Source: Trichocoleus sp. FACHB-40
GTDB lineage: Bacteria; Cyanobacteriota; Cyanobacteriia; Cyanobacteriales; FACHB-T130
Length of the DNA stretch: 64,000 nucleotides
Assembly (NCBI RefSeq): GCF_014695915.1
Contig: NZ_JACJPF010000041.1
Coordinates: forward strand, 124,001-188,000
Direction: 5' to 3'
The position numbers and the translations under genes were made by a program. How positions within the stretch are numbered: the stretch's first letter is position 1; each line of letters begins with the position of its first letter. Positions 1-64,000 of the stretch are shown here, piece by piece. Under the pieces are notes generated by a model. The model did not search any database. It was given only the letters and a program-made list of their open reading frames with translations, and had not been told where the DNA came from.

Positions 1-831
1 CATCCGCAATTCCATCGGAGTCAGACGATAATGTGCATGACCGCCGACGTTTTCCGGAAGTCCCGCATTCGGGATACAAGAAACTACAAAAGGCGAATGT
101 GCTGAAAGATACTTAACATGCTCCGCCATCCGGTCGGGGCCAGTGGCACAATTTAACCCCAAAATATCAATCGGGTAAGGTTGCAGAATCGTCAAAACTG
201 CGCTGATATCAGAACCCACCAGCATCGTCCCAGTAGTTTCCATCGTCACCGACACCATCAACGCTCGTCTTTCGCCTTTCTTCTGAAATACTGACTCAAC
301 TGCATTCAGTGCCGCCTTAATTTGCAGCACATCCTGACAAGTCTCAACAATAAACAAATCTACGCCGCCATCAAACAGCCCTTCTGCTTGTTCTGCAAAA
401 GAAGCTTGCATCGTGTCAAAGTCAATATGTCCCAGCGTCGGTAACTTTGTCGTTGGCCCCATCGAACCAGCAACAAATCGGGGTTTCTCCGGCGTAGAAA
501 ATTCTGCCGCCACCCGTTTCGCTAGTTCCGCCGCCTTTTTATTCAAACTATACGCTTCATCCGCCAAGTCATACTCAGCCAGCACAATAGACGCAGCGCC
601 AAAGGTATCCGTCTCAATTACATCCGCACCAACCGCCAGAAAGTCGCGATGTACCTTCTCTACGGCTTCCGGCTTTGTGTATATCAGATACTCGTTACAA
701 CCTTCGTATTGCGCCCCACCAAAGTCTTCAGCAGTGAGGTTTTGCGTTTGCAGGTTGGTTCCCATTGCGCCATCGAAGACGATGACAGGGCGTTCGGGAC
801 TGTGGAGGCGAGTCAGGAAGGGGCTAGTCAT
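1..831 (-). CDS. metH: Methionine synthase, N-terminal part (cut by window edge)
   Basis: The N-terminal 277 codons of cobalamin-dependent methionine synthase; the rest lies beyond the left edge. The translation starts [20 protein letters not shown] and then shows the homocysteine S-methyltransferase domain: the [10 protein letters not shown] motif, [12 protein letters not shown], the [10 protein letters not shown] loop, and GLNCATGP, which carries the first zinc-ligand cysteine. The full enzyme transfers the methyl group of methyltetrahydrofolate to homocysteine through B12; the folate, B12 and reactivation domains cannot be seen here. The start is the ATG at 831; no closer in-frame ATG lies upstream. 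The gene reads leftwards and diverges from the small genes at 1.3-2.3 kb. Confidence 0.93.
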
Positions 832-934
832 AGATGGCGACGGCTTTAAAATATGAATTGAGTTAGGCTTTGAAGGTCAGCTTAATATATTTTGCAATAT
901 TTAATAGATTTCTGGAGTAATCAAAGCGATAAAC

Positions 935-1120
935 ATGCAGACAGTGAATACATCTACTCTCCCACAAGAGCAAGTTACCACACAAGCAATTATTTTAACT
1001 GGCGTTAAATGGCAAACTTTTAAGGCATCCGGATTAAGGGAACGCGAGTTGGGATCGAAAGTATGGCTCATGTGCGACACCCCCCATAAACCCAGCAGAA
1101 TTACAGTTTTCATCCACTAA
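935..1120 (+). pseudogene. Possible Uma2 (DUF820) N-terminal remnant
   Basis: A 61-codon open frame whose beginning (QAIILTGVKWQTFKASG) resembles the first strand and helix of Uma2-family nucleases, which often start with a short leader followed by L-x-x-[VI]-[ST]-W-[EQ]-x-[FY]. It then runs into sequence with no Uma2 features and stops. The catalytic PD-(D/E)XK region is absent. The rest of the 832-1299 gap contains only AT-rich sequence and a small palindrome. This is a family resemblance read by eye; the frame could be chance. Confidence 0.25.
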
Positions 1121-1179
1121 ATAACGTTATTTCTCTGGGATTTTAAAACTGACCTATCTTTTGGTTGTTTTGGCCTTTT

Positions 1180-1229
1180 GGATACAGTATCCTTTTGGGT
1201 ACTATCTTACTTTAAAGTGCATACTTTAC
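1180..1229. promoter_or_regulatory. Palindromic region upstream of CDGSH/pirin genes
   Basis: GGATAC-a-GTATCC (1180-1192) is a perfect 6-bp inverted repeat, followed within 40 bp by related half-sites (gggtactatc, then aaagtgcatacttt). The cluster lies 70-120 bp before the CDGSH gene and could be a repressor site for the CDGSH-pirin pair. No regulator gene is adjacent, so this rests on symmetry alone. Confidence 0.22.
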
Positions 1230-1299
1230 AGCTTTAGTCAATATACATTATATTTTAATTATTGAATTTAAAAGTAAACCTGCAACAATGAAATAACCA

Positions 1300-1521
1300 G
1301 TGATCGCTGATAGAAATCCAATTGTTTTAGAACTGGAAACAGGCACTTATTACTGGTGTAGTGGCGGACAATCTGAAAATCAGCTTTTTTGTGACGCTCA
1401 CAAAGAAATAGAATTTGCTTTTGGGGCTTTTGAGATTACGGAAAAACAACAAAAAGCAATTTGCAACTGCAAATACACAGGCAATCCCCCATATTGTGAC
1501 GGTAGCCATAGCAAACTTTAA
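1300..1521 (+). CDS. CDGSH iron-sulfur domain protein, degenerate
   Basis: A 73-residue protein of the tandem-CDGSH family, which normally binds two 2Fe-2S clusters, each through three Cys and one His. The C-terminal site is intact: CNCKYTGNPPYCDGSH. The N-terminal site is broken: the usual C-x-C reads CSGG (second Cys lost) and CDGSH is shortened to CDAH. The start is also odd. An ATG at 1288 in the same frame gives Met-Lys-STOP and then PVIAD, which fits the usual MS(D/E)PVIA beginning of the family with the third codon turned to TAA; the GTG at 1300 is the next usable start. It could still make a one-cluster protein, or be a gene in decay. The pirin gene follows 46 bp downstream. Confidence 0.62.
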   Translation: MIADRNPIVLELETGTYYWCSGGQSENQLFCDAHKEIEFAFGAFEITEKQQKAICNCKYTGNPPYCDGSHSKL

Positions 1522-1567
1522 GCTGTAATTCCTGCTGCTACATCTTTGAGGTAAATAGGAGTAGAAA

Positions 1568-2266
1568 ATGATTACGCTTCGGAAATCAGAAAATCGAGGA
1601 CACGCTAATCACGGTTGGCTAAACAGTTACCATACATTTTCCTTCGCTAACTATTACGATCCTGCTCAGATGGGATTTAGAAGTCTGCGCGTGATTAATG
1701 AGGATCGGGTACATTCAGGTAAGGGTTTTCCGACACATTCCCACAATGATATGGAGATTGTCACCTATGTGCTAGAAGGTGCTTTAGAACATAAAGATAG
1801 CTTGGGTACTGGTTCGATAATTCGCCCTGGTGATGTGCAGAGAATGAGCGCTGGTACAGGTATTGCTCACAGCGAGTACAATCATTCTCAAACTGAAGGA
1901 GTGCATTTTCTGCAAATTTGGATTTTGCCGAATAAAAAAGGGGTAAAACCAACTTACGAGCAGAAGACTTATTCTGATGAAGAAAAGCGGGGTAATCTTC
2001 GCCTAATTTTATCTGGAGATGGGCGCAGTAACTCGGTGACTATTCATCAAGATGTCGATACCTATACCACCTTACTTGATACTGGTGAGCAAGTTATCCA
2101 CCAACTTAAACCCAACCGTCATGCTTGGGTGCAGGTAGCGCGAGGTAGTGTAATGCTGAACGACAACTTGCTAGAAGCAGGCGATGGTGCGGCTGTGAGT
2201 AACGAGGAGTCACTAAAGCTAGTCGGTAAGGAAATGGCAGAAGTGCTACTCTTCGACATGGCATAA
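1568..2266 (+). CDS. Pirin family protein (quercetinase-like bicupin)
   Basis: A 232-residue pirin/YhhW-type bicupin. The first cupin carries the metal-binding set: H-x-H in PTHSHNDME and a further His and Glu in [10 protein letters not shown], as in iron-dependent quercetin 2,3-dioxygenases. The start region [20 protein letters not shown] is typical. The second cupin (about residues 150-232) lacks metal ligands, as usual. The protein is presumably cytosolic; its physiological substrate in cyanobacteria is unknown. The ATG at 1568 follows an aataggagt ribosome-binding site. It is probably cotranscribed with the CDGSH gene just upstream. Confidence 0.9.
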
Positions 2267-2326
2267 TCGGCAAATTCCACTCTAATTTCTCTCCTTTAGT
2301 AGTCGAGTTAGGGGATGAGGGAAGTG

Positions 2327-2429
2327 CTATAGCAATCCTCGGCAGAGTTGTGAGCCAGCCCTTCAGATGCCCGACTTCTTAGAGAAGTCGGGCATCTCGC
2401 CTTCACGAATCATGTAGGACTGCTATAGA
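2327..2429. repeat. Nested palindrome, MITE-like element
   Basis: About 100 bp bounded by near-perfect inverted ends (ctatagcaatcct at 2328-2340 and its complement with one change, aggactgctatag, at 2416-2428). Inside is a perfect 15-bp hairpin (arms 2365-2379 and 2383-2397, 3-base loop). It lies between pirin and nblR and codes for nothing. Terminal inverted repeats plus an internal stem suggest a small non-autonomous element. It may also end pirin transcription. Confidence 0.6.
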
Positions 2430-2509
2430 AAATAAAACTCTTTCCAAATAGGGATGCAGTGGTTTCAGCTAGACTGAAATAAAAAAGCAGCGTTGCGCCA
2501 CTTTTGCTT

Positions 2510-3205
2510 ATGTCTAATGTTGCATTTGACCGCAGCCCGTGTGTTTTACTTGTGGAAACAGACGAAGTTCTTGTTCAGCGTGTGAGTCTGGACTTAAGAG
2601 AAGCGGGATATACTACTGTTGTTGCGCCCGACTCCACTAGCGGTTTCCATCAAGCGTGCGAACTCCAGCCAGCTTTGGTTGTTGTAGATCGAGTTTTGAC
2701 AGGAGATTCCGGGCTAAAGTTGTGTACTCAGCTGAGAAATGCAGGCTCTCGTGTGCCTGTGCTTCTGTTAATGGCACGGGATACGGTTGAGGATAGGGTT
2801 GCTTGTTTGGAGTCTGGTGCCGATGATTATTTTCTCAAACCTTATCGCACTGATGCCTTTTTGCAGCTGGTACGCCTCTATTTACAGCCGGAAGCTGGTG
2901 CTAATGAACAGTTACGATTTAGCGATCTGGTGTTAGACTTAGCTACTCGCCGAGCGATGCGTAACGGGCGAACGATTGATCTGACAATGAAGGAATTTGA
3001 ACTGTTGAAGTATATGATGTCCCATCCCCGTGAGGTTTTGACCCGCGAACAGATTCTAGAAAATGTTTGGGGTTATGAGTTTATGGGTGAGTCGAATGTC
3101 ATTGAGGTGTATATTCGATATTTACGTCTCAAAATTGAGGAGGAGGGGGAGAAGCGTTTGATTCAGACGGTGCGGGGTGTGGGGTATGTTTTGCGGGAAG
3201 CATAA
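2510..3205 (+). CDS. nblR: OmpR-type response regulator, NblR-like
   Basis: A 231-residue receiver plus winged-helix DNA-binding protein. The receiver (residues 11-125) has the phosphoacceptor-position Asp at 60 (VVVDRVL) and the Lys of FLKPY, but the acidic pocket normally reading E-D-D is E-T-D. The C-terminal winged helix (about 135-230) has the usual LTxxEFxLL and TVRGVGYVL motifs. The overall text (SPCVLLVETDEV, MARDTVEDRVACLESGADDYFLKPY) matches my memory of NblR, the regulator needed for phycobilisome degradation under nutrient stress; NblR is reported to act without phosphorylation, which fits the altered pocket. ATG 2510 is preferred over the TTG six bases upstream. A DUF192 gene follows 23 bp downstream. 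Confidence 0.75.
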   Translation: MSNVAFDRSPCVLLVETDEVLVQRVSLDLREAGYTTVVAPDSTSGFHQACELQPALVVVDRVLTGDSGLKLCTQLRNAGSRVPVLLLMARDTVEDRVACLESGADDYFLKPYRTDAFLQLVRLYLQPEAGANEQLRFSDLVLDLATRRAMRNGRTIDLTMKEFELLKYMMSHPREVLTREQILENVWGYEFMGESNVIEVYIRYLRLKIEEEGEKRLIQTVRGVGYVLREA

Positions 3206-3228
3206 GTATAAGGAAGAGGGATGAATTT

Positions 3229-3843
3229 GTGAGTAGTCGGGTTAGTTTGCTGTGGATAATGCTGTGCGTGTTGCTGATGGGATGTTCGCCACCAGTATCA
3301 AAGTCAGAACTAAAAACGCCTTCTGGTGAGGCGCAGTTATCACCAACACCAACTTCTTTGTCAGTGCCATTAGAATCTAAAACGCTTTCTGGTGAGGCGC
3401 AGGCTTCGGGAATCAAAGATAATTTGGGTCAAACTTTGCCAATTTCTGCTAAAGCTATTATTGCAGGTGAGGCGATCGCGTTGGAAGTGGCGCGTACTCC
3501 AGAGCAACAGGCTATGGGTTTGATGTACCGCACGTCTTTGGCTGATGACCGGGGGATGCTGTTTGAGTTCGGGACACCGCGACCAATTGGCTTCTGGATG
3601 AAGAATACACTCATTCCTCTAGATATGATTTTTATGCGGGATGGTGTTGTGAAATTTATTGCGGCAAATGTCCCTCCCTGCACTACCAGTATCTGTCCTA
3701 CCTATGGCCCCGATACACCTACCGATCGGGTGATTGAACTCCGGGGAGGACGAGCCGCCGAACTGGGTCTAAAAGTAGGCGATCGCGTTACCATTGAGCA
3801 GCTGGATACAAATACGGATACCCCTACACGCCCAGCTTTGTAA
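3229..3843 (+). CDS. DUF192 lipoprotein
   Basis: A 204-residue protein with a signal peptide ending in a lipobox (LLMGC, Cys about 19), then a 55-residue linker and a DUF192 domain (about 75-195: EQQAMGLMYRTSL, GMLFEF, FWMKNTLIPLDMIF). DUF192 is a compact fold of unknown function found mostly in exported proteins. The linker contains two copies of a SGEAQ segment made by a direct repeat (tctggtgaggcgcag at about 3321 and 3393), so the linker has grown by duplication. The start is the GTG at 3229. It sits 23 bp behind nblR and is probably cotranscribed. Confidence 0.85.
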   Translation: MSSRVSLLWIMLCVLLMGCSPPVSKSELKTPSGEAQLSPTPTSLSVPLESKTLSGEAQASGIKDNLGQTLPISAKAIIAGEAIALEVARTPEQQAMGLMYRTSLADDRGMLFEFGTPRPIGFWMKNTLIPLDMIFMRDGVVKFIAANVPPCTTSICPTYGPDTPTDRVIELRGGRAAELGLKVGDRVTIEQLDTNTDTPTRPAL

Positions 3844-4143
3844 TTCTTATGAAACCAATTTAAAATTTAACTCATACTATTCGCGCATTTGTTACCAAAG
3901 TAAGGTAATCTTTCCCAAGATAGAGTTTGAGGGTGAATTTTTAATTTAAAGTTAACGCTTAAACCTCTTCTCGCTTCAAGAGAGTTGGTTCCTCTAAGGA
4001 TGAGAGAGTGTTTCGGTGTGTAGGTGTGGGGTGGGTGTAACAGAAGCGCTCTTAAAAAGTAAATCTCTCCTTTTAGAGAGGGATGAAATTTAAATCGTGA
4101 AGTAAAAAAATATTAAGCAAAGTTTACTTTTTGACAATTGGTT

Positions 4144-4207
4144 GGGGTTTGGCGGAAACAGTGGAACCACACTTAAGTTTCCGGTGTCTTTGTCACCAAA
4201 CAACCCC
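4144..4207 (+). ncRNA. Candidate Yfr2/cyano-1-type small RNA
   Basis: In the 600-bp gap before the DUF2949 gene lies a compact multi-stem segment. An outer stem pairs GGGG-TTTGG (4144-4152) with CCAAA (4195-4199) and CCCC (4204-4207). Inside are GGAAAC/GTTTCC (4154-4159 with 4177-4182) and GGTG/CACC (4183-4186 with 4193-4196, competing with the outer stem). A TTGACA box starts at 4131. The ggaaacagtggaacca core and the size resemble Yfr2 RNAs as I remember them, but I cannot align it. Nearby, taactgg/ccagtta (4217-4235) forms another stem. The rest of 3844-4452 shows no gene. Confidence 0.4.
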
Positions 4208-4452
4208 GCTCAAAGGTAACTGGATAAGCCAGTTATATCCCTATCTTCGTTAACGGTAGAACCATCTGCCCAATTGTCACAGGAAGTTGGTGATCTGTGA
4301 CACCTGAATTCGGTCAGGTAAAAGGAAAATAGTAGGGAAGCAGCTTTGATAACGGTGGACAGATATGATTCTGTCTATCGATACTTTAAACGAGCAGCGT
4401 TTTAATTACAAAATAACAAAACAGACTTTGACAAAAGGTGGTGAAAGCTAAT

Positions 4453-4644
4453 ATGGCACCTGCAAGCTATTCTCGGTTTCTTCGGTTTTTACAAGAAGAT
4501 TTGGCAATATCCAAAGCTTCAATTTCGATCGCTTTGCGGCATCGGGAAAACGATCCAGGGCCTTTGCCGATGATTTTATGGCAGTACGGTTTAGTAACGC
4601 TAGAACAGTTAGATCAAATTTATGATTGGCTGGAAACTGCATAA
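4453..4644 (+). CDS. DUF2949 family protein
   Basis: A 63-residue cyanobacterial protein reading MAPASYSRFLRFLQEDLAIS and ending LEQLDQIYDWLETA, the DUF2949 pattern, with the family's central HRENDPGPLPMILWQYGL block. Function unknown; no membrane segment or signal. ATG 4453 is chosen because a GGTGG lies about 10 bases upstream; a GTG at 4438 would add five residues not typical of the family. A strong terminator follows at 4761. Confidence 0.8.
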   Translation: MAPASYSRFLRFLQEDLAISKASISIALRHRENDPGPLPMILWQYGLVTLEQLDQIYDWLETA

Positions 4645-4760
4645 GAATTCATGACTCGGCGAGGAGCAAAAAAGTCATGTCAATATTGGGCTTTGGTATG
4701 ATCCTGACCCACAGAAGAAGACCTAGGAGGTTCAATCTGTTACAATTTATCCAAACAAAG

Positions 4761-4794
4761 AGAGCAGGTCGATAAAAGACCCGCTCTTTTTTGT
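4761..4794 (+). terminator. Rho-independent terminator after DUF2949 gene
   Basis: agagcaggtc (4761-4770) pairs with gacccgctct (4778-4787), nine of ten pairs, 7-base loop, followed by a run of T residues. It lies 117 bp past the DUF2949 stop. Confidence 0.8.
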
Positions 4795-4831
4795 TATTAG
4801 GACAAGGGTTTCGTTTTTCAGTAATAGATGT

Positions 4832-4925
4832 CTTTATAGCGTTTGTCAGTTGGCTGGAATATATTGTGGTTGTAACATTTGGTAGGGACGTGGCAATCAA
4901 AAAGCCCCTACAGAAGTACCGCACC
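4832..4925. repeat. Dispersed repeat, copy A
   Basis: The block tttatagcgtttgtcagttg...ggaatatattg...ggtagggacgtggcaat...cccctacag is an older copy of a block at 60813-60920, sharing the order and much of the text (tatagc, cagttg, ggaatatat, tagggac-tggcaat, cctacag). In copy B the end forms a perfect hairpin; here the hairpin is eroded. Non-coding, of the kind dispersed in cyanobacterial genomes. Confidence 0.6.
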
Positions 4926-4988
4926 CAACACTTGAATTGCTTTAATTGCAGCTTTCGCTTAATTAACATCAATACAACTTAGCTGAAA

Positions 4989-5123
4989 GTGCAAAATTTG
5001 ATTAAATATATAGTGGTAACACCCGTTGGTCGTCCGGGCTGGACAGGCGTGAAACTGGTGCTAAAACATCTTCCAACGTTAAAAGCAAAGTACACAGAAC
5101 TTCCGGAAGCTAAATGGGACTAG
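4989..5123 (+). CDS. Hypothetical small protein (44 aa)
   Basis: A GTG-initiated frame reading VQNLIKYIVVTPVGRPGW and ending TELPEAKWD, then TAG. The composition is protein-like (hydrophobic start, then a basic helix) and unlike the low-complexity translations around it. I do not recognise the family and see no strong ribosome-binding site. It could be a real small gene or the tail of a decayed one. Confidence 0.3.
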   Translation: MQNLIKYIVVTPVGRPGWTGVKLVLKHLPTLKAKYTELPEAKWD

Positions 5124-5144
5124 GTTACAACGATTTGATAATTG

Positions 5145-5167
5145 TAGGGCGGGCATTGCCCACCCTA
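5145..5167. terminator. Inverted repeat between convergent genes
   Basis: tagggcgggca / tgcccacccta (5145-5155, 5157-5167) is a near-perfect inverted repeat 21 bp after the aminotransferase stop. The gcccaccct type is a frequent cyanobacterial intergenic repeat and can serve as a transcription end; there is no T-run. Confidence 0.4.
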
Positions 5168-5187
5168 TGAAACTAATTACTAATCGC

Positions 5188-6342
5188 TTAAGATTGGGCA
5201 AACACTCTGGCAGCAGCCGCAACACCAGCACCGGGAGTAAAGCCTTCATATCCTACTTCGCGCAGGGTGGCTTCCAGGGAGGCAACAGCAGCGAGAATAT
5301 CGCGATCGCTCACAAATCCCAAGTGACCAATACGGAAGATTTTGCCTTTGAGATGGTCTTGTCCGCCAGCCAGAACGATGTCAAACCGCTTTTTCATCAC
5401 CGACCGGATTTTTTCGGAATCCACCCCAGTTGGTGCCACAGCAGTAATTGCCGGACTACCAAAACCGTCAGGGGCAAATAAAGGTAATGACAGCCCTTTC
5501 ATCGCTTCGCGGGTAGCATTCATCAAGCGCTGGTGCCGCCCGTAGATAGATTCCAACCCCTCAGCCTTCATCATCCTCAAGGCGGTATGCAATGCCACCA
5601 TCAGGTTAACTGGCGGAGTGAAGGGGGTAGTATTTTTAGCAGCATCTTTGCGATACTTGCCTAAATCCAGGTAGAAGCGGGGCAACTTAGCCGTTTTGTA
5701 AGCTTCCCAGGCTTTCGGCCCGACGGATACAAAGCCTAAACCAGGGGGAATCATGTAGGCTTTTTGGGAACCGGAAGCCACCACATCCAGCCCCCATTCG
5801 TCAATAGGCAAATTCACAGCCCCCAAGCTGGTGACAGCATCAACGATGATTAAAGCTTCGCCGTGGGCTTTGACATGACGGTTAATGGTTTCCAGATCGT
5901 TGAGAACACCCGTAGAAGTTTCGCTATGGGTGATAATAACCGCTTTGATTTGTTTGTCGGTGTCAGCTTCGAGTTTGGCGCGAATTTGTTCTGGATCTAG
6001 AGGTTGACCCCATTCGGCTGTAACTTTGTCAACATTTAAACCGAAAGCTTCGGATAATTCTGCCCAGCGATCGCCAAATTTGCCGTTACAGCCAACCAAC
6101 ACGCGATCGCCTGGACTCAAAAAGTTAATAATGCCAGCTTCCATCGCCCCCGTACCGCTGGCAGTTAAACACAGTACATCATTCTGTGTCTGGTGCAACC
6201 ATTTGAGGTTTTCTGTCACCTCTGCCATCAACTTGCCAAATTCGCCGCTGCGGTGTCCGAAGGGGTGCTTGGCTAAGGCTAGGAGTACCTGTTCCGGCAC
6301 TGGGGTAGGGCCGGGAATCATCAGCATTAGCTTGTCATCCAT
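5188..6342 (-). CDS. Class V aminotransferase (alanine/serine-glyoxylate type)
   Basis: A 384-residue PLP enzyme. Visible landmarks: the start IPGPTPVPEQVL, the cofactor-phosphate loop ASGTGAMEA (61-69), the Asp that pairs with the pyridine nitrogen in IIVDAVTSLG (168), and the Schiff-base Lys in SGSQKAYMIPPG (194). The family transfers amino groups from alanine or serine to glyoxylate, making glycine in photorespiration. In cyanobacteria the same protein is often annotated as a soluble hydrogenase 42-kDa subunit, a historical name. Its placement within 13 kb of lpdA and glcEF fits a role in the C2 cycle. Substrate choice cannot be settled by eye. Confidence 0.9.
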   Translation of the reverse strand: MDDKLMLMIPGPTPVPEQVLLALAKHPFGHRSGEFGKLMAEVTENLKWLHQTQNDVLCLTASGTGAMEAGIINFLSPGDRVLVGCNGKFGDRWAELSEAFGLNVDKVTAEWGQPLDPEQIRAKLEADTDKQIKAVIITHSETSTGVLNDLETINRHVKAHGEALIIVDAVTSLGAVNLPIDEWGLDVVASGSQKAYMIPPGLGFVSVGPKAWEAYKTAKLPRFYLDLGKYRKDAAKNTTPFTPPVNLMVALHTALRMMKAEGLESIYGRHQRLMNATREAMKGLSLPLFAPDGFGSPAITAVAPTGVDSEKIRSVMKKRFDIVLAGGQDHLKGKIFRIGHLGFVSDRDILAAVASLEATLREVGYEGFTPGAGVAAAARVFAQS

Positions 6343-6568
6343 TGATCTGTCCTTAAAGTTGAAGAGCGCATTATTTAGGATCGCACATCTATAGCTGATT
6401 GCTAATGGCTAATTACCAGGTTGTCAATTACCATCAGCTATTAGCAATTAATAAATGAGTTGTCAAAATTCATGAACCGCTTTGGCGGAGCGTTGGCGTA
6501 AGCGATCGCGCTTAGGAAGATTTAACGAGTAACTTAGAATCGCTACATTAGCCATTAGCAAATAAATA

Positions 6569-7891
6569 CTAACTAACTTCTGGGTTCGCTGGCGGAGTCT
6601 TTCTTAAGAAAGCTGGCAAATCTACCTGCAAATTTTTGTTTGCTGGAGGAGATGCTATAGGTGTTGGAGAAACTGGCTTAGAGAGTTGAGAAGCGGCGGC
6701 GGATTGGGTTGTCATCAGCAGTTCCAAGAGTTCATCTGGACAGTCTGCGATAACTTTTTCCATTACCTCCTTGAGTTGTTGAGCAAAGGCGTTGGCTGTA
6801 CCGTAGCGATCTTTCCAATACTGGATAGCTGCTTCATATTCGCCTGCTTGCTGGGCAGATTTAAGAATTTGCTCTTGCAGGGTGCCTATTTGTAACTCAA
6901 GTTCGGCGGTGCGGGAGGAATGGCGATCGCGTGATTCTGCCAGTTCATGACAAGCTTGTTGAAGTCGAGCCTGAATCTTCAGCTGTTGCTCCAGCTGAAT
7001 TTCTAAGGCTTCAATTTGGCGGTAAAGGGTGTCAATGGTGGCATTTTGTTCCGAGACGAGGGTTTCAGTCTGGTGGAGTGTCACCGTTAGTTGTTGTTGG
7101 TCTTCCAGGGCTTCGTGGGCTTGTTGGAGATGATCTTCTAGCTGATTTAAAGTAGCAGCGCGATCGCTTAACCGACGATACAGCGCCTCAATTTGTTGAT
7201 GAGACTCGGCTAGCTGCACCTCCACACTTCTCCTCAAGCTTCGAGCCTCCAGAATTTCTGCTTCTAGCTCCTGCACTCGTAAAACTTGAGCTTCCAGAGA
7301 TGTTTGTCTCGTCTCTATCTCCTGCTGCAACAACTTTTGACCAGCTTGAACAGCTCGACGGCTTTGAGCCAACTCTTTTCGCAGGTGTCCTAGTTCTCCT
7401 TGCTGCGATAAAGCGTTTTTTTCAATAGTCGCCAACAATTCTTGAACAGTTTGGTCTTTGAGTAGCGCTTGTGTTTCTTGCGCTTCCAGAGCCTTTCGCT
7501 GCTCGGCTAATTCTTGTTTTAGTTGAGAAAGGGCCTGCTGTTGAAGGTTAGCTACTTCCTCTGTTGAGGCTAGCTGGGCTTTCAAAAGGTTTCGTTCGCC
7601 AAGTTTGAGTCTTAGTTCATTTACACAAGCTTGCGACTCTTGCAAAGCCTGCTCTAACTGATGAATGCGCTCTAATTGCTGTTGGTCATGGGTTACACGA
7701 GCATCCGCCGCCTTAGCTGCTTCTCGCCATTGTTCCAACTCTTTGAGTAAAGCTTGACGTTCCTGCTCCCAAGATTGTCCCTGGTCTGGTTCGTGAGGTT
7801 GTGGGGTAGCATCAGCATTCGTTTGTTCTGCTTCTGCTAACGCTTCCTGGGAGTCCCACCAGAAACGATTACTTGAATCTGGTTCAGTCAC
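6569..7891 (-). CDS. Long coiled-coil protein, function unknown
   Basis: A 440-residue protein that is almost entirely predicted coiled coil from about 40 to 370 (dense Gln/Glu/Leu heptads, e.g. LEQWREAAKA, LQESQACVNEL, IEALEIQLEQQ), followed by a less helical tail ending AFLRKTPPANPEVS. No membrane segment, signal peptide or catalytic motif was seen. The start is set at the GTG at 7891 because an ideal gggaggttagga Shine-Dalgarno precedes it; a TTG at 7912 would include that site in the coding region. The DUF5340-like gene lies 113 bp upstream in the same direction, so the two may be cotranscribed. Similar cyanobacterial proteins are annotated only as hypothetical. Confidence 0.72.
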   Translation of the reverse strand: MTEPDSSNRFWWDSQEALAEAEQTNADATPQPHEPDQGQSWEQERQALLKELEQWREAAKAADARVTHDQQQLERIHQLEQALQESQACVNELRLKLGERNLLKAQLASTEEVANLQQQALSQLKQELAEQRKALEAQETQALLKDQTVQELLATIEKNALSQQGELGHLRKELAQSRRAVQAGQKLLQQEIETRQTSLEAQVLRVQELEAEILEARSLRRSVEVQLAESHQQIEALYRRLSDRAATLNQLEDHLQQAHEALEDQQQLTVTLHQTETLVSEQNATIDTLYRQIEALEIQLEQQLKIQARLQQACHELAESRDRHSSRTAELELQIGTLQEQILKSAQQAGEYEAAIQYWKDRYGTANAFAQQLKEVMEKVIADCPDELLELLMTTQSAAASQLSKPVSPTPIASPPANKNLQVDLPAFLRKTPPANPEVS

Positions 7892-8003
7892 TCCTAACCT
7901 CCCAGAAATCAATAATAGTTTTGGTGCATCCAGCAGCCATTTCGTAGTTACAAGTTATGAGTTATATCTCTCAGTGTATTCAAAACTCATAACTTTTAAC
8001 TTT

Positions 8004-8285
8004 CTAACCCTTCGGTTCCCGTTGTCCGGTGACGACATCAGGCGGCGGTGTCTCCTCAAAAGCGATATTATTCACAGACCAACGGTAATCAATTGGTAAA
8101 TTTGCTCTAGCGCAGGTTTGCTCAATTTGCTTTTGTTGAGCCATCGCTTTGCGTAGGGTACTTATAAGCTGGTGAACTTGCTCCCGCACTGCTGGTTGTT
8201 GTCTTGCAGCAAAGGAGGTTTGGCGTTCTAAAAGTTGCAGCAGTAGTTCGTAGTGAATGTGAGACGGAAGGGGAATTGGCTCCAT
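8004..8285 (-). CDS. DUF5340-like small protein
   Basis: A 93-residue protein beginning MEPIPLPSHIHYELLLQLLE, with a helical middle (REQVHQLISTLRKAMAQQKQ) and a short tail ending TGQREPKG. The start text resembles the cyanobacterial DUF5340 family as I recall it. Function unknown. It lies upstream of the coiled-coil gene on the same strand. Confidence 0.6.
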   Translation of the reverse strand: MEPIPLPSHIHYELLLQLLERQTSFAARQQPAVREQVHQLISTLRKAMAQQKQIEQTCARANLPIDYRWSVNNIAFEETPPPDVVTGQREPKG

Positions 8286-8681
8286 GAAACCTGATTTACC
8301 TCAAGGGGACGGATATCTAAGTTAAGGATAAAAGCGCAAGGATGGGGGCTGAAGGAAGAAATTTTTTTAGCTCAAATCCGTCTTATTACCCATATTATTT
8401 CTCAGTTTGTTGATGGTTGATTGTTCATTAGACTTCTTGCAGTCATCGCCTTGAAAATAAATTTCTGGTTCAAAACTTCAATCCGTTACAACGGGTTGAA
8501 ACATTTACTAAAGGATCGCGGCGATGATTTTAGCTATGATGCCCTGTTCAGTTCGGGGCTGAATCAATGCAACAAGTCTATTGATGAACTATGAACCATG
8601 AACTATTTAATTATGGGCAATTAGCCAGATTTAATTTATTTATATTTCCTCTTTCATCCTTCTTCCTGATTCAAAAGCGTG
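8286..8681. other. Intergenic region with degenerate repeats
   Basis: No gene seen. Contains atccgttacaacgggttg, a degenerate inverted repeat also present in altered form at about 45110, a duplicated atgaacta/atgaacc stretch near 8580-8610, and a pyrimidine-rich tail before the trpC stop. Confidence 0.5.
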
Positions 8682-9566
8682 TCACTTGGAAAACAGCTTG
8701 GCGATACCCGCAGCCGGGTCAGGCTGTTTTACCAAAGATTCACCAATTAGCACTGCATCTGCACCAGCAGCCTGAACCGTGCTAAGGTCAGATGGGGTGT
8801 GCAGCCCGGACTCACTAACGACAAGAATGCCGCGCTGTTGCAACTCGCTGCTTCGCGCTGCCAGAATCTGACAGGTTGTTTGCAGATCCACAGAAAAATC
8901 TTGCAAGTTGCGATTATTTATACCAACTAGGGTAACGTCTTTCAGGGATAATACGCGGTCTAGTTCTGCTAGAGTATGCACTTCAATTAGGGGTGTCATC
9001 CTCAAAGCGTTGGTAATTTTGACAAAGTATTGCAGGTCTTTGTCGTTAAGAACTGCCGCAATTAGCAGGACGGCATCAGCTCCGTGTCGTCGGGCGAGAT
9101 AGATTTGATAAGGATATATTACAAAATCCTTACACAATACGGGCAACTCTACGGCAGCGCGAACAGCAGTCAAGTTTTCAAAGCTACCAGAGAAGAATTT
9201 TTTATCAGTGAGTACCGATAAACAACTCGCTTGTCCCTGCTTGTATGCGGTAGCGATCGCTACCGCATCGAAATCTTCCCGAATGATTCCCTTACTGGGA
9301 CTGGCTTTTTTTACTTCCGCAATTAAGGCAGGTTTTGTCTTACCTTGTCGTAATGCCCCAAGAAAGTCACGCACTGCTGGTGCTGTCTGTACTTGACGCT
9401 GCAACTCGTTCAAGGGGAGACGTTCTCGCATCCGGTCAACTTCCGTCTCTTTATGCCAGACAATTTCCTCCAAAATGTGACTTGGTTCATTACCAGGTAC
9501 GACAACTCGATAACCGAAATTGCTGATGGAAACAGATGGGTTTGGTGGACGACGGCGAATTTGCAT
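8682..9566 (-). CDS. trpC: Indole-3-glycerol phosphate synthase
   Basis: A 294-residue TIM-barrel enzyme that closes the indole ring of CdRP in tryptophan biosynthesis. Signatures: [10 protein letters not shown] (catalytic Lys), [45 protein letters not shown] and [10 protein letters not shown]. The N-terminal stretch [13 protein letters not shown] is the usual cyanobacterial extension and sets the ATG at 9566, rather than a TTG 18 bases upstream. It stands alone, as trp genes usually do in cyanobacteria, with lpdA upstream on the same strand. Confidence 0.95.
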
Positions 9567-9585
9567 AGATATAGTTTGGCACAAT

Positions 9586-9650
9586 TCGATTTTGGATTTT
9601 GGATTTTAGATTTTGGATTTTGTTTTCAATCCAAAATCTAAAATCCTTGC
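9586..9650. repeat. Short tandem repeats (ttttgga / ccaaaat)
   Basis: Several copies of gattttgga-like units run into the reverse-complement form (caatccaaaatctaaaatcc), filling the lpdA-trpC gap. The same family occurs at 12408-12510, 40827-40882 and 42660-42690. Confidence 0.75.
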
Positions 9651-9655
9651 ATTGG

Positions 9656-11089
9656 CTAGTGACTTCCTACAGCCCGTTTGTAGGCTTCATCCAGCACTTC
9701 CGAGAGGGTGGGGTGAGCGTGGACATAGTAGGCCAGGGTGTTGACAGTGTTACGAGAAGCGATCGCATTTGCGGCTTCGTGGATCAAATCTGCTGCGTGC
9801 ATTCCGATAATATGAACACCCAGCACTTCCCCGGTGTCTTTGCGGTAGACGACCTTTGCCATGCCGTCCGCTTCACCTTCAGCGATCGCTTTCGAGTTAC
9901 CTTTGAAGTAACTCTTCGCTACCCCCACTTCAAATCCCTGTTCTTTGCCCACATCCTTTGCTGCTGTTTCTGTGTAGCCGACAAAGCTGATTTCTGGGTG
10001 GGTAAATGCTGCGGCTGGGATACTGTGATAGTCTACCAATCGATGGCGATCGCAAATATTTTCTACTGCCACGACACCTTGAGCAGACGCAGCATGAGCC
10101 AGCATCATCTTACCAGTGGCATCTCCAATCGCCCACAGGTGGGGTACTACTTCGCCGCCTGACAGAACTGCCATCCGGTCATCGACAGTGATAAAGCCCT
10201 TCCTATCTGTCTCTACGCCCACAGATTCTAATCCCAGGTCTTTAGTATCTGGAATGCGTCCCGTAGCCACCAGACAAGCATCTACTTCCAGCACGTCCAC
10301 GACTTCTTTAGTTTTAGCATCGGCTAGCTCAATAACTACTGGCGTTCCGGGGGTGACACTTTTTGCCAAAATGCCGACTTTGGTTTCGATGTCGCGGGGC
10401 TTAATCAGTATCCTTTCAGCTATAGTTGCAATGTCGCGGTCAAAACCAGGCATCAGCTGGTCTAAAGCTTCAATCATCGTCACTTCACAGCCTAACGCTG
10501 TGTAAATATCCGAAAACTCCAGACCGATGTAACCGCTGCCAACAATCGCAATCCACGGTGGTAGCGATTCCAATTTTACGCCTTCGTCACTGGTAAAGAC
10601 GGTTTTGTGGTCAATTTGAATCCCTGGAGGAACCCAAGGAATTGATCCACTGGAAATGATAATGTCTTTTCCGGTGACAGTTTTTTCGCCCGATTCTGTG
10701 GTAACAGATACTTTTTGCTGTCCAGCTACTTTACCCCTACCCCGGATGATATCTACACCCAATCGTTGTAGGCTATTTGTCAAATCACCGCGAATCTTGG
10801 AAACAAGGTTGTTGGCGTGGGACGCGATCGCTTCTTTGTTAAACTCAACGCCAGATACTTGAATACCCAACGATTTCAGGTGATGGGCGTTATGTAACTC
10901 CCGTACCCGACCAGATGCCGCAAGCAGTGCTTTTGAAGGAATGCAGCCCCGGTTAACACAAGTACCGCCCATATCTGCTGCTTCTACAATAGCGGTTTTC
11001 AGTCCGCAGCTGACGGCGTGTAATGCAGCACCATGTCCGCCTACACCCGCCCCAATAATCACTAAATCGTAATCAAATCCCTCAGTCAC
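9656..11089 (-). CDS. lpdA: Dihydrolipoyl dehydrogenase
   Basis: A 477-residue flavoprotein (E3 / L-protein) that reoxidises dihydrolipoamide in pyruvate dehydrogenase and, in photorespiration, glycine decarboxylase. Shows the FAD-binding GxGxxG ([12 protein letters not shown]), the redox disulfide in [13 protein letters not shown] (Cys44/Cys49), the NAD-binding [11 protein letters not shown], the second FAD motif LWAIGDATG, and the C-terminal acid-base pair in HAHPTLSE. The start is the GTG at 11089 ([10 protein letters not shown]). It is slightly divergent from proteobacterial LpdA, as cyanobacterial ones are. No partner subunit is adjacent. Confidence 0.95.
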
Positions 11090-11283
11090 GTTACTCTCCC
11101 GTGCGCGATGCCCTACTTATTTTGAACTTGACCAACAGTGAGCGCAAGTCCCAAACGATCAGTTATTAGTCAGTAATTTGACGGGGGACATCTTTAAAGT
11201 CTCTGTTGTATTGTAGAAGCTAACATAATCGCGATTGTCGAGTTTTGGCGATCGTCTCATAACTATCAGAGTGCGCTGCTAGG

Positions 11284-11535
11284 ATGAGCAGTGTTTTAGG
11301 AATCAGACGCATGAATTACAGTCACCAAGAGAACGAACGCGATACCGATGATTCTTTCAGCAAGTCCCTCGACGAATTGCAGGAATTGTTGCTATCTCAG
11401 GAAAGTCAGAGAGATACTTCAAAGTTGCACGCCGTTAAGGGGAATAATCATCAACAATATCCGATTGCCGTAGATGATTTAGAGGATGCCGTTGCTGACA
11501 TTGAGCAATATTTCCAAGAAATCGGGAATGTATAA
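11284..11535 (+). CDS. Hypothetical acidic protein (83 aa)
   Basis: A small acidic, Gln/Glu/Asp-rich protein with helical stretches (FSKSLDELQELLLSQESQ; VDDLEDAVADIEQYFQEIG). No known domain recognised. It may start at ATG 11284 or ATG 11311 (MNYSHQENERD); an aggatg overlaps the first. A perfect terminator begins inside its stop codon, which supports its being a real, separately ended gene. It diverges from lpdA. Confidence 0.6.
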   Translation: MSSVLGIRRMNYSHQENERDTDDSFSKSLDELQELLLSQESQRDTSKLHAVKGNNHQQYPIAVDDLEDAVADIEQYFQEIGNV

Positions 11536-11572
11536 TCAGACTTTGGGCATTTTCTGCTCAAAGTCTGATTTT
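11534..11572 (+). terminator. Terminator overlapping the stop codon
   Basis: aatcagactttg pairs perfectly with caaagtctgatt around a 13-base loop, ending tttg. The 5' arm begins within the TAA stop of the preceding gene; probably bidirectional, serving the convergent TrmH gene too. Confidence 0.8.
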
Positions 11573-11601
11573 GTAGGCGACGCTTCTGTAGGCGACGCTT
11601 C
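11572..11601. repeat. 15-bp tandem duplication
   Basis: tgtaggcgacgcttc occurs twice in exact head-to-tail copy directly after the terminator. Confidence 0.85.
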
Positions 11602-11618
11602 TTACCTAACATCAATGG

Positions 11619-12407
11619 CTAATCGCTAAAACTTTTCTGACGCTGCGCTTCGTATAACATCAAGGCAGCTGCTACAGCTACGTTCAAAGACTCTACCCCC
11701 GGACTCAGGGGAATTTTCACCTGCACATCCGCCATTACACTTAAATTATCTGACAACCCCGCGCCTTCATTGCCCATCAAAATCAGCGTCGGACGGCGCA
11801 AGTCAACTTCCCAATAAGTTAAAGTTGCTGTGGGAACAGTGGCTACTACCTGCATCCCTTGTTTCCGACAGTGGGAAATGTCAGCTATTAAATCCGAACT
11901 GACGCTCATCGGTAGCCGAAACCACTGTCCGGCTGAGGCTCGCAGCACCTTCGGATTATCTAAATCTACACTATCTGCACTCACACAAAGCCAATCTACA
12001 CCAGATGCGGCGGCGGTGCGAATCATTGTCCCCAGGTTGCCGGGATCTTGTATTGTTTCCAATACCAGCCCCAAACCATTGACGGGTAGACTTTGCGCCC
12101 GATTGGAGACTCGCGGTGCTGTAGCGACTACACCATCTGGTTGAATTGTGGTAGCAAGAGCCTTCAGGACTTCCGGACTCACCAATTCGGTGCGCGGGGA
12201 ACGTTGACAAATGCTGTTCCACAGTTGCGGGTGACGCTCCTGCCATTCCAGCGTACAGCAAACTGTCACCAGAGGATAATCAACTGCGATCGCTTCCTCC
12301 AGCAAGTGCGTCCCTTCCAACAAAAATAGCTGCTGCTCTCGCCGCTCTTTAGGAGTATGCAACTTGCGGATTTGCTTTACCAGAGGATTCTGGAGACTGG
12401 TCAACAT
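11619..12407 (-). CDS. TrmH/SpoU-family RNA 2'-O-methyltransferase
   Basis: A 262-residue SPOUT methyltransferase. An N-terminal substrate-binding domain (SLQNPLVKQIRKL, FLLEGTHLLEEA) is followed by the knotted SAM-binding domain with the three family motifs: QDPGNLGTMIRTA, LILMGNEGAGL and IPLSPGVESLNVAVA. These enzymes methylate ribose 2'-OH in rRNA or tRNA; the exact target cannot be told. Starts at ATG 12407, just after a short-repeat patch. Confidence 0.92.
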   Translation of the reverse strand: MLTSLQNPLVKQIRKLHTPKERREQQLFLLEGTHLLEEAIAVDYPLVTVCCTLEWQERHPQLWNSICQRSPRTELVSPEVLKALATTIQPDGVVATAPRVSNRAQSLPVNGLGLVLETIQDPGNLGTMIRTAAASGVDWLCVSADSVDLDNPKVLRASAGQWFRLPMSVSSDLIADISHCRKQGMQVVATVPTATLTYWEVDLRRPTLILMGNEGAGLSDNLSVMADVQVKIPLSPGVESLNVAVAAALMLYEAQRQKSFSD

Positions 12408-12461
12408 TCGATTTTGGATTTTTAGATTTTGGATTGGGGATGACTTGCTGAGTACAAAATA

Positions 12462-12492
12462 ATTTGGGATTACTAGGCTAGTAATCCCAAAT
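12462..12492 (-). terminator. Terminator after tRNA-Leu
   Basis: A perfect 14-bp stem (atttgggattacta / tagtaatcccaaat) with a 3-base loop, followed on the minus strand by ttattttg. It lies 20 bp past the tRNA 3' end. Confidence 0.75.
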
Positions 12493-12511
12493 CAAAAATC
12501 CAAAATTGAGA

Positions 12512-12595
12512 TGCGGAACCCGGGACTTGAACCCGGACATCCTTGCGGACTCTAGAACCTGAATCTAGCGCGTCTGCCAATTCCGCCAGTTCCGC
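12512..12595 (-). tRNA. tRNA-Leu (anticodon CAG)
   Basis: 84 bases reading GCGGAACTGGCGGAATTGGC... on the minus strand. The acceptor stem gcggaac/gttccgc, D-arm, an anticodon stem CTAGA/TCTAG with loop ttCAGgt, a long variable arm (class II, as for Leu) and the T-arm cccggGTTCAAgtcccggg are all visible. The discriminator is A. CCA is not encoded. Confidence 0.95.
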
Positions 12596-12806
12596 GTAGC
12601 CTTGACTACATTTCCAAATTATCATATTGCCGCAAGTTTTGGCATTAGTCAACTAATTTGTTTGCTCCGGAAATTGGAACCAGGACAAGGTAAAATGCTT
12701 AACTCGGCTGAAAATGATATCTGGAGTGCCAATAATGTAGACATTTAAAATCTTTACTGTAGAATCAAAACCAAATTTAAAAAAATGCAACACTATTTCC
12801 GGAAAT

Positions 12807-14177
12807 TTGGAGGATAGACCTATTAACCCCTCTCTCAACCTGACCAACACCTACTCTCTGCCCGAAGAAGACAAATCCGTCCTACAGATTTGGGGCAGAA
12901 ACTCTCTGAAAGGACACGCCAAAATTAGCGGTGCCAAAAACTCAGCCCTAGCGATCATGGCGGGAGCATTGCTTTGTCCGGAAGATTTTCGCCTCCGGAA
13001 TGTTCCCTCGCTTGTCGATGTGGAACGAATGGGTCAAATTTTGTCGTCCTTGGGTGTAAAGCTAGAACGAAATGGCGACATTCTCGACATCAATGCCAGC
13101 CACATCGGAGAATCAAAAGCGCCCTATGAGTTGGTTTCGCAACTGCGGGCAAGCTTCTTTCTCATAGGCCCAATGCTGGCGCGTCTGGGGGTGGCAAGGG
13201 TGCCGTTACCCGGCGGTTGCGCTATTGGTGCCAGACCAGTTGATCTCCACGTCCGGGGTTTGCGGGACATGGGGGCAGATGTGCAAATTGAGCATGGAAT
13301 TGTCCATGCTTATGTCAATGGAAGCAGCGGAAAGTTAAAAGGGGCAAAAATTTATTTAGATTATCCCAGCGTCGGTGCTACAGAGACGCTGATGATGGCG
13401 GCGACCTTGGCGGAAGGCGAAACCACGATAGAAAACGCTGCACAAGAGCCTGAAGTCGGGGATCTGGCTAATTTCTGCAATTCGATGGGCGCGAGAGTTC
13501 GCGGTGCAGGCACCAACACAATTGTAATTTCCGGTGTTCCCAAATTGCATTCTACCGACTACAACATTATTCCCGACCGGATTGAGGCGGGGACGTTGCT
13601 AGTAGCAGGGGCAATTACGCATTCAGAAATCAGTATCTCGCCTGTGGTTCCAGATCATCTGACAGCAGCGATCGCTAAGCTGCGAGAAATTGGCGCTAAG
13701 GTGATTGAAGATGCACCCGACTGTCTGCGGATTATCGGCGGACACCAATACGTAGGGACTGATATCGAAACCTTGCCCTATCCGGGTTTCCCGACAGATA
13801 TGCAGGCGCAGTTTATGGCGTTGCTGACACTTGCCGATGGCGATAGCGCCATCAGTGAGACCGTGTTTGAAAATCGTTTGCGTCACGTTGCCGAATTAAA
13901 TCGCATGGGTGCAGATATTCGCGTCAAAGGCAACCATGCGCTAGTGCGGGGTGTGCCGATGCTATCGGGCGCGCCAGTATTAGCGACAGATTTACGCGCT
14001 TCGGCGGCACTGGTGCTGGCGGCGCTGGCGGCAGAAGGAAAAACGACGATTCAAGGATTGCAGCATTTAGACCGAGGCTATGAGAAGCTAGAGGAGAAAC
14101 TGCGGCAACTGGGAGCTAAATTAGAGCGGGTGCAGGATGAGGATACTTTGCCAGTTGAAACTGTAAAGGTTGGCTAA
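12807..14177 (+). CDS. murA: UDP-N-acetylglucosamine 1-carboxyvinyltransferase
   Basis: A 456-residue enzyme for the first committed step of peptidoglycan synthesis, adding enolpyruvate from PEP to UDP-GlcNAc. Shows [10 protein letters not shown] near the start, the catalytic loop [14 protein letters not shown] with Cys138 (the fosfomycin target), and the later [23 protein letters not shown] and [11 protein letters not shown] motifs. The N-terminus is about 25 residues longer than in E. coli, common in cyanobacteria, and has no ATG: the best in-frame start is a TTG at 12807, which overlaps a GGAGG, so the true start may be slightly downstream at a rare codon. Confidence 0.94.
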
Positions 14178-14186
14178 TGGCTAAGA

Positions 14187-14278
14187 GGGACTAGGGACTA
14201 GGGGCTAGGGACTAGGAAAATACTGCCCCAGTACCCAGTACCCAGTACCCAGGAACACAATTAGCAATTAGCAATTAG
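14187..14278. repeat. Three short tandem repeat arrays
   Basis: Head-to-tail units of three kinds in under 100 bp: gggacta(gg), cccagta, and ttagcaa. They fill the whole gap between the convergent murA and epimerase genes. Confidence 0.85.
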
Positions 14279-14280
14279 CA

Positions 14281-15183
14281 TTAATCCAAGAATTCCTCCA
14301 ACGCCTGTTTGAGGCTGGGATATTGATAGTCAAAGCCTTGGGTAATGGTGCGTTTTGGTAGAACTTGTTGTCCTTCCAAAACGACTTGGGCCCCATCTCC
14401 CAAAAGAACTTCTAAAGCAAAGGCGGGAACTGGCAACCAGGAGGGACGATTTAAAACTTCCCCCAAGGTTTGCGATACTTCGTTCATGCGGACTGGGTTC
14501 GGGGCTGTGGCGTTGAGAACACCTTCAACTTCTCTTTGTTGTAGTGCGAATAAAATTAGGTTCACTAGATCGTCTCGGTGTATCCAAGAGAACCACTGCT
14601 TCCCTGTGCCGATAGGGCCGCCAGCAAACATTTTAAAGGGAGGAATCATTTTACCAATTGCTCCTCCCATAGCCAGAACTATCCCAATTCGCACAATCAC
14701 CAGCCGCGTACCCGTGTCTTTTACTTTTTGGGCTTCTGCTTCCCATTCTTGACAAACTTGTGCCAAAAAATCATTACCAGAAGGACTGCTTTCTTCAAAC
14801 GTGGCGGTTTCGCTGGTGCCATAGTAACCAATTGCGGAAGCACTCACCAAAACTGATGGTTTCGGGTTGGCTTTAGAAATGGCTTCTACAATTTTTTGAG
14901 TGCCAATTTTGCGACTATTGATAATTTCCTTCTTGTGTTCTGGTGTCCAGCGCTTTTCGGCGATGGGTTCCCCCGCCAAATTCACCACCGCATCGCATCC
15001 AGAAATCGACTGTTGCCAAGCTCCCGATTCTTGGGGATTATAGGCAACAACCTCTACATTTGGAGCGGGTTTCACAGAAGCGGGGTTGCGAGTTAAAATT
15101 AGCACCTGATGACCTTCAGCTAGTAGTCGCTCTACCAAACGAGAGCCGACAAATCCGGTTCCTCCTGCGATCGCTACTTTCAT
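14281..15183 (-). CDS. TIGR01777 family NAD(P)-dependent epimerase
   Basis: A 300-residue short-chain dehydrogenase/epimerase-like protein. The Rossmann motif GGTGFVGSRLVERL is at the start; VVNLAGEPIAEKRWT, SASAIGYYG and WFSWIHRDDLV are hallmarks of the TIGR01777 (YfcH/SulA-like) group; the DUF1731 C-terminal part (QVLPKRTITQGFDYQYP) is present. The substrate is unknown. Its ATG overlaps the psb28 stop (ATGA), so the two are translationally coupled. Confidence 0.9.
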   Translation of the reverse strand: MKVAIAGGTGFVGSRLVERLLAEGHQVLILTRNPASVKPAPNVEVVAYNPQESGAWQQSISGCDAVVNLAGEPIAEKRWTPEHKKEIINSRKIGTQKIVEAISKANPKPSVLVSASAIGYYGTSETATFEESSPSGNDFLAQVCQEWEAEAQKVKDTGTRLVIVRIGIVLAMGGAIGKMIPPFKMFAGGPIGTGKQWFSWIHRDDLVNLILFALQQREVEGVLNATAPNPVRMNEVSQTLGEVLNRPSWLPVPAFALEVLLGDGAQVVLEGQQVLPKRTITQGFDYQYPSLKQALEEFLD

Positions 15184-15581
15184 GATGCACCTGCTTGGCT
15201 AGCTGCTGTTTTTTGGGTTTCGCTGTAAGCCATGCCATTCGCTTCAGCATAGCGATTCATAAACCGCATAAATCTTTCCCAGTGCTCGTCTCGCGGGATT
15301 TCAAATTCGCAGTCCAGCCGCTCGAAATCATCCCCTTCTGGCCCTGAGAAAATAAATTTAACCGAGGAAGGCTCGACACTAATCACACCTTCTTCATCAC
15401 TTAAGCGCAGCGAATTAGAAAATTTTTTTCTAAAGCTGTTGAATCTTTCTATGGATTTCAACTCTTTAAACGTCATCAATACGGTACGAACTCCAGAACT
15501 CTTGTTCCGGCGTAAGCTGACATTACTGATTTCTTCAGGAATACCTTCAAAAAATTGAATTAATGGTGTATCGGAAGTCAT
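15180..15581 (-). CDS. psb28: Photosystem II assembly protein Psb28
   Basis: A 133-residue soluble protein of the Psb28 family, which binds photosystem II assembly intermediates at the cytoplasmic face (CP47/cytochrome b559 side). Typical features: IQFFEGIPEEISNVSLRR at the start, LSDEEGVISVEP, and the diagnostic C-terminal WERFMRFMNRYAEANGMAY. It resembles the Psb28-2 paralogue more than Psb28-1, judged from memory. ATG 15581 (MTSDTP) is the start; upstream extension gives an unusual sequence. It overlaps the downstream epimerase by four bases. Confidence 0.82.
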   Translation of the reverse strand: MTSDTPLIQFFEGIPEEISNVSLRRNKSSGVRTVLMTFKELKSIERFNSFRKKFSNSLRLSDEEGVISVEPSSVKFIFSGPEGDDFERLDCEFEIPRDEHWERFMRFMNRYAEANGMAYSETQKTAASQAGAS

Positions 15582-15719
15582 GAAAAAATTAAACGAAATT
15601 CCTAAGCATTGTACCGCAGGCATCACGAGAGCGAAAGGCTCTCCTGCTGCCCTACGGTTTACTTCCGCTATTCGCCATTCACCTTTATTTCTACTTGCTC
15701 AATCTTTTGTCTTTCCTAT

Positions 15720-15914
15720 TTATCCTCTCAACTTTAACCATCCAAACAAATCCCCAACCGTTAGCCGTAGTTCTGCTACCAGGTCTGGAACGGGTAGCAC
15801 ATCACCTGTTTCTTGCAATAATTCTGGTTGCTGTCCGCGTGGGTAGAGTAGCACGGAGCGTTCATCTGGATCGAGCAGCCAGCCTAATTTGCTACCGTGT
15901 TGAAGGCAGTGCAA
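15720..15914 (-). pseudogene. Uma2 (DUF820) C-terminal remnant
   Basis: The frame reads HGSKLGWLLDPDERSVLLYPRG, then PELLQETGDVLPVPDLV and ends VGDLFGWLK, which is the C-terminal third of a Uma2-family PD-(D/E)XK nuclease (the GSKLGWLIDP strand, the RSVLVYRPG turn and the final W). The N-terminal two thirds and the catalytic Asp/Glu are missing, so this is a truncated relic between glcF and psb28. Nothing else in 15582-15928 looks coding. Confidence 0.65.
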
Positions 15915-15928
15915 GATATTTCCGGTTA

Positions 15929-17248
15929 CTACAGCTTTACGCCGCGAATTGAGTAATCTAGTAACTCCACCGGGTGCAAAATCGAAATGTCTTTACCTTG
16001 ATTCGGTAAATGCTTAGTAATTTGCAAAGTACAACCGGGATTGGAAGAAGCGATTAATTTAGCACCAGTATTGAGCAAATTTTCTACTTTTTGCTTACCT
16101 AATTCTTCAGCAACTTCTGGCTGAAGCATATTGTAAACACCTGCGCTACCACAACACAAAGCAGCATCAATTGGTTCTCGAAGTTGTACGCCTGGGATTT
16201 GTCGCAAAAGTTGGCGGGGTTGCAAACTAATCTTTTGCCCATGCAATAAATGGCAGGCATCTTGATAAACTAAGGTTAGGGGTTGATCAGAAAGCGGTGA
16301 AAGTTTTGCTGTCACGCCTGCTTCATAAAGAAACTCTTGTGCATCTTTAACTTTAGAGGCAAAATTTGCAGCTTTTTCTTTATATTCTGGGTCATCTTGT
16401 AGGATGTGTCCGTACTCTTTTAAAGTATGACCGCAACCAGCAGCATTGATGATGATGTAGTCTACATTAGTGTCGGCAAAACTATCAATCATAGACCTAG
16501 CGATCGCTTTCGCTTGTTCTTCCTGTCCTTGGTGATGTGGTAGCGCCGCACAACATCCCTGGCTCTTGGGAATCACCACCTCACAACCATTCGCAGTTAA
16601 GACGCGCACCGTCGCTTCATTCACCTTTGAGAAGAAAATACGCTGAACGCAACCTAAAATTACACCTACCCGATAGCGTTTCTCACCTTCAGCCGGAATA
16701 AGTTCTGGTAAACTATCTTGAAAAGCTTTTAAAGAAAGTTCTGGCAGATTAGATTCCATCGCCGCCAAATGAGGAGATATCCGCTTAAGTAAGCCAGTAG
16801 AACGCACAATTTTTTGCAACCCCAACTTCTGATAAACCATCAGAGGAGCAAGCATTACTCGCAGTCGATTAGGGTAAGGAAATAGGGAAAAAATGAGTTG
16901 CCTATATAACTTTTCTGGCAAACTGCGAGGATAATTTCGTTCAATTTGAGGACGAGTAGCAGATAACAACTTGTCATACTGAACGCCAGAAGGACAAGTT
17001 GTTACACAAGCAAGACAACCCAAGCAAGAATCAAAATGCTGCACAGTAGCCGTATTAAGAGGAATTCTCCCCTCATTAATCGCATCCATCAAATAGATGC
17101 GGCCCCTTGGCGAATCAGTTTCCTTACCAATTACCCGATAACTCGGACAAGTAGAAAGACAAAAACCACAATGAACGCAACTATCAATTAACTTCGGATC
17201 TGGCGGATGTTTAGCATCAAAACTAGACTCTTCAGATAAACTTTGCAT
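15929..17248 (-). CDS. glcF: Glycolate dehydrogenase iron-sulfur subunit
   Basis: A 439-residue protein with two N-terminal 4Fe-4S motifs, CVHCGFCLSTCP (Cys24, 27, 30, 34) and CLGCLACVTTCP (Cys75, 78, 81, 85), and two C-terminal CCG-type domains (GCCAALPHH; DACHLLHGQ with ALCCGSAG). GlcF passes electrons from glycolate oxidation to the respiratory/photosynthetic quinone pool in photorespiration. It lies 65 bp after glcE on the same strand; the glcD subunit is not in this window. Confidence 0.93.
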   Translation of the reverse strand: MQSLSEESSFDAKHPPDPKLIDSCVHCGFCLSTCPSYRVIGKETDSPRGRIYLMDAINEGRIPLNTATVQHFDSCLGCLACVTTCPSGVQYDKLLSATRPQIERNYPRSLPEKLYRQLIFSLFPYPNRLRVMLAPLMVYQKLGLQKIVRSTGLLKRISPHLAAMESNLPELSLKAFQDSLPELIPAEGEKRYRVGVILGCVQRIFFSKVNEATVRVLTANGCEVVIPKSQGCCAALPHHQGQEEQAKAIARSMIDSFADTNVDYIIINAAGCGHTLKEYGHILQDDPEYKEKAANFASKVKDAQEFLYEAGVTAKLSPLSDQPLTLVYQDACHLLHGQKISLQPRQLLRQIPGVQLREPIDAALCCGSAGVYNMLQPEVAEELGKQKVENLLNTGAKLIASSNPGCTLQITKHLPNQGKDISILHPVELLDYSIRGVKL

Positions 17249-17313
17249 CTTCTCTCTTTTCTCTCTCTTCTTTCTTCTCTTAAGTCTGCGTCTTCTGCGC
17301 CTCAGCGGTTCGT

Positions 17314-18609
17314 TTAAATTCCTCCCACAAACCGACCAGGACTCAAAATATTTTCTGGATCAAACTGTGTTTTAATTTTCCGCATTAAATCAAGAGCATT
17401 ACCCGTATAACCCCAGACATCTAACTGCTGCTTCAAAGCGATGGGTGCTTCCAGAATAGTCAAAAAACCGCCTTGGGAAGATAGACGCGATCGCATCTCC
17501 AAAATTGGCTTAACATCTGTACTATTAACCCGCACCACTCCTAACCCACTACCAGCGTGAATCAAACACAATAAAGACGGGATTTCAGCAAGGATTGCCG
17601 CTGACGACGAGGGTACTACTCCTATTTTGCAAGTAACAGCAGCATCTTGGGGGGATATCCACATTTGTTCTTGTAACAACAGCCATAGTTTAGACTCATC
17701 GGCATCAGAATATATTGTCCCCTGTAAACCCAGATGTTGCCCTACTTCCAGAAGTCTAGCCGACTGTTCCTTAACACTCGCCGCCACACTTTGGAAGCGA
17801 ACAATTAAACCCATACCCTCACCTAAATTCGCCTTTTCCACCAGAGTCGGCGATAGCAAATCAACCGCAGTGGGAGTCAAAGCAGAAGCCAGCAAAGTTT
17901 TAGTTGCCGTTGCAATTCCTTCGCCTGTGCCAATAAGCACCACAGTTCCAGACACCTCTGGCAGGGGATAAACTCGAAATGTCACTTGAGAGATAATTCC
18001 TAGCGTTCCAAAAGAGCCAGTAAATAACTTCATCAAGTCATAACCAGCAACATTTTTTACCACCCGTCCCCCAGCTTTAGCAATTTGACCATCGCTTCGG
18101 ACAAAAGAAAGCCCCAAAAGCATATCCCGAACCCCCCCATAACGTTGTCGCCAAGACCCAGCCGAAGCCGTGGCGACAATGCCACCAATAGTAGCGGTTT
18201 CAGGATAAGCTGGATCTAGGGGGAGAAATTGACCTTGTTGCGCTAAAATTTTTTGCAATTCGGCAAACTTCATGCCTGCCTCGACTGTGACGGTTAAATC
18301 ACCGACGGCATGATCTATCAAACGATTGAGGCGTTCGGTACTGACAACTAAATTAACCCCATCTACTAATCCACCCCAACTAATTTTGCTACCACTGCCG
18401 CAGGGTAGGACGCGCGATCGCTGCTGCTGGGCAAAAGTCATAACTAAGGCGAGTTCTTCCAGGGTATCGGGATAGACTAGGCAATCAACGGTGGTTGAGG
18501 GTGTAACGGCTTGGGATATTTCTGATTTCCGGGCGACTTTTGCATCTTCCCACGGAATAATGGTTGAGCTGCTGAGGATGCTTTTCAATTTTTGGGCTAC
18601 GCTATTCAT
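17314..18609 (-). CDS. glcE: Glycolate dehydrogenase FAD-binding subunit
   Basis: A 431-residue FAD-linked oxidase of the PCMH type. Visible: the FAD-binding stretch RVLPCGSGSKISWGG (about 65-80), the pyrophosphate loop PATIGGIVATASAG-like segment (YPETATIGGIVA), GGRVVKNVAGYDL and FGTLGIISQVTF. The C-terminal end FDPENILSPGRFVGGI is typical of glycolate/lactate oxidases. The length and the weak substrate domain fit GlcE rather than GlcD. First gene of a glcE-glcF operon. Confidence 0.88.
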   Translation of the reverse strand: MNSVAQKLKSILSSSTIIPWEDAKVARKSEISQAVTPSTTVDCLVYPDTLEELALVMTFAQQQRSRVLPCGSGSKISWGGLVDGVNLVVSTERLNRLIDHAVGDLTVTVEAGMKFAELQKILAQQGQFLPLDPAYPETATIGGIVATASAGSWRQRYGGVRDMLLGLSFVRSDGQIAKAGGRVVKNVAGYDLMKLFTGSFGTLGIISQVTFRVYPLPEVSGTVVLIGTGEGIATATKTLLASALTPTAVDLLSPTLVEKANLGEGMGLIVRFQSVAASVKEQSARLLEVGQHLGLQGTIYSDADESKLWLLLQEQMWISPQDAAVTCKIGVVPSSSAAILAEIPSLLCLIHAGSGLGVVRVNSTDVKPILEMRSRLSSQGGFLTILEAPIALKQQLDVWGYTGNALDLMRKIKTQFDPENILSPGRFVGGI

Positions 18610-18805
18610 GGCTTATAAAGACAGCTAGGCTAAAACACATTTAGAGTGGAGCTAAATACGAGCATTGCACGAGCTTTACACATAAGGAACACTTAATCCT
18701 TTGTAATATTAATAATAAATTTGTATTTTATTTCTTAGGATAGAGTCCAAGGTTTCATAATTGTAGTAGGGGTAAATGACACTCTCCAGGGGTAGGTTTA
18801 ACTGA

Positions 18806-21469
18806 ATGGTTCGACGAAAAAAGACACAAGCCATACAGCAAAAAGCACGGACAATGCCAGCTGGCTCCTACGATCGGGAAAGTTTGCTGAATCGGATTAC
18901 TACCCGAATTCGCCAGTCTTTGGAATTGCAAGAGATTTTGACGACAACGGCGCGAGAAATCCGTACTTTTTTGGGCATGGATCGGGTGAAAATTTACCGA
19001 TTTGCTCTGGATGGGAGTGGCGAGGTCATTGCTGAGTCGATCCGGGAAAATCGCCTGCCTTCCCTACTGGGGCTGCGGTTTCCAGCCGAGGATATTCCTC
19101 CCCAAGCCCGCAAAATGTTTGTCAAAGCTCGTCAGCGAGTGATTATAGATGTAACCACTGGACACAAGACTCAAGAGCAGTTAGATTGCCCCTCAACTGG
19201 CAAAACTTTTGCCAGTGAAGACATCCGCTATTCCCCAGTCGATCCTTGCCATATCGAATATCTGATGGCGATGGGGGTGAAATCTTCTCTAACAATTCCG
19301 ATTTTGCATCAAAACAGCTTGTGGGGGCTGTTGGCGTGCCACAACGCGATACAGCGACGATTTAGCGAACAAGAGTTGCAAGTTGTGCAGCTGTTGGTGG
19401 ATCAGATGTCGATTGCGATCGCTCAATCTCATCTTCTCCACACAGCCAGACAACAGGCTTACCATGAAGCAGCGATCAACCACATTAGCAGTCTGCTCCA
19501 CTCCCCACTTAAACTTACAGAAATCCGGCAGGCCGTTCTAGAAGAAACCGTCCAAGCCTTACAGGGCAACGGTGGCAGGCTTTTTATTACCGCAGATACC
19601 ACAGGAAGACCTGCTCAAATTTATACCTATGGCGATCAGCCCAGTTTGCCCTGGCTAGAAGAAACTTCCTTGTGGCAAAGCATTCTCAATGGGGAAAAAG
19701 ATGTCGCTAGTCAGTATTGCAGAGAAAACAACCAAGATATCCAGCCTCAAAATCTTCACACTTCCGAAGGCAGAAGTATAAATTCATCCTTCATCCTTCA
19801 TCCTTCATCCTCGCCTTACACCGTTAAGGATCTCTACCGAGAACCGCAACTAAAGTCTTTAGCCTCTAGTTTCGAGTCAACTACCATTCGGTCTATTCTC
19901 ATCGTGCCTCTGAGGTATCATCAGCAGTGCGTCGGGTGCCTCACAATCTTCCGCAATGAGATCAGTACAGAAACCTTATGGGCAGGAAAACAGAATCTCG
20001 ACGACCGCAACCTGCGCCCCCGCCTATCTTTTGAAGCGTGGCGAGAAATTAAGCAAGCACAAGCCAAAGAATGGAGTCCCGAAGAACTCAAACTAGCTCA
20101 AGCTATTGGAACTCACCTCTACATGGCTGTGATGCAAAGGCGCGTGGAGGATACAATCCGGCATCAGGCATCTCACGACCTCCTGACGGGGTTGCCGAAT
20201 CGGTTGCTATTTAATGACAGACTTTCTTTAGCGCTGGCAAACGCCCATCTAAGCCGCGATGAAATGCTGGCGGTGGTGTTTCTCGACCTGGATGGCTTCA
20301 AGCGGATCAACGATACTCTGGGTCATGCCGTAGGCGACCAGCTACTGCAAGCTGCGGCGCGACGCTTAAAGGACTGTCTGCGGGACACTGACATTGTTGC
20401 TCGTTGGGGTGGAGATGAATTCACTATTATGCTTTCCCCCGTCACCTGTGCCGATGATGCCACTAAAATTGCCCAGCGAATTCTAGGCGGACTAAATGTT
20501 CCTTTTCGTTTTGAGGAACAGGAACTTTACATTAAAGCAAGTTTGGGAATCGCTCTGGCTCCTTACGATGGAGAAGATGCAGAAACCCTCTTGAAAAACG
20601 CCGATGCTGCTATGTATAGAGCCAAGCAGCAAGGTCGAAATAACTATCAGCTATACACGCCAGCACTGGGGGCAAGAGCGCTAGAGCGATTGGTGTTAGA
20701 AAACAGACTTTACAAAGCGTTGGAACGCGAGGAATTTCTGTTGCACTACCAGCCGCAAGTGAATTTAATCACGGGTCAGATTGTGGGGATGGAAGCGCTG
20801 ATTCGCTGGAACTCTAGCGATTTGGGATTTATTTCGCCTTATCAATTTATTCCACTGGCAGAAGAAACTGGTCTTATTTGCCCAATTGGGGAATGGGTTT
20901 TGCGGACAGCTTGCGCCCAAAATCGCCTCTGGCAGTCTCAAGGGATGCCGCAATTCCGCATTGCAGTCAATCTTTCAGCACGTCAGTTTCAGCAAAATAA
21001 CCTGCTAAAAATTATCGATCAGATTCTCGCTGAAACGGGTCTGGAACCTTATTTTTTGGAGCTGGAAATTACTGAAAGTATTGCTATGCAGGATGTGGAT
21101 TTGACCATTTCTGTGTTGCGAAAGTTGCAAAACATAGGAATCCAAATTTCAATGGATGATTTTGGAACTGGTTATTCTTCGCTCAGTTATCTGAAACATT
21201 TTCCTCTAGATACGCTTAAAATCGACCGCTCTTTTATTCGTGACTTGATGAGGAATCCCCATGATGCGGCTATTGTCAAGGCAATCATGGCGCTGGGTCA
21301 TGGACTGAATTTAAAAGTGATTGCTGAGGGAGTGGAAACCCCAGAACAATTGGAGTTTTTGCGCTCGGTTGAGTGTGATGGTTTGCAAGGTTATTTATTT
21401 AGTCCGCCTGTAGCCGCCCAAGCAGCAACGGAAATTATTAAAAATGGAAAATTAAATATGAAAAACTAG
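18806..21469 (+). CDS. Cph2-like phytochrome with GGDEF and EAL domains
   Basis: An 887-residue photoreceptor/c-di-GMP protein. GAF1 (about 35-205) carries the phytochrome set: VKIYRFALDGSGEVIAES, the DIP motif in FPAEDIPPQAR, and the bilin-attachment pair Cys148-His149 in PVDPCHIEYL, then WGLLACHN. GAF2 (about 225-445) has the tongue motif PRLSFEAW (405-412). A canonical GGDEF (535-539, RWGGDEF) and a complete EAL domain (EAL at 663; ELEITES; DDFGTGYSSL; KIDRSF; IAEGVET) follow. There is no N-terminal PAS, so this is a knotless, group II phytochrome as in Synechocystis Cph2, but without that protein's third GAF and second GGDEF. It should link red/far-red light to c-di-GMP levels. A ttcatcc tandem repeat is inserted in frame in GAF2 (about residues 326-336). 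Confidence 0.88.
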   Translation: MVRRKKTQAIQQKARTMPAGSYDRESLLNRITTRIRQSLELQEILTTTAREIRTFLGMDRVKIYRFALDGSGEVIAESIRENRLPSLLGLRFPAEDIPPQARKMFVKARQRVIIDVTTGHKTQEQLDCPSTGKTFASEDIRYSPVDPCHIEYLMAMGVKSSLTIPILHQNSLWGLLACHNAIQRRFSEQELQVVQLLVDQMSIAIAQSHLLHTARQQAYHEAAINHISSLLHSPLKLTEIRQAVLEETVQALQGNGGRLFITADTTGRPAQIYTYGDQPSLPWLEETSLWQSILNGEKDVASQYCRENNQDIQPQNLHTSEGRSINSSFILHPSSSPYTVKDLYREPQLKSLASSFESTTIRSILIVPLRYHQQCVGCLTIFRNEISTETLWAGKQNLDDRNLRPRLSFEAWREIKQAQAKEWSPEELKLAQAIGTHLYMAVMQRRVEDTIRHQASHDLLTGLPNRLLFNDRLSLALANAHLSRDEMLAVVFLDLDGFKRINDTLGHAVGDQLLQAAARRLKDCLRDTDIVARWGGDEFTIMLSPVTCADDATKIAQRILGGLNVPFRFEEQELYIKASLGIALAPYDGEDAETLLKNADAAMYRAKQQGRNNYQLYTPALGARALERLVLENRLYKALEREEFLLHYQPQVNLITGQIVGMEALIRWNSSDLGFISPYQFIPLAEETGLICPIGEWVLRTACAQNRLWQSQGMPQFRIAVNLSARQFQQNNLLKIIDQILAETGLEPYFLELEITESIAMQDVDLTISVLRKLQNIGIQISMDDFGTGYSSLSYLKHFPLDTLKIDRSFIRDLMRNPHDAAIVKAIMALGHGLNLKVIAEGVETPEQLEFLRSVECDGLQGYLFSPPVAAQAATEIIKNGKLNMKN

Positions 21470-21505
21470 ATGTCATAGCACACAAAAGATTCACAACTTG
21501 GGAAA

Positions 21506-21826
21506 ATGAAAATGCTAAACTTTCTTAATCCTCTGTTAGGGCGTGATCCAGAGCGCATCAAAGCCGACGTCGAAATCTACACCTGGCAAACTTGCCCCTA
21601 CTGCATCCGCGCCAAAATGCTCCTCTGGTGGAAAGGAGTCAACTACAAAGAATATAAAATTGATGGCGATGAAGCAGCTAGAGCGAAAATGGCCCAACGT
21701 GCCAACGGGCGGCGCAGCGTCCCCCAGATTTTCATCAACGAGCAGCACATTGGTGGATGTGATGATATGTATCAGATGGATAAAGAAGGGAAACTAGACC
21801 CCCTACTGGTTCAAGCAGCTGTTTAG
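21506..21826 (+). CDS. grxC: Glutaredoxin 3
   Basis: A 106-residue dithiol glutaredoxin with the active site CPYC (Cys30-Cys33), the cis-Pro motif RRSVPQIF and the GSH-binding GGCDDMY. It reduces disulfides with glutathione in the cytosol. The N-terminal 20 residues before VEIYTWQTC are a little longer than in E. coli Grx3. Starts at ATG 21506 behind a gggaaa. It follows the phytochrome gene by 36 bp, without evident functional link. Confidence 0.93.
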   Translation: MKMLNFLNPLLGRDPERIKADVEIYTWQTCPYCIRAKMLLWWKGVNYKEYKIDGDEAARAKMAQRANGRRSVPQIFINEQHIGGCDDMYQMDKEGKLDPLLVQAAV

Positions 21827-21845
21827 ACAGGCGAAACCTGCCTGT
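21827..21845 (+). terminator. Hairpin after grxC
   Basis: acaggc / gcctgt with a 7-base loop directly after the grxC stop codon; no T-run follows, so termination is only possible. Confidence 0.3.
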
Positions 21846-21913
21846 GTCTCCCGTTTAGGGCGGGGTGAAAGGGGCGTAGCCGTAGCATAGACGGCTGAGG
21901 GCAAGGAGCGACT

Positions 21914-22402
21914 ATGACAATTGACAATCCGGCATATCTAATTCATCGACAATGGATGAGCCGGGCGATAGAACTCGCTCAAAATGCTGGTGAAGCTGGG
22001 GAAGTGCCAGTCGGAGCAGTGATAGTTGACGTGGATGGTAACTTAATAGCAGAAGGTGAAAATCGCAAAGAGCGCGACAAAGACCCCACAGCCCACGCCG
22101 AAATTATCGCTATTAGAACAGCGGGGCAAGCGAGGCAAAACTGGCACCTCAATCAATGCACCCTCTACGTTACCTTGGAGCCTTGCCCAATGTGCGCTGG
22201 TGCAATTGTCCTAGCACGTCTGCGGCTTTTAGTTTACGGAGCCGACGACGCAAAAACTGGTGCCATTCGTACAGTTGCTAATATCCCAGATAGTGCCTGC
22301 TCTAATCACCACTTGCCTGTATTGGGTGGTATCTTAGAATCTGTCTGTCGCCAACAACTGCAATCCTGGTTTGCCCAACGGCGCTCAAAAAGTACAAACT
22401 AA
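21914..22402 (+). CDS. tadA: tRNA(Arg) adenosine-34 deaminase
   Basis: A 162-residue zinc deaminase making inosine at the wobble position of tRNA-Arg(ACG). The zinc/catalytic set is complete: His61-Ala-Glu63 in TAHAEIIAI and PCPMC (Cys91, Cys94). ATG 21914 follows a gcaaggagcg ribosome-binding site. Essential in most bacteria. It may be read through from grxC. Confidence 0.94.
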   Translation: MTIDNPAYLIHRQWMSRAIELAQNAGEAGEVPVGAVIVDVDGNLIAEGENRKERDKDPTAHAEIIAIRTAGQARQNWHLNQCTLYVTLEPCPMCAGAIVLARLRLLVYGADDAKTGAIRTVANIPDSACSNHHLPVLGGILESVCRQQLQSWFAQRRSKSTN

Positions 22403-22513
22403 AAATTAGAACCGAAAAAAAGACAAATTCTTTTCTTTTGGGTTTTTAATTTTGCCTTTATTTTGTCTTATCAATGACAGCCGGAAAACTGTCCATCTTA
22501 TAGAAGACAGATG

Positions 22514-22531
22514 CCTTAAGAATACTTAAGG
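22514..22531. promoter_or_regulatory. Palindrome upstream of plsC
   Basis: ccttaag-aata-cttaagg, perfect 7-bp arms, 36 bp before the acyltransferase ATG. A possible operator or short mRNA hairpin. Confidence 0.25.
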
Positions 22532-22566
22532 TGTAATTATGGATGCCGTGAGAAATTTTATCCGCG

Positions 22567-23346
22567 ATGACTCAGCTCGACCCCTCTGAAACAACCATAG
22601 CAACTGCAACCTCTGGCAAAGGAGTTTCAGTTAATTCCCGCGTCTTACCCTGGCTAGCCTCCGCAGGCTACAAGCTGACAAGCTGCGTTGTTATGCCGTT
22701 TTACATTGGCAGCAGCGAAATAACTGGACAGGAAAATCTCCCCGCTACTGGCCCTGTTATCCTAGCTCCTACCCATCGCTCTCGCTGGGATGCCTTTGTC
22801 GTACCTTACGCAGTTGGGAAACCAGTCACGGGTCGTGACTTGCGAATTATGGTATCAGCGGATGAAATGACAGGGTTACAAGGCTGGTTTATCAGTCGCA
22901 TGGGAGGTTTCCCGGTAGATACGAGAAATCCGGGCTTAGGCAGTTTTCGTCATGGTGTCGAACTTCTCGAAAGGGAGGAAGTGATGGTCATTTTCCCGGA
23001 GGGTAACATCTTCCAGGATGGGCGACTTCATCCCTTGAAACCGGGCTTGGCGCGGATCGCGGTGCAAGTGGAATCGGAAAATCCAGGATTGGGCGTTAAA
23101 ATTGTCCCAATCAGCATTCGTTACGGCAGCAGAGTACCACACTGGGGTTGCGGTGTCAAGGTTAACATCGGTACTCCGATCTCAGTGGCGAATTATTCTT
23201 GTACTGGTAAGCCGAAAACAAGTGCGAAAAAATTGACTGCTGATTTAGAAGCTGCGCTGATACAGTTGGATGACAGCGAAGCGGTGGCGGTGGATACGGT
23301 CTGTGTGCCAACTCCATTAGAGAAGGTATCGAGCGCTCAAGGATAG
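22567..23346 (+). CDS. plsC: 1-acyl-sn-glycerol-3-phosphate acyltransferase
   Basis: A 259-residue PlsC-type acyltransferase that converts lysophosphatidic to phosphatidic acid. The catalytic H-x4-D reads HRSRWD (His70, Asp75), and the substrate motif FPEGN (Glu144) is followed by LKPGLARIA. The hydrophobic segment near residues 35-50 would hold it at the inner face of the cytoplasmic or thylakoid membrane. Cyanobacteria usually have several paralogues, so the acyl preference is unknown. Confidence 0.88.
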   Translation: MTQLDPSETTIATATSGKGVSVNSRVLPWLASAGYKLTSCVVMPFYIGSSEITGQENLPATGPVILAPTHRSRWDAFVVPYAVGKPVTGRDLRIMVSADEMTGLQGWFISRMGGFPVDTRNPGLGSFRHGVELLEREEVMVIFPEGNIFQDGRLHPLKPGLARIAVQVESENPGLGVKIVPISIRYGSRVPHWGCGVKVNIGTPISVANYSCTGKPKTSAKKLTADLEAALIQLDDSEAVAVDTVCVPTPLEKVSSAQG

Positions 23347-23391
23347 ATTCTCCTTCCAGCCTCCGACTGGGAACGAGGGACGAGGAAAATA

Positions 23392-25470
23392 TCAGATGCC
23401 CAAGGTTAATTCCCAGCTTTTTACAGTACCTGTGTCTAACTGGGCATAATCCACTACTAACAGCCGCCAAACTCCTGCTGCGGGTGAATCGAGTAGTTGC
23501 TTGAGTGCGGGTGTGTTTTGCAGCGTGTAGGTGCCTTGTAACTGGGTTGCAGAACCCAAGGTGCGACCTTGCAACAGTACAGTTTGTCCTGTGGGTGGGA
23601 TTAAACTCACCTCAATATCCCCCAGGAAACTGTGTTCAATATTGACACCAATCTGAATATCCCGAACGCTTCCGGTTTGGGGAACTTGAATGGGACTGCT
23701 GATGCCTTGAGGGTTGTCGTCGGGAATGGCTAGGCTGTTGTTGTTACGTCCATTTAAGACTTGGGAGGGTTTGGACTGTTGGACTCGCTGTTCTTTGGCA
23801 GCTTGAACGGCTTTAAAAGCATTGACTTTGCCATAACCGAACCATTGGGAGTAACCGTTGACATCGTAAGTGCCTAGCCGAAAAGCAAGCTGGGGGTCAG
23901 GGTCGGGGTCTACAATTTTGTCGGCGGTTTGTTGCAGAATTCGCCTGACTTCTTGTGCAGTTAAATCGGGGTTGGCTGACAAAACTAGGGCGGCGACACC
24001 TGCGACGACGGGACAAGCGCTGGAGGTGCCGCCGAAATCGTTGGTAAAGTTGTTGGAGGAGTATCCGGCTGCGCCTAGTCGGTCAGCGGTTAAGACGCCT
24101 AGTCCGGGCAGGGCGGTTCGGACTTCGGGGGCGGTGCTGATATATCCGGTTTGTTCAAACCACATCCCCGGTGGGGCGTTGTTGCTGGGGGCAGAGATGG
24201 TTACGTTCCCCCAGTTACTGTAGGCGGATTTTTTACTTAGGCTGGTACAGGCGGAAACGGTGATTACGTCTGGATGAACGGTGAAACCGCCTAGCCACTG
24301 GGTGGGGCCTTTTAGGAGGTTATTTGGCCAGCCTTGTTCGTTGATGGTGCCGCTGATGGGGCGATTGGCGTTACCAGCAGCAAAGACGATGACGCAGCCT
24401 TTGCGATCGCGTCCTATTGTAGCAGCACGGGTGAGGGCGGCGCGTTGTCGTAGGGAAAGAGGAAAGTATACGGCTGCTGGCCCCCAGCTACAGGAGATGA
24501 CGCTGGCACCATTTTGGATTGCCCACTCAAATAGTTGTTCGATGCTTTCGTCATCTAAGAATCCTGTGGTGCGGAGGGGCATTAAGGCACAACCAGGCGC
24601 AACTCCCACAATGCCGCTGCCAGTTTCTTCGGCAACTGCAACTCCAGCGCAGGCGGTACCGTGGTTTTCGTCTTCCTCTCCCGGTAGTGGCAAGAAGTCT
24701 TGGTCTTTGAAGTCTTTGGGGGCGACGATTTTTCCGGCACCTTGAAAGTCTGGGTGGTTGAGGTCAAAGCCATCATCAGTTACGGCGACGACTACGGAAC
24801 GCACGCCGCGAGTGATATCCCAGGCTTTCTCAACTGAAATATGGGAACTAGCTGCCACTTGATTAGCGCCTGCGTTGTTGAGATACCATTGCTGGGGATA
24901 GAGGGAATCTTTGGGGCGGTAGTGTTGCTCTTGTCGCACGACGATATTAGGTTCGGAGGTTAGTACCTCTTTTCGCCCCATCAGTCGGTTGGCTATTTTG
25001 ACGGGGTTTTCTGTGGCTTGTGGGGTAAGGTGAAAGACAAAGGTGTTGGGAATGCCATTGACTGGTTTGAGTAGTTGTAAACCATGTTCGGATGCGATCG
25101 CATTTCTTGTTTCTTCCTCCACAGAGGGCGCAAATTGTATTGTCACCTGATCTGTGAGGTAAACTAACGTTTGCGGATTCTCTTTGAGCTGGTAGACGTG
25201 GCTGGCAAAGGCAACATCTTCTGATGCTCGTGCCGCTTGCATTGCTTTGTCTCGCCCAGATGGGTCTACTATAAATTCTTGTAAGCCGGCTTTGGGAATT
25301 TCTAGAGTTGGTTCGGCGGGGACACTTTGGGTTACGTCAGCTGCTTGTGAAGTTGGGCGGACTGTGAAGCGATCGCTCACTTTCTCCAGCGCCAATTCTT
25401 CTCCTCCCCGTTGTAAAATATTGCCTATACTCTCTTCTGGTACACCACTAGCGGATTGGTAATTGGTCAT
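23392..25470 (-). CDS. Subtilisin-like protease with P domain, PrcA-like
   Basis: A 692-residue S8 peptidase. The catalytic triad is complete: Asp232 (VTDDGFD), His270 (ENHGTACAG) and Ser483 (GGTSSACP), with the oxyanion Asn366 (AAGN). Residues 1-190 form an unusual N-terminal region with a possible inhibitor-like propeptide (LVYLTDQVTIQF). The C-terminal 110 residues are a P/Homo B domain (IPDDNPQGISSPI; WRLLVVDYAQLDTGTVKSWEL). No signal peptide is evident. This layout resembles the calcium-dependent protease PrcA of Anabaena. It reads convergently with plsC, 45 bp apart. Confidence 0.88.
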   Translation of the reverse strand: MTNYQSASGVPEESIGNILQRGGEELALEKVSDRFTVRPTSQAADVTQSVPAEPTLEIPKAGLQEFIVDPSGRDKAMQAARASEDVAFASHVYQLKENPQTLVYLTDQVTIQFAPSVEEETRNAIASEHGLQLLKPVNGIPNTFVFHLTPQATENPVKIANRLMGRKEVLTSEPNIVVRQEQHYRPKDSLYPQQWYLNNAGANQVAASSHISVEKAWDITRGVRSVVVAVTDDGFDLNHPDFQGAGKIVAPKDFKDQDFLPLPGEEDENHGTACAGVAVAEETGSGIVGVAPGCALMPLRTTGFLDDESIEQLFEWAIQNGASVISCSWGPAAVYFPLSLRQRAALTRAATIGRDRKGCVIVFAAGNANRPISGTINEQGWPNNLLKGPTQWLGGFTVHPDVITVSACTSLSKKSAYSNWGNVTISAPSNNAPPGMWFEQTGYISTAPEVRTALPGLGVLTADRLGAAGYSSNNFTNDFGGTSSACPVVAGVAALVLSANPDLTAQEVRRILQQTADKIVDPDPDPQLAFRLGTYDVNGYSQWFGYGKVNAFKAVQAAKEQRVQQSKPSQVLNGRNNNSLAIPDDNPQGISSPIQVPQTGSVRDIQIGVNIEHSFLGDIEVSLIPPTGQTVLLQGRTLGSATQLQGTYTLQNTPALKQLLDSPAAGVWRLLVVDYAQLDTGTVKSWELTLGI

Positions 25471-25526
25471 TGAAGTATTGCTAATTGAAGGATTGAAAGA
25501 TTGCTCATTATCTTACCCAGTCCCCT

Positions 25527-27893
25527 TTAGGTAATCGGTAACTCAACCAAAAAGCAAGTATTCCCCGATTTACTTTCTACTTGAATTGAACCTCCTAAAT
25601 AGGTTATCAATTTCTGCACTAGCGCCAGTCCTAGACCAGTTCCACCATGTTTCCAGCGATCGTTACTGGGAATGCGGTAAAATTGGTCGAAAACGCGGGG
25701 TAATTCGCTTTCTGGAATCTCAATACCAGAATTGCTCACGCTTATCTGAATCATTCCCGCCACTTCACGGACAGCCACGGTTATTTTTTCGCCTGGGGGA
25801 GTGTACTTACAAGCATTATTTACTAACTCTGTAATTATCCGCTCCAAACTGAAGGCGTCGGAATATAAAATAGGCAATTCTTTGGATATTTCTACTTGTA
25901 AAATTTGCTGCTGGTTTTTGGTTCGCTGTTCAAAAGGCTCCATTACATAAGGAATCCAGTGTTGGAGTTCAATATCTATTCTTTCTAAAGGGTACAAACC
26001 CGCCTTTACTTGCTGCAATTGCAGTAAATCGTTAATCAAATTTATTTCTCGTTCGCATTCGTCATTCAACATCTCCAAGTAGATAATAGATTGGCTATTA
26101 TCTGGATTTTCTGCTGTTGAATTACCGAAAGAATTATTTGTTAGAATTATTATATCTTCCAACATTTCAATTGCCATCTTCATGTTGGATATAGGCGTGC
26201 GTAATTCGTGAGAAACTGTACTGAGAAAGTCATCTTTTAGCTGGTTGACTTTCTCTAGTTCCTTTACTTGAACAAGAGTCGCTTGGTAAAGGCGGGCTTG
26301 TCGAATTGCGATCGCGCATTGATTCGCTACTTGTCGCACCAATCGAATTTCTAATTCATTAAACAGATATTCCTGGTGATGAAGTAACCACAAGTTCCCT
26401 AAAACTCCTTGGTTATCAAAAATAGGACAAGCCAGTGCTGCAACATGACTAGGGATAGGATTGGTCAGTTTAGAATCTAATTGGCAAAATTGCAGATACT
26501 GCCCTTGCAAAAGGTTAGAATAAATCTCAGTAAAAGCAGCCATTTGCACTGCATAATTCTGATGTGAAGGCAGAGAAGTTGGATATTCTTGGCAAATAGT
26601 GGAAGTTGCTTCTTCAAGGTTGTACAAGGCTGTACCACAGTAACCTACTTCAAGTCCAATGGCTAATTCTTGTACGGCTGTTTGTAGAATTTGGTTTTCG
26701 TCGAGGCTGTCACGCACTTTGTCTGTAATTCGTTTTAGCATCGCTTCAAATTTGAGAGCTTGCTGCAACTGAGCTGTACGTTCCTGTACCTGACGTTCGA
26801 GGTCGCTGTTAAGCCGCTGCACTTGTTGGTAAAGTTCAGATTGTTGAATAGCGATCGCTGCTTGGTTTGCCAATGAAGAAAGACAATCAATTTCTAACTG
26901 ATTCCATTGTCTGGTTGAGGAACAATGATGAGCAACTAGCAATCCCCATAACTTGCTATTGTTAGGCGTTGGGGATGAAGAATGAAGCTCAGAACCTTGT
27001 TCATAGTTTATTCTTTTTCTTTGAGCATTCGCTGCATCATATAGGCCATCTTCGATTGCTTCTATTTGCAGAATTGGTACTACCAAATTAGCTCTGACTT
27101 GAAAACTGGTTAGTAAATCAAGGTGACACCGGCTTAACCCGCCATTGTTAACATCCGTTGTCGCTTTGATCCGACCTTGTTTGTAAAGGCTAATATATTT
27201 TTCATTGAAACAGGGATCTGTAATTTTTGCGCCTAAAATAGGTCTGTAGCGTTCATCTACCGATTCCACTTCTATAGATCCACTCCAGTCGGATAGAAAA
27301 CGATAAATAACGACGCGATCCGTTTGCAAAAATTCTCTTACTTGAGCTACCGTAGTTTGAAGAATTTCTTTTAAATCTAAAGACTGACGGATTTGCTGGG
27401 TAATATTTCCCATCAACCGCAACCGATCGTTTTGCTGTTGCAATTCTGCTGTAGCTCGACTAGCATCAAGAAGACGGCGCACCCGTTGACGTAGCACTGC
27501 CCAGTGGATAGGCTTAGTAATGAAATCGGTAGCGCCCGCAGCAAACGCCTGATCTACTGAATGAGAATCTTCAAGAGCAGTAATAATTAAAACAGGAATG
27601 CGATCGCCTTGAGGAAGTTTTCGTAGCAGGGTACAACAATTGAAGCCATCAATTGTCGGCATCAAGGCATCTAGTAAGACAATATCTGGGCGCAATCGAA
27701 TATACTCAGCTAAACCTTGATCACCATCTTTCGCCTCTGCTACCCGATATCCCTCTTTTTCCATCATGGCGCGCAGCTGAAGCCGGGTTAATCTGTCGTC
27801 TTCGACAATCAAGACTAGGTAAGGTTGTTTTCCAGTTGCGGCGGTATTCAGCGTTGACGAGGAATTTATATTCATACCTGACTGGGCTGACAT
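25527..27893 (-). CDS. Receiver-GAF-GAF histidine kinase, probable DXCF cyanobacteriochrome
   Basis: A 788-residue sensor kinase: receiver (25-145, Asp75), GAF1 (about 165-350), a linker coiled coil, GAF2 (about 385-540), HisKA ([12 protein letters not shown]) and HATPase ([22 protein letters not shown]). GAF1 has [10 protein letters not shown], the DXCF motif DPCF (Cys228) and the canonical Cys256-His257 in SRCHLDLL, then [12 protein letters not shown] and [10 protein letters not shown]. These two cysteines define DXCF cyanobacteriochromes, which absorb blue to green light. A 40-residue insert between VPIL and LWGLL is partly repeat-derived. The alternative start ATG 27875 overlaps the stop of the upstream kinase (ATGA). 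The two kinases form an operon. Confidence 0.85.
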
Positions 27894-30514
27894 TCTATCT
27901 GCAAAGCAGCCTTAACTTTGTCATATTCTAATTCCATAGCAGAAATTAAAGCGGATGCAGCGGAAAATTTTTTCTCATGACTCATTTCTTCCATCTGTCT
28001 ACAAAGTTCGGCTAGTTGTATAGCTCCAAAAGTAGCGCTGTTTGCCTTCCAAGTATGAGCTGCTCCCTCAAGAGCGATCGCATCTCCATTGTTAATAGCT
28101 TTTTTCATTTTTTGTAGTAATTTGGGGGAATCTTCTAGGTAGCACTCAACCAAATCTTCTACTAAATCCGAGTTGATTCCACCCATTTGTTCCAAAAATG
28201 ATTGCAGCACTTGGGTATTAATGGCATTCCTGAAGTCTAAGGGCAAAGAAGAGGATGATTTTTTAATTGGCGTTTTTACCGATTCTTCTTGCTCAGTCAT
28301 CAGTTTTTTAGCCTCACTCCTGTTTAAAGGTTGACACTTACTTAAAGTGGAAATCAACTCTTCAAACCGAATCGGCTTACTGATATAATCGTCCATCCCA
28401 GCTTCAAGACAAGCTAAGCGATCGCTTTCCATAGCATTAGCTGTCATGGCAATAATTCGAGGTCTTTGTAACCGCGCATTCTCCTGGCTTCCAAATAACT
28501 GCCAGTCTTGACAAATGTGCCTTGTTGTTTCAAATCCATCCATTTCTGGCATCTGCACGTCCATCAGCACCACATCATAAGATTTGCGGCGCAAAGCTTC
28601 TAACACTTCTAACCCATTATTCGCTACATCAGCTTCATACCCCACTTTTTTTAGTAGATGTAACGCCACTTGCTGATTTATCTGATTGTCTTCAGCTAAG
28701 AGAATCCGCAAAGGTAGCTTTTGCTCTACTAGAAAGTCAGCTTGAGATAAAGTAGAAGTAGAAAGCGATCGCTGGGGAGTTTCATCACTTTCTCGTAGCT
28801 TCAGTTGTTTTGGTGCTAAAATTCCTACTAAAACATCGTAAAGTTGGGATTCTTTAATCGGCTTGTATAACAAAGTAGCATTTAGTTCTTCTACCTGTTG
28901 CTCTTTTTCTTGCCTACCCAACGGGGTCAATATTACTAAAGGTAGTGTCTTACCACCTGGTAATGAGCGAATCTCTCTCGCTAACCTCAAATGCTCCATT
29001 TCTGGCATTTGCATATCTAGAATTGCAACATCAATGCTGCTTCCTGAACGCAAATATGTTAAAGCTTCAGCTCCCGATGCAACTGTTTGGCTAGCCATCC
29101 CCCAGGATTGGGCTTTTAAAATTAATTTTTTACGATTAGTGGCATTGTTATTTACAATTAGCAGTCGTTTTCCAATTAATTGCGACTTAAGATCATCATC
29201 TTCCACCCTGTCAGCAGAACACTGGGTAAGCATCGTGAAATAGAAGCTAGAACCACGCCCTAATTCACTTTCAAACCATATTCGCCCGCTCATCATTTCG
29301 CTCAACTGCTTGCTAATAGCCAATCCCAACCCGGTACCACCATATTGACGAGTAGTGGAAGAATCCACCTGACTAAATGGTTGAAACAGGCGATTTTTGC
29401 GGTCTAAAGGAATGCCAACGCCTGTATCTTTAACAACAAATTTAACTTCATAAGGGCTGACTTCCGCTCTACCATCGATAATTGATAATTGGGGTTCACC
29501 GTCGTTGCCTATTGCCGATTCTCGATTATCAATGAGTTTTTTTGCTGAGACTAATACCGTCACTTCCCCTTGGGCGGTAAATTTAACAGCATTACTCACT
29601 AAGTTCAGCAAAATTTGCCGCACTCTGGTGACATCGCCCACAATTGTGTTAGGCGTTCCCGGCTCGCTCAAATATGCTAACTCTAAACCTTTTTCAGCTG
29701 CTTTAGGTGCTAATAAATCTAATACTCCCTCAAGGCAACTTATTAAACTAAAGGGTTGTTCTTCCAATTCCAGCTTTTTTGATTCTATTTTTGAGAAATC
29801 AAGTATATCGTTAATTATTGCCAGTAATACATCGCCACTGGTACGAATTGTTTCGGCAAAGTTTTTTTGTTGAGGTGTTAAGTTGGTTAGCAGTAATAAC
29901 TCTGCCATGCCAATTACCCCATTCATGGGAGTGCGGATTTCATGGCTCATCATTGCCAAAAACTCACTTTTGGCACGGCTAGCTTGCATTGCTGCCATTC
30001 GTAAGGCAACTTCAGCCTGCACAGTTCTTTGAGCAGCAAGTCGCAAATCTAGTTCATCAATAACAATCGCCGCTAGTTCCCTGAGAGTTTGCTTTTCTGC
30101 TTCTGTCACCTCACGAGGTTCGTAGTCGATGACGCATAACGTTCCCAACCTAAAACCATCGCGGGTAAGCAGGGGAGCTGCTGCATAAAATTGCAGTCCA
30201 AATTCTCCAGCTACCAATGGATTAGCCAAGGTGCGCGGGTCTACTTTGGCATCTAAGACGGTGTAAACTTCGTCTTGCAAAATCGCACTAGCACAAAGTC
30301 CAGGTTCCCGCCCAATCTGCTGTACTTCTAATCCGTGATGGGATTTAAACCAAATCCGGTCATGGTCAACGATGCTGACAATTGAGATGGGGACGTTGAA
30401 GGAACGGGCAGCTAAGGCTGTAATGCGGTCAAAGGCCCCATCGGGCGGAGTGTCAAGGATATTATATCGACGAACGGCTGCTAGTCGCTCTGGTTCATTA
30501 GTAGGAATCATCAA
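27872..30514 (-). CDS. Hybrid histidine kinase, GAF-HK-REC-REC-HPt
   Basis: An 880-residue hybrid kinase: GAF (1-160, no bilin cysteine), HisKA with phosphorylated His191 ([12 protein letters not shown]), HATPase ([25 protein letters not shown]), a first receiver with a degenerate pocket (IVNNNAT, though ILDMQMPEM keeps the Asp), a canonical second receiver ([22 protein letters not shown]) and a C-terminal HPt domain ([14 protein letters not shown]). It is a full intramolecular phosphorelay. Overlaps the downstream DXCF kinase by 22 bp (or 4 bp with the alternative start), so the pair is made together and may share a light signal. No membrane segment. Confidence 0.9.
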
Positions 30515-30994
30515 AGGATTTTTATCTAAGGTTTAATTAATAGGGTAGCTAAAATAGGGTAGCTAAAACTAAGATTAAATAATCAAAAATATTTCGGAAG
30601 TGCCAATAATTAAAATCTTATATTATATATTACCAACATTGAGGGTACAAGGTTGATCAAGGCTAGATGTGTAAATTAATTTCCCTTTCTTTTCTGTAGT
30701 TAAAATAAAACTGAGACTTTCACAAACACGCTGGTAGCGTGTTTTCTGGTGTTGGGTCAGTTCTACTGATTTTTTGGAAAAAAATTTAGCGATTAGAGGT
30801 GCTAGGGGGGATGGATATGCCCGGCTTGCGTCCTTAGAAATTCAGGAACTTTTTGAGCCTTCTGTGAGTCCGACCATGCAAGGCTTTGGGGCTTTTACTG
30901 CTGCTGTTCCTTTTCGCAGTAGAACCAGGCAATGTTAATATACCCAAAGTTTATCATCGTCGTGTTTTCATCCCTCTAACTCTTAAGTTACTTT
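30515..30994. other. Intergenic region with hairpin
   Basis: No gene seen. A perfect 9-bp stem, aaacacgct/agcgtgttt (30724-30732, 30736-30744), ends in a T on the plus strand and could end a short transcript. The rest is AT-rich and presumably holds the divergent promoters of the kinase operon and the exported-protein operon. Confidence 0.5.
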
Positions 30995-31627
30995 ATGGTA
31001 TCTTCTGGAACTGCTTGCCGCCTCGGCTTTACCTGCCTTGCTTTTTTACCCTTGAGTGTGACTTTGACCCTGCTACAACCCGTGCAGGCTCAGAACCAGG
31101 TTCCTGCTCTACCAGAAGACGCCAGTCAGTCACAGCCGGATTTTACTGATCCGAACAATATCCGTCCCTTGAGTCAAGATAGTAGCCTCCTGAGTATGCC
31201 GGGAGGGCAGCGTTTGCTATCGGAAGCCAATAGTGCGATTTCTTCGCAGAACTACGCGATCGCTGCCAAGAAACTCCAAGACGCTCGTCAAGTTTTCAAC
31301 CAGCTATCTAATTTTTATCAACAACTAGGTTCTAGTTTTTCGGGAATTGATAACCGAGTTTACGAAAGTCAACGTCAAAAGGCAGTACAAGCTGCCCAAC
31401 TTCGGGATGAGGCGACTTATCAGTTGGCACTTGTACATCGAGCGCAAAATCAGCCAGATTTGGCAGTACCTTTGTTGATTCAGATTGTGCGCTCTCAGCA
31501 GCCAACTCGTGACTTAGGGAAGAAGGCTTATCAGCAGCTAGTGGAACTAGGCTTTATCGATACACCTAGCACCACTCCCGCCAGCAATAATCCCCCCGCC
31601 TCATCTTCTTCTGCTCCCCAACGCTAA
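30995..31627 (+). CDS. Exported helical protein, function unknown
   Basis: A 210-residue protein with a clear signal peptide (hydrophobic 10-28, cleavage after PVQAQ-like VQA), a low-complexity linker, then a helical region (SEANSAISSQNYAIAAKKLQDAR, cut here; further helices to 185) that looks like a tetratricopeptide-type helical pair, and a Ser/Pro/Thr tail. Similar proteins occur in other cyanobacteria but I know no function. The bolA gene follows 44 bp later. Confidence 0.72.
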   Translation: MVSSGTACRLGFTCLAFLPLSVTLTLLQPVQAQNQVPALPEDASQSQPDFTDPNNIRPLSQDSSLLSMPGGQRLLSEANSAISSQNYAIAAKKLQDARQVFNQLSNFYQQLGSSFSGIDNRVYESQRQKAVQAAQLRDEATYQLALVHRAQNQPDLAVPLLIQIVRSQQPTRDLGKKAYQQLVELGFIDTPSTTPASNNPPASSSSAPQR

Positions 31628-31671
31628 ATTAGAGTTAAAGATTGAATTGTGAAGTGTAAACGGGAGTAGAA

Positions 31672-31929
31672 ATGGTTAGCCCAGCTCAAGTAGAGGAAAT
31701 GATCAAGGCAAAGTTGCCGGATGCTCAGGTACAGGTTCAAGATTTGACTGGCGGTGGGGACCATTATCAAGTGACTGTGGTTTCGTCTCAGTTTGAAGGT
31801 AAACGGCTCGTGCAACAGCACCAGATTGTTTATGGTGCTGTACAGCAAGCTATGGCAACTGAAGCTATTCACGCTCTAGCCCTGAAAACTTATACTCCCC
31901 AGGATTGGGAGGCAGTTAGGGTTGTTTAA
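31672..31929 (+). CDS. BolA family protein
   Basis: An 85-residue BolA-like protein: VEEMIKAKLPDAQVQVQDL, GGDHYQVTVVSSQF (the His region that helps hold a shared cluster), and the helix-turn end HQIVYGAVQQ ... HALALKTYTP. BolA proteins form 2Fe-2S heterodimers with CGFS glutaredoxins in iron-sulfur trafficking and sensing. The CGFS glutaredoxin gene is directly downstream (72 bp). Confidence 0.92.
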   Translation: MVSPAQVEEMIKAKLPDAQVQVQDLTGGGDHYQVTVVSSQFEGKRLVQQHQIVYGAVQQAMATEAIHALALKTYTPQDWEAVRVV

Positions 31930-32001
31930 GCCTAACTGAGGACGGTGCTATGCAAGCGCACTAGAAGTAAACTAGACAATAGAGGCATTTCAAGCAAAAT
32001 T

Positions 32002-32325
32002 ATGACCCCAGAACTAAAAGAGCGGATTGATAGCTTGCTCAAAGAAAACAAAATTGTGGTCTTTATGAAGGGCAACAAGCTGATGCCCCAATGTGGTTTT
32101 TCTAACAATGTGGTGCAGATTTTAAATACTCTGGGTGTTCCCTACCAGACGGTTGACATTCTGGATGATTGGGAAATTCGGCAGGGAATTAAGGAGTATT
32201 CCAGCTGGCCTACAATTCCCCAAGTTTACATTAATGGCGAGTTTGTTGGCGGCTCGGATATTTTGATTGAGCTGTACCAGAAGGGTGAATTGCAGGAAAT
32301 GGTTGAAGTTGCTCTTGCTTCTTAA
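32002..32325 (+). CDS. grxD: Monothiol glutaredoxin Grx4
   Basis: A 107-residue CGFS glutaredoxin: [16 protein letters not shown] (Cys31), the WPTIPQVYI cis-Pro motif and [10 protein letters not shown]. It ligates 2Fe-2S clusters with glutathione and partners with BolA; the adjacent bolA gene supports this. ATG 32002 is the family start; the 19 codons upstream are unlike the family. A strong terminator follows at 32565. Confidence 0.93.
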
Positions 32326-32799
32326 ACTCATATTTTGCATGACTGTACATCAGTTTTGAAAAATTTTGTAGGCTGAACCCTTGGAACGAAACCCAGCATA
32401 CTCCTTGGGTTTCTTTACCACTCCATCGAACCTCAATACGGTTCACTTAGAAGCTCAAAATCCAAAACCTACGTAGGTTGGGTTAAGGAATGAAAGCCAA
32501 CGCGAATCAGCATTCGTTAGGTTTTGTTCTATGATTATTCTTAAGTAAACCGTCTGAAACTAACAAAAAAATACCCTCAGAAAGTTCTTTAAAATAAAGA
32601 TTTATCTGAGGGTATTTTTTATTAATTTAATTTGATAGGAGGGGAATCGTACTCAAAGTAGGATATTTCTGATGCTTCAAAAAATGGATTCTATTAACCC
32701 AGAATCGGCTACCTGTGGACAAATCGGTAACAAAATTATTAATTATCCACAGGCAACGATTTGAAAGATGTTTCTTTTGACCAACGCAATCCAAAATAG
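32326..32799. other. Intergenic region with repeat-like sequence
   Basis: No gene seen. 32360-32530 holds fragments of the gtaggttgggtt...aacccaac type of cyanobacterial repeat. The terminator at 32565-32620 separates it from the DUF6761-like gene end. Confidence 0.5.
32565..32620. terminator. Strong bidirectional terminator
   Basis: aaaaaataccctcag pairs perfectly with ctgagggtatttttt; the loop is 26 bases. A-rich on one side, T-rich on the other, so it can act on both strands between the convergent grxD and DUF6761-like genes. Confidence 0.85.
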
Positions 32800-33054
32800 C
32801 TAATAGTAGTCCGATTTTGGTTGTGTCTGTGTCTGTGTCATTTCAAAGTTGGACGGATCGTAAATGTATCTGCTGACTTCTTCTTCTAAGCGGTGTATAT
32901 GAAACGGTTCGAGGGCGCTAGTTTGACGCAGGGCGGCGAGATAGCCATCTAAATACAGCCGCAAATCATCGAAACGATAACCCCGGTTCCACATTTCGAC
33001 GAGGGCGTCGGTGAGTTTTTGGTAGTAGCGGATGGTTTGTGTATCCTGTAGCAT
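32800..33054 (-). CDS. DUF6761-like small protein
   Basis: An 84-residue protein starting MLQDTQTIRYYQKLTDALVE and containing WNRGYRFDDLRLYLDGYLAAL and HIHRLEEEVSRYIYDP; this resembles a conserved cyanobacterial family I recall as DUF6761. Function unknown. The upstream 57 codons of open frame are repeat-derived and not part of the family, so the ATG at 33054 is used. Confidence 0.7.
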   Translation of the reverse strand: MLQDTQTIRYYQKLTDALVEMWNRGYRFDDLRLYLDGYLAALRQTSALEPFHIHRLEEEVSRYIYDPSNFEMTQTQTQPKSDYY

Positions 33055-33904
33055 GGTCGGAAGTAAGAAGTGTGAATTATGAAGTATAAAGGGTGAAGCA
33101 GGAACAAGGAAAGTTTGATTCTGCGGGTTGTTAGCCAGTTTGGGCAGTGGGCTATAGCGATCGCGTACTTTATCTGAAAATTCCATAGCCAGAACTACAG
33201 GTCTTTCTTCAGCGGAATAGCCCAAAACACTCTTCTGTTATATACAAATTTTGTGATGATGGAAATCTCGATTGTGTTCCTTGAGTAATTGCCTTTAAAA
33301 AGGTGTCAGTGCGTTTGTGGCAAGCGTCGGGAGACATCCAGCATCGCCGCTGCGGGACTTCCTTGATTTTGTACCTCAGAGAAACATCAAAACTCATATT
33401 TCCGGGGCGAACGATAGAGGCGAGGTGCTTTTTAGGGCGCGTACACCAAAAGCGATCGCTTCCTTGATTACTTCTATCGTAGAAAACTAGAGCATCAGCG
33501 GCATACATCCCTTGGGCGATTTCTACAATGTTCTGTTTACACTAACCTACCCATTTTGGATTCATCTGCTACAACCTGCTTTAGAGAGCGATCGCTTCTC
33601 TACTATCTGCTCGTGGATTTTTTAAGCTATTTTCCAGAGTGGAGACACTCTTTAGGTAAGTTGGGAAAATTTTTTACTAACTCTAGGGTTCTGGCATAGC
33701 ATCGTTCAGGGGATGATTACTAAACGTTAAGCTTCGTTAACTTTATTGTAACTAGATGCGGGCGGCGATCCCACTTTTGAGTTTCGCTCGAAGGGCCAAA
33801 ATCAAAAATAGGGTGGCATAATGCGCCTCCGTAGCAGTAGTTACAGAATCATGACATTAGCTTTGTTAATGTGGAACACACCAGCTTGAAGGAAGCCTGC
33901 TGCC
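33055..33904. other. Long gap with one doubtful ORF
   Basis: About 850 bp without a convincing gene. A minus-strand frame at 33209-33508 (99 codons, MYAADALVFYDRSNQG...) matches nothing I know and has odd composition (several Cys/Trp/Arg), so it is not called as a gene. The region 33560-33900 is non-coding and should hold the promoter of the response regulator. Confidence 0.45.
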
Positions 33905-34675
33905 GTGGGATCGATTTGTATTCAGATCATCGAGGGAAACCCGCACCTGCGATCGCTACTGGGCTGGCATTTACAGCAAGCAAGCTACTGGGTGTGTCAA
34001 TCCGCTGGAATTCATCACGCTAGAGAGATATATCTCACTCGCCAACCTACAGTCGTTATCCTTGATTCCGACTTACCGGATGGTGATGGTATCGAGTTTT
34101 GCCGATGGCTCCAGGAACAGGGACAATCACTCATCTTGATGCTGTCTGCCCGCAACACAGAAGCAGATATCGTTAATGGTTTAAAAGCGGGAGCTGACGA
34201 CTATCTAACTAAGCCATTTGGGATGCAAGAATTTATGGCACGGGTTGAGGCTTTGGTTCGCCGCGTGCGAGTCACAGCAGCGCCCATGTATTTAGATTAT
34301 GGCGACCTGAAAATAGACTTAGTACAGCGTCGAGTCCGTTTCAAAGAGGAGTTTATTGACTTAACGCCCCAGGAGTTCAGTTTACTTTATGTACTGGCTC
34401 AGGCTGGGGGACTGCCCTTAAGCCGTTCGGAACTGCTGCGCCGCGCTTGGCCTGATGCCATTGATAACCCGCGCACTATTGACACTCACGTTTTGTCCCT
34501 ACGCAAGAAAATTGAGAATGTGCCGCGACAACCCAGTTTGATTCAAACTGTCCGCAACGTCGGCTATCGGTTCAATCCGGAGATTCTCAATGCGCTGGAA
34601 CCCAAGACAAATGGTAATACTCGCACCAGAAATGGAAATGGAAACGGTCAGCGTTCGGCGCTTACCAGTTATTAA
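33905..34675 (+). CDS. OmpR-type response regulator, atypical receiver
   Basis: A 256-residue receiver plus winged-helix regulator. The receiver keeps Asp54 (VVILDSDLP) and the Lys of DDYLTKPF, but the usual acidic pair after the first strand reads EGN (IIEGNPHL), so phosphorylation may be weak or absent. The DNA-binding part (LTPQEFSLLYVLAQ; DTHVLSLRKKIE; TVRNVGYRF) is canonical, followed by an Asn/Thr/Gly-rich tail. No kinase is adjacent, so this is an orphan. Starts at GTG 33905. Its stop overlaps the convergent ABC gene by 4 bp. Confidence 0.88.
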   Translation: MGSICIQIIEGNPHLRSLLGWHLQQASYWVCQSAGIHHAREIYLTRQPTVVILDSDLPDGDGIEFCRWLQEQGQSLILMLSARNTEADIVNGLKAGADDYLTKPFGMQEFMARVEALVRRVRVTAAPMYLDYGDLKIDLVQRRVRFKEEFIDLTPQEFSLLYVLAQAGGLPLSRSELLRRAWPDAIDNPRTIDTHVLSLRKKIENVPRQPSLIQTVRNVGYRFNPEILNALEPKTNGNTRTRNGNGNGQRSALTSY

Positions 34676-35433
34676 CTCCATTCTTCAGCTGCCTGAGCTT
34701 CTGCCTGAATCAGGGTTTCGCGTAGATTAGCCCAGTTTACCTGATGTGCTGTTTTGTCGGTAAGCAGACGGCCATCCTGCAAATATAAAACGCGATCGCA
34801 AAACATCTGGGCTAAATCTAACTGGTGATTGACCATCACCACTGCACATCCCTCTAGGCACTGGGTCAAAACTTGCAGAACGCGATCGCTACGACCAGCA
34901 TCTAGAGCAGATGTCGGCTCATCGAGTAATAATATTTTCGGTTGGATGACTAAAGCACGCGCGATCGCTACCAGTTGCCGTTGTCCTACCGATAATTGCA
35001 CCTCCGTGCGACCTAACCAATCTTCGGGGATGTGCAGTTGTTCGCTTACCTGTAGCAATTGTTGACTAATTTCCTGCTTTGTGCCGCCTTTCAAAACCAA
35101 AGGGTAAGCTAAAGCATCTCTGACAGTCATACCCAAGAGTTTTGGTTCTTGAGGAACCAGCATCACTTGCCGTCGCAACTGAATAACGGGAATTTGACCG
35201 TATTCTTGATTTTCCAGATAAATCTTGCCAGATGTTGGTTCATTCAGGCGATTTAATAGGCGCAACAGCGAAGTTTTCCCGGCGCCAGAAGGGCCGATAA
35301 TAGTAATGCGATCGCCGGAGAATACCTCAAAAGAAATATCCTTAAGCAAATACTGCGAACCCACGGAAGCCGCTAAACTCACCTGTTCTAGCCGCAACAC
35401 TTCTCTTTTTGTCTTAGTGTCTTCGTAGTTCAA
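34672..35433 (-). CDS. ABC transporter ATP-binding protein
   Basis: A 253-residue ATPase with Walker A GPSGAGKTS, Q-loop (VMLVPQEPKLLGMT), signature LSVGQRQL, Walker B ILLLDEPTSALD and the H-loop (VMVNHQLD). It is of the PstB/FetA-like importer/exporter class; the neighbouring genes include no permease, so the transported substrate is unknown. The first 11 codons come from a gaagacactaagacaaaaag-type intergenic repeat, so the true start may be the GTG or TTG at about 35400. Convergent overlap with the response regulator. Confidence 0.88.
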   Translation of the reverse strand: MNYEDTKTKREVLRLEQVSLAASVGSQYLLKDISFEVFSGDRITIIGPSGAGKTSLLRLLNRLNEPTSGKIYLENQEYGQIPVIQLRRQVMLVPQEPKLLGMTVRDALAYPLVLKGGTKQEISQQLLQVSEQLHIPEDWLGRTEVQLSVGQRQLVAIARALVIQPKILLLDEPTSALDAGRSDRVLQVLTQCLEGCAVVMVNHQLDLAQMFCDRVLYLQDGRLLTDKTAHQVNWANLRETLIQAEAQAAEEWS

Positions 35434-35531
35434 AAAATTAGCTGAAAAAGGCGTATAAAAACAATTTGAGATTATTTTTCTTCTTCTTCCCCTCTCCGCT
35501 GCCTAGAGGGGGTTAGGGGGTTAGGTGGTGC

Positions 35532-36170
35532 TTAGGCACCTCCTAAGATTCCTTGAGTCGTCGCCGTCCACACTGTCCAACCATCTATCAATAACAGCAA
35601 CAGCGTAAACCCCAACAAAATTAGATACATCCAGGGTTGCGCCAAAGGACGCACATCGGTTGTATCAATTCCCGTCTTCGCTTCCACCAACTTAACCAAC
35701 CGCGCAAAACCAACTACCCGCATCGGCAGCAAATAAGCTTTTTGTTCCGACTTGCTGACAAAATAGTAAACTATTCCGCCTTGCCCAGTAGTGCGAAGTT
35801 TTAATTCCTTTACATCTGCCCAAGGTAACGACCAACCCTTGCGGAAAAAACGGGGAACCCATTTAGGATAAGTCACCTGGATTTTTTCCTCATCCAGAAT
35901 TACCCGTTCGCTTAACGCAGCATAAAGCGCCATAAACCCTAAGCAAATTCCCACCCAAAGTAACTTAGGCGAGATGGGAGTATCTGACACTTGCGCCAAA
36001 AACGGTAAGGGAATCGTTAGCGCCAAGTATAGCGCCATTAGCGTGATCCGAATCAGGGGCGAAATGCGGAAAATAGATTGTGATTCTAATTCAAGGTTTT
36101 TTGACACGGCTTTAAACTGATATAGATGAAGCAAGCTCCTCAAACGACGCTTTTGCCTTGCTACTGACAT
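35532..36170 (-). CDS. Membrane protein with PH-like domain
   Basis: A 212-residue protein with four hydrophobic segments (about 38-62, 68-88, 170-185, 186-200) and a soluble middle (ERVILDEEKIQVTYPKWVPR to SEQKAYLLPM) resembling bacterial PH-like domains. Conserved in cyanobacteria as far as I recall, function unknown. Lies 30 bp after the ferredoxin gene on the same strand, so the two are likely cotranscribed. Confidence 0.68.
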   Translation of the reverse strand: MSVARQKRRLRSLLHLYQFKAVSKNLELESQSIFRISPLIRITLMALYLALTIPLPFLAQVSDTPISPKLLWVGICLGFMALYAALSERVILDEEKIQVTYPKWVPRFFRKGWSLPWADVKELKLRTTGQGGIVYYFVSKSEQKAYLLPMRVVGFARLVKLVEAKTGIDTTDVRPLAQPWMYLILLGFTLLLLLIDGWTVWTATTQGILGGA

Positions 36171-36199
36171 TCTGCGGGCTTACGCCTGCGAACGAGAAA

Positions 36200-36529
36200 T
36201 TAACTCCAGACAAGGGACGAACCTTGTCCCCAGAAGCCGTCATATTTAGAGACTTTGATATCGCCTAAAACCTGAGTTTGGCAGGCTAATCGGAGATTTG
36301 AAGTGGGAGAATGGGGAGGAAGCGATCGCCTGGTTTTATCCTTCCAGTTCGGTTGGGAAACTTCCCCTTCTACCTCGACTGCACAAGTGCCGCAAGTGCC
36401 AATTCCCATACAATTTATAATTTTCGCGTTGCCGTTGTACAGGTCGATGTCATTTAAGAGTAAAACTTGGCGAAGATTCGCACCCTTATTGCACTCAAAT
36501 GTTTTCCCTTGAGCTGTCACCTTTGGCAT
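36200..36529 (-). CDS. 2Fe-2S ferredoxin-like protein
   Basis: A 109-residue ferredoxin fold. Cluster ligands are in NCMGIGTCGTCAVEV and the last Cys in LRLACQTQV, giving a C-x5-C-x2-C...C spacing instead of the plant-type C-x4-C. It is therefore not the photosynthetic PetF but a specialised electron carrier. The remaining fold motifs (KGANLRQVLLLNDIDLYNG) match. Cotranscribed with the membrane protein downstream. Confidence 0.87.
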   Translation of the reverse strand: MPKVTAQGKTFECNKGANLRQVLLLNDIDLYNGNAKIINCMGIGTCGTCAVEVEGEVSQPNWKDKTRRSLPPHSPTSNLRLACQTQVLGDIKVSKYDGFWGQGSSLVWS

Positions 36530-36631
36530 AATGATTAATTCAATGGCTCTGCTAACTGGTTACTTTTGTTAAGTATATTTTTACATTTATTTACAAAAAG
36601 TTTCTAAATTATCTCCCCATCTAACTTGTTC

Positions 36632-38275
36632 ATGAACTCAGATAAAACAAACCAGATTTGGATATACGACACGACACTGCGAGACGGCGCACAACGCGAA
36701 GGACTATCGCTGTCGCTGGAAGATAAATTGCGGATTGCCCGAAAGTTAGACAAAATGGGCATTCCCTTCATTGAGGGCGGTTGGCCTGGGGCGAATCCCA
36801 AGGATGTGCAATTTTTCTGGCAACTCAAAGAAGAACCACTCACCCAAGCGGAAGTAGTGGCGTTTTGTTCGACTCGCCGCCCCAACATCAGTGCGGCTGA
36901 AGATCCGATGCTGCAACCGATTTTGGCGGCTGGTACTCGTTCGGTGACAATTTTCGGCAAATCGTGGGATTTGCACGTTACAGAGGGGCTGAAGACCAGC
37001 CTAGAAGAAAATATAGAGATGATCCGAGATACGATTGAGTATCTGCGAAGTCAGGGACGGCGAGTGTTTTACGACGCGGAACACTGGTTTGATGGTTACA
37101 AGCAGAATCCAGATTATGCGATGCAGACGTTAGAGAGTGCGATCGCTGCTGGTGCAGAATGGGTGATACTGTGCGACACCAACGGCGGCACCCTTCCCCA
37201 CGAAATTAGTCAAATTGTGAAAAATGTTGTCACAGCAATTTCGCAATTTTCAATTCCCAATTCCCAATTCCCAATTCCCCAGATAGGGATTCACACTCAC
37301 AACGATTCTGATGCAGCGGTAGCGAATGCGATCGCAGCCGTCATGGAAGGAGCCAGAATGGTTCAAGGCACCATCAACGGCTACGGCGAACGCTGCGGTA
37401 ACGCTAACCTTTGCTCAGTAATTCCCAACTTGCAACTAAAACTGGGATATAGCTGTATCCAAGACGAACAACTAGCTCAACTTACAGAAGCTTCTCGCCT
37501 GATCAGCGAAATCGTCAATCTCGCCCCCGACGAATACGCCCCCTTTGTTGGACGTTCTGCCTTTGCTCACAAAGGCGGCATTCACGTTTCCGCCGTCGAA
37601 CGCAACCCTTTTACTTACGAACACATTCAGCCACAACAGGTAGGCAACGAACGCCGAATCGTTGTTTCCGACCAAGCCGGATTAAGTAATGTTTTGGCAA
37701 AAGCACGTAGCTTTGGCATAGACCTAGATAAGGGAGATCCCGCCTGTCGCGACATCCTGCGCCGACTCAAGGAACTGGAGAATGAAGGCTTTCAATTTGA
37801 GGCAGCTGAGGCGAGTTTTGACTTGCTGATGCGCGAAGCTTTGGGACAGCGAGAGCAAATGTTTGAACTCAAAGGCTTTCAAGTTCACTGCGATATCGTG
37901 CAGAATGCCAATGCCCTCGCTACGGTGAAAGTCGCCGTCAATGGCAAAGACATTTTAGAAGCTGCGGAAGGAAATGGCCCAGTTTCGGCGCTGGATGAAG
38001 CATTACGCAAAGCGTTGGTGAACTTCTACCCAGAAATTGCCGCCTTTTACTTGACAGACTACAAAGTGCGAATCTTAGACAGTGGCGCGGGTACTGCGGC
38101 GAAAACTCGCGTGCTGGTGGAATCAAGTAATGGGCATCAGCGCTGGGCTACTGTAGGCGTTTCCAGCAATATTCTGGAAGCTTCTTATCAGGCAGTTGTC
38201 GAAGGGATTGAATACGGTTTGCTGTTGGGAGCAAGGCGAAATGACAGGCGAAACCCCTCTCCTACAAAGATATGA
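36632..38275 (+). CDS. cimA: Citramalate synthase
   Basis: A 547-residue enzyme of the isopropylmalate/citramalate synthase family: IYDTTLRDGAQREGLSLS (metal/base motif), FIEGGWPGANPKD, the GIHTHNDSDAAVAN catalytic His pair and the NGYGERCGNANL motif, then a C-terminal regulatory LeuA-dimer domain (about 420-540). The GGWPG text marks the CimA (TIGR00977) branch, which makes citramalate from pyruvate and acetyl-CoA for isoleucine synthesis. An aattccc tandem repeat is inserted in frame (37250-37282, residues about 207-218). ATG 36632; divergent from the ferredoxin gene. Confidence 0.92.
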   Translation: MNSDKTNQIWIYDTTLRDGAQREGLSLSLEDKLRIARKLDKMGIPFIEGGWPGANPKDVQFFWQLKEEPLTQAEVVAFCSTRRPNISAAEDPMLQPILAAGTRSVTIFGKSWDLHVTEGLKTSLEENIEMIRDTIEYLRSQGRRVFYDAEHWFDGYKQNPDYAMQTLESAIAAGAEWVILCDTNGGTLPHEISQIVKNVVTAISQFSIPNSQFPIPQIGIHTHNDSDAAVANAIAAVMEGARMVQGTINGYGERCGNANLCSVIPNLQLKLGYSCIQDEQLAQLTEASRLISEIVNLAPDEYAPFVGRSAFAHKGGIHVSAVERNPFTYEHIQPQQVGNERRIVVSDQAGLSNVLAKARSFGIDLDKGDPACRDILRRLKELENEGFQFEAAEASFDLLMREALGQREQMFELKGFQVHCDIVQNANALATVKVAVNGKDILEAAEGNGPVSALDEALRKALVNFYPEIAAFYLTDYKVRILDSGAGTAAKTRVLVESSNGHQRWATVGVSSNILEASYQAVVEGIEYGLLLGARRNDRRNPSPTKI

Positions 38276-38332
38276 CCAATCACCGTAGCGCAGGCATCTC
38301 GCCTGCGCGATGTCCTACAAATAACGGGATGG

Positions 38333-38581
38333 CTACTCATCTTCATTTTCAACCTCAATCAAGTCCTCCAAGTACACTTCGATAAACTTCTTTGCCGCAG
38401 CTGGTTCTATTCCCTGGAGAGCCTTCACAATATCTCTAACCGTCTCAGCTGTCGGATCTCTAATTTCATGAACCCAGCGGTAAACACTGCCACGTTCAAT
38501 TCCTAGAGCCACTGCTAATCTGTTCTGGCTAATACTATAAGATTCCAACACCTGCTTTAGAGCTTCGCCTGCTTTTCCCAT
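38333..38581 (-). CDS. XRE-family transcriptional regulator
   Basis: An 82-residue protein with a helix-turn-helix (SISQNRLAVALGIERGSVYRW, cut: residues 16-36) and an acidic C-terminus ending VENEDE. Small stand-alone cI-like regulators of this size commonly repress themselves. Two palindromes sit directly upstream (see next entries), the nearer touching the start codon. No toxin gene is adjacent; it is convergent with cimA. Confidence 0.88.
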   Translation of the reverse strand: MGKAGEALKQVLESYSISQNRLAVALGIERGSVYRWVHEIRDPTAETVRDIVKALQGIEPAAAKKFIEVYLEDLIEVENEDE

Positions 38582-38602
38582 GCCTCTGATCGTGTCAGAG
38601 GC
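38582..38602 (-). promoter_or_regulatory. Operator-like palindrome at XRE start
   Basis: gcctctga-tcgtg-tcagaggc, perfect 8-bp arms, begins at the base next to the XRE start codon. It covers the ribosome-binding region, so it could be an autoregulatory operator or an mRNA hairpin that blocks translation. Confidence 0.5.
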
Positions 38603-38623
38603 TTATGACGTAGTAAATGTGTG

Positions 38624-38666
38624 CCTAATGGATTACATACTGTACAATCAAACGTAATCCATTAGG
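38624..38666. promoter_or_regulatory. 13-bp inverted repeat between divergent genes
   Basis: cctaatggattac ... gtaatccattagg, perfect arms (38624-38636 and 38654-38666) with a 17-base spacer, midway between the XRE gene and the gene at 38704. The long spacer argues against a terminator and for two facing half-sites, a shared operator of the divergent pair. Confidence 0.5.
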
Positions 38667-38703
38667 ACGACGTTAGCGTTAGCCAAAAATCAGGTGAAGC
38701 AAA

Positions 38704-38957
38704 ATGCACAAAAACTTTCTTTCCCAAGCAAGCGAAACATCTGCCGTTCCCTTCTCCACCAACGCCTCTGCCGTACCATCGCCAAATCGAGAACCCCTCA
38801 AGGTGTTGGTGATTGGTTCTAAAAAAGTGTCACCAGTACGATTCTCACGCTGTACTGCTTGGGTTTTGCTGAGGTTAGCGAGTGGAGTCCCCTTTCACCT
38901 GCTTCAAATCCTGGCGAGGTGATGAGTATCTTGACGCGGCGGATTCCGATTAATTGA
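38704..38957 (+). pseudogene. Frameshifted small cyanobacterial protein
   Basis: The frame starting MHKNFLSQASETSAVP reads to EPLKVLVIGSKK and then loses sense. After the run AAAAAA (38821-38826) the continuation lies in another frame: VTSTILTLYCLGFAEVSEWS then PLSPASNPGEVMSILTRRIPIN, ending TGA at 38957. Joined, the product (about 83 residues) matches a conserved small cyanobacterial family (PLKVLVIGS...GFAEV..WSPL...PGEVMSIL), as I recall it. One base is missing at or after the A-run, from mutation, sequencing error or slippage. Function unknown. Divergent from the XRE gene. Confidence 0.7.
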
Positions 38958-38998
38958 ATCAGCGACAATAAAACTAAGTCACTGCGAGGTATAGGCAA

Positions 38999-39760
38999 AT
39001 GGTTCTATCTGCCCAGGAACTAGAAGAGATGATGCCTGATGCTACCCAGTTGTATAGCGATGAACCAGAAATGGAAAGTTCCTTACACTATATGCAACTG
39101 CTGTTGCTCGTCAGCTGTCTAGAATGGCTGTGGCGTGACAGAGAAGATTATTTCATCGGTGCCAATCTCACAATATATTTTAGTCGCCAACAACTGCGAA
39201 ATCGCGATTTTCGCGGCCCTGACTTTTTCTTAGTCAAGCAAACCCAAAAGCGTCCTCGCAATGCTTGGGTTGTTTGGGAAGAAGATGGCAAGTATCCCAA
39301 TTTGATTATCGAGTTGCTATCAACTTCTACCGCTACGACAGACCGGACTTTAAAGAAAGATTTGTATCAAGACCGCTTTCGTACACCAGAATACTTTTGG
39401 TTTTCCCCAGATATGCTGGAATTTGAGGGCTGGAGGCTGATGGGGAATCGGTATCAGGAAATTGCCCTTAACGACATGGGCTGGCGTTGGAGTGAGGAGC
39501 TAGGCTTGTATCTGGGTGTTGAACAGGGGCAGCTACGTTATTTTACTCCAGAAGGCGATCGCGTACCGACACCAGAGGAAGCAGCTCAACAAGCAATCCA
39601 AAACGCTCAACAAGCTCAAGCCCAAGCTCAACAAGCTCAAGCAGAACTAGAACAAGCTCAAGCCCAAGCTCAACAAGCTCAAGCAGAATTAGAACAAGAA
39701 CGCCTTCGCGCTCAACTGCTGGCTGAACGATTGCGATCGCTTGGTCTAGATCCAGATTAA
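38999..39760 (+). CDS. Uma2 family (DUF820) nuclease-like protein
   Basis: A 253-residue Uma2 protein. The PD-(D/E)XK core is visible: GPDFFLV (Asp), then PNLIIELLSTST (Glu), with KKDLYQDRFRTPEYFWFSPD following. The C-terminal 60 residues are Gln/Ala-rich coiled coil built from a 42-bp tandem duplication (39611-39652 and 39653-39694, one mismatch). Uma2 proteins are abundant in cyanobacteria and of unknown role; many are near repeats. Overlaps the convergent lipid kinase by 4 bp. Confidence 0.88.
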   Translation: MVLSAQELEEMMPDATQLYSDEPEMESSLHYMQLLLLVSCLEWLWRDREDYFIGANLTIYFSRQQLRNRDFRGPDFFLVKQTQKRPRNAWVVWEEDGKYPNLIIELLSTSTATTDRTLKKDLYQDRFRTPEYFWFSPDMLEFEGWRLMGNRYQEIALNDMGWRWSEELGLYLGVEQGQLRYFTPEGDRVPTPEEAAQQAIQNAQQAQAQAQQAQAELEQAQAQAQQAQAELEQERLRAQLLAERLRSLGLDPD

Positions 39761-40650
39761 TATCTCTGGAAAGATGACGGCACAATAACTGACAATGCTT
39801 TCGGGATAACTCGGAATCGTGCTGGCGTTTCGGTTGTGCGTTCGCCATCAGTGTTGATTGGGTAAGGCTTGCGAGTATGTAACTCAATGTCTTTGCCGCT
39901 AATAGTTCTCACTCCCTTACCCTTGACAGATTTACCCGATAATGCAAGTGGTATTAGCGGCAGCATTTCCCACCAGTGCTGAATTTCCAAGCTATGCAGA
40001 TCCAGCCTTTGGTCGTCAATGGTGGCATCATCGGCAATCACCAAGCCACTGCCGTAATACCGACCATTAGCCACAGTAATCTGCAAGGTTTTAAACTCGA
40101 TAGATTGTCCATCTGACAGGACATCTACCCAAAACGGTCGCACTGTCCAGATTACCTGTAACGCGGTGACAATATAGGCTAAAACTCCCCAATGCCGCTT
40201 TAATTTTTTGGAAACTCGGCGATTTACTTCCGCACTCAGCCCAAGACTTGCAATATTAAAAAAATACTGACCATTCACCCAGCCCAGGTCAATTTGATGA
40301 ACTTGACCACCAGCAATAATTTTACAAGCTTCAGGCAATGACTGGGGAATGCCGAGGGTTCTGGCAAGATTATTAGCTGTACCTAAAGGTAGAATTCCCA
40401 AAGGTAAATCTGTATCTAACAATCCCTCCACAGAGGCATTGACACTACCATCTCCACCTCCAACAATGACCATATCAATCTGTTGGCGGTATTGCCGGAT
40501 CAAGTCCGAATACTGTTTGGGGTTTCCACTGTGTGGCTCCACCAGTTCAAAACCCAGCTGTTGCAATTGTTGCATTGCTTGCTGCCGAGCGTTGTAACCG
40601 CGTCGAGACTTAGGATTAATTAATAGCAATGCCCGCTGACTCATCTGCAT
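39757..40650 (-). CDS. Diacylglycerol/lipid kinase, YegS-like
   Basis: A 297-residue member of the diacylglycerol kinase catalytic family: INPKSRRG near the start, the nucleotide motif VIVGGGDGSVNA and the LPLGTANNLARTLGIP segment, then a beta-rich C-terminal domain (YYGSGLVIADDATIDD). It phosphorylates a lipid alcohol; substrate unknown. The ATG at 40650 or 40644 (MSQRAL) may be the start. Confidence 0.9.
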   Translation of the reverse strand: MQMSQRALLLINPKSRRGYNARQQAMQQLQQLGFELVEPHSGNPKQYSDLIRQYRQQIDMVIVGGGDGSVNASVEGLLDTDLPLGILPLGTANNLARTLGIPQSLPEACKIIAGGQVHQIDLGWVNGQYFFNIASLGLSAEVNRRVSKKLKRHWGVLAYIVTALQVIWTVRPFWVDVLSDGQSIEFKTLQITVANGRYYGSGLVIADDATIDDQRLDLHSLEIQHWWEMLPLIPLALSGKSVKGKGVRTISGKDIELHTRKPYPINTDGERTTETPARFRVIPKALSVIVPSSFQRY

Positions 40651-41053
40651 TTTTTAAGGCAATCAGTCGTAGGAGAAAGAAATTACCACCATCCTCCAAG
40701 CCTCAAGTATATGCTTAGGGTTGCAGCATCAGGTAATATTTATTATGTGGGGAAGCTGCAAATCGCTCAAGCAGGGTTAGATTTTTCCCGGTTAAATTTC
40801 TCAAACAGGCTAGGGACAAGGATTTTCCAATCCAAAATTGAGATTTAACAATCCAAAATCCAAAATCCAAAATCCAAAATCGATTGGCGGGTGGTAGTAA
40901 TTACCGTACATTAGTCCCAAAAAGACTTGCCAGAATGCACCATTTTACGCTACAAGAGATAAGGATTGCTTCCGCGAGCGCACCGAACTCCACGCAATAA
41001 AAAGAAGCGGGAAGCTTTTTCACTTTAGTATTTGCAAAACTGATTTCTACTAT
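40651..41053. other. Intergenic region with ccaaaat repeats
   Basis: No gene seen. 40827-40882 holds five or so ccaaaat units. The 3' half presumably carries the promoter of the DUF4327-like gene. Confidence 0.6.
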
Positions 41054-41275
41054 ATGAGACAGCAAGTTATTCACCCAATGGTGAAAATGCAGCGTCAGGT
41101 GCATTCACTTGTAGAATCCAATATCCTCAAGCCTACTGATAGCCTCTGGAAAATTGCTTTCCTTTACGGCGATGAGTGGCCTCACTGGAAAAAAGAACTA
41201 CTTGAATTTGACTTTACGATGCAAGATCCAGTCAGCGCCTTGTTAGAGGTGGAAGCCTGGGACGACGAGGACTAA
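41054..41275 (+). CDS. DUF4327-like small protein
   Basis: A 73-residue protein, MRQQVIHPMVKMQRQVHSLV at the start and GDEWPHWKKELLEFDF...ALLEVEAWDDED at the end. The pattern (helix, W near the middle, paired acidic end) resembles DUF4327. Function unknown. Its TAA overlaps the convergent kinase's TAG by 4 bp. Confidence 0.6.
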   Translation: MRQQVIHPMVKMQRQVHSLVESNILKPTDSLWKIAFLYGDEWPHWKKELLEFDFTMQDPVSALLEVEAWDDED

Positions 41276-42597
41276 AGGCAGGCGGTCAAAGCTTCAGACA
41301 GTTCTTTTGCTGACTGATAGCGATCGCTTGGCCTGGGTTCTGTCACCTTTTCAATCAGCTGCCGCACTTGGGGTGTAATTGTCGGCACCCCTTCTACATT
41401 AAATCGGTATCCCATACCCCGCCGTTGATAATACTTTTGGGGGCTTTCGCCGCTTAAAAGGAAAATCAGTGTCGGGCCAATGGCATATAAATCTGATTGG
41501 GTGACTGGCTGACCTCGGTCTTGTTCTGGCGCACTGTAATCTGGCGCACCGATGCGCGTCCCTGGTGGCGTGCCAATTTCTTTTACTGCTCCAAAATCTA
41601 AGACGACTATTTGATTGTCGCGGTAGCGCACCATCAAATTAGCGGGTTTAATGTCGCGATGGATTAGGGGCGGGCTTTGGCTATGGATATAGCCCAAAAT
41701 GTCGCAGGTTTGAATCATCCACTCAATCGCCTGATTGAGTAGGACTGGCCCTTTTTTATATATGCGCTTTTCTAAATCTTCACCCTGGATTAGTTCCATC
41801 GCTAGGTATTTCTTGCCTTCTTCCACAAAGAAGTCATAATACTGAGGAATTCCGGGATGATTCAGGGTCTTTAGAGTGCGGGCTTCGCGTTCAAAGAGTT
41901 CTTTAGCTTTGGAATTTTGAGCCATGTCGGCGTTCATTTCCTTTAGCACCACTAAAGATGCGCCACGCGGACGTTGAGAGTCCAAAGCTTGATAGGTAGT
42001 TCCCATTCCGCCTTGTCCCAGCGTCCGCAAAACTTGGTAATGATGAATGAACCGCTGCACCTGAACCACAGGTTGACCGCAGTGAATACAGAACAAATTA
42101 CCAGGTGGATTTCCCTCGTGGGTGCAAGGGTTGAAGATTGGGGATAGGAGGGGCTTACGCCCTCCAGCTAGCAGAATTCCTTTGTCCCCCCCTTGGTTGT
42201 AGGGGGGAATGAGGGGTACTGGGGCTGGGAGAGAGCTGGGAGCGATCGCATAGGACTGAGCGCTGATTTGAAATTTCAGCACTGGCCCCCCTCGCGCCAA
42301 CTGGATCAGGCAATCATCAGATACAATTCCGTGGGACATCAGGATGCCATTAACAAAGGTGCCATTCGTACCTTGATTAACTAGCAGCCATTGCCCGGAC
42401 GTAGTTTTCCCATCACTGTTTGCTTCAGAATTGCCAATTCTCCGAAGTTCCAGGTGATGCCGGGAAACCATGCCATCATTGAGAACCACGTCATTATCGG
42501 GAGCGCGACCAATCCTAATGGTGTCGTGCTGGAATTCCCAATGCTCTTGGGGCGCGGATGACTGTGAATCTAGAAGGGTCAGCGTAACCATAATCAT
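41272..42597 (-). CDS. FHA domain Ser/Thr protein kinase
   Basis: A 441-residue signalling protein: an N-terminal FHA phosphothreonine-binding domain (IRIGRAPDNDVVLNDGMVSRHH; GTNGTFVNG), a zinc-ribbon-like C-x-x-C pair (NPCTHEGN...FCIHCGQ), and a Hanks-type kinase (GQGGMGTTY; VVLKEM; HRDIKPANLM; DFGAVKE; GAPDYSAPEQ). No membrane anchor, so cytosolic. The linker (about residues 125-150) contains a ccccccttggttg...ggggggaa repeat in frame. The partner phosphatase gene is immediately upstream, 99 bp. Confidence 0.92.
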   Translation of the reverse strand: MIMVTLTLLDSQSSAPQEHWEFQHDTIRIGRAPDNDVVLNDGMVSRHHLELRRIGNSEANSDGKTTSGQWLLVNQGTNGTFVNGILMSHGIVSDDCLIQLARGGPVLKFQISAQSYAIAPSSLPAPVPLIPPYNQGGDKGILLAGGRKPLLSPIFNPCTHEGNPPGNLFCIHCGQPVVQVQRFIHHYQVLRTLGQGGMGTTYQALDSQRPRGASLVVLKEMNADMAQNSKAKELFEREARTLKTLNHPGIPQYYDFFVEEGKKYLAMELIQGEDLEKRIYKKGPVLLNQAIEWMIQTCDILGYIHSQSPPLIHRDIKPANLMVRYRDNQIVVLDFGAVKEIGTPPGTRIGAPDYSAPEQDRGQPVTQSDLYAIGPTLIFLLSGESPQKYYQRRGMGYRFNVEGVPTITPQVRQLIEKVTEPRPSDRYQSAKELSEALTACL

Positions 42598-42696
42598 TTT
42601 GAGTTTTGCGGAGCCGTAGATTTCCGTTGCTCCGGAGTTTTGAGTTTTGTGCTTTAAGTCTTTAATTCAAAACTCAAAACCCAAAACCCCCAACTT

Positions 42697-44904
42697 TTAG
42701 AAAAGCTGCTGATGCTCCAGGTCGGGTCGCACTTTCGCCCGGATTACCACTGCTGTAATGTTATCGTGACCGTTGTGCTGATTGGCCAGATCAATCAATT
42801 GCATCAACCCCTGATCCAGGTTAGCTCTGGAACTAAGGAGAGGCAACAGGTGAGTTTGCCAGTGAGTTTCAAGCAGGTCATTATCTGATAGACCATCGGA
42901 ACATAAAATTAGCAAAGTATCTTCATTAAGTTCCATAAACTGGACATCAGGACGAACAAACTGTTCATCTCGCGGCCCCAAGGCTTGGGTAAGCTGGTAG
43001 GCATCGGGGCGAGAGTAGGCGAGTGTGGGTTCTACTCCTCGCTGGATTTCCCGTTGACCGACTTCGTGATCTACGGTGACTTGCTCTAAGCCGAGTTTGC
43101 GGCTGAGGCGATAGAGACGACTATCGCCGACGTGAGCGATCGCTACCTTAGTATCCTCCACCAATACCAACACCAGAGTAGTACCCATGCGGCCGCTGCC
43201 AGAGCGGGCGTTTTGTTGGTTAGTATCGTAAATTGCTTTGTTGGCTAAATGTATCGCTTCACGGATGCTGTCTTCCGATGGCAGATGGTCTTGCCAATTA
43301 GCTTTGAAATATCGCTTCAGCGTGTCCACAGCCATCAATGATGCTACTTCCCCACCAGCGTGACCCCCCATGCCATCGCAGAGAATGTATAAACCACGCG
43401 CCTGCACAGTGCGACCTAGTGGGGTTTCCTGCTTCTTGACTTGTGTCTGGATGCCGAAGTTGTCCTCATTGTGTTCGCGTTGTCGCCCAATATCGGTGTA
43501 ACCAGCATCATCGAGACTGAGCAACTGCATCGGTAGAATGATGGTGGGCATATCATCGCCCTCGCTGCTGTCTGCTGATGTGGGCAGATCCTGACGACTT
43601 ACTTTTTGTTGTTGGTTGGATTCGATTTCACTAGCGATTTCTTCTAGACGCGAGCGCACTTCTGAAGCCGTGGAAATCTTACTCCCGCGCAAATCCCGAA
43701 ACAATTGATCCAAAGAATTAAATTGTGTTCGCTGGGACTGGTAGAATAACCCCTGCCACATTTGCCCCAGATCGTGTAACGTTATTGGCGTATCTTCTGA
43801 TTCTGCATACAACCTTTGCAGACACAGTGTTTGGTCTTCATCCACCCGCAAATTCGACAATTCCAGCAAACTCTGACGCATCTGCCAGGGTTCCAGTGAT
43901 GCCCACAATTTTGCCATCTCATCTAGCCAGTACAAAATCTGCAACATTGGCATTTGGGCATTCTTCCAAAGCTCGATGAGCAGAGGCAATTCGGAGCGGT
44001 CTTCTAGTAGCACCACGGAAGTTTCATTTTCCTGCCACGCATCGTGAATTGCTGGCACAGTTGGATAAAACTTATTGTGTAAATCCAAATATGCTCTAAC
44101 TATGCCCGGAATGCTTTTGGCGGAGAGAGTGTCTTCTGAAGCTGTCGTCGATTCTGACTTTGCACTATCAACCACAGCTTCCAGCAAAGACTGTTGAAAC
44201 GGTTGAGTATCCAAAACTCTCACCATCACCTCAGTGACTCCGGAATTTTGAGGCGGACTATCCAGCAATTGATAACGCTTTTGCTGGTCTAAATATGTTT
44301 GTTCTGGTGGCTTTGTTTCTTTGTCTTCTGGAATACTGCTATCAACGCTCTGTTGCTCATCAGAACTTTCCTCAGCCGGACTTAGGTCAATTGCTTCATT
44401 TGCTCCCAACGGTTGTGTTTGGTCATCAGCTGATGAAACAGAAACCGTTGGTGATAGTGGAGATGTAGTTGAGGTCAAATCGAGGGTGTCTTCTGCGGCC
44501 TCTACAGATGCAGGTGATACCTCTACCTTTGGAGTATCGAGTAGCGGGACTGTAGTAATGTCTTCCTGTTCTACAATAATTTCTGGTGGTATTGTTTGGG
44601 CGACTGAGACATCAGACGACGGCTGTGTTGTTTGAGTTGTAGAGGCAATTTCTGCAACCTTGTCGGCAGAATCCGCTGACGCTTGTGAGGTTGCTTGTGG
44701 GACAACTGACAATTTTGGCTCGATAGAAAGAATCGCCCACCTGACAGTTCCCGTCTCCTCACCACAATTTGGGCAATTTTCCAGATTAAAAGGCACATGA
44801 GTAGTGCATTGAGGACAAACTTTGTGGGTTAGGGAAGTTCCACATTTTTGACAAAACTTGTTGGTATTGGGGTTTTCAAATTGACACTGGGGACAAACAA
44901 GCAT
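42697..44904 (-). CDS. PP2C phosphatase with zinc-ribbon N-terminus
   Basis: A 735-residue protein. The first 55 residues hold double zinc ribbons (CPQCQFENPNTNKFCQKCG; CPQCTTH; CPNCGEE). A 150-residue acidic Ser/Thr/Pro linker and a helical region (about 230-420) follow. The C-terminal PP2C domain (about 475-730) is complete: GRQREHNEDNFG, ILCDGMGGHAGGE, VAHVGDSRLYR, LCSDGLSDND, GHDNITAVVI. It removes phosphates from Ser/Thr. Adjacency to the FHA kinase suggests a kinase-phosphatase pair acting on shared substrates. Confidence 0.92.
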   Translation of the reverse strand: MLVCPQCQFENPNTNKFCQKCGTSLTHKVCPQCTTHVPFNLENCPNCGEETGTVRWAILSIEPKLSVVPQATSQASADSADKVAEIASTTQTTQPSSDVSVAQTIPPEIIVEQEDITTVPLLDTPKVEVSPASVEAAEDTLDLTSTTSPLSPTVSVSSADDQTQPLGANEAIDLSPAEESSDEQQSVDSSIPEDKETKPPEQTYLDQQKRYQLLDSPPQNSGVTEVMVRVLDTQPFQQSLLEAVVDSAKSESTTASEDTLSAKSIPGIVRAYLDLHNKFYPTVPAIHDAWQENETSVVLLEDRSELPLLIELWKNAQMPMLQILYWLDEMAKLWASLEPWQMRQSLLELSNLRVDEDQTLCLQRLYAESEDTPITLHDLGQMWQGLFYQSQRTQFNSLDQLFRDLRGSKISTASEVRSRLEEIASEIESNQQQKVSRQDLPTSADSSEGDDMPTIILPMQLLSLDDAGYTDIGRQREHNEDNFGIQTQVKKQETPLGRTVQARGLYILCDGMGGHAGGEVASLMAVDTLKRYFKANWQDHLPSEDSIREAIHLANKAIYDTNQQNARSGSGRMGTTLVLVLVEDTKVAIAHVGDSRLYRLSRKLGLEQVTVDHEVGQREIQRGVEPTLAYSRPDAYQLTQALGPRDEQFVRPDVQFMELNEDTLLILCSDGLSDNDLLETHWQTHLLPLLSSRANLDQGLMQLIDLANQHNGHDNITAVVIRAKVRPDLEHQQLF

Positions 44905-45366
44905 GGCGGAACTTCCTCAATTCCCTTGTGGTGTGTTGAATCGAAATAAAGACAAACTAACTGCTTTTCTAGTTTGCCATGTCGCACTCGAAGCTTCCAA
45001 CCTCATTAGGCAGAAGTTTCTAGTATGCGTCAATAGACTTTGATGGAATGGCATTGGCTGGTTGAAAGGAAAAAATAAATTTCCGGCTTAAAGCTAAAGT
45101 AGGCTAAACTTTCAACCCCTTGAAATGGGTTGTCAGTTATCAGCCTCGTAGATACCCAGTGGCTTCTCCAAGAGTCCTTTATTTTAGGGCAAAGTGCCAT
45201 TCGACTTTGACGTAATAGGCAAGCATAGCACCCGATGAGATATGCCTAGACTATAAGTTTTGCTTTTGCGCGATCGCGCTAGATAGAATCTAGCAATGGC
45301 TTTGCAGTCTAGCTACTACCTACAGGTGTGCTTGACAGTTGTTCACCGATCGCTGACAAATAACAA
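44905..45366. other. Intergenic region between PP2C and RluE genes
   Basis: No gene seen. Contains a degenerate inverted repeat caacccc/ggggttg-like near 45108-45135 (compare 8480-8505) and HIP1 sites. It should hold the PP2C promoter. Confidence 0.5.
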
Positions 45367-45975
45367 CTACTTAATGCGACTACCATTAGTCTGACATAGC
45401 TTCTTTAATAGTTCTAGCTCAACTAAGCTTAAATCCCGCCACTGTCCGGGGTCTAGACCAACAATACTCAGATGAGCGATCGCTACCCTCACCAGTCGCA
45501 ACGTCGGAAACCCCACCGCCGCCGTCATCCGCCGCACTTGGCGATTCTTTCCCTCAAACAAAGTCATCTCTAACCAAGCTGTCGGCACATTTTTCCGAAA
45601 TCGAATCGGCGGATCTCTCGGTGGTAGCGATGGTTCTGCTGGCAACAACTTCACCTTTGCCCGTCGCGTCCGGTAATCTTGAATTACCACACCTTGACGC
45701 AAACGCTCCTGAGCATCTTCATCCGGAATCCGTTCCACCTGCACCCAGTACGTCCGAGGATGCCCAAATCGAGGATTACTCAAACGATGCTGCAACTGTC
45801 CATCATTAGTCAACAGCAGCAATCCTTCACTATCCCAATCCAAGCGACCCACCGGATAAACCGAGGGAACGGAGATATAATCTTTCAGCGTGCTGCGTTT
45901 GTGCTCAGTTGAACTATTGTCTGTAAACTGAGTCAAGACGCCATAAGGCTTGTAAAAAATCAGATATCGGTACAC
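45367..45975 (-). CDS. rRNA pseudouridine synthase, RluE/RsuA family
   Basis: A 202-residue pseudouridine synthase of the RsuA/RluB/RluE group: [14 protein letters not shown], the catalytic [19 protein letters not shown] (Asp), [16 protein letters not shown] and the end [14 protein letters not shown]. There is no N-terminal S4 domain, which points to RluE (23S rRNA U2457 in E. coli). Confidence 0.9.
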
Positions 45976-46019
45976 GCTAATTTATGATTTCAAGTTTAAG
46001 ATTTTAAATTGTAATTTCT

Positions 46020-49000
46020 TCAGTTAATTTTGATCCGAAAGCGCACGAAACCAAAGTTATTACCAGCAATATTAGAAATATTACCTAAATTTACAATTAT
46101 TGCACCATCAGGATTACCTTGATTAGGACAGGCATTACCCGCAGCCAATGGAGCAAGAGATGAGAAAAATGTCCCTACGTCAGCATCCGCTAAGTTAGTC
46201 AAAGAGGCACTTATTCCTGCTCGATTCACCAAAATACCTGCACCAGGACTAAAACTATCAGAGATAAAAGTTGTTCCAGTGGGAATCGCATCGCAGAATC
46301 TGACATTATTAACTGGGCTACCACCATCAGATAGGAAATAAATCGTGTATTCTACCTCATCACCACTTATTAAAGGTGTATTTCCCCCTAGCTTTGGAAC
46401 TCCCAATAACAGTTGAGCAAAGTTAGGAAAAGCTGTTTCATTGGGGTCGGCAGGTTCGGCTGGGACAAAGTTAGCGTACTGCGTTGCATTTACTCTCGTG
46501 ATTCTCTTCACCAACCGCAGACGCGCGGGACCACCAGCAGCTACTACTAGCTGTGTTGGGTCATTGTTTCCACCACCAGTGCCTTGATTTAAGTCTCCTG
46601 GCCCTGACACCGCATCGGTAGGATAGGAACTACCGGGAGGTAATCTCCCTCCATTTAATGTAGCAAGGGCTTGGTTGCTAATCGACGTTCCAGCAGCAGC
46701 TACCACTTGGACGCGGAACTTGATTGTCACCCTACCCCCGCCTGCACCAAGTTGCCCTGTGGCATTAGGATTGCTCAGATTAGTGTCTGTTGTACCGTTG
46801 AAATTAAAATTAGCTGTCACAGTTGTATTGTTGTTGGCAGCAGCAAAACCGTTAGTAGCTGTAAAAATATAACTGCCCGGTACGAAACTCAAACTGTTAG
46901 GCAAGGGGTCAATTACTAGAAAGCTACTAATTACGCTGGTGGAGTTATTGTTAGTGTAAGTAACGGTGTACTCTAATATGTCCCCGTTGGTGAGAGAGCC
47001 GCTGCCATCCGCGTCTACGGCTAAACGCACCGATTTGCTGCCGGAGGGATTCAAGGGAGTAACAAAGTTGATAATCGTCGGGTCGGCATTACTATCATTA
47101 GGTTGGTTCACATTACCGCCAGAGGAGACACTTCCTGGAGTGCCGGGGTTAACTCCAGAACCAGGCCCAGTAGGATTAGTAGAGTCACTGGCATCGGTCA
47201 GTACCGGATTACCTCCATCCCCTGTGTAATTGACGCTGCCCAGGTTAGCAACTGGACTAGCACTGTTAGGCAGAATCCGAGCGTTAAAGGTGAGAGTTGC
47301 TCTAATACCAGGATTTAGCGTTCCTGGTTGGGTAAAGGTGACGGAATTGCCAGTGCCATTAAAGCTAGTGCTGGGCAAGTTGGGGGAAAGCGCAAAGCCT
47401 GAGTCAATAGTTACCGTGTTAGAACCATCTCGTAACACCTGCAATTGAGTAGGGATGGTGTCGCTAATTACTACGCCTGTGATTGCTGCTGTATTGCTGC
47501 TGGGATTTTCGACAATAATGGTGTATTGAATATCATCGCCAGCGGTGAGCGTTCCGGTGTTGTCGTTGTCTCTCAAAAAGCGGACGGATTTGAACGTTAT
47601 CGGACCGATATTAACCGTTGTGGGGTCATTAGCTGTATTGTTGGATTTATTAGGGTTATCAGGATCGTTCGGATCGTCTCCAGGTGTGGTAACAGTAGCA
47701 GAGTTAGTAATATTTCCTGTCGCTGCACTGTCCACATTAACTCGCAGAGCGATCGCTGGCAAATTTTCGCCTGGTGCTACAATACCGCCAGTGTAGGTAC
47801 AGCTAACAACTTGCCCCGACGCCGAACAACTCCAATTGGTGCCAGTGGCAGAGACAAAACTCAGTCCGGCGGGCAGCGTATCTTGTACTGTGACAGTGCC
47901 TGTGGTAGAACCAGATGTAGGCAAGTTTCTCACGCTCAAGCTATAAACTCCTTGCTTACCTACAATAAAGGTGCCCGTGTGAGTCTTTTCAATCGCTAGA
48001 TCGGGAGCAATCGCAGGTAGGTTGGTGGCATCTGTAGCGCTGTTATTGTCTGGAGTCGGGTCGGTTAGACCGGAGTTTGGTGGTAGCTGAACGCTAGCTG
48101 TGTTTTCCATGCTTCCCGTCGCCCCAGCTTTCACCTGCGCTGTGACTGTAAAGGTCGCTGTACCGCTAGGAAGCAAGTTTACAGTTGTGTTAATATTGCC
48201 ACTGCCAGTCGGGGCATTGCAAATAGAGCCTGCTGTGGCGGTACAAGCCCATGTGGCATTTTCAAGTTGAATCGGTAAGGTATCGGTCACGCTGGCTCCG
48301 AATACGCCTGCCGGACCGTTATTAGTTGCCACAATAGTGTATGTAATGGTATCGCCTGGGTTGGCAATGTCCAAGTTATCGGTTTTGGTGATGCTCAGAT
48401 CCGCTACAGGGGGAACTAAAGTATCAATTCTCAGGCTTTGAATTTCATGAATATTTGTAAATGTTCCAGTTGAAGAAGCAAAGCCAAACCTCAACGTAGG
48501 AGGGAGAGTTTGGTTAACTAAGTTATTTCTACTGTCTTGTGTAACGTTATTACTCAAATCATAAGGCGGAACAACAAGTTGATATCCCGCACCAAAATCT
48601 ATTTCTACAGAGATTTTGTTATCTGGTGTCAGGGTAATTTTGGCTGTTCTTTTAATTACCCCGTCTCCAGCGTTGCGATCGGTAATAAATGTAGCAGCGA
48701 AGTCTATATCACCCAGATCGCCACTTCCGGTTAGGTATTCATAACCGGAAGCTTGATTTCCTCTCAAAGCTACTGAATCGGGTACTTGAACATTTCCACT
48801 GACTTTACCACCTACACGACCTTCGTTGTTATTGGAATAGTTGCCAAATTCATCAATTCCAACTCCCACATAACCACCAGCAATGCCCGGCCCGGCATTA
48901 GCACCAGTAGTGTTTGTCCCGTAACCTAGGGAGCCACCAAAAGCTCCAGCTTGTGTAGGTATTGGCTGTGAGCCATCAAGTAAAAAGAAATTAATTCCAT

Positions 49001-49472
49001 CTGCGCCTACTTCACCACCGTATGAGTAGAACTCGAAAGAAACTACCAGTCCTTGATTTGACGGAACCAGTTGATTGTAAAGAACAAAACCAGCTTGATC
49101 GTTCTTGGCAGGAGTAAGTCTGAGCGCCCCATTTCCAGGCGAATCGTATATTGTCCCATTAGTAGCGCCAACAGGAGCATTAGTAGTAGTGATGGGACAA
49201 CCAGGAATAAAACCAGAACCTGAAGTAGGTGGAGATGCCTGCAAGGGTGCTGCTGTTAGGCAAGGCGGATCTGAGACAGCATTTCCTATACCAAATGACC
49301 AGTTTGTATTGACAGGATTGAGAGTTGAGTTCTTAAAATTTTCATCAACTATAATCGTTTGAGCTGATACCTGCGAACTACTGGCTGCTAATAAGAAAAG
49401 CGCGCTGCCAGCGATCCAGAACAGATGCGGGAAAGAAAAAAAGGCTTTGAGAGGTTGACCCTGTAATTTCAC
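46020..49472 (-). CDS. Secreted DUF11-repeat protein with lectin-like start (1150 aa)
   Basis: A giant exported protein. The signal peptide ends SQVSA-Q (about 38). Residues 40-350 resemble an L-type lectin-like beta-sandwich (VSFEFYSYGGEVGADGINFFLL; GGYVGVGIDEFGNY). From 355 on are about five DUF11/TIGR01451 repeats (ADLSITKTDNLDIANPGDTITYTI; VTDTLP...). Two repeats start with an EF-hand-like loop, DxDxSGxxTxGD (DNDNTGTLTAGDD; DADGSGSLTNGD). The last 170 residues, ending GFVRFRIKIN, are homologous to the end of the neighbouring protein. GTG start at 49472. No LPXTG or membrane anchor. Presumed surface or matrix protein. Confidence 0.85.
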   Translation of the reverse strand: MKLQGQPLKAFFSFPHLFWIAGSALFLLAASSSQVSAQTIIVDENFKNSTLNPVNTNWSFGIGNAVSDPPCLTAAPLQASPPTSGSGFIPGCPITTTNAPVGATNGTIYDSPGNGALRLTPAKNDQAGFVLYNQLVPSNQGLVVSFEFYSYGGEVGADGINFFLLDGSQPIPTQAGAFGGSLGYGTNTTGANAGPGIAGGYVGVGIDEFGNYSNNNEGRVGGKVSGNVQVPDSVALRGNQASGYEYLTGSGDLGDIDFAATFITDRNAGDGVIKRTAKITLTPDNKISVEIDFGAGYQLVVPPYDLSNNVTQDSRNNLVNQTLPPTLRFGFASSTGTFTNIHEIQSLRIDTLVPPVADLSITKTDNLDIANPGDTITYTIVATNNGPAGVFGASVTDTLPIQLENATWACTATAGSICNAPTGSGNINTTVNLLPSGTATFTVTAQVKAGATGSMENTASVQLPPNSGLTDPTPDNNSATDATNLPAIAPDLAIEKTHTGTFIVGKQGVYSLSVRNLPTSGSTTGTVTVQDTLPAGLSFVSATGTNWSCSASGQVVSCTYTGGIVAPGENLPAIALRVNVDSAATGNITNSATVTTPGDDPNDPDNPNKSNNTANDPTTVNIGPITFKSVRFLRDNDNTGTLTAGDDIQYTIIVENPSSNTAAITGVVISDTIPTQLQVLRDGSNTVTIDSGFALSPNLPSTSFNGTGNSVTFTQPGTLNPGIRATLTFNARILPNSASPVANLGSVNYTGDGGNPVLTDASDSTNPTGPGSGVNPGTPGSVSSGGNVNQPNDSNADPTIINFVTPLNPSGSKSVRLAVDADGSGSLTNGDILEYTVTYTNNNSTSVISSFLVIDPLPNSLSFVPGSYIFTATNGFAAANNNTTVTANFNFNGTTDTNLSNPNATGQLGAGGGRVTIKFRVQVVAAAGTSISNQALATLNGGRLPPGSSYPTDAVSGPGDLNQGTGGGNNDPTQLVVAAGGPARLRLVKRITRVNATQYANFVPAEPADPNETAFPNFAQLLLGVPKLGGNTPLISGDEVEYTIYFLSDGGSPVNNVRFCDAIPTGTTFISDSFSPGAGILVNRAGISASLTNLADADVGTFFSSLAPLAAGNACPNQGNPDGAIIVNLGNISNIAGNNFGFVRFRIKIN

Positions 49473-49584
49473 GTTTGCTTGTTATGAAGGAAAACCTGAA
49501 AGGAAAATTGCCGAACGTAATTGAGATTTTTTTTTCTAGGAATAGGAACTAATCGCTTTATAATTTCACGTGGTAATCGACGCA

Positions 49585-52500
49585 TTAATTAATTTTGACG
49601 CGGAAGCGAGTAAAACCATAATTGCTACCCGTTGCATTGGAAATATTGCCAAAATTGACAATTACTGTCCCATCAGCATTATTTTGGCTAGGGCAAGCAT
49701 TACCCGCAGGCAAAGGAGTTAAAGGCGAGAAAAATGTCCCTTCATCTGCATCTAAAACATTAGTTCGGGGAGCAACAGTCCCGGATTGATTCACGGAAAT
49801 TCCGGCACCAGCTCCAAAACTGTCAGGGATAAACGTTGTCGCAGCGGGAACCGGATCGCATAGTCTGACATTGTTAGCGATCGCAGTACCATCAGAAAGG
49901 TAATAAATGGTGTATTCCACCTCATCGCCGCTTTGCAAAGATGTCTCAGAGGCTAACTGGGAAACTCCTACTGGTGACAATTGCGACCAGCCAGCAGCGT
50001 TATCATTGTCATCAGTTGGGTCATCCACAAAGCTTACAAAGTTAACCCCGCTAAGCGGCACACCACCCCGACTAATTGATGTAATTCGCTTCACCAAACG
50101 CAGACGCGGGTTTCCAACATTTCCAACTACGTTGACTACAGTCGGTTCATCATCCGCAGGATTAGGAAGGTTCCCCTGGTTATTACCGTCATCTATGACT
50201 TGAGGCAAATCGCCTTCATTTTGCGTCGCATCGCTGACAGATAAATCAACGGTTCCACCTGTAGATGTAGCAGTAGCTTGGTTGAGAATCTGTGTACCAG
50301 CTGGCGCTGTGATCACTGCTTGGAACTTGATAACCACCTGGGAGCCATTTCCCCCTAAATTTCCCAAAGATGTTGGGTTAGTCAGGTTCTGGTCAGTTGT
50401 GCCGTTGAAATTAGGATTTCCTGTCACCGTTGTTCCAGCACCAGAGGCGGTAAAGCTGTAACTCCCTGGAACGAAACGCAACTTACTGGTGTCGATGCGG
50501 TCAGTCACTAGCAAATTGGTGACTGGAGTAGGAGCGCCATTAAAGTAGGTGATGGTGTATTCAACAGTATCCCCAGTGGTGACGGAACCGCTAGCATCTG
50601 CGTCGTTGGATAGACGAACTGATTTGATGCCAGTGGGCGTGACTGGGTTGGGTTGAATAGTTGTAGTATTGGTTGACGTGTTGTTGTCAGGATTGGGGTC
50701 GGTGACATCATTAGGTCGCGTAACCGTTGCCGTGTTGGTCAATTCTCCAGATAGGGTAATGGGAGAGATGGCACCTTGTACTGTGAAAGTGGCAACAGCC
50801 CCGCTATTGAGATTTACCGTAGTGTTGATAGCATTCCCCGTACCGCTAGCTTGTCCGCAACTACCAGTACCCGTAGTAATGGCGCAAGTCCAAGTTACTC
50901 CGGTGATTTGAGCGGGAACAGTGTCTGTCACTGTTGCTCCGGTTACGTTAGAAGGGCCGTTGTTGGTGACGGTGATGTTGTAGGTAATGGGACTCCCTGC
51001 AACGACTGGGTTAGTTGTAAGGCTTTTTTGAATTTGCAAATCGGCTGCTGATATCCTGATGCCTGTTGTAAGATCAGTGACTGTAGAGGGGTAGTATGTC
51101 CACGTATCAATACCTCTGTCATTACCAAAGAGGTTAGTAAACCCATGAGCGCCATTAATACTGGAAACCCCTCCCAAAGCGTTTACAGGAGTGGGCGCTC
51201 CAGCAACTTGTTGATTATTAGTTAAAGGAGCGTCGTTATAGTAGACCTCAAAAGGATTGGGAGCCGGTAGTGTTGGCGCAGCTGGCTCATTGAGTCGTTC
51301 GATAATCAGACCTTCCGGGTTGTTTTCTGGGTCTAGAAACGGAAAATGAATTTCACCCGCACTGAGTACAATTTGCGCTCCGTAAGGGATATCTCTAGCA
51401 GAAACATTCACTCCATTGGCATCTAAGCCATCCCAAGGTACAGTGTTGACCCCAGGCTCTGCCACACCAACCAGTACGCGATCGTTGGCGTTGCCGTATG
51501 TACTGTCTCCATTGAGATCGAGAACAATTCTGAAACTGCCCTGTGAAGGGGTGTTAAAGCTGAAAGTACCTCCCAAGGGGTCAGTAGTACCAGCTTGACC
51601 GCTAGTCCCCTCTGTGCCTGTAAATGTAAAATCAGTGGGAGTAGGGGGTGCCACGGCTGGTGTTAGTAGCCATGTGCGACCGCCACTAGCTGGACTTATG
51701 GGCGCTTCCAGCGGCAGGCTTGGACTGGGCCGATTAAAGAAGATTTTATAGGTGACATCCGTCCCGAAATCTGGCTGATCCGGGTTATATACGTTACTTC
51801 CTGCAAGCGGAACAGATTGGTAAATTGGACCGCTGGTTGGATTTGCTGTGAAACCTTTGTTATTGGCAAAGAAGATAAATCCAAAAGGGTCGAGACGGTT
51901 CAGGTCGATTCGGTAGAGATAACCTTCATCGGTGAGAACAAAGCCTTGGGCATCGAGACTTTGCCCATTATCTCCCAGGTTGAGAGACAGATAATTTGCA
52001 TAGGCTCGACCGGGGATAGCTGTATTTCCGTTGGCGACTGTGACATCCCAAGCTGTCACCACACCAACATTGGGCTGAGTCCAAGGCTCGTCAGCATTGC
52101 GTGCGGTTGGGTTGTCAGCATTGCCAATGGCATTAGGATTTGGGCTGATAAAGTCAATTTCCCAAATTCCCGCTCCTGCTTCTGTAGTCTGAGTTGGGGT
52201 AATTATACAGGGAGTGTAACCTACGGGATTGAGGGGGGCTGGACCTGCAAGCTCTTGCGCTCGGTTGACAATCTGACCGACTGCACCACAAGAGGTAAAA
52301 GTAGTCCTATTGGGCGGTCTATATTCGATCCTGCCACTTGTTCCTATACCGGCGGCACTGGAACCAAGATAGATTGTTTCTCCTGGATTCGCGTAAACTC
52401 GAATTCTGGTTCGACGCGGGATAGGAGTACCCAGAAAAGGATCGTTTCGATATTCTAAAAATGGGCGAGCGCCTGTGTTGTTGGTCAGTTCCCGACTGCC

Positions 52501-52626
52501 TTCAGCATATGCAACTTCACTACCAGCACTAATGGCACAGATGGCAAGGGCAAGGCTACCGCAAAGGCGACTCCAGCGGCTAAAGGGAGTTTGATTTGTT
52601 GGGGAATGCGGGTAAAGTTTCAACAT
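49585..52626 (-). CDS. Secreted DUF11-repeat protein (1013 aa)
   Basis: An exported protein with a signal peptide (cleavage near AYA-EG, about 42). Residues 45-530 form a large unrecognised beta-rich region (GARPFLEYRNDPFLGTP; GRAYANYLSLNLGDNGQ; NTVPWDGLDANGVNV). DUF11 repeats follow (ADLQIQKSLTTNPVVAGSPITYNI), one beginning with the DADASGSVTTGD loop. The final 350 residues parallel the neighbour (NFNGTTD-NL-NP; GDEVEYTIYYLSDG; end GFTRFRVKIN), so the two arose by tandem duplication. ATG 52626. It lies 112 bp before the other DUF11 gene. Confidence 0.85.
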   Translation of the reverse strand: MLKLYPHSPTNQTPFSRWSRLCGSLALAICAISAGSEVAYAEGSRELTNNTGARPFLEYRNDPFLGTPIPRRTRIRVYANPGETIYLGSSAAGIGTSGRIEYRPPNRTTFTSCGAVGQIVNRAQELAGPAPLNPVGYTPCIITPTQTTEAGAGIWEIDFISPNPNAIGNADNPTARNADEPWTQPNVGVVTAWDVTVANGNTAIPGRAYANYLSLNLGDNGQSLDAQGFVLTDEGYLYRIDLNRLDPFGFIFFANNKGFTANPTSGPIYQSVPLAGSNVYNPDQPDFGTDVTYKIFFNRPSPSLPLEAPISPASGGRTWLLTPAVAPPTPTDFTFTGTEGTSGQAGTTDPLGGTFSFNTPSQGSFRIVLDLNGDSTYGNANDRVLVGVAEPGVNTVPWDGLDANGVNVSARDIPYGAQIVLSAGEIHFPFLDPENNPEGLIIERLNEPAAPTLPAPNPFEVYYNDAPLTNNQQVAGAPTPVNALGGVSSINGAHGFTNLFGNDRGIDTWTYYPSTVTDLTTGIRISAADLQIQKSLTTNPVVAGSPITYNITVTNNGPSNVTGATVTDTVPAQITGVTWTCAITTGTGSCGQASGTGNAINTTVNLNSGAVATFTVQGAISPITLSGELTNTATVTRPNDVTDPNPDNNTSTNTTTIQPNPVTPTGIKSVRLSNDADASGSVTTGDTVEYTITYFNGAPTPVTNLLVTDRIDTSKLRFVPGSYSFTASGAGTTVTGNPNFNGTTDQNLTNPTSLGNLGGNGSQVVIKFQAVITAPAGTQILNQATATSTGGTVDLSVSDATQNEGDLPQVIDDGNNQGNLPNPADDEPTVVNVVGNVGNPRLRLVKRITSISRGGVPLSGVNFVSFVDDPTDDNDNAAGWSQLSPVGVSQLASETSLQSGDEVEYTIYYLSDGTAIANNVRLCDPVPAATTFIPDSFGAGAGISVNQSGTVAPRTNVLDADEGTFFSPLTPLPAGNACPSQNNADGTVIVNFGNISNATGSNYGFTRFRVKIN

Positions 52627-52733
52627 CAAACTAACAGTTTCCTCACACTTTGTCTGGCAATATCATCAAAAAGTACAAAGCTCTCATAAAGAATTATTTT
52701 TTTCTTTTGCATGAGAGCATGAGAGCCTTTTTC

Positions 52734-54827
52734 CTACTCCAACTGCAAATCTTGTTCTTGAACAAATAGATCGATGCCTCTAGCATCTCTGAAGATAAAT
52801 TCGACGCGACGATTACGGGCATGATCTAGACGGCTTCTGCCAATTACTCGCGGCTGACTTTCACCCAAAGCGCGAATTGTCATTCGTTCTGGGGGAATTC
52901 CCTGACGCAGTAAGTAATTTCTCACAGCGATCGCGCGTCGATTTGATAAGTTCAGATTATAGGCATCGCTGGCTCTAGGATCGGTGTGTCCCCGAAGTTC
53001 AATGACGATTTGGGGATTTTCTCGTAAAACTTGGGCAATTCGGTTGAGAATTCTGGCACTCTCTGGACTCAGGGTGGCTTTATCGAGGGCAAAGTGTACG
53101 TTGGTTGGGACGCTAATTCTGATTGGTTCTGGCGGTGTGGGTTCTGGTTCTGGTTCTTCCGGCGGCTGCTGTACTACAGGCGGGACAGGCTCGGTGGTAC
53201 ATTGAGGAATTGTCCCCAGTCTGCTTCGCAAGATATTCCTGCTGGTGAAGTTGGTGGTGGAAGTGAGGTTTATCCGGTCGCCGCCTGGTGAGACAATTTC
53301 AGCATTGGCGGCGGCTTCAGAGGTGCCGAATTTTGGGATAGTAGTGATCGCGCTTACTAATTCCCCTGGTTGCATCTCCACACTGGCGCTAAATTTCCCC
53401 TCTTCATCCGCTACAACTCTAGTCAGGGGTTCGCTTAAAGGGCCATAGGATATCCCGGCTTCTTTCTGAACCCGATAAATTGACACCTCTGAACCCGGAT
53501 CGGCGGTGCCTAAGATATTAGTTGTAGTACCCACCGTATAAAATTCCGAACTTACAAATTGCGGGGGATTTATGGCAGAGTTACCTGTATCAAGACGGCG
53601 ATTTTTGGAATTGCGTAGTGGGTTGGGCCCGTCTCCCCGTTGGTAGGCTTGTACGTTCACATTTTCCTGTGCTACTAAGTCAATGCTTAGGCCCTCTAAG
53701 TTATTAAAACGATTGCCTAGGATGATGTTGCGATCGCTCTTAGGATAAGCCGCCACTACAACACCAGGGCCAGTTTGATTGCTAATTTGGTTATTATTCA
53801 CCTGGTGGCCATCTCCCATCAGATAAACTCCTGCGCGACGAAAGCGGCGACCATTATATGTAATCTGGTTATCGTTAATCTGCGCTGAGCCTTCCGGCTT
53901 GAACAAATAGACACCACTACCATCGTTTCCGCAAATCAAATTTGAGTTAATTTGAGCTTTTTCAATCTCCCCTTCCAATCGGATAGCATCCGGCATCCCA
54001 GCAATTCCATTACCAACAATGATGTTTTCTGCAACTTGCAAATTGTTGGCTTTTACAGCGCTAATTATCCCACTACCATCGTGGTAAGAAATTCGGTTTC
54101 GTCGGATTGTTGTTCCTAAGCTGTTAAACACATATACCCCAAATGCCGAAGTAGTTTGAGGAACTTTTTGATCTAGTGGAATCCCTAACCAGTTGTTCTC
54201 AATTACTACATTTTTTGGAGCATTTTCCGGTGTCTGTTTTCCTTGATCGCCAACAACAGCAACAGACTCAGGACTATCAATGAAAATATCTGCTGGTGGT
54301 AAAGTGGCAGTAGCCTCAAGACGGGACGTGAAACCGTAAAGACTCAAACCGCGAATTGTTACCCCATCAGCAACAATTGTTAAGCCGCGAAATACCTCTT
54401 GATCGGCTGCGGGAGTTATTGTAATCGAAGGAATTGGAATTGCAATTTCCGCAGTTGCAGATTTTTCGGCATCATACCCCGGTTGGGTTGTACCATCTAT
54501 CACCAATCCCGGAGAGGATAGCGGTGGCAAAACGTCAACTAGGCGGATAGTAGTTTCTGCGGCTGGCAAATCAAAGGCAATTAGCGAACTATTTCCAATA
54601 GGTGAAACCAGCGTTTGTTCAGTTGTACTCAGGCGCTCTAAGGGCAACGTTCCATTGGCAATCTCAATAGCTTCGCGCAAAGTAAGAGCGCTATCAGGAT
54701 TGACTGCTCCATCCCGATTACTATTAACAACAATCCTAAAATTTGCTGTTTGAGCAGTTCCAGTGAAAGGCAAAAAGCAAAAGTAACTCGGCAAAAGAAA
54801 GAAGGTAAAAATAGTTTTCTTTTTCAT
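52734..54827 (-). CDS. Beta-helix / OmpA-family cell-surface protein
   Basis: A 697-residue exported protein. Signal peptide to TGTAQ (about 26); a CSLREA-like motif (ALTLREAIEIANG); a right-handed beta-helix (about 130-380) with stacked VIENNWLG, TIRRNRIS, LQVAENIIVGN, QINDNQI turns; an Ig-like linker (GTADPGSEVSIYRV); a Pro/Glu spacer; and a C-terminal OmpA domain (FALDKATLSPES; ELRGHTDPRAS; LSNRRAIAVRNYL), which binds peptidoglycan. It therefore likely bridges the wall and outer surface. Begins 8 bp after the barrel gene. Confidence 0.88.
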   Translation of the reverse strand: MKKKTIFTFFLLPSYFCFLPFTGTAQTANFRIVVNSNRDGAVNPDSALTLREAIEIANGTLPLERLSTTEQTLVSPIGNSSLIAFDLPAAETTIRLVDVLPPLSSPGLVIDGTTQPGYDAEKSATAEIAIPIPSITITPAADQEVFRGLTIVADGVTIRGLSLYGFTSRLEATATLPPADIFIDSPESVAVVGDQGKQTPENAPKNVVIENNWLGIPLDQKVPQTTSAFGVYVFNSLGTTIRRNRISYHDGSGIISAVKANNLQVAENIIVGNGIAGMPDAIRLEGEIEKAQINSNLICGNDGSGVYLFKPEGSAQINDNQITYNGRRFRRAGVYLMGDGHQVNNNQISNQTGPGVVVAAYPKSDRNIILGNRFNNLEGLSIDLVAQENVNVQAYQRGDGPNPLRNSKNRRLDTGNSAINPPQFVSSEFYTVGTTTNILGTADPGSEVSIYRVQKEAGISYGPLSEPLTRVVADEEGKFSASVEMQPGELVSAITTIPKFGTSEAAANAEIVSPGGDRINLTSTTNFTSRNILRSRLGTIPQCTTEPVPPVVQQPPEEPEPEPTPPEPIRISVPTNVHFALDKATLSPESARILNRIAQVLRENPQIVIELRGHTDPRASDAYNLNLSNRRAIAVRNYLLRQGIPPERMTIRALGESQPRVIGRSRLDHARNRRVEFIFRDARGIDLFVQEQDLQLE

Positions 54828-54835
54828 GTTTCTTT

Positions 54836-57800
54836 TTACTCTTGACTTTCTGTTGCTACAGGTTGTACCAAAGATTCTTGCTGCTGGGGTGGTGCAACTT
54901 TTTGTCGTCCAAAGCCGCCAAATAGCTCGTTTACCTTCAGCGTCAAACCGAAATAAATCCCACCATCCGACCGATAGCCGCTAAAATCGCGATCGTCCAC
55001 ACTACCAAAGCTATATCCCAACGAAGCTCGTAAATCAGGCGTTACATAATAACCCGCTTCTACAGCAAAACCTGTTTCGTTGAAATTCACATCCGGCTGA
55101 CCAATCCAGCGTCCTTCTCCCGCTACATCCCAGCGGTAGCCCAATCGATAAGTCACCCGCATTTGTGTTAAAAACACGGTGGAAGAATTGCTGAAGTTGT
55201 TGGATAAATAAGTTTCGCTTTGGCGCACCGCCCCTTTACCGTAAAATTCCCACCGCCAGGAAGGAGCATATATCGCTTCAGCAGCAAAAACGTGATCTGT
55301 GTATCCCGTACCAGTTCCTAACAGCAATGTTTCAGGAATTGTCGAAGGATTGCGGCGATATTCATAGCTGAGTAAAGCGTTAAATTTATCCGAGACTGGG
55401 TTGCGGTAAGCCATGCCCAGCTTGATATCTACCGTGTCTCCCAATGCCCGTAATAATTGGTTTGCGCCATTGGCTTGTTGATAGCGGAACAAAGCAGTTA
55501 GAGAAGGTGAAAGTTTCCCAGCAGCACCCGCAGCGATAACAGTATTGTTACCACCAGATCCGGTACGATGTTCGACGCGGGCGGAGGCTTGGAAGTTGGG
55601 GTTATCAGTGTATTCGAGTCCCACACTGTAGGCATCGCCGCCGACAATCCCTAAAGCAGATGCACTTTGACCTGTGGCATAGGGTTGGGCAAATCGTTGT
55701 CCAGCAGCAGTGCGCCCAAACTGGTCGCTGAAGATATGCTCGTAACCGAGCAGGACTCGCAAACCTGGGGCGATTGCCCAGGTATGATTTAAACCGACGG
55801 CTCCCTGACCAGTGATGCTGTTGAAGCCGCTAATAATCGAGTAGCGACCTGTGATGGAGGTGTTTTCGCCTATTTTCTGTTCTACGATTGTATCCAAGCT
55901 GCTGATCGAGTCGCGCCCAAATACTCTTGTATTTACAAATTGGTGCGCGAGTCGCAGGCTAACGCCTTCCATTACCTCGTAGTCGAGTCCGAAAGTAGTG
56001 CGGTTGGGATAAAGTGGGTCGCTGTCGTCCAGGTTTAGCTCGTTTTGGGCGCGGAAGGTGAGGGCGCGACTCAGGGGAATGTTGGCGCGGGAGACGATTT
56101 GGCTGGCATCACTGTCGAAGGTATCGCCAAGACGATCGTCGCGGGAGCGATTGACGTATTCTAGGCTGAGATCGGCAGCACCAAATCTTTGCAAAACCCC
56201 TGCGCGGATGGTGGTGAGGGAATTATCGACTCGTTCTCCGGGGATGGGTTGGGGTTGGGGATCGAAGATGTCGAAAAAGTTGATCCTTTCGGCGGGAGCA
56301 ATACCAAAGTTAATTTCGTGGTCGTAGCTGGCACTTACTTGGGTGGTGGTAGTAACTTGGGTCGCGATGCTAGCGCCGTATCTGGTTTGTCCGGGGGTGA
56401 AGCTGGTGGTGGCGTTGTTGGCAAAGCCTTCTTCCACCGAACGGTAATAACCACGGGCTAAGATAGTACGAGCGATCGCGCCATATGCTTCCAATCGATA
56501 GGCATTTCCTGTCACATTTCCCAAAAAGGGATTGTTGTTCCTTGAGTGGGCATATTCCCCAACAATTTGCCCGTCTTTGCCCAAGGGAACTAGGAAATCT
56601 GCCCCATACAGTTCAAAATCTTGCGCCCCTTCGTCTTGTCGCCAATAACTCGCCCCCAGCCAACTTTGTTGCCCAAACTCTTGTGAGAAATTGTATTGCA
56701 ACCGTCCAGCATAGATATTCGTGCTGTCGCCTGGTGTAGCTTCATGCTGGTAAGTCACCACAATTCGCCGTACCTGAGTGACACCAAAGGGGTCAAACTC
56801 TGTAGCAAAGACGGGACGGCGGAACAGCAGTGTCCCCCGGTCGTAGTCAATTTCGTAGTCTGCACCGCGAAATAGTTGTTTGCGCGATGTAACGGTTCCG
56901 GGGCGATTAATTTCCTCTGTTTCTACAAAAACATTTTCGCTGCCAGGAATCAGCAGGCGGCGGGAGAGAAAGTAATAGCCGCTAGTGCCGCTGGGAGCAA
57001 TGGTGTCTCGCTGGAAACCTTCGACATCCGGGCTATACAGGGCAGTAATTTGTAAATTGCCCAGGTTGTAGTTGCCCTTGAACCCGTGCAGTTGACGATT
57101 AGTGGCGCTATATAGTTGGGAGGCGCGGGAAAATTCTGTGGTATTGTAGTCGCCCCACATCCCATAGTCTGGTTCGGAACCCGGAACTGGAGAAGTACGT
57201 TCCATCCGCAGATAGACGCTATCTGTAGAGGGGGTTAGATAATCGACTGTGGAGCTATCGCCGTAGACGGGATATTGTTGTTCGCAGAATTGGGGGCCTC
57301 GGAATAGGCGGGTGATGCCATCGCAGGTTTCGTTGAGGTTGCGGGCGCTATTATATGCTCCTGTAAATAGCCATTCCCCGACTTTCCCTGTGGCGAAGAC
57401 AGCAGCACTCAAATCAATGCCCATGCCTTCGTCGATGGTATCGGGGTCGAGGAAATCACGACGAGAACCCCAGTAATTTGTACCTCTAGAGCCAATCCGT
57501 AAATTTATCACGCCCGAAGCTATGGAGGGGCGCAGGTTGGTAATAAATTCTACCTGGGTAAAAGTTTCTAATTCATTGGTGTAGTTTGCCTGTTTAGTGG
57601 GTAATAAGTAGTCGCTTTGGGTAGGTAATCCTACTTGAGGATTGATTGGGCGATCGCTTTGTCTAGGTAATCCACCAACTTCAGGACTGATGGCTCGATT
57701 TTCAGTCAAAGGCGGCAATGCTGTTGGTGTGGAGCTATTTTCTTGCGTCCGATTGATTTCCTCGATCCGTTCTCGTTTCTCTGTGGTAGTTGTGGCAGCA

Positions 57801-58957
57801 CGAATGCGGACTTTTTGAGCTTCCAATCCGGATTGCAGTTCGGCGGCAAATTGTCCTTCCTTGGCAACGACCTGAAATCCGGGTAGGTCTTTGTCGTCGT
57901 CAGCACCGATAAATTTACCCGCACTGGCAGTTAAAGTTACTACCGCATCTTCGCGGATTAATTCTCCGTTTTCATCGGTGATTTTGCCTTCCAGCTTAAT
58001 TGTGGAACGACCATCAGCGCGAACGCGGGCATCTCCCACTGGAGATATTTGTATGCGCTCAGTTGTGTCTTTAACATTTAGTTGGAGAGTAACTGGCGTG
58101 CCTTGTGCAGCTTGGATTGCGATCGCGTTCTCGCCTTTCTCCAAAGGAATGTTATACCAAACCTGAGTAGTGATATTCTGTGCCTCGTTTCGCTCAACAC
58201 TAGAGCGAATTTTAGGATCGAGAGGCTTTTTGTTGACGGTGACTTGTATCTGAGACTGGGAATTGTACTGAACTACAAGGTTAGTGGAACGCGCTCCTAT
58301 TTCTTTACTCTTGGGGGCAAGAATCCGGACTTCTGTGGGTGATAAAGTGCTTTCATTGCCGGATTCTTCAGCTTGAGCATTAGTTTGCGATACAGATTCC
58401 CTCAGTTCACTATTAGTTGGCGCTTCCTTTGTAGAATCCTGTGTTTCCTGGGGTATCGGGTTGCTAGGCGATTGGGATTGAGCTAACTCTTTAACTTCTG
58501 TTTGATTTCCCTCTTTCCCTTCAAAACGCGGGGAAGATAAAGACGCTTCCTGCAAAAATTCGGGTAAAGCCGCGGGTGTTGCAGCCTGCGTTTGTTGAGG
58601 TAGAGATTCACTTTGCAATAGCAAGTTTAGCGGTAGCGCTGCTGTGTCTGACCCCTCCCCAATCGCTTGCTGAAGTCCGTAAAGAGGCAACGTTTGGGGT
58701 AAATTCTCTGCTGGTAAGACTTCTAAATTCTCTGTTGTCGCTTCTTCGGTAGCCGTCTCCTCAACAATGGGAGAGATATCTGAATCCTGAACCTCAAACT
58801 CTGAATCTTTCTTTGCTCCGTCCGAAGATTGTACAGGTAGTTCATCAGCCTTAACAGATCGGGGAAGCAGAAAATAAACTGTAAAAACTAAAAACAAAGA
58901 AAAGGAAGAAAAGATTTTTTCTTTTGCTTTGGCATGATTGCCTTTTGCCTTATTCAT
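54836..58957 (-). CDS. Predicted outer-membrane barrel with Ig-like region (1373 aa)
   Basis: The largest gene of the cluster. Signal peptide (SLFLVFTVYFLLPRSVKA); a long acidic/Ser/Gln linker to about 200; two Ig-like domains (220-290: ARSTNLVVQYNSQSQIQVTV; 300-385: invasin/Big_1-like GRSTIKLEGKITDENGEL); then 470-1340 of alternating aromatic strands typical of a large beta-barrel (GEWLFTGAYNSAR; DYEIDYDRGTLLFRRPV; YEYRRNP; TYRLGYRWDVAGEGRW; AGYYVTPDLRASLGYSFGS). No TonB plug was recognised. The end is a 30-residue Gln-rich tail after FGLTLKVNELFGG. ATG overlaps the upstream stop (ATGA), so it is coupled to the DUF11/SdrD-B gene. Confidence 0.82.
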   Translation of the reverse strand: MNKAKGNHAKAKEKIFSSFSLFLVFTVYFLLPRSVKADELPVQSSDGAKKDSEFEVQDSDISPIVEETATEEATTENLEVLPAENLPQTLPLYGLQQAIGEGSDTAALPLNLLLQSESLPQQTQAATPAALPEFLQEASLSSPRFEGKEGNQTEVKELAQSQSPSNPIPQETQDSTKEAPTNSELRESVSQTNAQAEESGNESTLSPTEVRILAPKSKEIGARSTNLVVQYNSQSQIQVTVNKKPLDPKIRSSVERNEAQNITTQVWYNIPLEKGENAIAIQAAQGTPVTLQLNVKDTTERIQISPVGDARVRADGRSTIKLEGKITDENGELIREDAVVTLTASAGKFIGADDDKDLPGFQVVAKEGQFAAELQSGLEAQKVRIRAATTTTEKRERIEEINRTQENSSTPTALPPLTENRAISPEVGGLPRQSDRPINPQVGLPTQSDYLLPTKQANYTNELETFTQVEFITNLRPSIASGVINLRIGSRGTNYWGSRRDFLDPDTIDEGMGIDLSAAVFATGKVGEWLFTGAYNSARNLNETCDGITRLFRGPQFCEQQYPVYGDSSTVDYLTPSTDSVYLRMERTSPVPGSEPDYGMWGDYNTTEFSRASQLYSATNRQLHGFKGNYNLGNLQITALYSPDVEGFQRDTIAPSGTSGYYFLSRRLLIPGSENVFVETEEINRPGTVTSRKQLFRGADYEIDYDRGTLLFRRPVFATEFDPFGVTQVRRIVVTYQHEATPGDSTNIYAGRLQYNFSQEFGQQSWLGASYWRQDEGAQDFELYGADFLVPLGKDGQIVGEYAHSRNNNPFLGNVTGNAYRLEAYGAIARTILARGYYRSVEEGFANNATTSFTPGQTRYGASIATQVTTTTQVSASYDHEINFGIAPAERINFFDIFDPQPQPIPGERVDNSLTTIRAGVLQRFGAADLSLEYVNRSRDDRLGDTFDSDASQIVSRANIPLSRALTFRAQNELNLDDSDPLYPNRTTFGLDYEVMEGVSLRLAHQFVNTRVFGRDSISSLDTIVEQKIGENTSITGRYSIISGFNSITGQGAVGLNHTWAIAPGLRVLLGYEHIFSDQFGRTAAGQRFAQPYATGQSASALGIVGGDAYSVGLEYTDNPNFQASARVEHRTGSGGNNTVIAAGAAGKLSPSLTALFRYQQANGANQLLRALGDTVDIKLGMAYRNPVSDKFNALLSYEYRRNPSTIPETLLLGTGTGYTDHVFAAEAIYAPSWRWEFYGKGAVRQSETYLSNNFSNSSTVFLTQMRVTYRLGYRWDVAGEGRWIGQPDVNFNETGFAVEAGYYVTPDLRASLGYSFGSVDDRDFSGYRSDGGIYFGLTLKVNELFGGFGRQKVAPPQQQESLVQPVATESQE

Positions 58958-59871
58958 GGCTGCCCCTCGCCATACGCGGGTGTCACTCCGAAATTCATTC
59001 TTACCAGTCCTCCTGGTTGCAGCTGCACCAAGCGAGACTGACTATTGCGCTCAATAAAGCGTTTGTTTGGAGCCAGCGTGTATCCCGGCAGACTGGTTAA
59101 GTCCAGAGTGCCTGTACGATAACCGGATAGCACATTGGCTAGAGAAAACAGCCCATTCGGATCGGTAGTGATGCGGTTGCCGTCATCCATAAAAATCACG
59201 GCATTTGGCACTCCAGGCTCTCCTGGCTGCTGTTCGCCGTCAAAGTTTTTATCGACAAATACCCGCCCAATTAGGGTGCCACAGTCTGATAAAATTCCAG
59301 GTCTAATGCGTAGCTGATGCGTGGCAATGTTGCTTCTGGCTTCCTGAGCTTGATTTTTCCCGTCACCCCGCACTGCGTCTGGTGTTACTACGGCGGCATA
59401 GACAATGTTCAATGTCTCATTGGGAGCCAATCTGGGATAAATAAAGGTAATTGTCCGGTTAGAGGTGCTAGCTGGCTGTAATGTTACTGGTGTAGTTGAG
59501 CTGCCAGTAGACAGAGAGCCTTGCAAAGCTTTGGGCAAATATTGCAAACCGACAGGCAGTTTGTCTGTGATGACGATGTTGCTGGCGGCTGCTGTACCAG
59601 TGTTTTTCAGCGCGAGGCGGTAAATAACGGTATCGCCCGGTTCAGCTGCCGCGCGATCGCCTGTTTTAATCAACTCTAGTACAGCTTGTCCTGCTGTAAG
59701 CGTTGTTTGATTCGATTGCACGCCGCCTGGTGGCAGATTGTCACCATTAGCGGAAGCTGAATTTAAGATTTCAACTGAGCCAACAGGTAACGACTGATAG
59801 GCAATCGAACAAGTCAATATGACTGTTAGAGGTAGGTAGATACGCTCTAACAGATTTAACAGGTATTTCAT
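58954..59871 (-). CDS. DUF11/SdrD-B exported protein (305 aa)
   Basis: First gene of the surface cluster. A signal peptide-like hydrophobic start (IYLPLTVILTCSIAYQSLP), one DUF11 repeat (about 60-195: GDTVIYRLALKNTGTAAASNIVITD; KLPVGLQYLP), then an SdrD-B-type calcium-binding domain (GRVFVDKNFDGEQQPGEPG; TDPNGLFSLANV). ATG 59871 is used; a TTG 6 bases earlier is less likely. The stop overlaps the barrel start by four bases. Upstream is 1 kb of non-coding DNA, so the operon promoter should be there. Confidence 0.85.
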   Translation of the reverse strand: MKYLLNLLERIYLPLTVILTCSIAYQSLPVGSVEILNSASANGDNLPPGGVQSNQTTLTAGQAVLELIKTGDRAAAEPGDTVIYRLALKNTGTAAASNIVITDKLPVGLQYLPKALQGSLSTGSSTTPVTLQPASTSNRTITFIYPRLAPNETLNIVYAAVVTPDAVRGDGKNQAQEARSNIATHQLRIRPGILSDCGTLIGRVFVDKNFDGEQQPGEPGVPNAVIFMDDGNRITTDPNGLFSLANVLSGYRTGTLDLTSLPGYTLAPNKRFIERNSQSRLVQLQPGGLVRMNFGVTPAYGEGQP

Positions 59872-60462
59872 CAGCAAAGATAACTAAATAAAACACCCCA
59901 TTGCTGGACTGTTCAAGAATTTGAGGCGTAGATTACCTGATGATTTATAACAATAAAACCCCGATGAAGTGAAAGTTTAACATGACCAGGTTGCTACGAC
60001 AATATATCTGAAATTTATTTGCTCCGCAAGAGGATTTTCTGAGCCGTTTAAAATCTTACACTAAAGTTATTGCTTCTGCTTTGAGCTAAATTTCATACTT
60101 TACAACACTTATAAGAATCAGTGCCTTGTTTTGGTTCGGCTGTCTTGATGGCAGTAGATTCAAAGACAAGGTAGAAAGCGATCGCTTTATCCCTACGGAA
60201 GGCTATAACACCAATGAAGCTTTTAGCGTAGCATGACGGACATCAACCTCCAGTAAGTACATACTTAGGTACTAATACACCATAATTGCAATTGATGGCA
60301 AACTTTCTAGCCCCTGTAATAGTAACCGCCGCTGCGATTAAGAACTAAGCAGAGGAAATATAATATTATCATCTATCCAGAGAGTTAGATATTTGAGATT
60401 TAAAATTAAGATTTATTTTAAGGTAACTTGCGGCTCAAGATAACAATAGCCTAATTTACTAA

Positions 60463-60517
60463 AATTCAGCCAAATTGCTGATTTTGTACGATGTTTTATC
60501 AGCAATTTGGCTGAATT
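60463..60517. terminator. Perfect 20-bp hairpin
   Basis: The arms 60463-60482 (aattcagccaaattgctgat) and 60498-60517 are exact complements around a 15-base loop; A-rich before, T-rich after. It could be a bidirectional terminator, but no gene adjoins it. Confidence 0.6.
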
Positions 60518-60657
60518 AATTTTTATATTATTTGGTATGGAATATCACCACTAAATGTCAAAAAAGTACATATTTTGGGGAAAATTGGTAATCTTTGAGT
60601 AACAAATAGGAGTAATCGCAATACTTCTGGCTTAATCTTAAAGGCGCAGCTACACGG

Positions 60658-60694
60658 ACAAAGGCTGCTGAGTTTGTAGCAGCCTTTGTATTTT
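60658..60694 (+). terminator. Orphan rho-independent terminator
   Basis: acaaaggctgct pairs perfectly with agcagcctttgt (8-base loop), then attttt. On the plus strand no gene precedes it, so it may end a small RNA starting in 60518-60650. Confidence 0.7.
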
Positions 60695-60812
60695 TAGCTT
60701 TAAGTGAACGATATTGACCAATACCCTTAAAATATCGCTCTATACAGGGAATGGCATTTAATTGCCCTAAACTGGAAATAAATTTCCGTCTCTGCTTGTG
60801 TCAGTGACATTC

Positions 60813-60920
60813 CTCTATATAGCCTTTCTCAGTTGAGTGGAATATATCGCAGTTCTGACGTTCGGGCTACTTTAGTAGGGACATGGCAATGCCATGTCCC
60901 TACAGATGTATCGTCGCACC
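60813..60920. repeat. Dispersed repeat, copy B, with hairpin
   Basis: The better copy of the block at 4832-4925. Its end is a perfect 13-bp stem, gtagggacatggc (60875-60887) with gccatgtccctac (60891-60903), loop AAT, located 20 bp after the ileS stop; it may end ileS transcription. Confidence 0.7.
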
Positions 60921-60922
60921 AG

Positions 60923-63808
60923 TTAAAATTGACCTGCTAAGGCTGGAATGCACCGTTCGCAAAGTAGGGGATGTTCGGTTGATTCGCCGACGTGGAGAGA
61001 GTAATTCCAACAGCGATCGCATTTTTCCCCGTCTGCTTTAACCACGCCAATTCCTATCCCATCTGACTGCAAGCTGTACTTTAAACCCTGCAAAGCGTCC
61101 GCAGAATCCAGCAGTTCTACCTGAGAAGTAATAAACAGGTAACGTAACTCATCCACACCATTGTGTGTGCTAGGGACTGAGTTAGGATTCAAATCTTGCA
61201 ATAAAGAGCAAAATTCAGCATTCGGGATGTAGAGTAAAACTTTGGCTTCCAAGGAAGAACCAATCATTTTTTCGGCGCGTGCTTGTTCCATCACCTTGTT
61301 AACTTCGGTGCGAATTTGCCGCAACTGTAGCCAGAATGATGCCATTTCTGGCTTGTTCCATTGCTCGTCTAATTTTACCCAACCTGCTTCAAACACAGAA
61401 TTGTAAGGTGTGGGATAGGGGATATATTGCCAGATATCTTCCGCCATGTGACAGAGAACGGGCGCGATCGCTCGTGCTAAATTCTCTACAGCCACAGCCA
61501 GCACTGTCTGAGTGCTGCGACGGCGGAAAGAATCCGGGGCGCTGATATAGAGCCTATCTTTGGCAATATCTAGATAGAAGTTAGACAAGTCAACTACACA
61601 GAAATTCTGCACCGTTTGGAAAAAGCGGAAAAACTGGAAACTCTCGAACGCTTGCGTCACCTCAGCGAATACTTCCGTCATTCGGTGCAGCATATAGCGG
61701 TCGAGTTCCGGTAACTGCTCGTAAGGAACCGCATCCTTCGCAGGGTCGAAATCGTGCAAATTCCCCAACAAGAAACGCGCCGTATTGCGAATCTTGTTTC
61801 TCACATCCCCCAACTGCTTGAGGATGCTTTTACTGATTGGGACATCTGAGGTGTAGTCTACCGAGGACACCCACAGACGCAACACATCAGCACCATAGGG
61901 AGGATCATCTTTTTGATTTTTGCCGCCTTCGATGACCATTGCTGGATCGACAACATTACCCAGCGATTTGCTCATCTTCATACCCTTTTCATCCAGAGTA
62001 AAACCGTGAGTTAATACGGTTTTGTAGGGTGCGATGCCATTAGTTGCCACACTGGTTAAGAGGCTGGACTGGAACCAACCGCGATGCTGATCCGAACCTT
62101 CCAGATAGATATCCGCTGGATAGGGCAATTCCGGGCGTTGTTTCAGCACAGCAGCCCAAGAAGAACCGGAGTCAAACCAGACATCCATTGTATCGGTGCC
62201 TTTGCGGTAAGACTTGCCATTATTGCGGTATGTTTCTGGCAACAACTCCTCTACCGACATTTCCCACCAAGCATCAGAACCCTTCTGAGCGATAATTGCC
62301 TGAACGTGGGCGATTGATTCTTCGTTTAGCAGGGGTTCGCCCGTCTCCTCGTCGTAGAAGACGGGAATTGGGACACCCCAGCTGCGCTGACGGGAGATGC
62401 ACCAATCGGAACGATCTGCAACCATTGGCGTGATGCGGTTTTGACCAACAGCGGGAATCCATCTTACGGATGCGATCGCTTTGAGCGCCTCCTCCCGAAA
62501 TCCCTCCACAGAAGCAAACCACTGTTCTGTCGCCCGGAAAATCGTTGGCTTTTTCGTCCGCCAATCGTAAGGATACTTATGGACATAAGGTTCCTCCTTC
62601 AACAACGAACCCACTCCCACTAGAGCATCAATGACGGCTTGATTGGCATCACCCAGCACATTTAATCCCGCAAACTGTCCCGCCTCCTCGGTAAATTTCC
62701 CATCGGCATCAACCGGAGACAAAATGGGCAAATTATAACGCTGACCCACCAGGTAGTCATCTTGACCATGACCAGGGGCAGTGTGTACCAAACCAGTTCC
62801 AGACTCAGTTGTGACGTAATCCCCCCCAATTACAACCGGGCTTTCGCGGTCAAATAGGGGATGGCGGTAGGTGGAATACTCCAAAGCCTTGCCCATAACT
62901 GTCGCTTTCACGGTCAGCTGAGTACCAAACGTAGCAGATAATCGCTCAACCAAATCAGCAGCGACGATCAAGTATTTCCAGCCTATAGCAGATTCCGACT
63001 CAACTTCAACCACCGCATAAGTTAAGTCTGGGTTCACACTGACAGCCAAGTTAGCGGGAATCGTCCAAGGTGTCGTCGTCCAGATAGCTACACCCAAATC
63101 CGGCAAAAACTCTCCCAGTGCAGGTTTCACTGCCTCCGAAAGACTCGTCATCCGGAACGCCGCATATAGACTGCGCGAAGTGTGACCTTCCGGATATTCC
63201 AACTCTGCCTCAGCCAGCGCCGTTTTAGAACTGGGACTCCAGTGAACGGGTTTCAAGCCTCGATAGATGTAACCTTTGAGCATCATCTGACCGAAAACGC
63301 CAATCTGAGCCGCTTCATATTCCGGCTTTAGCGTCAGATAAGGGTTTTCCCAGTCGCCCCAGATACCATAGCGCTTGAAGCTTTGGGACTGCTCATCCAC
63401 AGTCTTGAGAGCAAAGTCTCTGGCTTTGTGGCGGAGTTCCAGAGTAGTGAGATTTTGCCTCTCAGGTTGTTTCATATTCTGAAGGACTTTCAGCTCAATA
63501 GGCAAGCCGTGACAATCCCAACCTGGGACGTAGCGAACTTTGCGCCCTTGCAGCAGTTGGTATTTGTTGATGATATCCTTGAGAATTTTATTTAGGGCAT
63601 GACCAATATGCAACGACCCATTGGCGTAGGGCGGGCCATCGTGCAGAATAAATAACTCGCCGGGATTGTTCTGCGACAAGCGCTCGTAAATTTGCTGTTC
63701 TGCCCAAAACTTTTGCAGTTCGGGTTCCCGTTTGATGGCGTTCGCCCGCATATCAAACTGGGTTTTGGGCAGATTAACGGTGTCCTTATAGTTCCCTGTT
63801 GCTGTCAC
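60923..63808 (-). CDS. ileS: Isoleucyl-tRNA synthetase
   Basis: A complete 961-residue class I synthetase: HIGH (67-70) in PYANGSLHIGHALNK, WDCHGLPIE, the CP1 editing domain (GTGLVHTAPGHGQDDY), DVWFDSGSSWAAVL, KMSKS (about 610-614), an anticodon-binding helical domain, and a C-terminal zinc finger (CDRCWNYS ... LLCERC). Start is the GTG at 63808. No T-box or other leader motif was seen upstream. Essential housekeeping gene. Confidence 0.96.
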   Translation of the reverse strand: MTATGNYKDTVNLPKTQFDMRANAIKREPELQKFWAEQQIYERLSQNNPGELFILHDGPPYANGSLHIGHALNKILKDIINKYQLLQGRKVRYVPGWDCHGLPIELKVLQNMKQPERQNLTTLELRHKARDFALKTVDEQSQSFKRYGIWGDWENPYLTLKPEYEAAQIGVFGQMMLKGYIYRGLKPVHWSPSSKTALAEAELEYPEGHTSRSLYAAFRMTSLSEAVKPALGEFLPDLGVAIWTTTPWTIPANLAVSVNPDLTYAVVEVESESAIGWKYLIVAADLVERLSATFGTQLTVKATVMGKALEYSTYRHPLFDRESPVVIGGDYVTTESGTGLVHTAPGHGQDDYLVGQRYNLPILSPVDADGKFTEEAGQFAGLNVLGDANQAVIDALVGVGSLLKEEPYVHKYPYDWRTKKPTIFRATEQWFASVEGFREEALKAIASVRWIPAVGQNRITPMVADRSDWCISRQRSWGVPIPVFYDEETGEPLLNEESIAHVQAIIAQKGSDAWWEMSVEELLPETYRNNGKSYRKGTDTMDVWFDSGSSWAAVLKQRPELPYPADIYLEGSDQHRGWFQSSLLTSVATNGIAPYKTVLTHGFTLDEKGMKMSKSLGNVVDPAMVIEGGKNQKDDPPYGADVLRLWVSSVDYTSDVPISKSILKQLGDVRNKIRNTARFLLGNLHDFDPAKDAVPYEQLPELDRYMLHRMTEVFAEVTQAFESFQFFRFFQTVQNFCVVDLSNFYLDIAKDRLYISAPDSFRRRSTQTVLAVAVENLARAIAPVLCHMAEDIWQYIPYPTPYNSVFEAGWVKLDEQWNKPEMASFWLQLRQIRTEVNKVMEQARAEKMIGSSLEAKVLLYIPNAEFCSLLQDLNPNSVPSTHNGVDELRYLFITSQVELLDSADALQGLKYSLQSDGIGIGVVKADGEKCDRCWNYSLHVGESTEHPLLCERCIPALAGQF

Positions 63809-63883
63809 AGTTCAATACCGATGAATGGTAGAGTCATATTTCTTCATTATCGGTTACAAGTCCCAAGGTCTTCAACTTTTTCT

Positions 63884-63908
63884 CGTTCCCAGTCTCATCC
63901 TGGGAACG
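63884..63908. repeat. Hairpin repeat upstream of ileS
   Basis: cgttcccag / ctgggaacg, perfect 9-bp arms, 7-base loop. A partial copy (ccagcctccgactgggaacg) lies at 23356-23375. The remaining 63809-64000 shows no gene. Confidence 0.6.
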
Positions 63909-64000
63909 CGCTTAGAAAGGCAACCGTCTCCGCCAATCGCTAATAAAACTACACAAGTGAGGCGACCGCCGCACTTACGCGCCGCTTCACTAACACAGCG

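Follow-up and report, generated by a model that had tools for sequence, protein, structure and literature searches.

In two-partner and type XI secretion the gene of the cargo adjoins that of its own outer-membrane barrel. Chaperone-usher pili (FimD/PapC) use an outer-membrane barrel that assembles Ig-like subunits, and the type IX system of Bacteroidota has a giant barrel, SprA/Sov. According to PMC7463736, type IX cargo proteins carry an N-terminal Sec signal and a conserved C-terminal domain of ~80 aa found on various cargos; SprA is described as having 36 strands and a ~7 nm bore, roomy enough for folded cargo, and PorE as the peptidoglycan-binding component. On fibrillar adhesins, PMC12617251 renames DUF11 as CLIPPER, reports the structure of a Gram-negative example whose isopeptide bond is of Lys-Asp-Asn type, and names DUF7925 among the domains predicted to hold such a bond.

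Here we describe five genes, A to E, in a window of 64,000 nucleotides from Trichocoleus sp. FACHB-40 (the window being the whole stretch of DNA analyzed). With two-partner and type XI secretion the locus shares a cargo gene beside an outer-membrane barrel gene, and with chaperone-usher pili a predicted outer-membrane barrel that would assemble Ig-like subunits. The long secreted proteins D and E contain DUF11 repeats and so meet the criterion for fibrillar adhesins with a CLIPPER (DUF11) stalk. By analogy, the best reading is that the locus may work like the type IX system, to which it is unrelated by sequence: like that system it combines a barrel that is predicted to be giant, N-terminal signals, a C-terminal domain (CTD) on varied cargo and a peptidoglycan-binding component, whereas the CTD here is ~190 aa long and DUF11/CnaA-like, against ~80 aa in type IX.

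RESULTS

The Locus and Its Proteins

ORF calling confirmed five minus-strand ORFs at 46020-59877, where the earlier note had placed five exported genes lying head-to-tail; all five proteins begin with a hydrophobic, signal-like stretch, judged by eye without a predictor. Its 4-bp overlap of A with B and the start of C 8 bp after B were likewise found. The features, in window coordinates, are the following.

58954..59871, minus strand: gene A, secreted DUF11 and SdrD_B-like protein, barrel partner; start taken at the ATG at 59871
54836..58957, minus strand: gene B, giant predicted outer-membrane barrel, 1373 aa; 4-bp overlap with A
57788..58342, minus strand: residues ~206-390 of B, Ig-like domains N-terminal to the barrel; from model strands and PDB matches
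54929..57574, minus strand: residues ~462-1343 of B, barrel region; from DSSP strands on the AlphaFold model
56795..57019, minus strand: residues ~647-721 of B, conserved insert; motif GYYFLSRR..GSE...DYEIDYDRGTL
52734..54827, minus strand: gene C, beta-helix and C-terminal OmpA domain (peptidoglycan-binding type), 697 aa; 8 bp after B
52809..53093, minus strand: OmpA domain of C, residues 579-673; Pfam PF00691, 3.1e-22
49585..52629, minus strand: gene D, large DUF11 protein ending in the CTD, 1014 aa; 104-bp gap after C
49588..50145, minus strand: CTD of D; KRIT ... GDEVEYTIYxLS ... CDxxP ... GFxRFRVKIN, then stop
46020..49472, minus strand: gene E, large DUF11 protein with lectin-like head and CTD end, 1150 aa; 112-bp gap after D
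46023..46595, minus strand: CTD of E, the C-terminal domain common to D and E

The ORF of A spans 58954-59877 and encodes 307 aa from a TTG at 59877, the in-frame ATG at 59871 being the end point used by the earlier note. Pfam/NCBIfam searches found DUF11 in A (3.4e-11, with SdrD_B at 3.1e-4 below the cut-off), in D (2.3e-25) and in E (2.7e-43, with a sub-threshold legume-lectin-like head), and a right-handed beta-helix (5.4e-13) together with the OmpA domain (3.1e-22) in C; no family exceeded the cut-off for B. A regular-expression search alone picked out Lys, Asp, and Asn motifs in a subset of the DUF11 domains that D and E contain. A promoter and terminator scan gave about the shuffled expectation and was not used as evidence.

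Predicted Structure of B

The AlphaFold model of B (mean pLDDT 70.1, pTM 0.64) has N-terminal Ig-like domains followed by a long run of barrel strands, which DSSP resolves into 36 strands of at least 8 residues outside the insert and 40 with it; the model is of moderate quality, and closure of the barrel cannot be verified. In the PDB the model matched outer-membrane barrels and ushers, and its N-terminal part matched intimin D0/D1 and glycosidase Ig domains, so that an outer-membrane beta barrel, as the earlier note supposed, and not a soluble beta protein is predicted. VIA-align ranked ushers highest, one at Z 15.1 with an rmsd of 16.2 over 376 and another at Z 15.0 with an rmsd of 7.6 over 308, and given the high rmsd this likeness perhaps reflects shared barrel shape only. 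The Ig-like domains are probably periplasmic, that side of the membrane being inferred. Mean column identity in the barrel region is 61% in an alignment of 24 sequences. The conserved insert falls inside a stretch, 519-806, that B shares with Proteobacteria, and may be plug-like by its position, a plug role being inference.

A Conserved Cassette

The insert supplied one of two patterns for a scan of the collection that yielded 379 barrel-coding stretches; the best 80 of these are our named loci, so near relatives are over-represented. Judged from sequence, the locus represents a conserved cassette of the form A-B-(C)-D, to which X (a DUF7925 protein) and Y are often added upstream, and it is not a chance arrangement, because the same gene order is found again in differing chromosomal surroundings. 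In 73 of these best 80 of 379, A is located upstream of B, directly in 70 and with one small ORF between in 3; in the remaining 7 a contig end cuts within 210 bp of the B ORF. The outcome that would have counted against the earlier note, namely genes not conserved together, is thus not met. A D/E-type gene follows B in 63 of the best 80 (a contig end cuts 10 of the other 17), and C is present in 41. What the note had taken for one five-gene system therefore stands as a cassette and not as that exact unit of five: the core is A, B, and a CTD protein, C is found in only about half of the best 80, and X-Y is often upstream. The OmpA module, moreover, varies in position, being on C, on B, or in a separate gene.

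X-Y, a two-gene extension in other cyanobacteria that the earlier note had overlooked, is missing in the genome of the window and in four searched members of its family. Y is little more than one DUF11 domain. Profile comparison relates Y to the CTD and gives X a CTD-like end as well, the latter relation resting on a single comparison of 49 against 130 sequences. Beyond these genes the cassette has no commonly linked family, which does not exclude an exporter elsewhere in the genome.

Relatives extend to Proteobacteria. In a small set of sequences the A profile also matches four proteins from that group, the E values of their best stretches running from 8e-40 to 2e-18. In Acinetobacter A and B are fused in a single 2008-aa ORF, and in three Alpha- and Betaproteobacteria DUF11 repeats and A adjoin the barrel gene. 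Linkage and this fusion mark A as the constant partner of B. Barrel relatives occur on 25 plasmid records, five of which were inspected. Among 25 barrel-relative matches, H4, H8, H9, and H13-H16 are annotated as "TonB-dependent receptor."

Search for Known Export Families

No known export family was matched. By sequence, B is not a SprA/Sov-type translocon: the barrel profile (24 sequences, hmmsearch) retrieved from the PDB only a designed barrel (E 0.13), though type IX translocon entries exist there, and B matched nothing in NCBIfam. The type IX C-terminal tail models (type A/B) found no match in D or E, which gave DUF11-type and other Ig or lectin matches only (Pfam/NCBIfam, E ≤ 1). Membership of the usher sequence family is ruled out by the absence of an usher family for B in Pfam (E ≤ 1) or NCBIfam, and neither database found an usher or pilus-chaperone family among A-E or the scanned examples of X, Y, and A. 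Two-partner or type XI membership is likewise ruled out, B having no POTRA/TpsB or DUF560 (Slam) match (Pfam, E ≤ 1), as is membership of the TonB receptors or porins, no such family being matched in B (Pfam, E ≤ 1) or in the six proteins scanned from the proteobacterial loci (E ≤ 0.01). PEP-CTERM/exosortase sorting does not apply, since D and E lack a PEP-CTERM tail (NCBIfam, E ≤ 1) and end in a folded domain. One Y protein searched by sequence against the PDB matched nothing. A literature search found no published description of this system; the earlier note knew of no described machine with this exact set.

A Terminal Domain Common to D, E, and Other Proteins

Both D and E end in the CTD of ~190 residues, at the extreme C terminus, a feature that the earlier note had overlooked. 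Of 112 confident CTDs (closed ORFs only, match over at least 100 profile positions, E < 1e-10), 111 end no more than 1 residue from the stop codon and one ends 13 residues in. The proteins that carry it are otherwise diverse: the 123 of 130 not cut at the locus edge fall into 22 dissimilar head groups, or 19 under a shorter, 60-residue alignment rule; 86 CTD proteins with a hydrophobic start give 22 or 21, and clustering with edge-cut ORFs included (127 of 130) gives 26. Beta-helix, cadherin/CshA-like, GEVED, DUF6923, or SdrD_B domains were found in seven scanned examples. A hydrophobic N-terminal stretch was detected in only 87 of the 130, by a crude test and with some ORFs cut or opening too early.

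The fold of the CTD is that of an ordinary CnaA-like pilin domain, resembling the shaft pilins CppA, BcpA, and RrgB with VIA-align Z of 6-8, up to 8.1. Given this fold, the modeled domain could equally serve in polymerization or as a stalk base. Foldseek found no structure match at E ≤ 0.001; the Thermus protein TTHA1873 ranked first, and a literature search for it found no paper. An isopeptide bond joining the Lys of the first strand to the final residue of the CTD is excluded, as that final position is not constant (D 32, N 30, K 28, E 13, Q 5, others 3; n = 111). Generic DUF11 is also excluded as the source of the CTD matches, and the CTD is not simply DUF11, because 14 of 31 barrel-free relatives hold generic DUF11.

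Co-occurrence and Co-divergence of CTD and Barrel

Among relatives, the window's own genome included, a CTD is present in 28 of 29 genomes with the barrel versus 1 of 31 without it; the counts are 32/32 versus 0/260 phylum-wide and 102/103 versus 0/42 within one family. Six genera (g49, g48, g155, g182, g19, and g27) each have species with both CTD and barrel and species with neither, and in a prediction test all seven genomes whose barrel locus is without a CTD gene proved to have one elsewhere. The two genomes with a barrel and no confident CTD (G006 and G350) have contigs that stop at the expected place. The only searched genome with a confident CTD and no barrel (G029) is unjudgeable, its adjoining sequence reading N. 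These tests are uncorrected for phylogeny. Partial CTD matches of E 1e-4 to 2e-8 (G008, G010, G086, G100, G147, G159, and G295) were scored as no CTD, G207 was scored positive on a partial match (1.5e-18), and the barrel was scored absent for a 94-residue match in G040 and for partial or divergent matches in G086, G089, G100, and G178, although in G089 and in G100 the match is to a genuine relative (E about 1e-55).

Distances between CTDs follow those between barrels, with a Mantel r of 0.74 over 79 loci and of 0.68 over 64 loci after removal of near-copies; in each case 0 of 2000 permutations were as high. The larger set is the 79 of 98 loci that have an adjacent closed CTD gene, one locus being counted twice (L125 = L213), and the smaller leaves out near-copies as well as L125, a relative of our own genome. 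The nearest CTD belongs to the same locus type in 79/79 and 64/64 loci, and in all 10 paralogous locus pairs within a genome, for each CTD some same-type CTD from a different genome is closer than its sister. Descent alone would make linked genes co-diverge. The CTDs not linked to a barrel reduce this objection and do not remove it: 30 of 31 typed cases match the barrel type of their own genome. The test of unlinked CTDs comprised 32, one (G439) untypable; for a few genomes the type was read from DUF7925 on a different contig, the A type accounts for only 2 of the 31 cases, and the XY genomes could still have a second barrel type. L090 stands as an exception, a tie whose nearest CTD is of the other type. 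In the reading we favor there are two machine types, one of which has X and Y as accessory parts; this genome lacks both X and Y.

DISCUSSION

We lean, with somewhat better than even confidence, toward a dedicated outer-membrane export or assembly platform with its cargo, in which the CTD acts as sorting domain; no experiment and no data on binding of the CTD by A/B support it. Signal peptides, as read from the sequences, would carry all five proteins into the periplasm; B is predicted to form a very large barrel in the outer membrane, its Ig-like domains lying in the periplasm, and the OmpA module, here on C, would tie the platform to peptidoglycan, as inferred from its family. D and E would be the cargo, namely long, Ig-like, and probably isopeptide-stabilized adhesive proteins, and the CTD a sorting signal that A/B would read, as we infer from its co-occurrence, terminal position, dispersal, and co-divergence. 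Least certain is the last, inferred step, in which B may pass or thread the cargo to the surface, keep it attached there through the CTD, or do both. It is likewise only by inference that B itself is taken to be the export channel. The proposal of the earlier note that the barrel handles the DUF11 proteins thus gains support from co-occurrence and co-divergence, while export through B is still unproven.

All of the co-occurrence and co-divergence data would be fitted equally well by a binding pair in which B/A is a surface dock and not a channel, the CTD proteins crossing the outer membrane elsewhere and then being anchored to B/A by the CTD; the OmpA module, too, suggests a load-bearing anchor. 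We regard this as possible and unlikely, because 36-40 strands are far beyond the need of a dock and the locus has no further family commonly linked to it, although a separate exporter might be encoded at another site. The CnaA-like fold of the CTD, its resemblance to the shaft pilins CppA, BcpA, and RrgB (Z 6-8), and its relation to Y, itself little more than one DUF11 domain, would suit a polymer, i.e. a fiber or surface layer of DUF11 proteins on a B/A base with the CTD as polymerization domain. The CTD is, however, present only once, at the terminus of proteins from 19-22 dissimilar head groups; this is tag-like and not what a repeated subunit would show, and we hold the polymer improbable.

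It could also be argued that the genes merely travel as a cassette, without physical co-operation, since linked genes are inherited together and the co-occurrence is uncorrected for phylogeny. CTD genes, however, also occur unlinked, where they still track barrel type, and yet a confident CTD without a barrel appears only in the unjudgeable G029 among the genomes searched; shared ancestry alone is therefore very hard to credit. Hardly any weight attaches to B as an uptake receptor or porin of TonB-dependent type with the DUF11 proteins incidental, which the annotation of some proteobacterial relatives would favor, as B has no TonB receptor or plug Pfam match at E ≤ 1, and six proteins from the proteobacterial loci, of which four carry the barrel, gave none at E ≤ 0.01.

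Extending the platform with CTD-sorted cargo, the locus may represent a new secretion system in which a single-chain barrel of 36-40 strands, together with A, exports Ig-type adhesins that are already folded and isopeptide-locked and that end in a CnaA-like sorting CTD. Two types (with or without X-Y) would co-exist, each reading a tag variant of its own, and the system would be widespread among cyanobacteria, with proteobacterial relatives. This fuller proposal is tentative, and our confidence in it falls somewhat short of even. Isopeptide-locked domains are hard to thread unfolded, so folded export becomes a directly testable question.

Little is known of how cyanobacteria, which form sheaths, mats, and symbioses, bring large adhesive proteins to their surface. 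The locus looks like an undescribed machine that puts adhesive proteins on the cell surface in many cyanobacteria. If the pairing of tag and barrel is true, surface cargo would be readable from many genomes by one domain, and the system would be an independent example of type IX logic.

A Conserved Cassette around the Barrel Gene

All five minus-strand ORFs (A, a secreted DUF11/SdrD_B-like protein; B, a giant predicted outer-membrane barrel; C, a β-helix/OmpA protein; D and E, large DUF11 proteins) lie where the earlier note had placed them, and its observations that A and B overlap by four bases and that C starts eight bases past B were likewise confirmed; the gaps ahead of D and E are 104 and 112 bp, respectively. 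Domain-family scans agree with the domain content it described. The upstream flank, named from the sequence, is presumably ileS, and downstream lie genes for a pseudouridine synthase and a PP2C-type phosphatase. The interval of ∼1 kb between ileS and A contains no listed ORF of at least 100 residues; it carries (window 60466–60514 and 60658–60689) copies of the inverted repeat TCAGC...GCTGA and, on the plus strand, a 13-pair terminator-like stem.

When 60 genomes (that of the window plus 59 relatives) were searched with B, 30 gave matches, of which 29 are substantial and one is a 94-residue fragment. Comparison of gene content over up to 20 kb around each match revealed a recurrent cassette on one strand, consisting of A, B, frequently C, and then at least one large DUF11 protein. 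Two further genes precede A in many genomes, namely X, often ∼850 residues long and carrying Pfam DUF7925, and Y, ∼190 residues and barely more than a single DUF11 domain. Fifteen of the 60 genomes have DUF7925, and each of them also contains B; the domain is absent from the window's genome and its four sampled family members.

Of 80 named cyanobacterial loci (the best 80 of 379), 73 have A upstream of B, immediately adjacent in 70 and separated from it by one ORF of 182–211 residues in three; in the remaining seven the contig ends no more than 210 bp from the B ORF. A gene encoding the C-terminal domain of D and E (CTD) follows B in 63 of these best 80, and the other 17 comprise ten loci cut by a contig end and seven genuine absences at the locus; C was found in 41. 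No non-cassette gene family is common to more than 16 of 81 loci, and gene order, where the genes exist, is unchanged in 17 more loci (L203–L219) from 11 genomes of the order and class.

The best barrel match contains one in-frame stop in the searched genomes G353, G387, G409, G420, G430, G440 and G447 (genus g163), and a single in-frame stop is also present in G095 and G442 (g37). The codon is TAG in most and TAA in G440, and may reflect a frameshift common to these copies, a damaged copy or recoding. G056 holds, besides a typical cassette, a second, divergent barrel (24–27% identity) at 6007–8973 of locus L060 (contig C62), followed by a 1975-residue ORF (1–5925) that runs off the contig.

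A Terminal Domain Shared by D and E

The final ∼190 residues of D and E constitute a shared segment, marked by the motifs LRLVKRIT, GDEVEYTIYFLS and CDxxP, two conserved cysteines and a terminal GFxRFRVKI(N/D/K). In an iterated profile search, counting confident copies in closed ORFs, 104 of 112 CTDs reach the exact C terminus, seven stop one residue short and one stops 13 short. The profile was seeded from C-terminal stretches and is hence built on termini; the search itself did not impose an end position. DUF11 domains lying inside these proteins score only weakly against it. The heads preceding the CTD are diverse, with 123 of 130 proteins falling into 22 groups by BLAST, or 19 under a shorter alignment rule; proteins cut at the locus edge were left out, and there are 26 groups with cut ORFs included. 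Seven example proteins carry β-helix, cadherin/CshA, GEVED, DUF6923 or SdrD_B domains, and by a crude test 87 of the 130 have a hydrophobic stretch at the N terminus.

The CTD is modelled as an Ig-like sandwich (pLDDT 83.5), whose nearest VIA-align matches, at Z up to 8.1, are CnaA-type pilin domains. Profile comparison relates it to the C-terminal domain of X (probability 97.6, E 3.5e-12), whose commonest terminus is ..RKVN (24 of 49), and also to Y (96.2, 2.7e-9).

Barrel and CTD Occur Together

With weak, partial matches scored as absent, a CTD is present, among the relatives and the window's own genome, in 28 of the 29 genomes with a substantial B versus one of 31 without. In the phylum sample (n = 292) a near-complete barrel occurs in 32 genomes, and a confident CTD in those 32 and none of the 260 others; in the family sample (n = 145) the figures are 102 of 103 genomes with a barrel versus none of 42 without. 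Fisher p values are 1e-14, 2e-43 and 7e-36 (relatives, phylum, family), uncorrected for phylogeny and with genomes overlapping between samples. Genera g49, g48, g155, g182, g19 and g27 each mix species having both with species having neither. In the two genomes with a barrel and no confident CTD (G006 and G350) the contig stops at the expected position of the CTD gene, and in the one with a CTD and no barrel (G029) the neighboring sequence reads N. Of the 31 relatives without a barrel, 14 have generic DUF11, so it is the CTD, rather than DUF11 in general, that is the specific partner of B.

Were the CTD a tag for B, genomes without a CTD gene at the barrel would have to carry one elsewhere. 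All seven such genomes do (best E 2.7e-55 to 8.6e-48), on contigs that differ in length from the barrel contig, and several further genomes also have CTD proteins off the barrel contig.

Barrel and CTD Diverge Together

Seventy-nine loci with an adjacent CTD gene fall into two types, 29 with X/Y (XY type) and 50 without (A type). Distances between barrels correlate with those between CTDs (r = 0.74, equaled by 0 of 2000 permutations), and the nearest CTD is of the same locus type in 79 of 79. One locus had been counted twice; a repeat run without near-copies (64 loci) gave r = 0.68, again with 0 of 2000 permutations as high, and the nearest CTD agreed in type for all 64. Six genomes hold two or three cassettes; in all 10 of their within-genome pairs, the CTDs are nearer to a CTD of the same type from another genome than to each other. 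CTD termini also differ by type, being mainly ..KVK in XY loci and ..VRV/I(D/N/E) in many others.

As descent alone would make linked genes co-diverge, we examined 32 CTDs not adjoining a barrel, one genome (G439) being untypable. In XY genomes, where a second barrel type is not excluded, 28 of 29 are nearest to CTDs from loci of the barrel type present in their own genome, the single mismatch (L090) being a near tie; in A-type genomes both of two are, which is thin evidence.

Predicted Structure of the Barrel

B was modelled over residues 200–1373 from an alignment of 66 sequences (mean pLDDT 70.1, pTM 0.64). The model runs from Ig-like domains through a poorly predicted linker to 47 strands, 40 of which have at least eight residues, 36 of these outside a central inserted region. 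This insert (about residues 647–721) holds a highly conserved motif, which gave one scan pattern, and falls in the portion common to the Proteobacteria relatives. Foldseek placed SlpA first and also returned glycosidase Ig domains, TonB receptors, FimD and SprA complexes, all with query TM-scores of at most 0.19 among the 50 matches listed; the best VIA-align matches were ushers (Z about 15, r.m.s.d. 7.6–16.2). On this model B forms an unusually large outer-membrane barrel; neither the exact number of its strands nor its closure is established.

Relatives outside the Cyanobacteria

A plasmid protein search turned up relatives of B in 25 records, two of them cyanobacterial. The other 23 (24–31% identity across 17–64% of B) are Proteobacteria, judging by their genus names. 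Five of the 25 were examined. On an Acinetobacter haemolyticus plasmid A and B are joined in one 2008-residue ORF (profile matches in a small search set: A, 8e-40; B, 9e-48 and 7e-25), after which come an OmpA gene and the gene of a 978-residue DUF11 protein ending ..LYFGIKLN. Upstream of the A+B ORF (L220, 6261–8464) lie four short DUF11/NEW3 ORFs resembling fragments of one X-like protein. Sulfitobacter, Devosia and Eleftheria encode, ahead of the barrel gene, a giant DUF11/SdrD_B protein with a match to A in its C-terminal portion. Several barrel relatives on plasmids of Devosia, Sulfitobacter, Pelagibacterium, Phyllobacterium and others are annotated as TonB-dependent receptors; no TonB receptor domain matched in the four barrel proteins scanned.

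Two genomes outside the class, G100 and G086, have divergent barrels near proteins that appear DUF11-like by eye or X/Y profiles and end ..VRFRVQIN or ..IRFRVRIN. In G100, of another class, what by eye is an S-layer-homology-like ORF (L200, 11906–12640) lies between A-like pieces and the barrel.

In the window the OmpA module forms part of C. In G032 and G055 it sits on B, toward the C-terminal side; Acinetobacter has it as a separate gene, and in Eleftheria it lies at the N terminus of the barrel protein. This change of place between C, B and its own gene points to one machine.

Implications for Surface Assembly

The analysis establishes the cassette and the terminal domain, the latter's association with B, and the barrel prediction. 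We further infer that the CTD would be recognized by A/B, that cargo may pass through B and that the OmpA module may anchor the platform to peptidoglycan. The genomic evidence does not yet separate a dock from a channel.

A CLIPPER domain forms an isopeptide bond (PMC12617251), and SprA has 36 strands and a bore of ∼7 nm, wide enough for folded cargo (PMC7463736). Should the DUF11 domains form such bonds, they would be difficult to unfold, and a SprA-like bore would then make sense, a speculation prompted by the size of B. In Synechococcus PCC 11901 the signal peptide of a DUF11 protein put 14.3% of a reporter outside (PMC13297417); this concerns the signal peptide only, and the CTD status of the source protein is not established.

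We found no description of this system in the open-licence literature on DUF11/DUF7925, the cyanobacterial outer membrane and secretion, and rate it as new because no scanned sequence family of known outer-membrane export machines fits. The main idea of the earlier note, that the five genes form one surface-assembly system, is supported and sharpened by genomic evidence: A and B would form an outer-membrane export or assembly platform, with the CTD as the sorting tag of its cargo D and E.
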